Of a stretch of DNA of 64,000 bases, positions 1-64,000 are shown one piece after another. Numbering within the stretch: position 1 is the first letter of the stretch; the number at the start of each line of letters is the position of its first letter. This DNA is from Saksenaea vasiformis B4078 (lineage: Eukaryota; Mucoromycota; Mucoromycetes; Mucorales; Saksenaeaceae): positions 59,423 through 123,422 of the forward strand of contig JNDT01001556.1 of the NCBI GenBank assembly GCA_000697055.1, read 5' to 3'. The translations under genes were made by a program, and so were the position numbers. The notes below the pieces were generated by a model. That model saw only the letters and a program-made list of their open reading frames with translations. It had not been told where the DNA came from and made no database searches.

Positions 1-594
1 ATACACTTCAATTGCTTTGTCGATGTCTTTCTTTTCGTTTCTGTATACATCTCCAAGTTTCATCTGTGCTCTTCGATTTCCTTGGTCTGCCGACTTTTCA
101 TATACTTCAATTGCTTTGTCGATGTCTTTCTTTTCGTTTCTGTAAATATTTCCAAGTCGCACTTGTGCATCTTCATTTCCTCGGTCTGCCCACTTTTCAT
201 ACACTTCAGTTGCTTTGTCGATGTCTTTCTTTTCGTTTCTGTAAATATTTCCAAGTTGCACTTGTGCATATCGATATCCTTGATCTGCCAACTTTTCATA
301 CACTTCAATTGCTTTGTCGATGTCTTTCTTTTCGTTTCTGTATACATCTCCAAGTTTCATCTGTGCTCTTCGATTTCCTTGGTCTGCCGACTTTTCATAT
401 ACTTCAATTGCTTTGTCGATGTCTTTCTTTTCGTTTCTGTAAATATTTCCAAGTCGCACTTGTGCATCTTCATTTCCTCGGTCTGCCCACTTTTCATACA
501 CTTCAGTTGCTTTGTCGATGTCTTTCTTTTCGTTTCTGTAAATATTTCCAAGTTGCACTTGTGCATATCGATATCCTTGATCTGCCAACTTTTC
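1..594. repeat. Two tandem 297-bp units (3 x 33-aa Sel1-like repeats each)
   Basis: Positions 1-297 and 298-594 read as essentially identical. Each unit encodes three 33-residue helical repeats of the MACPF-Sel1 protein on the minus strand. Similarity fades after about 610. Confidence 0.85.
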
Positions 595-3500
595 ATACAC
601 TTCAATTGCTTTGTCGATGTCTTTCTTTCCATATCTGTAAATATTTCCAAGTTTGATTTGTACATCTTCATTTCCTTGGTCTGCCAACTTTTCATACACT
701 TCAATTGCTTTGTCGATGTCTTTCTTTTCCCATCTGTAGGTATCTGCAAGTCTGAGTTGCGCATCCTCATTTCCTTGATCCGCCAACCTTTCATACACTT
801 CAATTGCTTTGTCGATGTCTTTCTTTTCCCATCTGTAGGTATCTGCAAGTCTGAGTTGCGCATCCTCATTTCCTTGATCTGCCCATTTTTGGTACACTTC
901 AATTGCTTTGTCGATGTCATTCTTTTCATCTCTGTAAATATCTCCAAGTTTCCATTGCGAGTCTTCATTTCCTTGATTGGCCGCTTGTTCATACCACTCA
1001 ATTGCTTTGTACATGTCCTTCTTTTCATCTCTGTAAATATCTCCAAGCTTCCATTGCGCATCTTCATTTCCTTGATCTGCCAACTTTTCATACACTTCAA
1101 TTGCTTTGTCGATGTCTTTCTTTCCATCTCTGTAAACATCCCCAAGTTTCATTTCCGCTTTTTCATTTCCTTGATCTGCCCATTTTTGGTACACTTCAAT
1201 TGCTTTGTCGATGTCATTCTTTTCATCTCTGTAAATATCTCCAAGTTTCCATTGCGAGTCTTCATTTCCTTGATTGGCCGCTTGTTCATACCACTCAATT
1301 GCTTTGTACATGTCCTTCTTTTCATCTCTGTAAATATCTCCAAGCTTCCATTGCGCATCTTCATTTCCTTGATCTGCCAACTTTTCATACACTTCAATTG
1401 CTTTGTCGATGTCTTTCTTTCCATCTCTGTAAACATCCCCAAGTTTCATTTCCGCTTTTTCATTTCCTTGATCTGCCCATTTTTGGTACACTTCAATTGC
1501 TTTGTCGATGTCATTCTTTTCATCTCTGTAAATATCTCCAAGTTTCCATTGCGAGTCTTCATTTCCTTGATTGGCCGCTTGTTCATACCACTCAATTGCT
1601 TTGTACATGTCCTTCTTTTCATCTCTGTAAATATCTCCAAGCTTCCATTGCGCATCTTCATTTCCTTGATCTGCCAACTTTTCATACACTTCAATTGCTT
1701 TGTCGATGTCTTTCTTTTCATCTCTGTAGATATCTCCAAGTTGCATTTGTGCTCTTTCATTTCCTTGATTGGCAGCTTTTTCATACCACTCGATTGCTTT
1801 GTCCATGTCTTTCTTTTCATCTTTGTACATATCACCGAGTTTGATTTGTTCGCCTTCAAGCCTGCATTGCGCATCCCAATTTCCTTTGTATGCCGCTTTT
1901 TCATACAAATTCATTGCTTTGTTTATGTCTTTCTCCATCCCATCTCCATTTCTGTACATATCCCCAAGCTTGACTTGCATATCTCCAAGCCTCTGTCGCG
2001 CGTCCCAATTTCCTTTTTCTGCCGCTTTTTCGTACCATTCAGTAGCCTTGATGATGTCTTGAAACTCTCCATCCCCATCTCTATAAATATCTCCAAGCTT
2101 GATTTGGACATCTTCGAGTTTCCATTGTGCAATCCAGCTTCCATCACCCTTCACTTTTTGGTAGCATTCAATTGCCTTGATCAGATCTTTTTCTTTTCCG
2201 TTCCCATCTCTATACATATCTCCAAGTTTGTTTTGCGCATCTTGGAGTCTCCATTCACTATCTACGTTTCCTTGATCCTTCAATCCTTTATAGCATTCAA
2301 TCGCCTTGTTAAGGTCTTTCCTCGCTCCATCTTCATCTCCATATCTGTACATATCGCCAATTTTGATTAGAAGACCTTCAAGTGTTCGTCGAGCATATTC
2401 ATTTCCTAGACGCGCTGCTCCTTTATAGCATTCAATTGCCTTGTTCATGTCTTTTTTCACTCCATCTCCATTTCTGCACATATCTCCAAGTCTGGTCAGA
2501 GCATCTGCAAGTCTCCGTCGATCATGTTCCTTCATTTCATGTACATAAGTACATATATCCCCAGATGTGATTAGCGCAGGTTTACCTAACCCTTTTTTAT
2601 ACCATTCAGCTGCTTTTTCGAATTCTTTCTTTTCATTCATGTAAATATCTCCAAGCTTGATTTGTGCCTCTTTATTTTCTCGATTCGCGGCCTTTTGATA
2701 CCATTCAATTGCTTTGTCGATGTCTCCCTTTTCATCTCTATAGATATCTCCGAGACTGATTGGCGCATTTTCATGTCCCTCATCTGCTGCTTGTTTGTAC
2801 CAGTAAATTGCTTCATCAATGCTTTTTTCCGATGCTCTTTGACGATGGAAGAGAGATCCAAAACTGAAGTAGGTGTCTGCACGTCTTCTCTTCTCTGTTT
2901 CTATGTACATATCGACATCCTTTCGCTCTCTGTGCAAACTACCTTCATAGCTGGATGTGTCGTTATGGTCACATTGTGTTTCGCTACATTCTTGACAAAC
3001 AGCTTCCTTCTGTATGTTAGCACCGTTGGTACCGCCATTGCCATTGGAATCCTCATCGCTGGATAGAAACTTTTCCAAATCGAATTGCAATATATGATGT
3101 CCGCTATCCATCGTGCTGTAGCTGCTCTGATTTAGAACTCGCTGCCGCTTCATGCCTTCAACGTTGTCTTGCGCGTCCTTCTTTCCTTTACTACACTTGA
3201 AGGAATCTTCGGGATGTTGTTCCATAGCCTGCACAGATTCCCTATGGAAAAATGCATTGTCGTAAACTTGCTCCACCTGAAGACGCTCACAATCGTCAAG
3301 GATGTTGTACAACGGTTTTGCGTCTCTGAACTGGATAACTGCTGCTTCAGATTTTGTCGTTTGCTTCCAATTCTCTAGTCCATCCACGAAAAACGTCCCG
3401 AGATTACCACCTATCGCAAATTGATCTAGTCGGTATCACAGATATGGAATGAAAGTTACCTATGATTTTCCAGTATTTATGATTTTTGATTGCGTTTGTA

Positions 3501-4309
3501 ATGTTTTCTGCTACGTATTCGCTGGATCGCCCGTTCCCCAATCCACATTCGTTTTCACCTTGTGTCTTTGGAATCTCTTTCTTACAAGCGATCAGTCCAC
3601 CTAGGTGAGCAGGCAGTTAACTTAAGCTGCATCTTAGAAACTAAGTACCAAGTAAAATTTTTGATGGGTAGTAATAACCGAATCGCCCAAACGCAGCTTG
3701 CAGTCCCTCGTACTTCTTTTGGTTGGTGTCTTCCTTCAACGCATTTTGCACAGCTTGCTTGAAATGAGTAGTTGCCCGGAGAAAATCAGAAGTGAGATGC
3801 ACCTGTTGCAACAATTTCTTTTTAGCTGTACTACTCTGGGAAAATTCATGTGGTTTCTTACTTCTCCCCATGAAAGAAAAGAAACGGTATATTCTACAGT
3901 GTCGTTTACAAAAGAATCCCGGTTCTGCTTCCGTGCGCAAAGACTAGATTCAGCAGCGACATCGTAAGCAAGCGCTTTAGATGGCAACTTGCGGAAGCTA
4001 TCATCCATCAACACTTCCATAAAGTTATCTGCCTTGATGGTCTTTGTGTACGTCTGTTCCATGAATGGCTTTTCGCAAGAATGTTCGTAAAGCAGTCTTA
4101 AAATGTTATCCTCTCCCTCTTCAATTTCTATCGCAGGGTGCTCGGCGATGTATCCATCTAAATGGAGACCCCGCGTGCATCGGGTGACAACGTCAAAAGT
4201 CAAAAATTGACTAAGCTGTTGAAAGCGTCAGATAACTGTATATATAACAGAAAACACCCTTTCTTGTTACATTCAAAGATAACCCCTCTTTGACGCTGTA
4301 GGGATTCAT
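1..4309 (-). CDS. MACPF-like domain protein with long Sel1-type repeat tail (left copy, 3' end outside window)
   Basis: Exons on the minus strand, 5' to 3': 4309-4271, 4215-3862, 3835-3649, 3600-3460, 3410-1 (open at the edge). The N-terminal ~280 residues contain FGYYYPSKILLGG across an exon junction. This fits the MACPF pattern of an aromatic-G motif followed by a Gly-Gly pair, and is followed by a W-K-I-I-G strand and an N-I-L-D-D helix like those in MACPF-like proteins of Rhizophagus and Mucoromycota. A polar linker then leads to more than 20 helical repeats of the Sel1/TPR-like type (A-I-E-x-Y-E-K-x-A-D-x-G-N-x-x-A-Q-x-x-L-G-D-I-Y), mostly with a 33-residue period. The start is uncertain: conserved upstream reading frames reach about position 4700. 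The 26-nt intron at 3836-3861 is unusually short. It is about 80% similar to the inverted copy at 60964-64000. No signal peptide is evident. Family assignment is by pattern recognition; the role is unknown. Confidence 0.68.
871..1763. repeat. Three tandem 297-bp units inside the Sel1-repeat region
   Basis: Near-identical units begin at about 871, 1168 and 1465, each 297 bp (99 codons, three 33-aa repeats). A separate 99-bp duplication lies at about 720-870. Units are in frame, so copy number changes protein length without breaking the reading frame. Confidence 0.85.
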
Positions 4310-4740
4310 TTAAATTGAAGAAAGAGAAGTTGCAACGTTTGTCACTCTTTATTAGCTTAACCGTTCGGAACTGCTCCGCTTGAACCTCGTAAGGTTCGCG
4401 CTTACCCAACGTCAGCCGCCCAAGGCAAAGTTTCATGGGCGTAAATATTACTTGTTTCTGGCATACCAACAGCTGTCCCCCCGCGGATAAGGACCATTTT
4501 TGGAGCTCGTGCGACTTTGGCTTACCGCTGTGTTTGCAGGAGGGGCAAACTATCGCATAACAACTAGGCACAGCTGTTTCCGTCTAAGAGAGATATATCT
4601 GCTGATGTGCTCTGAATACCATCAGGATAAAAGGTGACAATTTTAAGACAATGTATCGAGACTGGACATAGTAGAAATTTGGAGGAAGCTCATAGATAGT
4701 GGACATGCGAAGAAAGCAGCAATCACGTAAGTCACTATTG
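4310..4740 (-). other. Conserved segment upstream of the left MACPF-Sel1 gene, possibly extra 5' exons
   Basis: This stretch is clearly homologous to about 60575-60963 at the other edge. A minus-strand reading beginning at ATG about 4707 (M-S-T-I-Y-E-L-P-P) is conserved, as is a Cys-rich reading (V-P-S-C-Y-A-I-V-C-P-S-C-K) at about 4565-4515. Substitutions in the part at about 4400-4280 fall largely in third positions. The right copy has 8 additional bases near the Cys-rich part, so at most one copy can keep a continuous frame. It may be 5' coding exons or a conserved leader. Confidence 0.4.
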
Positions 4741-7087
4741 TATCTGAAATTCTAATATTATCTATAGCGTCCTTTCATGTCGATTCTCTGAATCTCGAAT
4801 AGCATTGCGATAATACTTTCTGCTGCTACGTTGTAACCGTATCGACAGGCTACTGTATGGCGGTGCATAACCGAGGTTTTCCTTTTGAGTTTTCGATATT
4901 GACAGCTGCAGCGCTGACCTGTAAGACTTGGCTCTGCGGACAGTACAGCTGAGCATACTTTGTATTATGGAGCCCGATACATATGTGAAAAAAAAACACG
5001 GCGTTGTATTGATTAAAACGATGCTTACACAATTGGTCTCTCTCTGTTCTCATGAAGCTAGAAACAGCAAAAAAGGAACCACGATATCAGGAACCGCATT
5101 CGCAACAGAGGACTGGAGAACAGGTATTTACTCAAAGACTTAAAATGACAAATTAGACGACGCTATAACGCTTGCGTGTGGAAGCTATTGGTTATGTTGT
5201 TGCGACAACAAAAGCCGAAGGGTAGTAAAAAAGTAGAATCGTAAACTTTCCTAAACTAGATGATCTTGCTGAAAATCAGAGGCGTATACTGGTACATGGT
5301 TACGACCGAAAGCGAAACAATGCTTAAGAGAAGAATGTCTACGCCAGAGACATGAATGCCTTTGCCAAGAAGCAAATTAAACGCTTACTGAAAAGCGCTT
5401 TCTCCCATGGTTCCAGCATGTACAAGGCAGTCTGTAATTTGTACTGGTAGATCTTTGTAGAGATGTAGTTTGATAGACCTTAATTCGATTCAGACTTGTT
5501 ACGATGGAAAAAACTGTTTACGAAATGGGGGCCTAGCTTTTTCGACTCTTGCTGTTGTGTTCAGCCGCGCCTCCCAATCAGACGCAGCCTGAAGACCAGC
5601 CAATGATTCCAGCTTCTGAAGCCCCAAAAAAGAAAGTTTCCGTTCTTAGTCAGTCGCAAGACTCATACTGCCCACCTCGGAGAAGGATCTAAAACAAAGA
5701 TAAAATTAATTTGACAGAAAAAAATGGTACAACAGAATAGCTAGCCTTGGAAATTAATCCAATTGCAAACAGCAATGGTCTGATAAAAGGGACCTCATCG
5801 AAAGAGATGGATGAGGATATCCACCCTTGTCTTGCAAGAAGTCAACTTAAGCTTGAAGCATCAGTAACTTCCAGTTTTAGGAGGTGGTCTATACATCTGG
5901 CTTTTTTTTCTTTGTCTCGTATTCTTCTCATCTTCCGAACCTCGTTTCTCTAGCGGAAACTTCCCTTACAGCATCTGTCTGTGTTCTCCAACGTCCAATA
6001 TTGAGATCATAGAAGCTCTGCACAATAACTCTGCCTTCCTATATGAACAATCCAGCTGTATCTGATTATACATTATACAAAGTTCTCTACCTTTTTCACC
6101 TTGTCAAAATTAGAGCGATTCATGACAAGGAGCGCGGATCTGCGATTTATATACGTACTGTTTATGGCAGCAGTAAACGTAGGATAATGAAAGGTCAGAA
6201 AGGTGACGTGTTAACGGATTTTCTTTTTTGTTCCATTCATCACTTCTCTTTTTCTTTCTGCCTTTCATGTTTTTATTGTGTGCTTTATCGGTAGTATGCA
6301 GTGGTCCCCACATTGTTTTCTGACGCAGAGTGTTCAAAGATCTAAAAAAGAAAGCATATCTTCTGATGGGGACATTTCCGATTTACGGATGGTGTCAAGC
6401 TTGGTAAGCTGTTTATGTTTGTAATCAACTCCTGCCAACTTAAAAAAAAATAGAGCACTTCACACTCTTCCACGCGGCACAAGGTCAAGTACTTCTTTTT
6501 CCAAGTGACCCAGGATTGTCTGTTTCATGCATCCAACGACAACTTGACAGGAATGTAACAGTTCTTTTTTTTTTTTTTTGCCGAGAAACAATTTACCACA
6601 GCTATCCTTTTAGGCTTCTTTTACAGCGCTTACAGAGGCTTACAATAAAGTTGGTCCCCCAGGGTTTGTTGGGTCTCTGCAAGTGGTCAGTCTCAGCCAA
6701 GCACCTTTTTCGTAAGTATTGATTCACGTATAATAGAGAAAAAGAGAAAATACTAAATTTTTCTTGTAGATTTATTGAGCAGAGCAGGAGTTTCCTGGAG
6801 CTTCCAGCAATGTCTATTCGACAGAGTAGGGACTTCCTGGGACTTGCAGCGATGATCAGACTATGGATGAAAAGCTACAGGTCCCGGCTGTGACAGTTCT
6901 CCCATATCCACTACCAGTGGTAAGGCGGTAGGGACCCGCTATCCAGCCCGTCGGGCCCGGGTTTTGCTGCTTCCGGATGGAACTTGAACGTCACGGCGTC
7001 CGGAAGGTAAGAAAATTAAATGATTGGCTATTTGTATTGACGTCGTTCGCAGGGTGCACCGCTGGGGTGCGCGTAGCGAAACCTCAT
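4741..7087. other. Intergenic, no supported gene
   Basis: Only short unconvincing reading frames are visible. A plus-strand stretch at about 5570-5693 (A-P-P-N-Q-T-Q ending C-P-P-R-R-R-I) and a minus-strand stretch near 5870-5955 look weakly coding but cannot be built into a gene. A degenerate ~70-bp sequence (aggagtttcctggagcttcc / agggacttcctgggacttgc) is repeated at about 6785-6860. Confidence 0.5.
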
Positions 7088-7618
7088 ATGGAAGTGTTCT
7101 CTTTGCCTTGCCTAAGCTTCATGACACCAGACGAAGTGGTGCTTCAACTGAAACGCAAAGGCACTTTTGACGAATTACGTAAACATTTACTGTCCGAGTT
7201 TCAAACTGCTGTAAGTCCTCTATTTCTCTGAGATTTCCTTTTCTCATGAACTCTCTTCCATGTATAAAAAAAAGCCTGCTGGTCAGAGAGTTTTGGAAAA
7301 AGTAAATGCCTTTATGGAAGAAATGGTCGACAAAGATCCTACTCTGATAGACAAAGACGGGCCAGTATTCCACGAATTAGTTACGAACGAATTGGAAAGG
7401 TAAACGGATCTCCATCATCGTGCAGCTTTTACTCAACACTGCAAATGCACAGGGCTGATGTATACAAGTCGATTCGGGACGAAGTGTTAAATACATTGCT
7501 ACAGGAAGACTATTATCAGAAACGAGTCGACGAAGAAATGCACCTGTTGATCGCTAAGAATACCTCTCCTTCAAGGAACACCAACAATGACGGCAACAAC
7601 GACAACAAAGAAACGTGA
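7088..7618 (+). CDS. Shg1/BOD1-like COMPASS (Set1 complex) subunit
   Basis: Exons 7088-7210, 7275-7399, 7453-7618 give 137 aa with intact phases. The N-terminus (M-T-P-D-E-V-V-L-Q-L-K-R-K-G-T-F-D-E-L-R) matches the Shg1/BOD1 family opening, in which a K-K-G-x-F-D-x-L-R core begins a helical domain. Further family-like segments are V-N-A-F-M-E-E-M-V and I-R-D-E-V-L-N. The C-terminus is Asn/Asp-rich and low complexity. In yeast, Shg1 belongs to the Set1/COMPASS histone H3K4 methyltransferase; a nuclear role here is inferred from the family. The start could be the ATG at 7088 or the in-frame ATG at about 7121; an upstream ATG at 6977 does not splice in frame. Confidence 0.75.
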
Positions 7619-8605
7619 TAACCCTCCTTTCATCCTTTCTCAGTTCATTCAATGCATTTGTACTTAGATCTTTCTATTTATCCACCGCTTGTAATTAATC
7701 ATTTTCTTATCTTTATTCGTATCAACCTAGAACATGGAGAAATGTATATCATTTCGACCGGATTTCTTATTAACGGTGCGATTGGGAGACAGACATGACG
7801 ATAATTCCGCATACCGTTCATCGATCATGTGCTCCATAATCGCGGCTTTTTTCTGTTCTTTTCTGAGGCTCTCAGTTAAAGACCTTTTTTTCTGTCAACT
7901 CTCCTAAACCTTCCATGATGAGGCAGCTACATACATGACGTACAACGACTCGATGTGTGCATGTGTAGAGGACGTTTTTGTCGACCATCTGTCATGTAGA
8001 CACAGAGCATGTTTTAAGGACATGCTAATGATGCGAACTACTTATACGGGAAAAAGACAGGTTAAGGTAGTTATTGGTGTTGATCTCGATACTATCGCTG
8101 TCTGTGAAACTCGAAACGTAATCTTTAAAAGATGATTGCGACCAATTTCCCGCAATATATCCTTAGGCGCTATGAGCCATACCATTTTTTCAACAAATGT
8201 CATTATATCATGACCGAATGTCTTCTTCTTTACGAGGTGGTTAAGAGACTGTCAAATGTCTTCTAGTCTCGGAAGGCTCATGTCGCACATTGGTGGCAGA
8301 GAACGATACTCGTGTAATTATCGATTACGAATACATTATTGAATATGAAAAAAAAAGCACATCTGCTCAATAGCATAACGGAGATAATATTCAATGATGT
8401 TGCATTTACTCAAGTCGTGCGCGAAATCTAGCTTATGGGAAAAATCAGCCTTTCTAAAAAGTAGACACCATTTCAGAAATTAACATCGTGTATCGTATCT
8501 TGGGTGTGGAGTGATGCGGATGTAGCTTGAAAGTAGTGTATTAAAAATGAAATAGATCTTCCAGGTTTGGTGGAAAGCGCGGTACAAACGGAGATAAAAG
8601 TATGA
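7619..8605. other. Intergenic, nothing recognised
   Basis: This is the 3' flank of the Shg1-like gene and of the convergent reductase gene. Only short frames without family resemblance are seen. Confidence 0.5.
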
Positions 8606-9760
<1,155 letters not shown>

Positions 9761-9865
9761 AATGAAAAGATAAGAAAGGAACGGATTGCTCAACTGTTGA
9801 ATATTTATATTAGCGTTTGTTGTGATTATTAATCGATGCTTGCGGTGTTTTCGGTGGTTTCTCAA

Positions 9866-10113
9866 TTTCGGTGTTTACAATGCTACGGGAAAAATTGCGG
9901 CTAAGAAATCCCTACTGACGCTTCAAATACGTCTGATCTCTTAATCACGAGTACATTTCTTATGAAAAACGAGTTGAAAGGTTTCCGGTTGTTTAGACTG
10001 GCTTTTATTCTGAGAGCACTTTTTTCTGTTGCATAACATGGTGATTCAGCCATTTGATCCATACTCGGACAATTAAAGGCAACTTCTACGTCGCTTTTGG
10101 GGAGCTCATTGTT
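9866..10113. other. 5' flank of the reductase gene
   Basis: Short intergenic stretch between two minus-strand genes, with no recognisable element. Confidence 0.4.
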
Positions 10114-10800
10114 CTACCGCGTCGTACCTATTATCTTGCTCAGACTGACTTGTTGAAGTGATAAATTTGCTTCCAGATGCTGCTTAGAGTTAAATCCTAC
10201 AGACAATACTTCACAATTGCTTCGCCGCCGGTGGTCTGCTAGTAGGGAATCCAGCGGCATAAAGGAAGTGTCCATATTTACCCTCACATGTCGCTGATAG
10301 TATTGTTGGATATTATCCCAGCTGTAATAAAGTATGATTTCGCTGCCCATGAGGTTTTACACTCACTTAATGGGATACGTGTATCCGTAACTTTGCTTTC
10401 CAAGGCTATGATGGCATCCAGTTGACGAGCGGCGGATAATTCGCTCTACGGAATAAAGAATTATTCCAACTATAAGACTATCTGAAGCTTCCTTAGCGTA
10501 TCTAGCATGATGGTACGAAGCTTAGTCATCGCACGTATGGTTGCCGCCTCGTGCTGATCAAAGTAGGTTTCGCACATGTAGACTCCATAATTGTATTGAC
10601 AGATGTTGCACCTGTAAGCGATTGGGACAACAGTAAACAGGCGAATATGCATCCTCTCCAATGATCTTATCCTGCCATTGGAAGCATTTTACCATTGCTA
10701 ATGATTTGGCTTTCTGCAACTCGTCGATTCATCTTTGGCAGTTTATCTATTAAGGAATTTCTCAATCCTGTCAAGACGAGTGGAAACTCTTTCGATAGCG
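10114..10800 (-). CDS. Weak multi-exon hypothetical protein
   Basis: No family is recognised. Several minus-strand segments look coding and can be joined approximately: about 10791-10685 (M-F-L-S-L-S-K-E-F), about 10608-10477 (C-N-I-C-Q-Y-N-Y, then H-E-A-A-T-I-R-A-M-T-K-L-R), about 10443-10375 (S-E-L-S-A-A-R-Q-L-D-A-I-I-A-L-E) and about 10323-10130 (W-D-N-I-Q-Q-Y-Y-Q-R-H-V). The intermediate segments are helical and Ala/Leu-rich. Some donor sites are poor (one would be gtctta), so this may be a decayed gene or a wrong model. No start or stop is firmly assigned. Confidence 0.3.
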
Positions 10801-11275
10801 ACAAAAACATCTTCAATAGAGGAATCACATTGGGACGGAATAAACAAAGAAGAAAGGGGAGCTAAAAAGGGGAAAAAAAGGATTACATAGGCGGTTGAAA
10901 AGTGTAATATCAGGTAGTAAAACAAATGCCACTGGACCGCTTTCTTTGTACTTCCATTATCGCATCAATTAAAAAAAAAAAGAGCTGTGGAGGGCAATCT
11001 ACTGCTGGCCGGGCTGATTTTTGAAATATCTGTTCCCCTGTGCAAAGATTAACAGCCTATAATTCCATGCAAAGTGAAAATTTGTCGTACAATAGACTCT
11101 GCAGGAAAGATTTGTCAGAAGATCAGAGCGGTTGTCTAAACTGATGAAAGACACAAGCTTTTTGGGTCGTCATCACCCAAAAATGGAAAGAGACGGAAAA
11201 AAAGGAGAAATGGTCCATTTGCTCTCTAAAATGGATCTCTTATGTATACTTCTCTTTACATTGTTACGATTTCCG

Positions 11276-11719
11276 ATGAATGAAGAGCAAGTGGCTACGG
11301 ACGCAAACACGGAGAAACAGGCAGATGAAAAAGTAGCAACGTTAGATCGCTATTTGTTTTTTCTCGGATTCCTATTCCCTCTGGCATGGTTTGTTGGTAG
11401 CAGCGATTGTTTCCGAGATGAATTAGCGGACGGATTTGTTTGGAAGAAACGGTGTAGAATCGCCGCCACATTATGTCTAACTGGTGTAATTGTATCGGCT
11501 GTTGTGGTAATGATCGTTAAGCCTGCCACTTTTGGTTTACGCACCAGCACTTCGGGAACTCAAACAAGTTCTGCTTCCGACACAGCAATCCGTCCAGGCG
11601 TTCCAGTGGACGGATCCAGTGCATGGGGTGACTCAATGGCTGGGGTTGACATGCAAAAGAAAAGATCGCCAGATCAAATGTCGGCAAATCATTTAGCTCT
11701 GTCTTCTCATGACGGCTAA
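11276..11719 (+). CDS. Small two-pass membrane protein
   Basis: A single exon of 147 aa from ATG 11276; in-frame ATGs at 11144 and 11231 would lengthen it but the extra sequence looks like leader. Two hydrophobic segments are clear: Y-L-F-F-L-G-F-L-F-P-L-A-W-F-V-G (about residues 24-40) and I-A-A-T-L-C-L-T-G-V-I-V-S-A-V-V-V-M-I-V (about 62-82), separated by an acidic/basic loop with W-K-K-R-C-R. The tail is Ser/Thr-rich and polar. Similar short fungal proteins with two membrane spans are common but I cannot name the family. It lies 106 bp upstream of the transcription factor gene on the same strand. Confidence 0.55.
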   Translation: MNEEQVATDANTEKQADEKVATLDRYLFFLGFLFPLAWFVGSSDCFRDELADGFVWKKRCRIAATLCLTGVIVSAVVVMIVKPATFGLRTSTSGTQTSSASDTAIRPGVPVDGSSAWGDSMAGVDMQKKRSPDQMSANHLALSSHDG

Positions 11720-11825
11720 ATATTAAACCCGTTTCGATGTCCGTTTTGTTCTGCACTTCCTGTGCCAATTCTGTCTCTCTTTTTTTCTTACTTTTCATAA
11801 AAAACAAAAAGAAAAGAGTAACTTG

Positions 11826-14818
11826 ATGGACTCCAGAAATTCACAGTCTTCTGGCTACTATGCCACCTTTGACTTGAATGAGCGTCCACCATTGTCCTTG
11901 CCGCGAGCCCCACCACAAGCTCCGATCTCAGCATCGCAAGCCAATGTGCCCGGACAATTCCCGCCTTCCCAGGAAACTACATTTAATCAGCAGTCCATGC
12001 CATCCATGCAGCCAAATGATATAAATCCTGCAGGACCACCCGAAACGAAGTCAAAGTCTCAGGCTCGTTCCGTTCGAAGGACAAGGATTACAAGAGCATG
12101 TAAGTTTGTGTACCTGTCTCGCTTTTTCCTCATATCAATGCTCTAAATTTTTTTTTTCTTGGCGCTTAGGCGATACATGTCGGCGCAAAAAGATAAAGTA
12201 AGAGAACGCCTAAACGTAACCGGATCATTAAAAACCCTCTTTTGCAGATGCGACGTCGACACCGCGCATCCTTGTACGACGTGCAAACAATACAACTGGG
12301 AGTGCACGTTCAACGATGTAAAGTCTTCCTTGTGTTTATTTTGCAGGAACTGACTATGAATCGTAGGCTGCCAAGAAAAGAGGTCCTCCGAAAGGGTAAG
12401 TCGTCCCTAACTGTCCTTGTTTCGCCTGTGCCAACCATTGCATTGGTTTAGATATATCGAAAGTCTGGAGACAAGGCTTAAGAAAATGGAAAAACTATTA
12501 GGAGAGATGCAGTCGGGAGAAGGAGATGAAGGTCGCAAGCGAAAACGATCTTTATCAGAAATTTCCGAGGACGCTTCCGACTTGTCCTCTTATGATCAGC
12601 GGGGCCAAGGCTCATCGAGACGTAGCATCTCCTCCCTTCACTCCGAAAGCAGTCGCGGTCTGTCTGCTACGAGTTCACCAACCATGCCAAACAACGATCC
12701 CATGTGTGCCGGCCGCTCCAAGGTGGTACGGTACCACGGCAGCTCTTCTGGGTTTTACATGGTGGACAGCATTCTTGCAGGACAGAAGGAAGACGGCAAA
12801 GGAGCAAATGGTGAAACTGACCCTGATAAGGTCTTGCAGACTTCCAATGGCATCTGCCGATTACGCAAGATGAACGTGTACGATGATGATATGATGGTTG
12901 TTCGCAATACAACCGACGCTGAGGATGCTAGTCAAATAGCTATGGAGAAACAGGAATCCATAGAAGATCTGGTCCCGCGACAGGTCTTGGTGGCGTTAAT
13001 ACATACGTGAGTAATCATCAATGTTTGTCATTTATTATTCATCATGCTTATATTTTACATTAGTTATTTCCGTGTCCCGCACGTTACACTACCCCTTCTC
13101 GATAAAGAGCAGTTCATGGAATCATTTGAAGGCCGCTCAGGGCCTCCACCGTCGCCTCTTCTAACCTATGCCATTTGTTTGTACTCGTGTTTTCTGTTGA
13201 GGTCGAAAGATCCCATATTTACGGATGCCGAGGTTGAGCGTGATAAGGTGTTCAATGCGTTGCTGGATAGAGCTAGCCATCTGGTACGAAGCGAATATTT
13301 GATTCCACGTGTTTCCACGATAAAGGCGCTTGTGTTACTTTGTGCACATCCCACTTATTCAACGAGCTCCTATCGTAACTGGATTCTTGCTGGCATGGCT
13401 GTGAGAATGGTAAGTGTATCAAGCAATGGATTTGTCGAGATGTGCTATTTCAGTAAGGGCAAAACCACTGATAGTGACGACCGTTTTTAGGCGCAAGAAC
13501 TAGGTCTTCATCGAAGCGTAACAACCGTTCAGTTGTCCAACGATCTTGCCGAAGCAAGAAAACGACTATGGTACAGCGTTTATACAACGGATAGATGGTG
13601 TTGTGCAGTAATGGGTCGACCCCTTGCGATTGCTGATTCGGATTGTGATGTGGATTTGCCTGTTGCGCGGGACGCGGAAGGTGCGAATGGCAACGATTAT
13701 ACCCTCTTTGTCAACTTTGTCAAATTGTCTGGTATCCTGGGTGAAGTGCTGCGACGTATCTACTCGCCAAAAGCAAAATCCGACGGTTATAAGACGACGG
13801 CGATGGAACAAACCGTGCATAGTTTGCAACGTATGCTCAATGACTGGTTTACCCAAGTGCCTGATGACTGCCGTATCACCCAAGAAGATCTCGCGGTCAT
13901 TCGTCAATCTCCTGAACGCTATGCGAACACCAAAAAATTGACAGAAGGTGGTCCTATGACTGTGTGTTATCATTGTGTTGTGATATTATTGCACCGACCT
14001 TTTATCGTTTTTGAAAATGAAGACAAACAAGCGCCGATGTTCATCGAGGCCATGCAACGATGTATGGAGGCTGCAAAGATGTCAATTGACATTGGACGTA
14101 TTGTTTCAAGTTTGGATATTTCTCGATTTGGATGGAATTTTGCAGGTACCACAAATAAGAATTTGATCAATTAGGCAAGCCGCTGACGTTTCTTTTAAGC
14201 ATATTCTATATTCCAAGCATCGCTTATACACGTCTATAATTGCACTAGTCCTGAACCGGAAATAGCGAATACTGCGCGAGAATATGTGAATGTGAGCATT
14301 GAAGAATGTCTGACACCGCTGGCCAATGACATCCCTTATGGCCCTCCCGTCTTGCCATTTTTGCAAACGTTATTAAGCCTTTTGGAAACGAATTCGTCTG
14401 GAGATGAGAAAAAGACGTCACAATCAGAGAAACAATCAGAGAATGTTAACAAGGAAGCAGCACCAACCTCTGTTCGTCAGGTATCCCCCATGAGCGTTCA
14501 ACAAATCGTATCGGGTTTGGAAAGTATTCCAAATGATTCTTCCATACCGAAGGCTGCGACTGAGACGGATCAGTCATCGAATACGGCCGCATCGTTGCTA
14601 CTAGGTGGGCCCTCCTCCGTGACACAAGCAACGTGGCAATATCTCTTCTCTTCTGCAGGCACGCCTTTTGCCGATGGTACGAATGGATTCGATATGCAAG
14701 GTAAAAAAAAAAAGGAAAAGGGAAGGAAAATTGTCGCGGAGAACTAACTTGTTTACTGATAGGCTGGGAGAGCGTTCTCCTTGATAGCCACAACAATGGC
14801 AATGCGTTCATGCAGTAA
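11826..14818 (+). CDS. Zn2Cys6 binuclear-cluster transcription factor
   Basis: Exons 11826-12099, 12170-12197, 12248-12317, 12367-12395, 12452-13006, 13064-13409, 13491-14145, 14200-14700, 14763-14818 give 837 aa with all phases consistent. The zinc cluster (C-D-T-C, six residues, C, seven residues, C-T-T-C, six residues, C; about residues 92-118) is split over three small exons. It is followed by a K-K-R-G-P-P-K-G-Y-I-E-S-L-E linker and a short coiled coil. The fungal-specific transcription factor domain spans roughly residues 320-600 (L-P-L-L-D, A-Q-E-L-G-L-H-R, R-K-R-L-W-Y-S-V-Y and D-R-W-C-C-A-V-M-G-R-P). The N-terminus is Pro/Gln-rich and disordered. It acts in the nucleus as a DNA-binding regulator; target unknown. 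The adjacent ABC transporter starts 263 bp downstream, but no regulatory link is shown. Confidence 0.95.
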
Positions 14819-15081
14819 AATAAGGTTTAAGCTCGAAAGAGCGGCGTGTACCATGACAACAACCCCCTTCCATTACACCCTGACAATTCAGGGCTATCGT
14901 TGTATATAGACTTTTGATATAAAATGTGCAGTTTTTTTTTACTTCACGTTAGAAACAGATTATCTTGATCCCTTAAACAATGATACAATCCCTAGATCTT
15001 CACCAAAAGTAGACTACCCGTGTACAAAAAATTCATCCACCGCCTATTTTGCTGCGCCATCTCGCGCATTTCGGTTTATAA

Positions 15082-18000
15082 ATGACGGTCATGGACAATA
15101 AGCTATCCATTCGTTTCTTCAGCACAATGGATGGTCGCGACGGTAACGCTAACTTGTGGCTGGCTTCTGTTTTAGCTGGTTCAGCCATAGGAAGTGCAAT
15201 GGTGTTATCAGTGCAGCGTTACAGAGCTGGCCGTCGGCAGTGGTCTCTTGCTACAATGGCGGAGGATACAGATCGCGACCTTTCTGTCCCATTTTCTGAC
15301 CATGGCAGACGGTTACGCATCTTTCTGGACACTACTGTGTTAGCACTCCTTCGACTTGGTAGCTTCATTATGATGATCCGCAGCAACTATAATCGTAACG
15401 TGACGAGTGACGCCATTGCTTCTGCATTGATGTTTCTCTCATCGCTCTACGCTTTTGCGCTGGCTAGTGTCTCTCAGAAATATCGCTTTCCTAGCAGTTG
15501 GGGTTGGGTCCTTAATGTTCATCTTTGCGTATTCTCCTTTGTTGCCTTCTGTGAAGCGGTCTACAGCTGGGTCTTTCTTCTTGACGTCTCGCAACTGTCT
15601 TTCAAAGGCGGGCTACCGATGGTACTAACGACCTTGTTGAACATCGACCTTGTTTATACCACGTCAACTATCCAGCGTGGCCGGCCTTTTGTCCACAACG
15701 GCCAATCGGTAATCCCAATTGATGTGGCTTCGATCTTTAGCTGGTTATCTTTTCGTTGGATTACCCCTCTGATCAAAGCTATCAACAGAGATAGCCGTAC
15801 CACGCTTCCGTTACTTCCGGCTGCTTACCGTGCATCCAATCTTCTGGCAGCTCTTGATGCTTACCGTTCAAAGTCGCTTGTTCTTCGATTGTTCTCTGTC
15901 AACCGCAAGTACTTCTTTCTGCAGTTTCTGCTGAACGTATTGATTGCCTCTCTGTTCTATGCTCCTGCGTATTTTGTGAATCAGCTATTGAAGTATATGG
16001 AATCCTTTCAAGAAAACCCCACGGCAGAAGGCACCAAGGAGGGTTTCCTCTTTGTCTTTGGATTAGCTATCGTACTCATTTTGGTAGAAGTTGTTCTCGG
16101 TCAGACGCAATATTTTGGTATGGCCTCAACATGTTGTCGTTCTTTCTCACTTACAAATGAAAAGAATTCGCAAGCCAGGCTCGAATCAAGGCCATGTTAG
16201 ATCTCGAAATTTATCGCAAAACGCTGCGACGTATGGATACGTCGGTCAACCATGAAGAAGATGAAACGTCTGCTGGGACAATCGTGAATTTGATGAGCAC
16301 GGACGCCGTGAGAGTTTCTGAATTTGTCTCTGTTATGTTCACTTTGGTCAAGGCGCCTATCGAGATCGCAGTAGGTATCTTCTTTCTCTATCAACTATTA
16401 GGTCTCTCTTGTCTCTTTGGATTTGCTATTATGCTTGTGTCTTTGCCGATGAATCAAATCACCTTCAAGGCATTTTCCAAAATCCAAACAAACTTGATGG
16501 CGGCTCGAGACAAGCGCGTCTCGTTCATGCATGAGGCCCTACAAGGCATACAGCACATAAAGTTTTTTGCCTGGGAGTCTCTTTGGCAGGGCCGTATCCT
16601 GGAGATCAGGAGAACAGAACTAAAGAGAATAAAGGTTGCCTCCTTTTGCGAAGTATTCTTTTTCACTCTCTGGGAAAGGTAATAAGAAAAGAAAATCGAT
16701 CTTACTTACTAATCCTTGGTATTACTTTACAGCACACCTCTGGCGGTCATCCTTATCTCCTTTTGGTCTTACACTGTGCTAGAAGCTAAGCTGTTGACAC
16801 CTGCTGTGGCTTTCACGACAATCACAATATTCCAAGAATTGCAATTTGTTTTGATCAATCTCCCTGAATGTATGACCCAGCTTGTCCAAGCATTGACAAG
16901 GTTAGTTACTTACTCATCGACACCCTTTTCTTACTTTACTATTTTAGTATCCGACGTATTGATAATTATCTGACGGAAGGTATTGAAGTTGATCTGACCT
17001 CGGACCTTCTTGTTCCCCCGGAGACAGAGGAGACGGAAATTGCGTTTGAAGGCGCTGATATTACCTGGCCAAGTGCACTTTCTGCCTCGGAGACCAACTT
17101 CGTCCTAAGAAACGTCAGTGTACGGTTTCCCCGCAAGGAGTTGAGTTTGATCTGTGGCGCCACCGGCTCTGGCAAGACATTGATGATGCTAGGCCTTATC
17201 GGCGAAGCGACGATACTCCGAGGCGAGGTGAGCTCTCCACGTATCTCGGAAACAGACTGCCCTCCTACCATTCCACCCAAGCATTGGCTATTGAAGAATG
17301 CTGTAGCCTACGTAGCGCAGACAGGTAAACCGAAAAAGGGCCGATAGCGTCACTCTAACGCAGATGACTAGCATGGCTTCAAAATGCGTCTATTCGTGAC
17401 AATATCTTGTTCGGTTTGCCCTACGTAGAAAGCCGCTACAAAGAGACGCTCTTTGCTTGTGCATTAAACAAGGATCTATCCATCTTCGAAGATGGTGATA
17501 TGACAGAAATTGGAGAAAAGGGTATTACACTCTCTGGAGGTCAAAAGGCTCGCGTCGCTTTGGCAAGAGCTGTCTATTCGCGAGCCCAGAATATATTTAT
17601 GGACGATATTCTAAGTGCTGTGGACGGTAAATTCTTGTTAGCCCAAATGCTTCCCGTTCACCTTTTTTTTTTGTTTTTTTTTTTTTTTGCTGTAGCGCAT
17701 ACTGCCAAGCATTTGTACGAGCACTGTCTAACAGGACCACTCATGAAGGATCGCACGCGGATTTTGATCACACATCATACTAGTCTGTGCCTTCGTGGAT
17801 GCAGTTACCTGGTGCACATCCATCAAGGCGTTGTCAGCGAATCTGGCTCACCGGCGGCACTACGTGAATCCGGAAAGTTAGCCTCCATTCTTTCAGAAGT
17901 AGGACAACACACGACGGTTGAAACTACTGAAGACGATGAAGTTAATGGTCTTCCTGACAAAGACAAAGCACCGAAAGTGCTAGTCGAAGAAGAAGGCAAG

Positions 18001-20081
18001 TTGTATTTTCTGAGATGGCCAGGGTTAATAATTTGATGTTCGCAGAAAGAGAAACTGGTCAGGTCAAATCACGTTTTTACATCACGTATCTACGAATGCT
18101 TGGCAATCCTTTCTATTGGATTATCCTCGCTGGTATTGTTATAGGGTCCCGCTGTCTTGATGTCTTTACCACCTGGTGGCTTAAAAGATGGACCCAGGCT
18201 TCTATGGATGAGGAGAATCCGCCACAGCTCAACTTCTATTTGACAATCTACGTGGCAGCTTCCATTACCAACATCCTTGTGGGACAAGTTCGATTTATCA
18301 TGATCTTTTATGGTGGTCTACGCGCAAGCCGAAAGCTGTATAACGACTTATTGCAGCGCGTTTTCCGGGCACCTTTGCGCTGGTTTCATGTTACACCAAC
18401 CGGACGCATCCTCAACCGGTTTTCCAAGGATTTTGAATCGATCGATTCTTTTGTTCCCGTCCGCACGATGGGCTGTATCATGCAAATGTCTATGCTTGCT
18501 GCGTCTTTGGTAACTGTCACCAGCGTCCTTCCCACGTTTGTCATACCGATGATGGCCATCACGTTGCTTAATGTAGTCATGGGTCGAAAGTTTATCAATG
18601 CTTCTCGCGAGCTTAAACGAATTGACTCTGTTACTCGCTCCCCGCTATTTACCCATTTTGGAGAAACCTTGGGTGGTATTACCACGATCCGTGCATTTGG
18701 AGCTGCGCAACGGTTTCTGCGAACCATGATAGACTATATCGATACGAATTCACGGCCCTACTATTACATCTGGGTTGTCAATCGTTGGGTCAGCATCCGA
18801 TTCGGCTCCATGGGTGCATGTGCAACTCTGCTTACTGGCGTCATTATCCTTCTCCATCTGGACTCAATTGATGCTGCTACAGCCGGTTTCTGTCTCAGCT
18901 TCGTGCTTGTGTACACCCAGCAGGTAGATTCCTCTATTGTTTTTGGTTCACCAGTATATTCAACTACGGATATCTGCGTAGATGTTTATGGGTATCAAGT
19001 GGTACACGAATCTTGAAATGAGTTTTAACTCTGTGGAACGTGTGGTTGATTTTATGGAAATTGATCAAGAACCTCCTGCCCTGACAGATGTGAGACCACC
19101 TGCTGGAGTAAGTTCTTGGACAATTACTTTTCAAAAATTGATTCTTAATTAACCTCTGTATAAAGTGGCCAGTGAACGGACATATCGAGGTGAAAGATCT
19201 CCAAGTGCGCTACGCCCCGGATCTCGATCTCGTACTCAAAGGATTGACGTTCTCGATTCATGCACAAGAAAAAGTGGGAGTGGTTGGTAGAACAGGAAGC
19301 GGTAAATCGACATTGGCACTATCTCTCTTCCGGTTTCTCGAGGCCAGCTGGGGTACCATTCATATTGATGATGTCAACATCAAGGACATTGGTACCTATG
19401 ACCTTCGAAGCAATCTCACAATTATTCCTCAAGGTAAAACAAAGGAGGTTTGAATCTGTTGCTGATGATTAGCAAGATCCCACATTGTTCTCTGGCACGC
19501 TTCGATCCAATATGGATCCGTTTGATCAATTCAGCGATGCAGATATCTTTACAGCGTTGCGTAGAGCTCATTTGATCCAAGCCGCAGAGACAGAGGAAAC
19601 GTGCGTCTTCACGAACTTGGATACACCCGTGAGTGAAGGTGGTCGTAACTTCTCACAGGGCCAGCGTCAGCTACTGTGTCTTGCTCGGGCCTTATTGAAG
19701 CGTGCAAAAGTGGTACTCATGGACGAGGCCACAGCTAGCGTTGATTTTGAAACAGACAAGGCTATCCAGAAAACAATCACGACGGAGTTTGCGGATTGCA
19801 CCATTCTGTGTATTGCTCATCGGCTGCATACGATCATTGAGTATGACAGAATCCTCGTACTTGATCAAGGTGAAATCAAGGAATTTGCCAGGTATCCAAA
19901 AAAAAAAAAACACAAGATACAGAGATGAGATGATCTCATAGCTAACCATTCAAACGATAGTCCTTTGCAACTCCTCCAGGACAGCAATTCGTTATTCCAT
20001 AAGATGTGTCAGAATTCTGGACAGTTTGACCAGTTGATGGCGCAAGCAAAACAAAAGCATCAGCTCGTTGATGTGATGTAA
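15082..20081 (+). CDS. Full-length ABCC (MRP-type) transporter, copy 1
   Basis: Eleven exons: 15082-16117, 16165-16678, 16733-16900, 16948-17324, 17372-17626, 17696-17995, 18046-18923, 18982-19107, 19166-19433, 19477-19891, 19961-20081; 1485 aa. The N-terminus carries a TMD0 bundle, then TMD1-NBD1-TMD2-NBD2. NBD1 has Walker A G-A-T-G-S-G-K-T (about residue 643), signature L-S-G-G-Q and Walker B ending I-F-M-D-D. NBD2 has G-R-T-G-S-G-K-S-T (about 1259), F-S-Q-G-Q-R-Q-L and V-L-M-D-E-A-T-A-S-V-D. The NBD1 Walker B D-D instead of D-E is the usual degenerate ABCC site. It likely exports conjugated organic anions across the vacuolar or plasma membrane. The intron at 17996-18045 has a GC donor, where the paralogue has GT. 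A 22-nt T-rich tract precedes the acceptor at 17695. Confidence 0.95.
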
Positions 20082-20275
20082 TTTCATGGGATCATAAATA
20101 AAGCTTTCCTCAGGAAACTCTGGTGTTCCCCTTTTTTTTTTTTTTTTTTTTCGTTAGTTCACACTACCATGTTATTGTACAACCAGATATGGATGGGCCT
20201 TGTTGTGATTTTTATTTCTTTTAGTTCACAATATCCCGCTCATTCCTAAAAAAAAATTCATTTTGTCCCAATCCT

Positions 20276-21023
20276 TTAGATAACATCAACAGCGGCAGGG
20301 AATTCGAAAGCAACGTCCTTGCCGGTGAGCTTTCTGTAGACAGAGGAGAAAGTGTCCAACTTGTACTCCAGAGAGGTGGCATCCTTGCTGTCAAGGAAAC
20401 TAAATCACAATCCTATAAGAATCCCTCTTTGCTTCCCATCAATTAATAACACTTACACCTTGATGGTCTTGGAACCATCAACCTTGACACGGGTTCTCTT
20501 GCCGACGATTTCGGTAGGGAAGACCATGTCTTCCAAGATGGCATCGTGAACATTGGTCAAGGTGCGCGATCTGGGACGGGGCTGCTTGGCGTTGGAGCGA
20601 CGGCCAGGCTTGGCAAGAATGCGGCGCTGAGCAATGAACACAACGTGGCGGTCGGAGAACTTCTTCTCAAGCTCGCGAGTAAGTCTATCAAATACTTGAT
20701 TAGCATGCGAAATAAAAAAGCATTTGCGCTTGCACACCATGCACATGCGTTTCGTATATTCATGGGTGGCATGCATGCTCAGCTCATGTTTCGATTTCTT
20801 ACCTAGCCTGGATCTTGTGGAAGGCCTTTTGGGCGGGGACAGGCACGAAGATGACAATAGCCTTCTTACCACCACCAATTTCAAGTTCCTTGGCAGAGGA
20901 GATCTGGAGGGGAGCCAAATCCTTCTTCAACTCGGGAACGTTGTTCTGCAAGTCCAAAAGGGCCTGGGAAACGGTAAGCTCGAATTCGCTGGCAGACTCG
21001 GCTGCGATCTTGTGAGAAGCCAT
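20276..21023 (-). CDS. rps7: 40S ribosomal protein eS7
   Basis: Exons 21023-20803, 20684-20457, 20399-20276 give 190 aa, the standard eS7 length. Characteristic segments are I-V-I-F-V-P-V-P near residue 58, [40 protein letters not shown], and the C-terminal [18 protein letters not shown]. It is a structural component of the small ribosomal subunit. A poly-T/pyrimidine tract on the minus strand near 21120-21131 lies just upstream, as common for ribosomal protein genes. It is convergent with the ABC transporter, with about 195 bp between stops. Confidence 0.97.
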
Positions 21024-22128
21024 GGTAAACTATAATGCATTCGAATTCATGGAGAGAGAGTTGTAGAAAACGTCACGGACACGATGCGTCAAGTGTAAGT
21101 ATACAAGAAAATGGAAGAGAAAAAAAAAAAGATGGGTACGTTTGGTAAGTAACATTTTTCTTCATATCCAGCCATCTCCTTCTACCCAGCATCCATCCAT
21201 CTATCCATCCATCTACGTGTCTCCCATAATTCCTCGCCAAAGATCATTCACGAATACATACTTGATGCGAAAAGGAGGGAACTTTCGGCTGGGCCTCTCG
21301 CCCACCTATTTTTTTTCGTCGTTCCAAACCTTGGTCCCCGCCCGGACAAAAAATACAAACACCGCTTGTTCCTGTAATTTCGACCAATCAAATCTGGCTT
21401 TACTCGTCCATCCCAGTTGGATAGAGACAACGGCTTTGGCTTCCAAACCATGTTTAACTAACGTTGACATATTTATTGTTTTAACATTATAATGGAACTC
21501 GTGTATGAAAATGACCGACTATCAGCAGCATTTGGTAAAAGTATATTGTGTGCGACGTTCAATCTTTTCTTAAAAGCCTATTATCAGACAGAGATCGAAT
21601 CAGAGCCTATAGGTACAAGTATTTGCTTATATCTGCAAGAAGCCTAAAAGAGCCTCGATCAATTTACAACAGAAGTCGTTGAGGCAATATAGCAATGACA
21701 AAGCATGATCACTGCGAACAGATATGCAATGAAGACAGGAAAAAAAACGGACTATAATGTTCCATCCTGTATTTATCTCATGTCGCGCGCCAGAGATACG
21801 TTTTGCAACAATCGCATTTCCTGAGTGTACAAAACGAGATAGCAATTTTTTTCTTCGACTAGGCTCTTCCTAAACGCGTCGATGAAGTACACGTACGAGA
21901 ACATTCCTACTAATTGTTTGGCGTTTAGACCGCACCACTTCTATCCAAAACCACCTTGGCCATGGTGTGTATAGCCATACATTATCGCTCTTCTATAACA
22001 GACCTCCGTAAGAAATTGCATCGCGCCATGCCCAAATTCAATCAAGCAGAAGCCGCTAACATATTCATAAAATCTCAGTGTGAACTTGGCTCTTTATGGA
22101 TATAAAATTTATTTAAGTTGATACCTAC
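21024..22128. other. Intergenic, eS7 promoter side
   Basis: Contains CATC-type simple repeats near 21186-21215 and AT-rich stretches. No supported gene. Confidence 0.5.
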
Positions 22129-22541
22129 TTAGTTTGCGGATAGATTTGATGCAATTGCACCGCCAGCAGCACTTCCGTAAAATACTATGCCACTTCTCAG
22201 GAAAAGCTCTAGTGCCATTTTAAGAGTAGCCGTCCTTATGTTCGTGTTAGGTGGAGGTTTAGCGAAAAAGAGTCGATGTCGCGTATCTTTAGAGAATGTG
22301 GTTTTTCCCAGAGCAACAAGCGAAACAATAGATCCTGCCGACGCAGCTAGGAGTGACCGAGCGGGTGGTTGAACATCTAAAGAAATAAGTAGCTGTTGTC
22401 ATGATGCGTGTGTATTTCTCATCGCATACCTTGTTTGTGGCGTACACGACTTGTTACAGTGTCTACAGTGTCAAACACTTTCGTCCATGTAAAATAACCA
22501 ATGGGTGTGCCAATGAGAATGACAGGAAGGACAGCCGCCAT
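22129..22541 (-). CDS. 119-aa putative membrane protein, two exons
   Basis: Exons 22541-22430 and 22376-22129 are joined by a 53-nt GT..AG intron with matching phase (one base then two). The first exon (M-A-A-V-L-P-V-I-L-I-G-T-P-I-G-Y-F) starts with a hydrophobic segment. Two further hydrophobic patches follow: L-L-A-A-S-A-G-S-I-V-S-L-V-A-L-G around residue 50, and I-V-F-Y-G-S-A-A-G-G-A-I-A-S-N-L near the C-terminus, with basic residues between. The Gly/Ala-rich pattern resembles small organelle membrane proteins, but I do not recognise the family. Each exon is too short to stand out as an open frame, so the gene is easily missed. Confidence 0.6.
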
Positions 22542-23670
22542 TGCGAGAAGGTTGTTCGTGTTTGTTCCACCAAAAAAGGGATTTCAGACGACCACGAACA
22601 AAAGTCACGACTATCAATCATGAGCCTAGCGTGTGTTACAGCTGAGGTCAATGACATGAGTATCATTGACCGTGGCTCTCGGTCTCCAGTGTGTAATTGA
22701 CTGTGGTGAACTTTTGTCGATGAAGAATGGCGCATAAAGGGTGGATGATTGAGAACCAATTTACAAAATTATCTAGAAAACCGATGAAGTGCTATATCAA
22801 GACTGATAATCGCTTGCCATGAGCACTCGATCATACTAGTTACGGTGATACAAACATTTTTGCACACCTGGACTACACGAATACAGATACTTCCACAGCA
22901 GCCTAACAATTTTCACGTGGGTTCAATATCTGTCCTGGAAGAACATGAAAATTTCTCTGAAAACTGACCATTCGCGATTGTAGCCAGCGAGCAGGAAGCC
23001 TACAGAAAAAAGCGATTCCGTCACTTGATCGAAGAGTATTCCGACATCGGCCAGAAGTCTCTCAAGAGATTGCATATAAGCTTTCTTGGAAACAAACGGC
23101 TCGAGTACACCACGTCTAACGCATACCTCCTTCCAGAGTCAAATTTGAGCATCAGACGATACACTCTATTGAAGTTCAAGCATATTAAGGTTTCCATCCC
23201 TTTCTTTCGCCCAGCCTACCTACCTAACGCAAGGTAAACAATTGTTTTAAAACATCGAAGAGAAATATTGCACAAAGTAGCACACTGATGATTCGCAACC
23301 GTGCAAAATGAAGCCCAATCTGTTGACCACTTATGGTTTTCCGCGTCCTATGTCGATTAGTTGTCTTCTCAGATCAGTCATAGTAGCACAGGTGGACCTT
23401 CCTGTATGTTTAAACTTAGGTACTCTATTTGCAGCTTTGTGGAACAAAGTATAAGGTGACATCAAAGCTATCATTGCTTGTTAATTCTTTCTTTCTTTCT
23501 TTCTTCCAAACTAGCATACATTCTTGGTTGGTCAGTGCCCTATCTTGATCGGAGACCTCTCATTTTCTGACAGCAGACCAAGACTACCGGAAAAGACCAA
23601 ATATTGACTTAACTAATTCGTTTTTCGAAGCATTTAATAGTTATAAAAAAACAAGACGACATACGCACGC
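22542..23670. other. Intergenic, upstream of the GTPase array
   Basis: AT-rich, with a (TTTC)n tract near 23490-23510. No gene supported; presumably holds the promoter of GTPase 1. Confidence 0.5.
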
Positions 23671-25954
23671 ATGAACGATTCAGTGATAGAAAGCTTGGAC
23701 GGAAGTACTAACTTCAGCTCTCGTCTTCAGCTTATAGACGAAAACCAGAATTTTTCGTATGTGTGCTTATACCACAATATGAAAAACGATAACTTACCTT
23801 CACACCTAACATATTCTCATAGGAACAAGCTACCGACATACATGCATCGGTGGGGCTTGGCTGATGCTGGTGTGGAGTACAATGTAGTTGCAATAATTGG
23901 TTCTCAGAGTACCGGCAAAAGTATGTCAGCACATGTCAAAGAGAGAAGAGCATGTCCACTTGACGATTCCCATATTAGGTACTCTCCTGAACCAGCTTTT
24001 CGGAACGTCCTTCGATGTGATGCCGAGAGGGAGACGATGTCAAACAACCAAGGGCATCTGGCTGTCCCGCGATAGAGAAATGCCTGTGCTTGTGATGGAC
24101 GTCGAAGGAACAGATGGCCATGAGCATGGAGAAGACAAGGGATTTGAACGTAAATCCACACTGTTTTCCGTGGCTACAAGTGAAGTCTTGATTATGAACA
24201 TCTGGGAACAACAAATTGGCCTATATGAAGGCGCCAACTTAGGGATGCTCAAAATGGTTTTTGAGGTCAATCTCCAACTCTTCCGAAATCAGCAAGGGTG
24301 CGTGTTGCTTTCTGATGTATTTTATAAATCCATAGGAGGATGCTCATCTACCTACGATAGCTGCGGAAAAGTTCTAGTAATGGTTATTATCCGCGATTAC
24401 ACTGGTGAAACGCCTATAGAAAGTCTGGAATATACGCTTCAAGGTAGCCTTGAGGCTGTCTGGGCCGATATTCCAAAGGTGATGTTTATTTGTAATCACG
24501 CTTTTGCTCACAAACTATTTCAAAAATTTAGCCGGATGGATTTGAAGATTGTAATGTTTACGATTATTTCGGTTTTGCATACATTGGATTGCCTAACAAG
24601 ATCTTCTTCCCGGAACAATTTAATGAAAGAGTGGCAGAACTCCGCCAGAGGTACTCTGAGCTCATAATACCAGGAAAACTGACATTCAGAAAAAGATTCG
24701 GCAATCCTAGCCACGAAAACTATGTGTTCCGCCCTCAATACCATAGGCGAATCCCTGCTGATGCATATTGTAATTATGCATCAGAAATTTGGAAGCAAAT
24801 TCGGGAAAGTAAAGACCTCGATTTGCCAACGCAATTGGAGCTCGTAGCTCAACATAAATGTACTATAATCTTCAATGTAAGATACCTCTCCCAAGTACCA
24901 AGGTTATTTAGTATTCCATTTTATAGGCGGCATTAGAAGCTTTTATGGAAAAAGTTGGATTCCTAAAGTCGCTCCTTGTAGAAAAAGAGCAGATCATTTC
25001 AGATCTTGGTGAAAAAATGCGGACGTTACGGAACCAAACACTTTGTCCATTTGATCAGGATGCATCTCGGTATTACCGAACCGTATACCTCCAGAAGAGA
25101 GATGAGCTATTTATGGCAATTGACAAAGAACTTCACGTATGTTTCATTGACCAGCTCAAGAATTTGCGTAGAGTGGCGGTTACCAATTTTTATGAAAATG
25201 TAAAGGTAACAGACAGTTAATTGAGTATTCGCATCATAAATTATATATAGACTAAACAGCGAAAGACATCGTACGATGTTGATGTTGTGAAGAAAGAACT
25301 AAAGGCAGCTGATGACTATTTTGTTCATGGCGCTGAAGGCAAGATAAATTGAATATTCAACAGCAGCTAAAATCACGTATAGCTAGTATTTTACCCGAGA
25401 CTGGCTGGTCATACGGTCATGAACACATACTGCTCCGCAAACAGTTAACTGAAGTAAACGGGCAACTGCAACAGGAAGAAAACGAGAAGTTTGCGATGGA
25501 GGCGCGTCTTCGGGAAGAACTATCACAGAAGAAGAGAGAAAAACAAGAGATTATTGAAGAAGTATGTCTGAGAACGGGAAAACAACTGCGCGAACATGAA
25601 GAGGAGAAACAGCTTGCTTTGGAAGCATGTCTTCAGAAAGAACAACAGTTATGCGAAGAAAACGAGAACAAGTGTCTCATTATGGAAGCGCGTCTGAACG
25701 AAGAAAGGAGGATACATGCAGAGAAAAGAGAAGAACGATTTGCTGCAGAAGCCCGCTTGCAAGAAGCTCAACGAAGCTATGAAGCATTAGAAATGGATAT
25801 TGTGGCAGCACCTCGGAGAACAGGAAATGCTGGCTCGTGGTTTGGAGCTTTGGCTGCTACCGCTGTCACTGCAGCAGGTATCTTTACTGGGCGACCTGAA
25901 TTTATTGCCGCTGCACATGCTGCAGGCTCAGCTTTTAAGTCGTTACTCGGTTAG
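23671..25954 (+). CDS. Sey1/RHD3-derived large GTPase 1 (hydrophobic C-terminus, no CaaX)
   Basis: Exons 23671-23756, 23823-23920, 23979-24297, 24361-24478, 24532-24650, 24690-24876, 24927-25205, 25251-25338, 25383-25954; 621 aa. Sey1 hallmarks: [10 protein letters not shown]1 G-S-Q-S-T-G-K-S-T (about 54-62), G2 Q-T-T-K-G-I-W, G3 D-V-E-G-T-D-G (about 102), G4 I-I-R-D-Y-T-G, then E-I-W-K-Q-I and L-D-L-P-T-Q. One helical block (D-A-S-R-Y, then F-I-D-Q-L-K-N-L-R) follows. The remaining Sey1 stalk is missing and replaced by a Glu/Arg-rich coiled coil (about 450-570). The tail has two weak hydrophobic stretches (W-F-G-A-L-A-A-T-A-V-T-A-A-G-I) and ends F-K-S-L-L-G. The last intron (25339-25382) has a GC donor. 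Predicted GTP-dependent membrane-active dynamin-superfamily protein. Confidence 0.88.
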
Positions 25955-27777
25955 GAAAGTTCTGGAATGATTGCTGCTATTCCTTCAGTCATTGGCCTTC
26001 ATGGATCTACCCGAAGCATTGTTTCGAAGCATCTGAGATCTTCATGAAGCCATATTCTGATATTGCCAGGCTGAATAGAAGTCCATCTGAAAACTTTACA
26101 GAACCCTACTGCAATTGTTTGTAGCTTTGGATCCCATTTGTTCCATATATATGTGAGCATCATTTTATGTCGGTATGCCACCCATATCTAAAGGCGTGAA
26201 GACAAGCCCAAACACGGGTTGATATAAGGCTGCACTGACCCTCTTCACCTTGTACTCTTTATACAACGCGTTACGGCATCTTTATGACCATTTACAATCG
26301 AAACTCGGCTTTAAAGAAGGTTGAGTACAATTATTTAAGGATATGACCTGTCAAGACGGTCAGTGAGTACCCGATCCAACCATCTAGACTAGCACCAGTT
26401 TCATGGAATATATCAAGTTTTGCTTACTCCATAAGCTTGACTTGATGTTTTGGAGAGAACTCTAAAACTCACTACCGACTATTCCCACTCATTTGGGCTT
26501 CAACTTTTCATGCCGCTTCCGGCGGGAAAAATTCGTGCAAACAACTGAGGTGATTCATATCTGTCAAGCTCAATTTTCCAGACGAGTCTCCTATATCTAA
26601 CATCATGTAAGTATCAACTTAAGTTAGTGATGTAAATATAAAGTACTCAGTGGGGTATCATATTAAACCAATAACCTCTCATGCGCTGCATCAGTGTTTC
26701 ATATTGCGATTTCATGACTAATAACGGTGCCACCATTTCACTGTCGATATGTTAAAGTTAATCTTGTGGTACGTTGCAGCTTCTGTTCTTTGAGAATATT
26801 CTACAACGCCGCTGCCGCGACTTCTCATCCCATGTCTTGCAATTAGCACGACCTTGTTGTGACCACATTTTATGAAACGCATATTAAACGAGTAGAAATC
26901 GCAAAGCCAGAAGAGGAGGCAGAAAAACAGTAGCTTCCAAAGCAAGATTGGGGATCGTTAAACATATTCCGATCTTCACCATGAAATATCCAACAGCTAA
27001 CTAGCGATGATTGGTACAGTATTGTGACCATATAAAGATATAAACTGTTCGGTTTCTATATGGATAATTGCAAGGGCGTGGCAGACCAGGAACAATTTCC
27101 CAAAGAATGGAGATATCGTCTAAATTTTCTAGTTACTTATTCACGCAGGACGTAGCAGCACCACTGACGCTACAAAGTATCCGCTTGCCTTCACGATTCT
27201 TTTTCTCTTCGGTTGCTTTCATGACTCCTTCAACAAAACGCTTCCTTATGAAATCTCCTACTTCTTCAAACGCCTATTTTGGTTGATAATTGTTTATGGA
27301 AAAGTCACGTACAACTGTCGGAACGGCTTTCATGTAAAATGTTGTGACTAAACTCTACTATACAGAGTTTTCTATGGGAAAATGTACTAAATAGGATCCT
27401 ATATGTTCTGATTATGAACACAGTGCTCCTTGAACGTTCATTAGATTAGGAAAATCATGTCACACGATTCAGGTAACTATGGCACCACAACACAGAAATT
27501 CGGCTTCCAATCTTGTTATACGTGGTGCCACAGTTCGACACCTGAGCTGCTCAAGTTACATGTACAGTGTAGCCCCAACTTGTTGTTTACGCATTTATGT
27601 CAAGTTATAAGATAGGTTTCGTTACCCTCGTTTCATGTCTGCCACCTGTGTTCGTCTCCTTTTCTAGGTATCAATTTGCAATATCCAATGTTTCAATTTC
27701 AATTCTACCTGCGACCTGCCAATATGTTTATGAATTGAGTAGCGAGCTAACGATCGTGTTTTATTTACTTTTAGCAT
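25955..27777. other. Intergenic between GTPases 1 and 2
   Basis: No gene supported. A GTGGTGCCAC element at 27522-27531, with a partial inverted match near 27480, recurs upstream of GTPase 6. Confidence 0.45.
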
Positions 27778-29927
27778 ATGAATAACGAAAAAGTGAATAC
27801 AAGCGGGGTCAAAAATACAAACGCGGTACCTCATCTTCAGCTTATAGATGAGCATCAGAACTTCACGTACGTATGCGTACGTCACAAATTGGGAGTCTAT
27901 CGTCCTAAATCTGTTTACTATGTTTTCTAGGAAAGTCTTACCTAAGTATATGTCTCGATGGGGTTTGATAAACGCCGGTTTTGAATACCACGTTGTTGCA
28001 ATCGTGGGCTCTCAGAGCACTGGAAAAAGTTAGTGGACGCTATCAAATCGAAAAGTCGAGAAACTGTATTGATTAGCTTATGCATAGGTACTCTCCTGAA
28101 TGAACTATTTCACACATCCTTTGACGTGATGGATAGCCGTAAGCGCAGCCAGACGACGAAGGGTATTTGGCTATCTTGTAGCAAAGAAATGCCTATCCTT
28201 GTAATGGACGTTGAGGGCTCTGATGGCCGTGAACGTGGTGATGACAAAGATTTTGAACGTAAATCCGCATTATTTTCCATGGCTACCAGCGAAGTAATCA
28301 TTTTCAACATTTGGGAGCACCAGGTTGGACTCTACGACGGCGCAAACTGGGGAATGCTCAAGACGGTGTTTGAAGTCAACCTTCAACTTTTTCATAATCC
28401 TAAAGGGTAGGAAATGATTGCAGAACAATAGCTATTTGAGGTTCAGCAAGATATGGAAAGAAAAATAGCGACTGATTTTGGTTTGCTTTCTTGTCATAGC
28501 AATCGAAAGTCCGTAGAGGGAGCCGAATCGAAAACGCTTTTGATGGTCGTTATTCGCGATCATACTGGCAAAACCCCTATGGAGAACCTGGAAGAAACTC
28601 TCCAAAAAGACTTCGAAAATATCTGGGTTCAACTTCCAAAGGTATCATTCGTTTCTTATTGTCGCTGCTTACAAAACTCCTTTTCCAACTTATTTCAGCC
28701 GAAAGAGCTTGAAGAGAGCAAAATTGAGGACTATTTTGGATTCACATACATAGGATTGCCTCATCGAGAATTTCAAACCAAAAAATTTTGCGAAGAAGTA
28801 TCAGTGCTCCGTCAAAGGTAAGCTTATACTGAGAAGAAAGCGATGCTAACGTCCACTAAGGTTCAGTAACTGTAATAATGAAAACTACGTATTCCAGCCT
28901 CAGTACCGCAAAAGTATCCCTGCTGATGGATATCATCGTTACGCATTTGATATCTGGGAGCAAATACGGAATAATGAGGATCTTGATCTGCCAGCGCAGC
29001 AAGAACTTCTAGCTCGGCATAGATGCAGCGAGATACTGAATGCAAGTTGCACACAACGTATCAGCATTGCTGACTCCGTTTTCAAATTCTATAGGCAATA
29101 CTTGGAGTTTTTGCGAAGAAAATGGAGCCCTTGAATACATCAGTGTTTGGGAAAGAGAATGTTATTCCAGAACTCGGCAAGAACATGCAAGATCTACAAA
29201 AATCGACAGTGAAATCGTTTGATGAGAGCGCATCTCGATACCACCAGGAGGTGTACAAGCAGAAGAGGCACGAACTGCTGAAAAATCTCGATGGAGCATT
29301 ACATGCATGTTTCATTGGGCAACTAAAGAATCTGCGCAAAGAAGCGATTGCAAGATTTGACGAATCGCTGAAGGTAAGCAGAACCCATTTGGCATCGATA
29401 ATTTAAGTGACGACCCACAGTTTGAACTACTAACTTCTTCATGCAATTTTGATGTTACTGCGAAAAATTGCAAGCAAAGTGCTCATGACTACTTCGAAAA
29501 GGAGGCAAAAGGAAAGTCAAAGAGAACGTGCGGCAAAATCTAAACTTTACGTACAGAAACCATTTTACCTGACAGCGACTGGTCGTATAGCCAGGAACTT
29601 AGATTACTCCAGGAGGACCTAATGAAGCATCAGGAAGGAGCCCGTAAAATCCAGGAGGAGATACAAGCGCAAGTAACAGCCAGGTTAGCAGAAGTAAAAG
29701 AGCGGCAGCAGGAAGAATTTCGTCGGAAAGAAGAAGAACAAAGACAAATACGAATGAACCTGGAACAGAGTCTGCAAGAGGAACAGAGAAAGCGACACGC
29801 TCAAGAGCTCGAAGCGCTCAATCAAAAGCACGAAGCAGATCTTGCTAGAGAACGGGAAAACTTTCAAAGACAACTTGTAGAAGCGAGATCTAGTGGTGGA
29901 GGAGGATGGCGTTGTATTATTTCTTAG
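27778..29927 (+). CDS. Sey1-derived GBP-like GTPase 2, CaaX box CIIS
   Basis: Exons 27778-27866, 27931-28028, 28088-28406, 28500-28641, 28699-28817, 28861-29041, 29095-29373, 29421-29511, 29557-29927; 562 aa. Motifs: G1 G-S-Q-S-T-G-K-S, G2 Q-T-T-K-G-I-W, G3 D-V-E-G-S-D-G, G4 V-I-R-D-H-T-G. The helical block holds A-S-R-Y-H-Q-E-V-Y and [11 protein letters not shown] Gln/Glu/Arg coiled coil (about 445-545) then a Gly-rich stretch lead to the C-terminus W-R-C-I-I-S. CIIS is a farnesylation-type CaaX box (Ser in last position). Intron 6 (29042-29094) has a GC donor. The last intron as aligned to paralogues would have a GA donor; a canonical alternative (exon end 29515, next exon start 29576) keeps frame and gives 557 aa. 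Confidence 0.87.
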
Positions 29928-30630
29928 TGGATGAGGAGCAATAAACCGTGTATTTCCCTCCATTATCGGCGGACAGTAGATTTGTTCACTGCCTTATACA
30001 AGTAACAATTTCTCCTAGCTACATAGTATAACGCAAAAATTTTGTCAAAGCATGTTTAATGATACGACTGGCTTCATGAGATATTAACCAATTTCACGCA
30101 TAGTCTTGTAGCCGGATTTGTCATTTGACAGTTTCCTGTATTCTTGCATCACAGCACATCCCCTGACAGTGATATCCATTATCCTTGTTGTAGTAGCGGA
30201 ATGGCTGTATATCATAACCATTTTTGCACTCAAAATAATAATAATGCAGAGCTTTCTTCGGTATGACCGTATGTTTTACCCAAAGCGCACAGTCTCGCTT
30301 AGAGCTAAAGGCCAATCAGATTGCTGCACTCCAACTGCCCAATACCCAATTTCGTCAGTGTGCCACATTTCGCTTGTTTGGCTTCTAAGATGAACTGTGG
30401 TGGTAACTTTAACTTTCCATCGGCATGTGCTTCATATCGTATTACATTTCGCTCCGAGTTTGTCTCTTCATGTTTCAGATTTTTGTAATTTGCCACAAAC
30501 TTTGAAATCTCGGTACCTCTTCTTGGCTTTTGTCGTACTTGTCCATTTACGGACGTACAGTAGAATAAGATAAAAGCAGGATATATTGCACCACCGTTAA
30601 AAAATTTTTTCTGTGCAATTTACAGCAATT
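29928..30630. other. Intergenic between GTPases 2 and 3
   Basis: No gene supported. Confidence 0.45.
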
Positions 30631-32837
30631 ATGGGAGAGAAAAAAATGGATGCAGCCGAAAATGGCTCAATGGTGGGTGATCGAAACGGCGACACCCAAC
30701 CCGTTCCCCGTCTTCAGCTTATAGATGAGCACCAGAACTTCACGTATTTATACTTGTACTAGTGTCAGGAGAACATGATTCACCATAAATCTGTTTTTTA
30801 CTTTTCTAGAGAGGATCTACCAACGTATATGAATATATGGAGCCTAGCTGATGCTGGACTGGAATACAATGTGGTTGCAATCATGGGCTCCCAAAGTACA
30901 GGAAAGAGTAAGCCAATAGAATAGATCGCAGTAAAATATATACACATTACGGTTTCCACTTAGGCACTCTTCTGAATCAACTTTTTGGAACATCCTTTGA
31001 CGTAATGGTCAAAAATATGCGGCGTCAGACCACAAAAGGAATATGGATATCTCGTGGTAAAGGGATGAATGTGCTCGTAATGGATGTCGAGGGAACAGAT
31101 GGTCACGAGCGCGGTAAGGACAAGGAGTTTGAACGTAAATCTACGCTTTTTTCCATGGCTACAAGCGAGGTTATGATTTTGAACGTCTGGGAGAATCAGA
31201 TCGGTCTCTATGACGGCGCCAACTTGGGCATGCTTAGGACAGTCTTTGAGGTCAACCTCCAGCTGTTCCAAAACAAGAAGGGGTAAATAGAGCAACTAAA
31301 AATGTGCAAGAGGAAGAATCTGGTTGATATTTGTTCATTTGTTTGATGTAGCAAAGAGAAACTTCACCTAATGATCATGATCCGTGACTACACTGGCGAA
31401 ACTCCCATAGAGAGCTTACAAGAAACACTTCAAAGCGATTTTCAGAATATCTGGGCCGAACTTCCAAAGGTATCCAATGCTTACAATCCTACTTTGCTTA
31501 CAGCATTTGTCAAATATATTATAGCCTGATGGTTTAGGAGACTGCAATATATATGATTACTTTGATTTTACTTACGTTGGTTTACCCCACAAGGTTTTCT
31601 TTCCGGAGCTGTTTAGCGAAAAAGTGGCAGAACTCCGCCATTGGTAATCCCGATACTGTAAAGACGATACTCATACGTAGGAATAGGTTTAACGATCCCA
31701 ATAGTCCTGACTATGTATTCCGACCATGCTATCGAAAACGTATCCCTGCTGATGGGTACTATAACTACGCATCTGACATCTGGGATCAAATTCGGCGGAA
31801 CAAAGACCTCGATCTACCTACACAGCACGAACTCTTAGCTCAGCATAGATGCAACGAAATCTTAAATGTAAAGTTCTCTAGGTATGACAGCGCAGTTCAT
31901 TTTCTGCTTTATTCTATAGGCGGTATTTGAATCATTTGCTCAGCAAATCGAACCTGTGAAGACTTCAATAGTTCGTGAGGAGCAGATTGACGCCGATCTT
32001 GCCAAAGTGATGGAAGATCTCCGACAGCAGGCGGTCCAGTCATTTAACAAGGATGCATCTAGATATCAAGAAGACATATATGAAGAGAAAAGAAAAGAGC
32101 TCCTTGTAAAACTGAACAAAGAGTTGCATGAATGCTTTATCGGTCAGTTGAAGAATTTCCGCAGGGACGTAGTTGACGACTTCAACGAGAGTTTGAGGGT
32201 AATAAGTGGACAATTTGCAATGATATCTTACGATTGCGCATAGAGTGAGCTGTTAAAATCTTCCTATGATTTGGTGGAGATACTTCAAACGTGCTTCAAG
32301 AATGCCAATGATAATTTCGTGAAGCATGCAGAAGGCAAGTTAAAAGAACGTATGTAACGAGTCTAAGCTTTAAGTTTAGCCATACTCCTATCTGAAACTG
32401 ATTGGTCCTTCAGTCATGAACATAACTTACTGCAAGAAGAACTAATTAGTCAGCGACGCAAATGGGAGCAAGAAGAGCAAGAGCGACGTGCTAGGGAAGA
32501 GCACCTTAGGAAAGAGCAGGAAGAGCGCGAAAAAGAGGAGCTCAGAATCAAAGAGCGTATACAAGCTGCTGTAGAAGAAAATGCAGCAGCCGTAAGACAG
32601 AGACTTGAAGTTGAAGCACGTTTGAAACAAGAGGAACTGCGGCGCGAACAGGAAGAGCAAAGGCGGATGGACTTGGAGGAACGTCTACAGGAGGAGCAGA
32701 AAGCCCGATACGCTGAAGGAATAGAAGCCCTTAGACAAAGACATCTAGCAGAACTTGCTGAGGAACGTGTGAGACATGAGAGACTACTTGCACAAGGGAG
32801 AATGAGAGATCATTCAGGTGGTTGTATCGTTTCATAA
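30631..32837 (+). CDS. Sey1-derived GBP-like GTPase 3, CaaX box CIVS
   Basis: Exons 30631-30743, 30810-30907, 30964-31282, 31352-31469, 31525-31643, 31681-31867, 31920-32198, 32244-32334, 32380-32837; 593 aa. Intact G1 [10 protein letters not shown]2 Q-T-T-K-G-I-W, G3 D-V-E-G-T-D-G, G4 M-I-R-D-Y-T-G. The helical block ends [12 protein letters not shown]. The tail has the longest uninterrupted coiled coil of the CaaX members (about 445-575), very rich in Glu, Arg and Gln. The protein ends G-G-C-I-V-S, a farnesylation-type CaaX. The last intron (32335-32379) has a GCAAGT donor. Exon 5 joins exon 6 as H-W-N-R-F where paralogues have an Arg, a minor divergence. No transmembrane segment is visible anywhere in the protein. 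Confidence 0.9.
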
Positions 32838-35151
32838 ATATTTTAACTACGGTATCACACTGCTTCCGGCAACTGCTCTAGTGATCGTGTCATGTTTATG
32901 TCATTAAAAAGTGCATACCATCATAGTTGACATATTCTCATCATACGCTGGCCGTCAATACTACATACGTATATATGCCTGCACATGCTTCTATTAGACC
33001 TATTAGTATAATTGATTGGTAGAAACGTCCTGGCGTGGGCGTATAAATTAGCTGCTTTCATCCAGGATATGTGTTCTGGCAATGTGCAAAGAAACGCTGG
33101 GCTTTCCGACTTTATGAGGACCGTTTCCGATGGTAGTGTCGGTCATTGAGAAAGTCAAAGCAGTGAAGTCAGTTGAGACTCAATTGAAAACTTCGTTCTT
33201 CTGAGAAAAGAACGGGACTTATATTACTAAGGGTTCCTTTATGTAAATGAATTCAGCGATGCAATGCCTATTTTACCGACTAGGCAGAGATTCGTATGAC
33301 GAAGAGGCACAGACACAACTACCTAAGTAGAGCGAAGTTTAAAGTCCCATATCAGTATCGCGGCCATAACCGGGGCTTTTACACTATCCTAAGGCAGACT
33401 CAAATGTCTATTAGAAGTGCACTCTGTGATTTTTGTATCATGCCTTCATGCAAGTCTCCTGGAATAGAGTCATACGTACAACAACATTACAATTCGTACA
33501 AGAAGACATAGCGAAGCCACTTCAATCTTCATAAATTGCCTTTGTTCTTTTGACCGCTGGATATAACTGGATGTCAGTTATCTGAATGTATTTAGTGGAT
33601 TTTCTTGAATCTGCCGTGAAACTAGGCTTTTATTCATCAACTCAAAGCGTGTTTTACTTGTGCATTTTGGTTCAGCGTACTTATCTGCGTAGAAATTCTT
33701 AATTCTTACTATAGCAAAAGAGAATGCATAAATCTTAAAAACATTGTAAGTGCTTCCTATTCATGGTTTTGACATTTTCAGGTTCGTACATCACCTTTGG
33801 CGAACGTATTCATTGTGTCTGGGTCACTTGCAGCTGACATCGGAAACGACAAATTTGAACTAGTTCTTGAGAAAATGGTTCTTCGTTTTTTCGAGATATA
33901 TCGAGTTCTTTGTCCTGTAGCGTACATATATATATATATATTTATGGTGTACGTTCAGAAATTTTATAAATACGTAATCGTTTCTGATTTAAAAGATGAC
34001 AAATAAATATGCAATTTCTGAGCAACTCGCAGTGTTCCAAGAAATACAGTTCTTTGAAATGATTGCTGCCGTAAAGTAGTACAAACGTTTCTAAAGAAAA
34101 TACGCTCATTTTTATTTAGACAAGGGCTTTTGAAAGAGGTGCGTATGATGCGCGAACACACAGCGTCCGCTCAACATTTTGGACAATCGGGAAAGCACGA
34201 TCATCCTCTTACATACATATAAGGATGAGTGCTTTCAAATGGTGCATCAACCAAACGACGCTACTGCTGCCATTCACTACAAAAACAGCCTACAATGCCT
34301 GGCGACGGGCGAACAAGCTGCTTCCTCCCCTTCGGCCCCACCATACGACACATGTTGTGTATGCGACAAGTACCTGCCGAAGACGGCCTTTGCGCCGGTA
34401 ACCACCAAAGTTAGCACGTGGAATACTCATTCATTCGTAGTCACAATGGCGGTACATGCCGCAAGGTGAACGGGCGTGCCTGACCTGCTGGGCAGAAGAA
34501 GAGGATAACCACAAAAAAGCCAGATAAAGACTTTCTTTGGCTGGGATCTGAAAGACTAAATTTGCCAATGTGGAATTCTTTGAGTATCTGACATTATCTA
34601 CGTAGTTCCGAGAGTAGCTCGCTATCTTCTGTGGGAAAGTGTACGCGGCTAAGTTTGTAAATGCATATCAAAGTTTTGGCGAGGTACATAATCTCTCTTC
34701 CGTTCTCCGTGGGGCAAAGTTTAATCTTAACATGGATATGGTGACAACAGAAGAATTGTCCGGTTTTTGTACATCGAGTACCAATAAGCTTCCAAAAAAT
34801 ACATAATCTTGTTTGATCGATTTGTGTTAGTGGCGGTGATCTAGCATCAAGTATTTGTTTTCAAGTTTCATCGTGGAATTACATTCTAAGTTCCCTAGCT
34901 TCTAAGATTGATCATCGTGCCACAATCCAATCTTCGGCTTTGCACGCTTGGCGCGCTGGTCTTTAACGGCCTTAATCGTGTGACCTGGAACAGAATATTA
35001 ATTTGCTGTTATTTTCTTGCCTTCGGTTTCATATTTAGGGTACCATATACTCTCTTCGGCTTGAACTCGCTTTTATCCACAGCAAGGTATGATGACTGGT
35101 ACAAAACATTGTATCGTGGTACTGAATATATGCTGTTGCGGATAGTCATAT
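32838..35151. other. Intergenic between GTPases 3 and 4
   Basis: Longest gap in the array. Holds a possible zinc-finger remnant (34179-34540) and a (TA)n run near 33927-33940. Short sequence TAGCTTCTAAGAT at 34896-34908 recurs elsewhere in the locus. Confidence 0.45.
34179..34540 (+). pseudogene. Possible remnant of a Cys-rich zinc-finger gene (Stc1-like)
   Basis: A plus-strand frame contains C-C-V-C-D-K-Y-L-P-K-T-A-F-A, which resembles the first half of Stc1-type zinc domains (C-x2-C followed by L-P-x-x-x-F). The expected second half (H-N-G-G-T-C-R-K, then L-T-C-W-A) appears shortly after but in other frames. No ATG with good context is present. Most simply a decayed fragment; it could also be an unresolved short-intron gene. 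Confidence 0.25.
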
Positions 35152-37157
35152 ATGAAGGTTTATAGCATTGCCGACTACAGTCTGTGCCTCCAACTTATAG
35201 ATGAACATCAAGAGCTTACGTACGTAATTTAAGCTGAAGGATGTGAACTGATTTTTTTATCAATACACTGGTTGGTCTTCTACAGAGAAGAGCTACCTAC
35301 ATATATGAACCGATGGGGTTTAGATAACGTTAGGCTTGCATACCATGTGGTTTCAATTATGGGGTCACAAAGCACGGGTAAAAGTATGTAGATTGCAACA
35401 ATTGAAACCAGTATGGACATTCATCTAATATGCACTCTAGGTACCCTTCTGAATCAACTCTTTGGGACTTCGTTCGAGGTGATGGGAAAAGGGAAGCGAG
35501 GTCAGACAACGAAGGGTATCTGGTTGTCCCGCGCTAGAGATATGCCTGTGCTTGTAATGGATGTCGAAGGTTCGGACGGTCACGAACGTGGCGATGACAA
35601 AGAATTTGAACGCAAATCGACGCTGTTCTCCATGGCTGTGAGCGAGGTTGTTATCTTGAACATGTCAGAAATGCAAGTCGGACTCTACGCAGGCGCGAAC
35701 TTGGGCATGCTCAAAATGGTTTTTGAAGTCAATCTCAAGCTTTTCTCCAGTAGAAAAGGGTTGGTAAAGATTATGGATAATAGTAGTCATACGCAACGGA
35801 GTAAAAGTAGTAGCTAATACTGTCCGCTTATTCGATCTAGCAAAGAGAAGACTCTTTTAATGCTTGTTATACGAGACTACTCTGGTGTAACTCCTCTGGA
35901 AAGTCTGAAAGAGACACTTAGGACTGACTTCAACAAGATTTGGGCAGATATTAGAAAAGTATGTTGTATTTCTGATACAGATTTCTAACGGGTCTCCGTC
36001 CTTATTCCAGCCAGAAGGATTTCAGGAGTGCGATATTCACGACTATTTCGAATTCACGTTCCTTGGGTTGCCTCACAAACATTTCGCTGAGGAGCAATTT
36101 AACACAGAGGTAGCGAGGCTCCGCCATAGGTAATTGCAATGCTATAAAGAAGAAGACACTGATAGGCTGCCGAAGGTTCAATGATACCAGCGACGATGAC
36201 TATGTATTTCAGCCGCAGTACCATAAATGCATTCCTTCTGATGGATACTATGAATACACGTCCAATATTTGGGACCAAATCCGGAGAAACAAGGATCTCG
36301 ATTTACCTGCCCAACAAGAACTCCTAGCGCGACACAGATGCAGCGAGATCTTACAGGTAAGATATCCAAACCGCGCCTGATAAACTCATTTTGCATTTCG
36401 CAGACTGTATCCCACAACTTTATGGAAGGAGTCGAGCCTATGAAAGTAGCAATTATTACAAAAGAAAAAGTCGTTGATGATCTCGGCGAAGCAATGAGGC
36501 GACTATGGAAAGAGGCTGTCGAGACATTTGATCAGGAAGCATCCTCGTATCAACTAAACGTTTACCACGAGAAGCAAAGCGAGCTTCTGGCAAAATTGAA
36601 CAGAGAATTGAATGAATGCTTCATTGGTCAACTGAAGAACATGCGCAGAAGAACAATTGCAGAATTTATAGACAATTTGAGGGTAGTTTATAGATTATTC
36701 AGCATCGATGTACGTACTGAAAACTTATTTTAGATGGAACTCGTGAAGTCGTCCAGCGATATCGCGGAAGTCTCCGAAAAGTGCTCAGAAACTGCTAAAA
36801 ACAGCTTTGTGGACTACGCAAAAAGTAAATTGATGGAATTTGACTGGAGAAACCTAATTTTTGCCTCTAGGTATCATTCTATCCGAAGCCAAAGATTGGT
36901 CGTATGACGACGAGCAGAAGTTGCTACAACAAGAATTAACCAAAGAAAGTCGGAAGTGCGCGCACGAGGAAATGCTGATACGAAAGCGAATAGAAGAGGC
37001 TATTGATACTCACATGAAGAAGGTAGAAGCCCAGCTTAGATCTGAGTTAATGGACGAGAAAACGTATAAAGATATGCTAGCTAAAGCACGCGAGGAAATC
37101 GAGAGAGAAATCGAAGAAGAAAGATCTAAGAATCCCCGTAAATGTGTTATTTTGTAG
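35152..37157 (+). CDS. Sey1-derived GBP-like GTPase 4, CaaX box CVIL
   Basis: Exons 35152-35219, 35286-35383, 35441-35759, 35841-35958, 36011-36129, 36176-36356, 36404-36682, 36734-36824, 36871-37157; 519 aa, the shortest member. G1 [10 protein letters not shown]2 Q-T-T-K-G-I-W, G3 D-V-E-G-S-D-G, G4 V-I-R-D-Y-S-G are intact. The helical block ends [12 protein letters not shown]. The tail is a short charged helix (about 440-510) ending P-R-K-C-V-I-L. Leu in the last position predicts geranylgeranylation, unlike the Ser-ending relatives, and upstream K-N-P-R-K gives a small basic patch. The first exon is shorter than in paralogues and begins at an ATG just before the conserved L-Q-L-I-D-E-H. 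The last intron has a normal GT donor (gtaaat). Confidence 0.9.
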
Positions 37158-38369
37158 TTGTTAAAGGAAGAAGATCACACAGTGTCGAAAAACCCATTTA
37201 TGTGATCTCCAATAAACATTTTCTATTCCTCAAAGGTCTTAGGTCTGCGTGCTGTGGCGCTTTCTCGAATAATTATCTGTAGAAAGTCCAGGCGTGTTGG
37301 GATTGTGGAACAACCCGCGAAGCATTGCGTTTTGTAAAACATTTTCTGAGAATCCACAAAAACGGTCACCATGTAACTGCTCGGTTCAACTTGCTGTGTC
37401 CTCAAAAAGCTTATGTAAATTGAGTCGTAGTTCTTACTACATTGTATTCCGTGCAAGCTGTACTTTTCTTTCCGTTCACAGGCCATATAAATAACAGCAA
37501 TATATGTATACAGATATGTTACAGTTGATTATTGAGATTGCAGAGAAAAACTTTTATAACAAGTGACATTAACACATCCCTAAACACACTTTGAAAACAG
37601 TGGAAGCCGTGAGGCATCGAATATGAAAGGATAACCAGTAAGGGCTTTGTGTATTTGTAAAGATTAGACTTTCTAGGCTTAGGACCGGATGCATCGTCAA
37701 AGCCAAGTAATAAGAAACCAACGAATAAAAAACGCAATATATCTTCTCAGGGAGTCACTCCGGTATTTCATATGAGGAGGACATTGTTTTGATCATATAC
37801 AAACTTAAACAATACCGGTGTGAAACGTACTTATCAAGATTCAGCCCAAGATGCGTAGTGTCCTCTTTACACTTTGTGCACAGCACAACATACATTCTCC
37901 AGTTCAAGTTTACTTGTACAGCGCATTGCTCCGCCGAAGGCATGAAAACATATCACGCTCTCCATTTCACTGTGCCAAGAGAATATATGATTATTATGTT
38001 CTCTGAGATTAAACGCGATGTGCAACTCCAACTTTATCGCTTGTGTGTTCGATGACAGTTCGAAATTTAATTACTTGGAATCTAAGATTTTTTCGTGGTG
38101 TCACGGTCCAACTCTCGCTCACATGCCTTGTATGTTATTATTCAGCTTATTTGAGAACTTCTATAATAAAATATTAAGGCATCATCACCCTTTTCTACTC
38201 TCTCTTCCAAAGAAAATTAAACTTCATTTTGAAATATGACTTTGGTAATTTTTTTACACCAGTCTGTTACCAAAATTCCCAGCCCTAGGCTCAGATGTCT
38301 TCCAAGTGGACTGCTGTGCTAATCCGACTAATCCAACTTTCGATATGATAGACTACGGAAAACGATACT
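37158..38369. other. Intergenic between GTPases 4 and 5
   Basis: No gene supported. GTGGTGTCAC at 38095-38104 resembles elements upstream of GTPases 2 and 6. Confidence 0.45.
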
Positions 38370-41249
38370 ATGACTGAGGTCAAAAACTATGCCTTAGTTG
38401 AGAGTTGCCACAAACTTTCAGGCCCTAGTGCTCGTCTCGAACTTATAAATGACAATCAAAAACCTATGTATAGGTTTCTGTGTTTGGGATCATGTCTAAC
38501 GCACTCACCTTATTTCTATAGCGAAGACATACCTACGTTCACTCCTGAAGGCGATAACACGAGTGAGGTCACAAACGTTACCACAGGAGAAAGTTATCAC
38601 AAAGGTTCGGACCTTAACTCTGGCCTCCGGTTCATAGATAAGAATCAGAAAACTAGGTACGCGTTTCTGTGCTAGAAATACTGATAACGCGTTTAATTTG
38701 TTTCTATAGCGAAGACGTATCTATGATCACTCCGGAAGGCGATACCACGAGTGAGGTCACAAATGTTACCATAGGAGAGAGTTATCACAAAAGTTCAGAA
38801 CCTGACTCTGGGCTCCAGCTAGTAGATGAGAATCAGAAACTTGCGTAAGCGTTTCTGTATTTGGAATCATGACTAATATGTTCACCTTGTTTCTATAGCG
38901 AAGACGTATCTATGTTCACTACGGAAACCCATACTACGAGTGCGGTCACGAATTGCGTCTTAAAGGATGATTGCCACAAAATTTCAGAATTTAACGCACG
39001 CCTCCAGCTTATAGATGAGAATCAAGACCTTACGTACGTATTTCTGTGCTAGAAACCATGACAAACACGTCCATCTTATTTCTATAGCAAAAACTTGGCC
39101 ATGTATATGAATCAATGGGGTTTAACTAATGTTGGGGATGCATACCATGTTGTTTCAATTATGGGTTCTCAAAGCTCCGGTAAAAGTGAGTAAATGACAA
39201 CTGTTAAAGCAAGTATAATATCGACTAATGGTCTACTTTAGGTACTCTTTTAAATCACCTTTTTGGGACATCATTCGAGGTGATGGAAAGAGGGAAGCGA
39301 GGTCAGACAACAAAGGGTATCTGGTTGTCCCGTGGTAGGGATATGCCTGTGCTTGTAATGGATGTCGAAGGGTCGGATGGTCACGAACGCGGCGATGACA
39401 AAGAGTTTGAACGCAAGTCTACGCTGTTTTCCATGACTATAAGCGAAGTTGTAATTTTGAACATGTCGGAAATGCAAGTAGGACTCTATGAGGGTGCAAA
39501 CTTGGGCATGCTCAGAATGGTCTTTGAAGTCAATCTCCAGTTATACCAAATCCGGAAACGGTGAGTAACTGTCAAAGCTCAATCATTTGAGCTCCTGTGA
39601 AGAAAGGGTACAGACGATAATGTTCGGTGTTTACCTTTATGTTCATAGTGCCGAAAAGGTTCTGTTAGTGATTGTTATACGAGACTACACTGGCAGCGTA
39701 CCCCTGGAGAGCCTAAAAGGCGTACTTCAAGACGGTTTTAATAAGATTTGGGCTGAACTTCTAAAGGTATATCTGTTTGTAATCGCCATTCTACTAAATT
39801 TTCTGGATTTATTCCAGCCAAAAGAACTTAACCAATGCAACATCGATGACTACTTCGACTTTATGTACTTCAGTTTACCTCACAAACACCTTGCTGAGCA
39901 GCAATTTAATGCGGAAGTTGCGGAGTTGCGAAATAGGTAACTTCAGTTCTGCAAGAGGAAGAGCTAAGAGGGAGCAAAAAGGTTCAGCAACCGCAATCAT
40001 GCAGACTACATATTCCATCCTCAGTACCATAAGGGTGTTCCTGCTTCTGAATATCATAACTATGTATCTGATATGTGGAATCAAATTCAAACGAGTCAAA
40101 ATCATCTTCGGTTAGCGCAACAGGAACTTGTAGCTCGACATAAATGTGACGAAATTATGAAAGTAAGTTGCTTTTGCCGTGCTACCATTGTTTAGTATTT
40201 TATTTTTTAGAGCATACTTCAGAGATTTAATCAACGGATCGCGCCTTTGGAGATGTTGATTTTCAGAAAAGAGAAAGTCGTCTCTCGTCTTCGCAAAAAT
40301 ACCGAAGGGCTACGGGATGAAGCAATTCAATCGTTTGACGAGGATGCTTCTCAATATCAAGAAGACATATACAAAGAAAAGAAAGGCGAGCTTGTTTCAT
40401 TCCTTGACAAAGAATTGCATAAGTACTTTATTGGTCAGCTGAAAAATTTGCGTCGGAAGGCGGTTACAAGGTTCACGAGAGATGCAAAGGTAGCAAATGA
40501 CGTCTACTTCACGAATCTGATGAGATTCCTATTTAGATTGAGCTCGAAGTTCCTTCACACAATTCTGCTGCCGCCATGGATGAACTGCGAATAGAGGCGA
40601 TGGAATATTTTACAATTGGTGCCGAAGGCAAGTCAATGAAAGTATACTACAGAAACTAAATTTACGTGCAGCAAGCGCGATATCTGGACGTGACTGGTCG
40701 TACAGTCAGCAGTACGACTTATTACAAAACGAATTATATGAGGAACAGAAGAAATGCCAGGAATATCAACAGGCAAAGCGTGATCATATTATGACGGCCC
40801 TACAAGGAGATCATAATGAAAAAGCGTCTTTTCAAATGGCTCTACAGAAACCCGACGAATTTCCAGTAAACTCGCGGAGAGATGCTCTTGAAGCGGCACA
40901 AAAGAAGAAAAAGGGCGTCAAACTGTCTCATAATGAAGAAGATCAGGTATACTGTCGTTTTGCAGCAAGTACACAGAACAGTGCTCTGCCAGCTCCGCAA
41001 GGAAGACATAACAATAACCGTCCTCATAAGAGGAGTCAACAAGAACACTGCGAATACACATCAGGACTACATAACAATAGTTGGGAAGTTATGAGAGAAC
41101 GGCAGAACAATGCTATGAATTCACACCAACCACCGAGCCGATCCAATACACAGATGAACCAGCATATCGGAACGAATCAGGAACGTCAGGGAAACAAAAA
41201 GTATATCACAGAGATTGGAAAATATCTAACGAAGACATTTCTTGGCTGA
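38370..41249 (+). CDS. Sey1-derived large GTPase 5, tandemly repeated N-terminal exon, no CaaX
   Basis: Exons 38370-38467, 38522-38656, 38710-38844, 38899-39033, 39088-39185, 39242-39560, 39649-39766, 39818-39936, 39982-40162, 40211-40489, 40537-40627, 40672-41249; 761 aa. Exons 2-4 are each exactly 135 nt and repeat the unit that holds the paralogues' L-Q-L-I-D-E motif, so the N-terminus is a 45-residue repeat (S-E-V-T-N-V-T, Y-H-K-S-S). G1 is G-S-Q-S-S-G-K-S; G2 T-T-K-G-I-W, G3 D-V-E-G-S-D-G, G4 V-I-R-D-Y-T-G are intact. The helical block ends F-I-G-Q-L-K-N. The tail is long and polar, rich in Asn, Gln, His and Lys, not clearly coiled coil, and ends K-T-F-L-G, recalling GTPase 1. Last intron (40628-40671) has a GC donor. 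Confidence 0.85.
38468..39087 (+). repeat. Tandem exon-intron duplication, period 188-189 bp
   Basis: Three consecutive exon-plus-intron units start at 38522, 38710 and 38899. Introns are also alike (each ends in TTTCTATAG). A fourth, partial unit is exon 1 itself. Every unit keeps reading frame and the same splice phase. Confidence 0.9.
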
Positions 41250-42588
41250 TCCAATCAATGTTAAAGTTCCTTTTTCAATAATGCAGAGGGGAATAACAAG
41301 AAGAGTATGTAATAAAGTGAAGGATGGCTTTAGTTTGCTTTGCGCTGAAGAGACACTTATACGCACCAATGCTATTTGGAGAATTGCACTAATGATGAAA
41401 GAATAGATATGAGTCAATAGCCGAGTACCCCACTATGATGTTCATGCTGTCTTTACCGCTGAATATTGTGACCTTCTAAAAGGATGACACCACGACTTCG
41501 CGGATTACTCATTCCAGGTTTGGATGGAGCGCATTTTGGGAAGACAATACATGTTTGGATATACGTTGTGATTTGTCGCGAGACAAACTACAGGTTAGTA
41601 TCCTGCTATGCCTGTTCTGTGGCTCCCTTCCGGCTTTGACTGCATTTTTTGTTTCCTAACTGGGCAAACGTCTTGGTCGACTTTCTGTCTTGGTTTTGAT
41701 ACGTAACCGCTTCCATGAAACAAGGACGCATCAAAGAAAGAAAAAAAGCGACACGGGGCAAAGTAGTTATTCTGTTGTCATACAGCTAGCAGCAAATGAA
41801 GCTTATTGGTGTAAACGAGAAACTACAGGTATAACTGAGTTAAACTAAGTTCCCACTCCTGATATCTAGAGGACACGATCCGGGGTAATGTTTCTAAATA
41901 GTTCTTCTGAAGAATAAAGCTCACGCTTGCGTACTATTGTATTACGTGACTAATGCGATAACATAGGGATACTAACAATTAGTCAGTTCTGCGCTGGAAA
42001 CTCTGTTGCATAGGCTAATGGTTATATCAATGAGACCACTATCTACGTTGTTTGGCTGATGCAGTTTCAAGAACCTGAAACATCATCTTGTGCGAAAGAG
42101 CGCATGGGCGAAGTGATACATGTGTAGCGAGGGTCAGGCGAAGCGTATCATCTCTGGATCCAATGTGCTGCAAGACCTAACCTTAATGACAGCGCTATTG
42201 AGAACACGTACCCTTTGTTTGGCCATTTCGAATTATAAGTGGGCCTACAGTTAACTGTTCGGTTTCTAAGGCTAATTGTGGTGCCACAGTTCCCAGTACT
42301 TAGCTTCTAACTTCTAAGATCACGGAGCCAACATTAAACTTTCTACATGTGTGTTTGGCTATCACGTTGCAAGACGTTGTGGGAAAAGTTACAGGTTAAC
42401 GCTTTGGTATGTCCGTTTCGTGTCCTTTCTTGATTTTTGCGGCCTTCTTCGCTTTCTAACTTTACAAACCTATTGACTAGCGTTCTGTCTATTTCTGTCG
42501 CATCACTGCTCCCAGGAAATCAAAAGGCTGAAAAAAAGGCTGATACATCCGAAGCTCACTCCTTGTTTTCATAACAGCTAGTAGCTAA
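41250..42588. other. Intergenic between GTPases 5 and 6
   Basis: No gene supported. GTGGTGCCAC at 42278-42287 and TAGCTTCTAA at 42301-42310 recur at other places in this locus. Confidence 0.45.
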
Positions 42589-44600
42589 ATGGAGGGTGCT
42601 AGCCGAAGTAACCATCCAAACAACCCTGTAGCAGAGAATGGGGCTAAAAAAAGTGAATCTCGTCTTCAGCTTGTAGATGAGTATCAGAACTTCACGTAGG
42701 ACCGCTGATATCTGATATCAAAGCTGATTATTTATAAATATATTTTATATGGGCTTGTAGCAAAGATCTACCGGCGTACATGGCTCAGTGGGGACTAACT
42801 GATATTGGACTTACGTGTCATGTTGTTACGATTATGGGCTCTCAGAGTGGTGGTAAAAGTAAGTCAGCAGCGCAAGATGAAAACAGAACATATACTTTCA
42901 AATATGTATTTTAGGTACCCTTCTTAATCATCTTTTCGGGACGTCTTTCGATGTGATGTCTAGCGCCAAACGGTGTCAGACTACAAGGGGCATTTGGATA
43001 TCTCGTTCTAAAGGAAGTAATATACTCGTGGTGGACGTGGAAGGAACGGATGGTCATGAAAAGGCTGATGATAAGGACTTTGAACGTAAATCTACACTGT
43101 TCTCGATGGCTACAAGCGAAGTAATGATTTTGAACATGTTTGAGCACCAGCTCGGTCTGTACGACGGTGCCAACTTTGGAATGCTTAGGACAATCTTTGA
43201 AGTGAACCTTCAACTCTTCCAACATAAAAATAAGTAAGTAATGTTGTCGAGATGAAGGTCCTCCACGATCGATACAGGGCATAAAGGAAGATATAACTGG
43301 TTTTCATATAAGGAACAAAAAAACCCTCCTGATGATTGTCATTCGCGATCATGCTGGTGAAACTCCCGTGGAAAGTCTGAAAAAGACACTTCTAACTAGT
43401 TTTGAGAATATTTGGGCCAAGATTCCGAAGGTATTATTTACTTATGCTCACAGCAACACCTTTACATACAACTAACTTCTTCTAGGCCGCCGAACTTAAA
43501 GATTGTGCTATCTATGATTATTTCGACTTTACTTGCGTGGGTCTGCCTCACAAAATCTTTTTCCCCGAGCAATTTGACCAAAAAATGGCAGAACTCCGTC
43601 ATAGGTAGCTCTACTGATACAGAGGATGAGGACACTGACATCTAGCAAAAGGTTTAAAAATCCTAGTAATACAGACTACGTATTCAAGAGCCAGTATTGT
43701 AAGGAAATCCCTGTGGATGGGTACTGTAAATATGCATCTGAAATTTGGGATCAAATTCGGAGAAATAAGGATCTTGATATACCAGCTCAGCAGGAACGTT
43801 TAGCTCTGTATAGGTGTACTGAAATCTTAAATGTAAGGTTTCCAAGGTATAACGCTATAATTCTGAGTTTTTTCTGAGTAGACAGTATTTGAAGACTTCA
43901 TGCAGCAAGTTCAACCCATGAAGGCATCAATATTTCGCGAAGAGCACAGCACACTCAATCTCGGCAAAGATATGGAAGTACTGCGGAGCAACACGATTCA
44001 GTCATTTGACAAGGAGGCATCTCACTATCACCAGCGCGTTTATCACGAGAAAAGAAATGAATTACTTGTAAAAGTGAACGATGAATTACATGAATGCTTC
44101 ATTGGTCAACTGAAAAACTTGCGAAAAGAGATCGTTGGAGATTTCTATGACGTCTTGAAGGTAAGACTTGACTCTATTAGTTTCGGCATTCTAAATATGT
44201 ATCTAGACTGAAGCACGATACTCCCAAAGGTTAACTGTAGCTTTAGATAATTGCTGGAAGAATGCAAATGGATACTTTCTAATCTGCGCAGAAGGCAAGT
44301 AAACTAAGCGTGCAGTAGAGAATCTAAATTTTGAGCCAAGAAATCCTTTTAAGCAAAACCAATTGGTCATACAGCCGGGAACACGACTTACTCGAAACAG
44401 AATTAACTAAAGAGCAAAAGAAACATGACGACTTGCAAGAGCGTATAAAAGCACAAATGCGCGATCAAAGAGAACAAACAAGAATGAATCTAAATGAACA
44501 ACTGCGGGAGGCAGAGAGAGCACTATACGCAAAACTTGCCAAGGAACGTTTGGAATACGAGAGAAAGAACGCCAGAGAGGATAATTGTAACATCTCTTAG
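42589..44600 (+). CDS. Sey1-derived GBP-like GTPase 6, CaaX box CNIS
   Basis: Exons 42589-42695, 42761-42858, 42915-43233, 43313-43430, 43486-43604, 43652-43832, 43882-44160, 44207-44294, 44341-44600; 522 aa. The P-loop is G-S-Q-S-G-G-K-S-T: the paralogues' Thr/Ser before the Gly-Lys is Gly. G2 reads T-T-R-G-I-W (Arg for Lys), G3 D-V-E-G-T-D-G, G4 V-I-R-D-H-A-G. The catalytic Lys, Ser/Thr and G3 Asp remain, so activity is plausible but may be altered. The helical block ends [14 protein letters not shown] short charged coiled coil (about 440-515) ends E-D-N-C-N-I-S, a farnesylation-type CaaX. The last intron (44295-44340) has a GCAAGT donor. Confidence 0.9.
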
Positions 44601-46611
44601 CGATTACTGAAAGGGATATTAGCAATAGTTTTCAATAATGTTCCTAGCTTGTTATGTTCATAAGATTACCTCACTATTGAACTAAAATTGCCATTTCCCC
44701 AGTTTTATGTAAAACGAAGACTTCTTCCCGTTTCCCGCACTGTAGAAGAAAGGTGTCGAATCTATCTCAAAACGCTCCTTTCTTCCATAGGTTAACTGCG
44801 AGTAATTTCATATACTGTGACAAACGTGATGTTGAGCATGATACATGTAGTGTCAAGAGCGGTTGAGTTACGTGCTATTGACGCTTCTAGATATAGCAAG
44901 TAGTAACCGACTACGTAGAGATCTAACAGATGAAGTGCCTTAAGTCGTGATGTTCGATCGGACTGTAAAGTAAGTGAGACTCCGTAAGGACGTTCTATTT
45001 CAGTGAAAGAACAAGTAATTTGCGTACTATCCAATTAACCGGACTGACTGACTTGTACACATTTGGATATTGATGTATCACAAATAAATCTGGGCACAGC
45101 AACGAACACAGCTGTCTGTTTCTAACTCTACGGCACAATCCATAAGCAATGTAAATCATATCAACGTCACGCTGTGGTAGTGGAAAGCCTTGGGATACTA
45201 GGAATACCGAATAACAGTCCTTCCCTTGGTATTTATCCGTCGTGCTGGACGCTTTCTCGTATTTCTTTGACGTGCCTAGTGAAAGTTGGATTGTGCTCAA
45301 TCCGAATCGAAATGTGTGCTCCTAACTGAAGAACTTGTGGTTACAGAAAGCAAACGTTTCATGCTTCATTCTTTCATAGTATGTTCACTCAGCTGTGGCG
45401 TACTTAAAAATCATTGATCTTTCTTGGTAACGATAGTTTTAAACCACCCTTTCACAATGCGTAGGCTCAAAGGATATCACTGCGATTCTGTAGTCGAATG
45501 ACGCTGCCTATCCAAGACAGCGTGTGAAAGATTCATTTGGGATAGGACATCGTGTTTACACTCTCCGCGTATGTACTTCTGCAGTAGTTCATCAATACGA
45601 AGCATCCTTAATGGAGCGGATGCCCTGAATCAGTATACGGTGTCTGTAAGTGATTATCTTTGTATTAAAGAGTAATACCCACTGATAACATATTCAATAA
45701 ATAGTAAATGCTATTTCTCATAAATAGTTCCACTAAAGAGGCGCCAGTGCAACCAGGGAATAAAGTAGAGGCTGTAGGCTCTGGTGATCTCGAACGATAA
45801 ATTTCTCCTGATCATTTCAACATTTGCTGTCTATTATGATAGCTTTGTAGGGCTCCTATCTTAATAAGTACTCCTGCAAATTTCCTTAATACATATCGTC
45901 AATGTAGTCGGCCCGCCTCATCAACGCAATCGGTGCGTCCCGCAGATACAATTGATGGTTTTCATGAATAAGCTACTGTTTTACTTCTACATGGATAATC
46001 GAACGAGAGCCGTGTTTCTAGGTCGTAGGTATCTTCTCAACGCAAATCCAGTAGTGATACATGCCATCCCGGACCCGGCGTTGATATTTTTGAGTAGTAA
46101 TCCATGTGGTATTGCATCTGCGAGATACACCGGTCGTATTCACAAGCCACAATTGGAGACATGCACCAATAAAATCTGCAGCAGCAACGACGAGGCGTGG
46201 AAACCCTGTATTCGTTCAAGGCAGAGAACCCCCACCGGAATTAGCAAGATACAATCGTACAAGTCAGTAAATATCGGGACAAAAACATCGAGCCATCATC
46301 ATTTCCCTTTCTTTTGAAGAGCTCCTCGGAAGCACCTCCGTTATCGGACCGATGCTATACAGTGAAGTAAGCCCTTCTCTGATGTTCAAAGAAAGACCAA
46401 TGCGAGATAAAGCTAGTTTATGCTCCCGTTTCCTGACTATTCGGTCATCTAGTTGTACAATTTTTTAGATAGTGCTTTTTTCTTTTAATAGCTAAAGGAT
46501 TAAAATGCAAAACTTTTTGTAGAGTAAATCAGAATTCTGTCAGTATAAGCAGGCGGTGTGTTAGATGTATGTGAAAGAAGTTCATAGAAAAGAGATGAAG
46601 ATGTATACTGT
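44601..46611. other. Intergenic, end of GTPase array to Sel1 gene
   Basis: A plus-strand frame at 45952-46317 is open but has no recognisable features or codon support. Nothing else is supported. Confidence 0.45.
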
Positions 46612-48605
46612 TTAAGCTGCCGGAGCACAGTAACCAGCGACCCATCCAACCGGGTGGGAAACAGAGTCAAAGCCGACTTCGTCTGTTGTTGCGGCATCTT
46701 CAAGGCAATATCGCAACAATAACTGCCGCATACGTTCTTGTGAGTGTCGGCAGCCTGCCTACAAGACGGAAATTACGTTATCATCGAGGTGAGCAAAAAT
46801 AAATAGAAGTTACTTACTGATGCCGCGCGTTCGTACCAAGCCAGGGCTTCTTGGAAATCTACCTGGACTCCCATTCCCTTTTCGTAGCACATGGCCAAAT
46901 GATACTGTGCTGACACCTGACCTTGCAATGCAGCCTGACGAAAGTATTTGACAGCCAAAGCCGGGTTTTGACGAACACCTATGCCAGCTTGCAGATGGAG
47001 ACCGAGCTTATCTTGTGCGCGTGGATGGTTTTGCTTTGCTGCTTTGCGATACAGTGCGACAGCTTTGCTCTGATTTGCTTCGACACCAATGCCATTTGCG
47101 AAACAGTAGCCGAGATTACATTGGGCCCAAGGATTGTTTTGGTTAGCAGCTTTCATGTACCAGTACACTGCTTGTGTCGTATCCTTAGGTAATCCAAGTC
47201 CTTCTTCGTAACAGAAACCAAGGGAATTTTGAGCAAGTGGATTACCCTGAAGCGCCGATCGACGGAACCAGCGGACAGCCTCCTGTTCATTTTTTTCGAC
47301 ACCAACGCCGTTGCGATAACAGAAACCTAAGGAGAGCTGGGCGGGAGCGTGATTCTGATCCGCACTGAGCAGATACCATCGGACAGCCTCTCGGGGGTTC
47401 ACTGGTACACCGACCCCGTTCTGGAAACAGTAACCGAGCGAGTGGTAGGCAAATATATTGCCTTGTTCTGCTGATTTCTTGTACCACCGGACAGCCGCGG
47501 CTGGGTCTTTTTCAACACCGATACCATTCTGATAGCAAAAACCCAAGTTATGCTGTGCCCGTGCATGACCTTGATGGGCGGCCTGTGCGTACCAATGGGC
47601 ACCAAGCACGCTGTCTTTGGGTACTCCTATGCCATTCTGGTAACAGTAGCCAAGGTTGCATTGTGCCCAAGGGTACCCTTGTTCAGCCGACCGGCGGTAC
47701 CACATGGCTGCCATTGTTTTGTCTTGTCTGACACCTATACCATCTTCGTAGCAGTAACCTAACGAGTTTTGCGCGAAAGCGTTGTCTAACTCCGCAGCTA
47801 GTCGGTACCACTTGACCGCTTCCACCACGTCCTTCGGCACGCCCATTCCGTCCTCGTAGCAATAACCAATGTTGTAAATTGCCACGGTGTCTCCTTGGGA
47901 TGCAGCACGTCGATACCATACCATGGCTTGCTGTTCATCCTTGGGGACACCAAGACCTTCGCCATAGCAGTAACCTAGAATACCCTGACCTCTGGCGTTT
48001 CCCTGCTCTGCGCTTCGTTTGTACCACTCTACCGCTTTTGCCTCGTTTTTTGGCACAACAACCCCGTCATGATAGCACACCCCCAAACAATATTGACTTG
48101 CAGCACATTTGTACTCGGATGCGGTCCGTTCAATCCATGCAATAGACGTAAGTTGCGATTCCCACTGTTCTGCTTCGGTCCGATCCATAGGCACCCCGGG
48201 TCTACCATATTTGCGCAAAAAAGCGAGACGAGCGATCCCGAGCATGCTTCTTTCGTCTGTGTCGCCTGCCAAAGTGGCCATGTGATAGAGTTGTTCAGCT
48301 CGTTTACAGTCACTCACGACGCCAAGACCAAACTCGTAACAAAATCCAAGAACGGCCTGTGCTCCATGATGACCGAGTTTTGACGATTGCTGTAATAAAG
48401 AGACGGCCAACGGTTGATCCACCGGTCGATCGCGTCGTCCAAATAAATAATCTTCTGCCTGTTCCAATAGTTCGTTCGCTTTCATTGCCGAGGATTTGTT
48501 GGTGTAATTATAATTGTTATTATTATTATTATTTCGTTTGCTGATTTTGACCAACATGCGTCGTGAAACTTGTACAAACTGTGTAAATGAAGAGGGATAA
48601 GACAT
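46612..48605 (-). CDS. Sel1-repeat (SLR/HCP-like) protein
   Basis: Exons 48605-46818 and 46758-46612 give 644 aa. About a dozen consecutive canonical 36-residue Sel1 repeats occupy roughly residues 50-590, with the pattern A-V-x-W-Y-x-x-A-A-x-Q-G-x-x-x-A-Q-x-x-L-G-Y-C-Y and G-I-G-V-x-K-D. The N-terminus has an Asn/Tyr-rich run encoded by an ATT/AAT microsatellite, so its length is probably variable. The short second exon adds a non-repeat C-terminal tail. Sel1 repeat proteins act as scaffolds, as in chitin synthase activation (Chs4/Skt5) or ER-associated degradation (Hrd3); nothing here selects one role, and no signal peptide or membrane span is evident. Unlike the 33-residue repeats of the MACPF genes, these are the standard type and not recently amplified. 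Confidence 0.92.
48510..48535. repeat. (ATT)n microsatellite within Sel1 gene N-terminus
   Basis: Encodes the Asn run on the minus strand. Confidence 0.8.
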
Positions 48606-49484
48606 AGCAGAAAAGAAAAAAGGAAAAAGAAAAAGATTAAAAGAAATCAGGAAAATTGGTCTCTTTTTTAAGTGGTGATATTTATAAGTCTATAATACAA
48701 GAGAGAAGGCATCTTCCATGCAATCTGGTCCAATGTCTCCTTATTTATTTATCTTTCCTTTTCCCCCAAAAAGACGACATGCGTGGCGGTGGCTAAATTC
48801 TAACTTTTTTCACCACATCAACATTATCAATTCCGGCGTATTTGTCACTCCCCTCTTTTTCCCAATTTAATTCACTGAAGCTTTAGACCAATGACGATAG
48901 TGATGCTAGTTACTGTGCAACTTGGAATTGTGCCGCTCTTGTTTTCATTTACTACCACTACTACTACTACTACTACTACTTGATACATTATGATTGTTTG
49001 AATTTCATGACTTGTTTGCAAAAAGTTTCATCCGTCAACTGTTGTCAACATGTCATACAAAACATACGACGCACATACAAAAGTATAGATTACACATGTG
49101 TACACTTGTTCCAAACACATAATCATGTTATCCTTTTTCTTGTATGCTTTCTTTAAGGGGGTTCATTCCAATCTATCAACGTCAAGTGCAGATCTTGTAT
49201 GTACGGTTCACAACAAATAAATGAGTGTGCATTGTAGTTTAGGCACACTTTTGCTACGGTATTGTCTAAATCCGCGTTTATTTAAAATTATCGGGATCGC
49301 CGGAAAGTGTTTCCGAGCTTTCCGTTGTGTCGGAGCTTTGCGCAAGAAACAGAAGAAAAACAAAGAATCAAATGATGGTCCATGGGATCAACGCAAACAA
49401 AAGGTAAACTCGGGTAGCATCCGAAAATTGTGTCCGTAATAACAACAATAAAACGCATGCTAACCCACGCGAAAGAAAACAGAA
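48606..49484. other. Intergenic between Sel1 gene and ABC transporter 2
   Basis: Contains a (CTA)n microsatellite at about 48955-48981. No gene supported. Confidence 0.5.
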
Positions 49485-54455
<4,971 letters not shown>

Positions 54456-55070
54456 ACACTGCAACGAGTTAGTCGAGGGTGACTAAAATATGGGTTGCTG
54501 CGCCGCCTTATGATAACCATTGTCGCCAAGAATTGGCGTCGGACAACACATTCAATAGTCAAAGACGTATTCTGTAACCATTTCATTTCTTTATGCGTAA
54601 ATCATCCGCTGCCTTAAGCATAGTCGGTGCAGGAGAGTCTTCCATCGCTTGGAACTCTGTTCAATCAGTGGCAGTCAGTTTCAGTGCGTCGCCTTCAAGA
54701 TGTTGAATAACAAGCTGCTATTGTGCACTTGTTGCTGCGGTTCTACTATTTATAATGCAGAAGTTTTTATCCGGCACAGAGCAGATGGATAAATATAGCA
54801 TGAACCGGCACTTTGGTTCTACGTTCAGTAAATAGCCACTGACATTTCTGTACAGAAGCACTGTCTGCAAACACGTGTATAATCTAGTAAAGTTTTCGAG
54901 AAAATAGTTTCGTCTTTTTTGGACGTGTTCCTTTTGTCAGGGTTCAGGGACTGTTTGAAAGAGCGACCTGAGAAACAGCAGCAGGAGTACAGTGCCTGGC
55001 GTCACCAGTCGCTTACACCCACAACATTTTTAATTTTTCTTCTTTCTCTTTGTAATAAACCCATTTCACT
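54456..55070. other. Divergent promoter region, ABC transporter 2 / MGM101
   Basis: Contains TATTTATAA at about 54747. No gene supported. Confidence 0.5.
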
Positions 55071-56202
55071 ATGCACGCGTTGAATCGTCTACGCATCGGT
55101 GCTTCTAGCCCTGTGACATCATGTTTCCGATCATTAGCACTGAAGGTACTAGTACATGAGCATGACAGCGATAGTTGTTTCTTATGTCAAATCATGAACA
55201 GCCTGCTGCGAGATCGGTAGCGACAACACGCATTGTGAAAATCCGAAAGGTTGCCACGGTTCAGGCTCCTGTTGCGAAAGATAATGCTGCACCAAGTAAC
55301 AACACAAATGCTGAGAAGGCTGCGGATCCTGTTTCCAACCCCATGGGAACAGCACCAACGGATTCCAGCTATTTCCCTACCATTGATCAATTTGACAGCC
55401 CTATCGAAGAGCCAGAAGGATCGCATAACTGGTCAACCTCTTTTCACGGTCTATCAACACAACCATTTTCGCCCGAGATAGCTGAAATTCTGGGAACACC
55501 TGTTAATCCAGAGGATGTTGAAATCAAACCGGGTAAAGAAAAGGAAGTTTGCTGGAAAAGATGGCTCATCTTTTTATGAACTAGATGGGCTGATTTACTT
55601 GCCCGAGATTAAATACCGACGTATTCTAAACAAGGCATTTGGTCCAGGAGGTTGGGGTTTGGCGCCTCGTGGTGACCATTCGATTTCACCGAAAAACATT
55701 TCCCGTGAATATGCTCTTGTTTGTCACGGAAGGTTTGCAAATTATCCTTATTATTATTGTATGACAACGTATGTTAATCAACATGTCTATTACGCAACAG
55801 ATTTGTGTCACAGGCAAGAGGTGAACAGGATTTCTTTGACGTGACAGGTCTTCCAACCGCTTCGGAGGGATGTAAGAGCAACGCGCTTATGCGATGCTGC
55901 AAAGATTTGGGAATTGCATCCGAGTTATGGTAGGAGTTTTTTTTTTTTTTTGCATCATTTACAATCCTATCTAATCGATTTTTTTTTATTCTGAAGGGAT
56001 CCTGTCTTTATTCGCAAGTTTAAAAAGAAATACTGCGTTGAGGTATGGGCAGAACATGTAGTAACCAAAAAGAAGAAGAAACTTTGGAGAAAGAAGGACG
56101 AATCACTTGGTAAGCTAACATAGTGAGAGAAAGAAGTATTCCCAATTTTTAATGGGATTTTCTTTTACAGACTACCCATATAAAGAAACTGGAATGGCCT
56201 GA
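55071..56202 (+). CDS. mgm101: Mitochondrial genome maintenance protein MGM101
   Basis: Exons 55071-55145, 55202-55532, 55585-55732, 55801-55929, 55997-56109, 56171-56202; 275 aa with consistent phases. The N-terminus ([14 protein letters not shown]) is Arg/Ser-rich without acidic residues, a mitochondrial presequence. The core is nearly canonical: [74 protein letters not shown] and the terminal Y-P-Y-K-E. MGM101 is a Rad52-related single-strand annealing protein needed to keep mitochondrial DNA. The exon 3-4 junction uses the acceptor at 55800; a second nearby AG would shift frame. Confidence 0.97.
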
Positions 56203-56421
56203 ACACCTTTGTGGGAGCTAAATCTAGATATGCAATAAAGCTTCTCTCTCTTTCTTTTTGCATTTCTTTCTCGTTTTTGTGTTATCCAGATGAGAGGTGG
56301 GAGTGCAACAATTCACGGCGTTAGAAATGATGGTAAACAAGAGGACACGTGGTTGTCACCACCATATCGGATGATGGTTAATTCAAAAGTCGGGTTATTT
56401 ACTCGGCAGTCAAATCCCATC

Positions 56422-56428
56422 TATAAAA
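56422..56428 (+). promoter_or_regulatory. TATA box (TATAAAA)
   Basis: A canonical TATA box lies 63 bp upstream of the ATG at 56491, with a pyrimidine-rich stretch about 30 bp downstream that suits a transcription start. Confidence 0.5.
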
Positions 56429-56490
56429 GGAGGCACACTTTTGGTTTGCCATCTATAGTCTTCTTTCTCTACTTTCCCTCCCTTTTAAAC

Positions 56491-56652
56491 ATGGCACTCC
56501 ATTCTATACTCATGCTTCTGATGGTTCTCAAGGCTGTAAGATATATCTCATCACAAGACGATGAAGACCTAGATCACGAAAAGTTACACGCCGAAAACGA
56601 ACACGACTTTTACCGTAGCGAATTGCAAGTTTCCTGCACGTTCCAATTTTAA
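56491..56652 (+). CDS. Possible 53-aa small protein
   Basis: Short single-exon frame with a TATA box and CT-rich leader upstream. It begins with a hydrophobic segment (M-A-L-H-S-I-L-M-L-L-M-V-L-K-A-V) and continues with an acidic His/Glu/Asp-rich part (Q-D-D-E-D-L-D-H-E-K). The layout fits a small secreted or membrane-anchored protein, or the first exon of a longer transcript. No family is recognised. Confidence 0.4.
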   Translation: MALHSILMLLMVLKAVRYISSQDDEDLDHEKLHAENEHDFYRSELQVSCTFQF

Positions 56653-56863
56653 AGAAGGTTATGTCACTTTAAAGCAGCACCTTCCCCGAGACGAAATGAC
56701 CTCAGGCGTCATCCCAATTTTTTTTCTTTCCTTTTGTATATATGGACCATAACTGTTTATTGCATGTCTCTGTCATTATTAAAAAAATTACCCCATCACT
56801 TCTGTATAATGTGAGGGGTAGCGAGTATTACATACGTGTCCGTTTTTATTGAACCACGTGAAA

Positions 56864-57710
56864 TTAAGTGAGAAAATATTTCCGATCGCAGCGCATGAAA
56901 GTCGCCATCCGGTTTACCAGCATTGTTGTTGTATGGTTTGCATAAATAGCGTCTTCTGTTTTTTGTTGTGGTGAACTTTGTACACACGTTGAAGCAAGTA
57001 CATCGGGATCAAATAGATTGACATGGCATTCGAAATGGCGAGGTGTCATGCGTTTCTCACAATCATCGTCATGACTAGCACGGTCCATATCATATAAGAA
57101 TTCCCAAGGACAGGTTGTTGCTGTTAATTTGTTGGGCTTTGTTGTAACTTCGTAACGCACACGACGTAATGATCCAACGTCATGCGTGGGTACGCTTACT
57201 GATCTGACGTAGGACATACTATAAATCTTTCCTGTTTGTCGTACATGTAAAGTACAGCCGTCGATCCGTGGAAGACAGGTATCAGATGTAGACAGAAAAG
57301 GTGGCAATGGAGGGACAGACGATGTAGCTTCAAAGATGAGTTGATCATTTTCATCCCAAGATGTCCATCGAAAATCAAGTGGTCTATGCGCAACAACATA
57401 AGGTTGAAAAATCCATAAACGAACCGTAATCTCCTTGATATAAGACAGTACTTGAGGTCGAGCAAGTGCGCGAAAGAGTCGACAAACATGATAAAGCTTG
57501 AAAAGGGTAGACAAATCGGAATAGTTAAATATATGTTCCAAGAGTTCGACGGGTATCTTGTAGATTATGTGGGGAGTCGATGAGGCTGGTTTTGTACTAC
57601 CATAACATGAGTTCCTGCATGAATACGACCGTGCACACCCAGTGTTACCTTCGTCTGGTAGTATTTGGTACAGAGTGCTGCCGCAGTAATGGTACATTTC
57701 CAACGGTCAT
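56864..57710 (-). CDS. F-box protein
   Basis: Exons 57710-57649 and 57596-56864 are joined by a 52-nt intron, giving 264 aa. An F-box is present at about residues 35-75 (K-I-P-V-E-L-L-E-H-I-F-N-Y, V-C-R-L-F-R-A-L-A-R-P). The rest has the F-box-associated layout common in Mucoromycota, without recognisable LRR or WD repeats. It would be a substrate adaptor of an SCF ubiquitin ligase. An unspliced frame from an in-frame ATG at 57697 also exists, but its N-terminus is less plausible than the spliced one. Substrate unknown. Confidence 0.8.
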
Positions 57711-58946
57711 GATAGAAATAAAAAAAGTGAAATGAGAAACGTACGGTTTCATAAGCTCTTAAGCTTTTCTTTTTTTTATATATGTATATAGTCTATGTAG
57801 CTGCTGTTTCCATTACAAGGCCTTGGGCAACCTAAAAAAAAAAAAAAGAACACCCTACAACCGTAATCTCCATCCAATGAGATTGAATGATAGAATGAAT
57901 GAAACTTCATTTATTCACGCGGGTAATATTCTACTATTTCCGATTTGGCGTGTTTCAATCCATCTATTTTTTTTTTTTTTGCTTGTTCACCGTGTAAAAG
58001 AAAGAAATCAAAAAAAAATTGTTGATGATTGTTCCGATGCATGATCGCAAAGTTGGATCACCGCTCTGCAGAATTTACGTATCATTTATCCTAAAAGAGG
58101 TAGGATTCTTGTTTCCGGCAGGCTCTCTAGTACAGGGTTTGGTATGGAACATATCCAGATGCTGGTGTCATTTCATGGACGCAAAATTTATTTTCGCGAA
58201 ACGGCAAAATTCCCAATAAGTTCGCACTAAAATGCTGTGCTATGATGTGAACAGATTGTGTTCCACAAACCTGAAGTACATGTAACTTCGTCTTTTAACC
58301 TCGCACAGCGTAAAACGTCTGTGATAATCAATGGATGTGAAAAACTCATTTCAATACGTTCTTTCCACAGATGCGGAGACTGGTGCCGCACCTGTTAAAG
58401 GTACGATGTGGCATATTTGTCGGTAATAGTAACAGTGACATACCTTTGATGTCTCATGCTGCATGTGTTCCGCCAGCCACGTCTGGTATGTCCTATATAC
58501 GATCCTCGTTCCGAACCTTCTTTTGCCTGCACCAAAACAACGTTAACAAACGAGATTTGTCGGGCTGTCGTCCGTGATAAACTTAGCACGCGGTGCTCGC
58601 TAGCCAATGATAAACTGCGTTGTTCATCATACGCTGAGCTCATTTTTCTTTTGTCTCCCCTGCATGAATGATAAAAGAAACATAGAGTTGTTCAATCATT
58701 TTCCACAAATCGATATATGAATGTTACGTCGGGCCATTATAAAATAAATATGGACGAAGCGATGTTTACTGTTATCGAAGGGTAGTTTTGACAACAACGG
58801 GAAGAATACTACCCATTATTGGACATGGCGAAGTTTATTACTTCCCATAACGGCTGCATAGTTTTAATTGAGAAGGGGAATAATGAATTGACAGATAGCT
58901 GATTTTTACAGAAACGGATGAGTGTGGGATGGGGCAGGTAGAAACA
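57711..58946. other. Intergenic between F-box gene and Tc1 remnant
   Basis: Poly-A and poly-T runs near 57834-57845 and 57967-57980. No gene supported. Confidence 0.45.
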
Positions 58947-60485
58947 TGTACACTCCACGGCAATAAATCTGTGCCCACTTGTACAGACTCCGGCTAGTGT
59001 AACATAATTATGTAAAATAACAGAGGTTTTCTCTCTCTTTTTCCTTTAAGGCCTCGCTTAATATGACACTTGAGTGTATTACTAACAACAGCCGAAAGAA
59101 AAACGTCGAAATCTCAGAGCAAGAGCGTGCAATGATCTATGGCATGAGGGAGGCAGGAATGTCCTTCGGTGAAATCGCCTAGTCAAGAGGACTTGGACGA
59201 TCAACCGTTCGGTGTATTATTAAAAACATCTAAGAAACTGGTGCAACTGCGTCAAAACCAAGAAAGGGAAGACCAAAGAAGATAGCGGAACGCTCGAAAC
59301 GTCTCATTGAACGCGACATCCGTGACAATCCGCGTGCCCCTTTAACCTTTCATCACGCGACATTCTCAGCCATGTGCTTGGACGTTTCATTGCGAACATT
59401 TCAAAAAGCCGTGCATGAACTTGGCTTTTCTTCCTGTCGACCAACAAGAAAGCCGCGACTGCTTGAAAGAAATAAGAAAGCAAGACTTTCATGGGCCAAG
59501 AAGCACCTAGATCGGACCGATGACCAGCGGGCAAAGGTCAACTGATCTGATGAATCCCGATCCCGCGTTTTGGGAAATGGAAGTCGAGAGCGCGTCTTGC
59601 GCAAGAGTGGAGAGGCCCTGCATCCTCAGAATATTAAGGGAACGGTGAAGTATGGGCGTTCAGTGATGTTATGGGGATGTTTTAGTGCTAGAGGAGTTGG
59701 GCCTGCTGTACCAGTGCTGGGCACAGTGAATCTGTCGTGTCTGGGATATAATCTATCGCTGTGTCAATATAATAGACATGAACTCCGATCATATAAATAC
59801 AGCCATAGCTAGTAATTAGTTCCTCGTCTACTTTTCTACCGAAATAAGCGACACCCTTCAGTCTCACTGTATTTATCGGTTCCAGCCACGACGCAACAGA
59901 ATCAAGCCGTCTACACCAATGTTTTGGGCAAGGAGTTGCTTCCCTACCTGGAGGAAAATAACTTGCATGATTATATTTTCCAAGACGATGGAGCTTCGTG
60001 TCATACGGGAAAAGATACAAAGAAATGGAAAAAGAATCAGGGCATCTCTGTAATGCCGTACTGGCCAGCACAAATCCCTGAACTAAACCCAAGGAGGATG
60101 GTCGTGTCTCATCGGAACGTCCGAAAGTTTAGTAAATGCTGCGTGTTCGCATACCACACGTCATTTCTTTCAAACGACCCCTTCTAAATAAAATGAGTGC
60201 GTCCTCTTTAGAAGCGTTTATGCTATCATACAGCGGCGATCACTTCAATCAATCATATTTCTTCGAACATCGGCGGCCGCTCAAACGTTGCATATTTATT
60301 CGTCATCTTTTGATTCGGAAAACGATCTCATATCTACAAAACTTCTGGACATCCGCCCAATTGAACATCTGTGGGACGAACTTGAGCGCCGTTTGGCAAA
60401 GAGGAGGCATATGATTAACAATCCTGAACAACTACAGTCGTCCCTCGATAAGATCAACCCACAGGGGGGTTGCTGGGGTTGACCT
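58947..60485 (+). mobile_element. Decayed Tc1/mariner-type transposon
   Basis: The left boundary is set by a sequence resembling a Tc1 terminal inverted repeat near 58947-58985; no matching inverted repeat was found on the right. The element ends around 60485, immediately before sequence homologous to the region upstream of the left MACPF-Sel1 gene. Boundaries are approximate. Confidence 0.6.
59063..60465 (+). pseudogene. Tc1/mariner transposase, broken
   Basis: The N-terminal helix-turn-helix (M-I-Y-G-M-R-E-A-G-M-S-F-G-E-I-A) and the K-P-R-K-G-R-P-K-K-I linker are present. The catalytic core is recognisable as S-D-E-S-R, F-Q-D-D-G-A-S-C-H and E-L-N-P...I-E-H-L-W-D, consistent with a DDE/D enzyme. 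Disruptions include in-frame stops at about 59189 and 59232 and a TGA in place of the Trp before the first catalytic Asp (about 59543). Two unrelated segments, about 150 bp near 59735-59890 and 250 bp near 60095-60350, interrupt the frame. Confidence 0.85.
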
Positions 60486-60574
60486 TACTGAGAGTTGAAA
60501 ATTGGCGAGGACGGTCAACGTTTAGCCGGAAGGATACGGATTAGAACTTGCTTAGCACTGCTTATTACCTATGA

Positions 60575-60963
60575 GCTTCCTCCAAATTTCTACTATGTCC
60601 ATTCTCGATATATTGTTTTAAAATTGTCACCTTCTATCCTGATGGTATTCAGAGCACATCAACAGATATATCTCTCTTAGACGGAAACAGCTGTGCCTAG
60701 TTGTTATGCGATAGTTTGCCCTTCCTGCAAACACAGCGGCGTCGAGGTAAGCCAAAGTCACACGAGGTCAAAGAAAAGCCCTTATCTGTGGGAAGGGGGC
60801 GCTGTTGGTATGCCAGAAACAAGTAGTATTTACGCCCATGAAACTTTGCCTTGGCGGCTGATGTTGGGTAAGCGCGGACCTTGCACGATTCAAACGGAGC
60901 AGCTCCGAGCGGTTAGGCTAATAAAGAGTGACAAACATTGCAAATTCTCTTTTTTTAATTTCA
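60575..60963 (+). other. Conserved segment upstream of the right MACPF-Sel1 gene
   Basis: Homologous to about 4740-4310 in inverse orientation. The reading Y-E-L-P-P-N-F-Y-Y-V is kept, but the upstream ATG found in the left copy is missing at the junction with the transposon. Here the Cys-rich part, an exon starting after the AG at about 60870, and the next exon can be joined in one frame. Confidence 0.4.
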
Positions 60964-63900
60964 ATGACTCCCGACAGTGCCAAAGAGGAGTTATCGGTTA
61001 ATGTAACAAGAGAAGCGCATTTTCTGCTATATATGCAGTTGTCTGACGCTTTCAACAGCTTAGTCAATTTTTGACGTTTGACATTGTCACCCGATGCACG
61101 CGGGGTCTCCATTTAGATGGATACATCGCCGAGCACTCTGCAATAGAAATTGAAGAAGGAAAAGATAATATTTTAAGACTGGTTCATGAATGCTCCCGCA
61201 AAAAGCCGTTTATGGAGCAAACGCACACAAAGACCATCGAGAAAGATAACTTTATGGACATGTTGATGGATGATAACATCTGCAAGTTGTCATCTAAAGC
61301 GTCTGCTTACGATGTCGCGGCCAAATCTAATTCTTGTGCACGCAAAGATAACCAGAAAGCTTCTGTAAACGACATCGTAGAATACACCGCTTCTTACGTT
61401 TCATGGGGAGAAGTAAGAAACCACATGAATTTTCCCAGAGTAGTGTAGCTAAAAAAAAGTTGCAACAGGTGCATCTCTCTTCTGAGTTTCTCCGGGCAAC
61501 TGCTCATTTCAAGCAAGCTGTGCAAAATGCGTTGAAGGAAGACACCGACCGAAAGAAGTATGAGGGACTGCAAGTTGTGTTTGGGCGATTCGGTTATTAT
61601 TACCCATCAAAAATTTTGCTTGGTACTTAGCTTCTAAGATACAGCTCAATTTAACTGTCTGCTCATCTAGGTGGACTAATCGCTTGTAAGAAAGAGACTC
61701 CAAAGATACAAAGTGAAAACGAATGTGGATTGGGAAACGGGCAATCCAGTGAATACGTAGCAGAAAAAGTTACAAGCGTGATCAAAAATCACAAATACTG
61801 GAAAATCATAGGTAACTTTCATTCCATATCTGTGATAGCGACTAGATCAATTTGCGATAGGTGGTAATCTCGGGACGTTTTTCGTGGATGGACTAGAGAG
61901 TTGGAAGGAAACCACAAAATCTGAAGCAGCAATTATCCAGTTCAGAGACGCAAAACCGTTGTATAATATCCTTGACGATTGTGAGCGTCTTCAAGTGGAG
62001 CAAGTTTATGAAAAGGCATTTTCCGATGGCGAACTTGCACACTTCATAGAAAAATGCCCTGCTGCTCCTTTCAAGAGATGTGATAAAAGAAAGGAGGGCG
62101 TTCAAGACGAACCTGAAGGCACGAATCAGTTGCAAGTTCCAAAGCAGAGCAGCTACAGCGCGATGAATAACGGACAGGATAAACTGCAAAACGAACTTGA
62201 AAAAGTTATACCCAATGGCAATGGCGGTACCGACGGTGCTAACGTAGAGAGGGAAGCTGTTTGTCAAGGAAGTAAGGAAACACAAAATGATTCTAATGAC
62301 GCGCCCAGCTATGAAGGTAGTTCGCACAGAGACCGACAAGATGTCAATACGTACATAACAACAGACGCAGACACCTTCTTCAGAATTGGATCTTCCTTCT
62401 ATCGTCCAAGAGCATCGGAAGAAAGCATTAATATAGCAATTAGCTGGTACAAAAAAGCAGCGTGTAGCGGCAATCAAAATGCCCCAATCAGCCTCGGAGA
62501 TATTTACAGAGATGAAAAAGGAGACATCGACAAAGCAATTAAATGGTACCAAAGATCGGCAGATCAAGGAAATGCAATCGCACAAGCCAGGCTTGGAGAT
62601 AGTTACGGATTGGAAAAGAATGACATAGACAAGGCAATTGAATGGTACCAAAAAGCGGCAGATCAAGGGGATAAACGGGCGCAAACCAAACTTGCAGATA
62701 TTTACATGAATGAAAAGAAAAACTTCGAACAAGCAACTGAATGGTATCAAAAAGCGTCGGATAGATATAATTATGGACATGAACTGAAGGAATATGATCG
62801 ACGGAGACTTGCAGAAGCTCTGACCAGACTTGGAGATATGTACAGAAATGGGGATCAAGTGAAAAAAGACATAAACAAGGCAATTGGATGCTATAAAAGA
62901 GCAGCACGTCTAAAAAATGAATATGCTCGACGAACGCTTGAAGATCTCCTAATCAAAATTGGTGATAAGTACAGATTTGGAGATGGAGCGAAGAAAGACA
63001 TTTACAAGGCAATTCAATTCTATAAAGAATTGAGAGACCAAGGAAACGTAGATGGTGAATGGAGACTCCAAGATGCGGAAAACAAACTTGGCGATATGTA
63101 CAGAGATGGCAGCGGAAAGGAAAAAGATCTGATCAAGGCAATTGAATGGTACGAAAAAGCGATGGGTGATGGCAGTTGGATTGCACAATGGAAACTCGAA
63201 GATGTCCAAATCAAGCTTGGAGATCTGTATGGAGATGGGGATGGAGTGATTCAAGACATCATCAAGGCTATTGAATGGTACGAAAAAGCGGCAGAAAAAG
63301 GAAATTGGGATGCGCGACGGAGACTTGGAGATGCGGAAGTCAAGCTTGGGGATATGTACAGAAATGGAGATGGGATGGAGAAAGATATACACAAAGCAAT
63401 GGAATTTTATGAAAAAGCGGCGTACAAAGGAAATTGGAATGCGCAATGCAGACTTGAAGATGAACAAATAGAACTTGGAGATATTTACAGAAGAAAAAAG
63501 AAAGACATCGACAAAGCAATTGAGTGGTATGAAAAAGCGGCCAATCAAGGAAATCGAAGAGCACAAATGAAACTTGCAGATACCTACAAATGGGAAAAGG
63601 GAGACATCGACAAATCGATCGAAGTGTATGAAAAATGGGCAGATCAAGGAAATGGATGGGCACAAGTGAAACTTGGAGATATCTACAGAACTGAAAAGAA
63701 AGACATAGACAAAGCAATTGAAGTGTATGAAAAGTTGGCAGATCAAGGAAATGAAGATGCGCAATGGACACTAGGACGTATTTATAGAGATGAAAAGGAA
63801 GACATCGACAAAGCAATTGCAGTGTATGAAAAGTTGGCAGATCAAGGAAATGAATGGGCGCAACTGGAACTTGGAGATATTTACAGAAACGAAAAGAAAG

Positions 63901-64000
63901 ACATCAACAAAGCAATTGAAGTGTATGAAAAGTTGGCAGATCAAGGATATGATTGGGTGCAACTGGAACTTGGAGATATTTACCTCAATGAAAAGAAAGA
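60964..64000 (+). CDS. MACPF-like domain protein with Sel1-type repeat tail (right copy, 3' end outside window)
   Basis: Exons 60964-61002, 61059-61412, 61439-61622, 61671-61811, 61861-64000 (open at the edge). Architecture equals the left copy: a MACPF-like N-terminal domain with F-G-Y-Y-Y-P-S-K-I-L-L-G-G across an exon junction, then W-K-I-I-G-G-N-L-G and N-I-L-D-D-C-E-R-L, a polar linker (about residues 330-430), then Sel1-like repeats. Early repeats vary in length and carry inserts; later ones are a regular 33 residues (A-I-E-V-Y-E-K-L-A-D-Q-G-N). Exon lengths match the left copy except one extra codon there in exon 3. A Tc1 remnant ends just upstream, so promoter and first exon may have been altered. 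The start at 60964 is provisional. MACPF proteins commonly form membrane pores, but that activity is not shown here. Confidence 0.68.

Follow-up and report, generated by a model that had tools for sequence, protein, structure and literature searches.

Sey1 and RHD3 are the ER-fusion GTPases of fungi and plants (PF05879, PF20428), and atlastin, likewise an ER-fusion GTPase, is built along the same general lines. The guanylate-binding proteins (GBPs) of animals are antimicrobial and induced by infection. Among those of vertebrates, as summarised in PMC10859415, human GBP1, GBP2 and GBP5 carry a CaaX box, the seven human GBPs lie in one cluster, and rabbit GBP1 ends in CVIS. The GBP of Dictyostelium, in contrast, is described in PMC12040241 as having a C-terminal transmembrane segment and no CaaX box. 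Titles and abstract openings returned by a literature search describe no fungal proteins of the kind reported here. We analysed a window of 64,000 nucleotides (the whole stretch of DNA, from contig JNDT01001556.1) together with the rest of the genome assembly, and conclude that duplicated copies of Sey1 have probably lost the transmembrane hairpin to become peripheral GBP-like GTPases, eight of which end in a CaaX box.

Results

The window contains a cluster of six Sey1-derived GTPase genes on the forward strand, for which we built gene models with inferred start codons. All six spliced models have nine exons, and from a conserved W-S-Y/F type motif onwards the last exon remains open through to the stop. 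GTPase 1 (W1, 23671..25954; 621 aa, from sequence and a spliced model) has a long tail leading to a hydrophobic end segment, which is alignable to the tail of the Apophysomyces ossiformis protein P0041. The spliced model of GTPase 2 (W2, 27778..29927; 561 aa) ends in a charged tail and CIIS (29913..29924; stop 29925-29927); the donor of its last intron is ambiguous, which leaves the last exon (29576-29927) unaffected. Charged tails likewise precede CIVS (32823..32834; stop 32835-32837) in GTPase 3 (W3, 30631..32837; 593 aa, hand and spliced models), CVIL (37143..37154; stop 37155-37157) in GTPase 4 (W4, 35152..37157; 519 aa, spliced model) and CNIS (44586..44597; stop 44598-44600) in GTPase 6 (W6, 42589..44600; 524 aa, spliced model). 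As a general rule, a CaaX box with Leu as X, such as CVIL, is of the geranylgeranyl type. The last intron is of the GC-AG type in W3 and W6. GTPase 5 (W5, 38370..41249) was modelled by splicing from 38912, but since a 188-189 nt exon unit is repeated in tandem at 38497-39061 and the joined exons are in frame, its start is probably at 38370. The four boxes lie immediately before the stops and after the charged tails, exactly as an earlier note on this DNA had reported, and no box is present in GTPases 1 and 5, as it implied. Charged residues make up 40-50% of the tails of GTPases 2, 3, 4 and 6, and the heptad signal is weak in several tails.

The six paralogues of that note belong to a wider family. 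Grouping matches into loci, we found 19 Sey1/RHD3-type (PF05879) loci in the genome, namely one canonical Sey1 and 18 shorter paralogues, seven of them with hydrophobic or amphipathic ends; the loci include tandem clusters. The canonical Sey1, on contig C538, retains the long stalk and transmembrane hairpin that the note had ascribed to such proteins, and shows identities of 86.8% and 85.5% with two Sey1 proteins of Apophysomyces, the genus to which the genome most likely belongs. Three of the 18 paralogues look damaged or doubtful (C441c, C548 and C546): C548 has a stop within the G domain, and C546 differs from W4 by 5 nt in length at the start of exon 6. No such paralogues were recognised outside Apophysomyces among the best 120 matches of each of two homologue searches. 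The core is 52-76% identical in eight paralogue pairs, with a core dN/dS of 0.12-0.37 in six of the eight and saturated dS in two; for W4 against C546, the tail has a dN/dS of 0.45, compared with 0.24 for the core.

The earlier note had derived these proteins from atlastin, whereas RHD3/Sey1 proved by far the best family match: the RHD3_GTPase domain was recognised in W3, W4 and W6, the three window proteins scanned, at E values of 7.7e-96 to 1e-100 (320.6-336.6 bits). Nucleotide motifs G1-G3 are present at 18 of the 19 loci; in C602f, the G4 pattern match was spurious, and IRDYTG is present in its spliced model. The GBP N-terminal model PF02263 gave 21.4-28.6 bits for W3, W4 and W6, above the cut-off of 21.1, which the canonical protein P0001 also passes (25.1 bits), and the GBP C-terminal helical family was absent at E 0.1 from W3, W4, W6, P0038 and P0041. 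Six to eight of canonical Sey1 introns 1-8 recur, equal in place and phase, in each of the 17 paralogue models compared (C441c was left out), with all eight in W1, W3, W4, W5 and W6 and seven in W2. Because eight intron positions are shared, the paralogues derive from Sey1; on the evidence of sequence and gene structure, they are Sey1 descendants and not members of the GBP family.

The distal part of the protein has been lost. Of the 419 positions of Sey1_3HB, only 2-161, 2-180 and 2-229 were covered in W3, W4 and W6 (58-61 bits), as against a score of 339.6 bits in P0001, and the match of W3 to the solved Sey1 structure 5ca8 ends at residue 422 of 692, whereas that of P0001 reaches 688. The C-terminal part of the canonical protein gave an alignment score of 1204 at C538 versus 29-51 at the 18 paralogues, where neither the hairpin nor the canonical stalk was found in the models, over 1.0-3.0 kb starting from the last exon, or within the loci that were fetched. 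That a charged tail and CaaX box replace the distal stalk and hairpin of Sey1 is thus as the earlier note had it, and so is the layout like that of vertebrate GBPs, with a large GTPase, a helical region and CaaX.

This argument would fail if the CaaX stops were an annotation artefact, spliced out and followed by transmembrane exons, the outcome that the note itself had named as refuting. In several models a GC-AG intron adjoins the last exon, which can mislead naive gene modelling, and the downstream score slightly exceeded the best of six letter-shuffles of the same sequence at eight of the 18 paralogues (C441d, C546, C602d, C602e, W1, W3, W4 and W5), most of all at C441d (51 versus 38). However, no downstream score came near the canonical value, and tblastn returned a single weak match, a 47-aa stretch downstream of C441d (E 0.008), which may be due to chance or a remnant of the canonical C-terminus and does not belong to a CaaX gene. 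Missed transmembrane exons were ruled out by these scores and the tblastn result, and no transmembrane-coding sequence lies past the stops in the DNA searched. With the independently annotated CaaX end of P0038 and the silent codon variation described below also against it, such an artefact is extremely improbable.

Eight of the 18 paralogues genome-wide, four of them among the six in the window cluster, end in a CaaX box (Cys at -4, an aliphatic residue at -2 and a permitted X at the extreme C-terminus), and ten do not carry it. Across the family, tails end in CaaX boxes with Ser, Gln or Leu, or in hydrophobic or amphipathic segments. The pattern C.[VILM][SAMQCLFTN] stands at the end of 15 of 727 stop-to-stop ORFs of at least 60 aa in the window and loci L009-L017, some of which overlap, so that a few ORFs are counted twice; eight of the 15 are the CaaX paralogues, and the remaining ORFs give 7/719. 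The earlier note had called four independent ends of this kind unlikely by chance, but the ends are not independent, because the genes are paralogues. Among the fetched public homologues, one of 129, A. ossiformis P0038, ends in CaaX (CVIS, the ending shared by C546), and the box is therefore present in a relative from another species, if not necessarily in a strict orthologue. This too favours the earlier note, which had named absence of the CaaX from orthologues as refuting. A homologue search with tails only returned just P0038 itself, a search that is weak for charged tails and missed the related P0041.

When the nine CaaX proteins were compared, the 20 residues upstream of the box were 10% identical without gaps (36 pairs), whereas the last four residues were 67% identical, a value partly built in by selection since the proteins had been picked for ending in CaaX. 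The weight of this comparison lies only in the divergence of the tails and the silent codon changes. In the eight genes, the Cys codon of the box is always TGT, while Ile is encoded by ATT or ATC, and Ser by TCT, TCA, TCG, AGT or AGC. The box has been retained on tails that are otherwise nearly unrecognisable, and its codons vary silently, a pattern that fits selection on the end of the protein.

In a 39-row tree (C441c and C548 omitted; 20 of 127 public presumed-canonical proteins included, one of which, P0048, has no obvious hydrophobic segment and is unsurely labelled canonical), the CaaX label changes six times, and at least four or five of the changes are forced by well-supported branches. 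A 40-row tree with C548 again gave six changes, four of them forced. Grouping the CaaX rows as a single clade was rejected (p-AU 1.65e-63, 39 rows). Given the seven siblings with hydrophobic or amphipathic ends, the tails have therefore been switched repeatedly. The paralogues and Apophysomyces Sey1 share the same side of a branch (97/88 with 40 rows, 96/87 with 39); an alternative tree in which the paralogues stand outside the Sey1 of all Mucorales was not rejected (p-AU 0.158).

Matches to prenylation enzymes were found in the genome, with the prenyltransferase beta family on three contigs, alpha repeats on three and ICMT on two. These are family matches only, because PF00432 also covers terpene cyclases and the ICMT search matches bacterial controls too. 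A search of the assembly, which may have been filtered, detected no bacterial SSU rRNA, and a co-assembled endosymbiont was rejected on this result. Sel1/TPR genes neighbour the cluster; as Sel1 repeats are very common across the genome (3284 first-look candidates), the idea of a linked system was dropped.

Discussion

The CaaX paralogues are most likely peripheral, prenyl-anchored large GTPases of GBP-like architecture, as far as their sequences can tell. We propose that Sey1 was duplicated in the Apophysomyces lineage, giving 18 further loci in this genome, and that in the copies the RHD3-type G domain and the start of the helical bundle were kept, whereas the distal stalk and hairpin disappeared and new, fast-changing and mostly charged tails were acquired. 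The tail ends in a CaaX box in eight of the 18, and these boxes are most likely prenylated. Such proteins would dimerise through the G domain in a GTP-driven manner, self-associate through the tail, and reach a membrane by their lipid to coat or tether it, as vertebrate GBPs do, while their hydrophobic-tailed siblings would take another route to membranes.

What these GTPases do is a separate matter, for which a role in defence is put forward as a hypothesis. They may be cell-autonomous defence GTPases, analogous to GBPs in function and layout, that coat intracellular bacteria or other organisms invading the hyphae. Tandem clusters, repeated tail switching, damaged copies and fast tails are common in conflict genes, and intracellular Mycetohabitans are described from Apophysomyces strains BC1015 and BC1034 (PMC13367373); however, gene-family turnover has other causes and the assembly yielded no bacterial SSU rRNA, possibly through filtering, so that we regard this function as somewhat doubtful. 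Housekeeping neofunctionalisation, by which the paralogues would be retargeted tethers or fusogens on the Golgi, vacuole or plasma membrane, is a tentative possibility: the variety of ends, with Ser, Gln and Leu CaaX boxes beside hydrophobic and amphipathic ones, suggests different membranes, but the copy number is high for such a role, and among the best 120 matches of each search Apophysomyces alone showed recognisable paralogues of this kind.

The paralogues could also regulate canonical Sey1, pairing with it through their G domains to tune ER fusion while held by a lipid or hydrophobic tail. Sey1-type GTPases act as dimers, and the G domains are intact, which would suit this role; nevertheless, 18 regulators are many for one protein, and a core identity of only 52-76% in eight paralogue pairs speaks against it, so that we think it rather improbable. 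Whichever function applies, the preferred reading of the proteins themselves is that of Sey1 copies turned into peripheral GTPases. Its boldest extension, that GBPs were re-invented from an ER fusogen as an immune or symbiont-control system of clustered, prenyl-anchored and fast-evolving GTPases that coat Mycetohabitans-like bacteria, is unlikely on the present sequences. If the preferred reading is right, the GBP layout of large GTPase, helical tail and lipid anchor would have arisen twice within the dynamin superfamily, from two different branches. The family would also provide a natural series in which a single GTPase core is combined with CaaX, hydrophobic or transmembrane anchors, as well as a candidate, open to testing, for symbiont control or cell-autonomous defence within fungal hyphae.

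Compared with known systems, the paralogues share with Sey1/RHD3 the G domain and its motifs, the beginning of the three-helix-bundle domain, and six to eight of introns 1-8 in both position and phase, but differ in lacking the distal stalk and hairpin, in their new tails (CaaX, hydrophobic or other) and in their multicopy clusters. Atlastin is alike in general design as an ER-fusion GTPase but is not the closest relative, since no other family matches nearly as well as RHD3/Sey1 and the best match among solved structures is Sey1. Like the paralogues, the Dictyostelium GBP is a large GTPase of this superfamily from outside the animals; it has been studied with intracellular bacteria. With vertebrate GBP1, GBP2 and GBP5, the paralogues have in common a large GTPase, a helical region and CaaX boxes in a subset of a cluster, down to the CVIS reported for rabbit GBP1, which also ends C546 and P0038; unlike in the GBPs, the G domain is of the RHD3 type, at 320.6-336.6 bits against 21.4-28.6 for the GBP N-terminal model.

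Gene structure of the Sey1-type GTPase family

We searched the assembly (38.7 Mb, 666 contigs) with PF05879 and obtained 63 exon matches, which by our own grouping form 19 loci, one of them a canonical Sey1 gene on contig C538 and the others shorter paralogues: six in the window (W1–W6), six on contig C602, four on C441 and one each on C546 and C548. The canonical protein is identical to Sey1 of Apophysomyces sp. BC1034 at 662 of 763 residues (86.8%) and to that of A. ossiformis at 652 of 763 (85.5%), which makes an Apophysomyces species the most likely source of the DNA.

Gene models for all 19 loci were made with a purpose-written spliced protein-to-DNA aligner, and those of all six window GTPases contain nine exons. 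The canonical gene has 13 introns. Comparison with 17 paralogue models showed that every one of them shares six to eight of introns 1–8, in the same phase and within four alignment columns. Past intron 8, the canonical gene continues with five more introns through the stalk and hairpin, while the paralogues pass from this position directly into a new tail, followed by the stop. A GC-AG intron, which gene predictors can overlook, lies just 5' of the last exon in the models of W1, W3, W5, W6, C441d and C548. W5 also has extra 5' exon-like units derived from a 188–189-nt tandem repeat (window 38497–39061), the copies of which have splice signals.

The earlier note had proposed that the Sey1 hairpin was replaced, and the canonical stalk and hairpin were not found downstream at the paralogue loci: the spliced alignment of the C-terminal 291 residues scored 1204 at C538 and 29–51 at the 18 paralogue loci (DNA scanned from the last exon: 3 kb in the window, 1.0–2.3 kb elsewhere). 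The means of six letter-shuffles at these loci were 30–38.5, and the score exceeded the best shuffle at eight loci, never by more than 13. A tblastn search with the canonical C-terminal part yielded C538 and a single weak match near C441d (E 0.008).

CaaX ends and other tails

The CIIS, CIVS, CVIL and CNIS termini noticed earlier in GTPases 2, 3, 4 and 6 were all present in the spliced models, and four further paralogues carry such an end: C602b and C602d (both CIIS), C602f (CVIQ) and C546 (CVIS). CaaX ends thus occur in 8 of the 18 paralogues. By our own sorting, seven have hydrophobic or amphipathic ends (W1, C441a, C441b, C441d, C602a, C602c and C548), and W5 and C602e have neither type. 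C441c is a degraded copy, the G domain of C548 is interrupted by a stop, and C546 differs in length by 5 nt from W4, which its model bridges with a shifted intron; without these three, the count is 7 of 15. The G1–G3 motifs are present at all loci except C441c.

The short Trp/Cys-rich amphipathic tails of C602a (locus L010) and C602c (L011) are mutually alignable (z 13.8) and are possibly membrane-inserting or palmitoylated. The tails of C441a (L013) and C602b (L010) include in-frame tandem repeats (unit lengths, 87 nt and 57 nt), suggesting that coiled-coil-like tails may lengthen by tandem duplication. The final ~70 residues of C441b (L014) are mixed hydrophobic, unlike the other tails.

A strict CaaX-type pattern was met at 15 of 727 ORF ends in the window and loci L009–L017, eight of the 15 belonging to these paralogues. 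The eight ends are not eight independent events, since the genes share descent, and the independence claimed previously does not hold. Retention of the box on diverging tails is a better argument than this count. Among the nine CaaX proteins (eight paralogues and the annotated A. ossiformis protein P0038; 36 pairs), the 20 residues N-terminal to the box share 10% ungapped identity, with 40% in the highest pair, and the last four residues share 67%, a value partly built in by picking rows that have the box. The Cys codon is TGT in all eight genes, Ile is encoded by ATT or ATC, and Ser by TCT, TCA, TCG, AGT or AGC.

Kinship, selection and public homologues

The core dN/dS was 0.12–0.37 in six of eight paralogue pairs, with dS saturated in two, and the tail dN exceeded the core dN in all eight, with tail dS saturated in three. 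One branch splits off the canonical-labelled proteins (support 100/99 with 40 rows and 100/100 with 39), and the paralogues adjoin the Apophysomyces Sey1 proteins (97/88 and 96/87, respectively), although with a p-AU of 0.158 the alternative to this placement was not rejected. On the tree, the CaaX label has to change six times, and well-supported branches force four (40 rows) or five (39 rows) changes, which would be tail gains, losses or exchanges.

The box also occurs in a relative from another species: the separately annotated P0038 of A. ossiformis ends in CVIS. A second A. ossiformis protein, P0041, has a hydrophobic tail alignable with that of W1 (z 7.0). Both are probably encoded on one contig, because the longest contig listed for each is 227,130 bases. 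These two were the paralogues recognised among the best 120 of 2581 and the best 120 of 1600 proteins passing the threshold, and further distant or unannotated relatives are possible beyond the best 120 matches of each search. Among the 129 proteins fetched, P0048, P0051 (record marked partial) and P0055 have no obvious hydrophobic segment and no CaaX end, and may be truncated models.

Genomic neighbourhood

Sel1/TPR-repeat stretches at window 1–4698 and 60566–64000 form an inverted pair, ~84% identical, on both sides of the cluster, and a 638-aa Sel1-repeat protein ORF (46776–48689, minus strand) adjoins it; Sel1 repeats are very common across this genome. Two genes read from sequence as ABC transporter-like, at 15082–19894 (plus strand) and 49655–54482 (minus strand), are 75% identical between 19187–19894 and 49655–50373; a Pfam scan of one ORF of this pair (15082–16197) gave no match.

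Putative function and comparison with guanylate-binding proteins

Multiple atlastin/Sey1 duplications have been reported, with no comparable CaaX-tailed family described in the available part of that source (PMC9804665), and no fungal proteins of this kind were found described in the literature, as judged mostly by titles and abstract starts, with subscription papers mostly outside the scope. Apophysomyces BC1015 and BC1034 contain Mycetohabitans, according to the accessible part of PMC13367373; this report and the family turnover lead us to hypothesise that the paralogues might be defence GTPases. No bacterial SSU rRNA was found in this assembly.

The genome has matches to the prenyltransferase beta, prenyltransferase alpha and ICMT families. 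A CaaX box with Ser or Gln as X suggests farnesylation, and one with Leu geranylgeranylation. These enzyme matches and this rule, along with the comparison with guanylate-binding proteins (GBPs), favour the paralogues as peripheral, putatively lipid-anchored GTPases, whose assembly on a membrane would depend on GTP. In the accessible portions of the sources, human GBP1, 2 and 5, from a cluster of seven GBPs, have a CaaX box, and rabbit GBP1 ends in CVIS (PMC10859415), identical to the ends of C546 and P0038; the GBP of Dictyostelium lacks a CaaX box and contains a transmembrane segment (PMC12040241).
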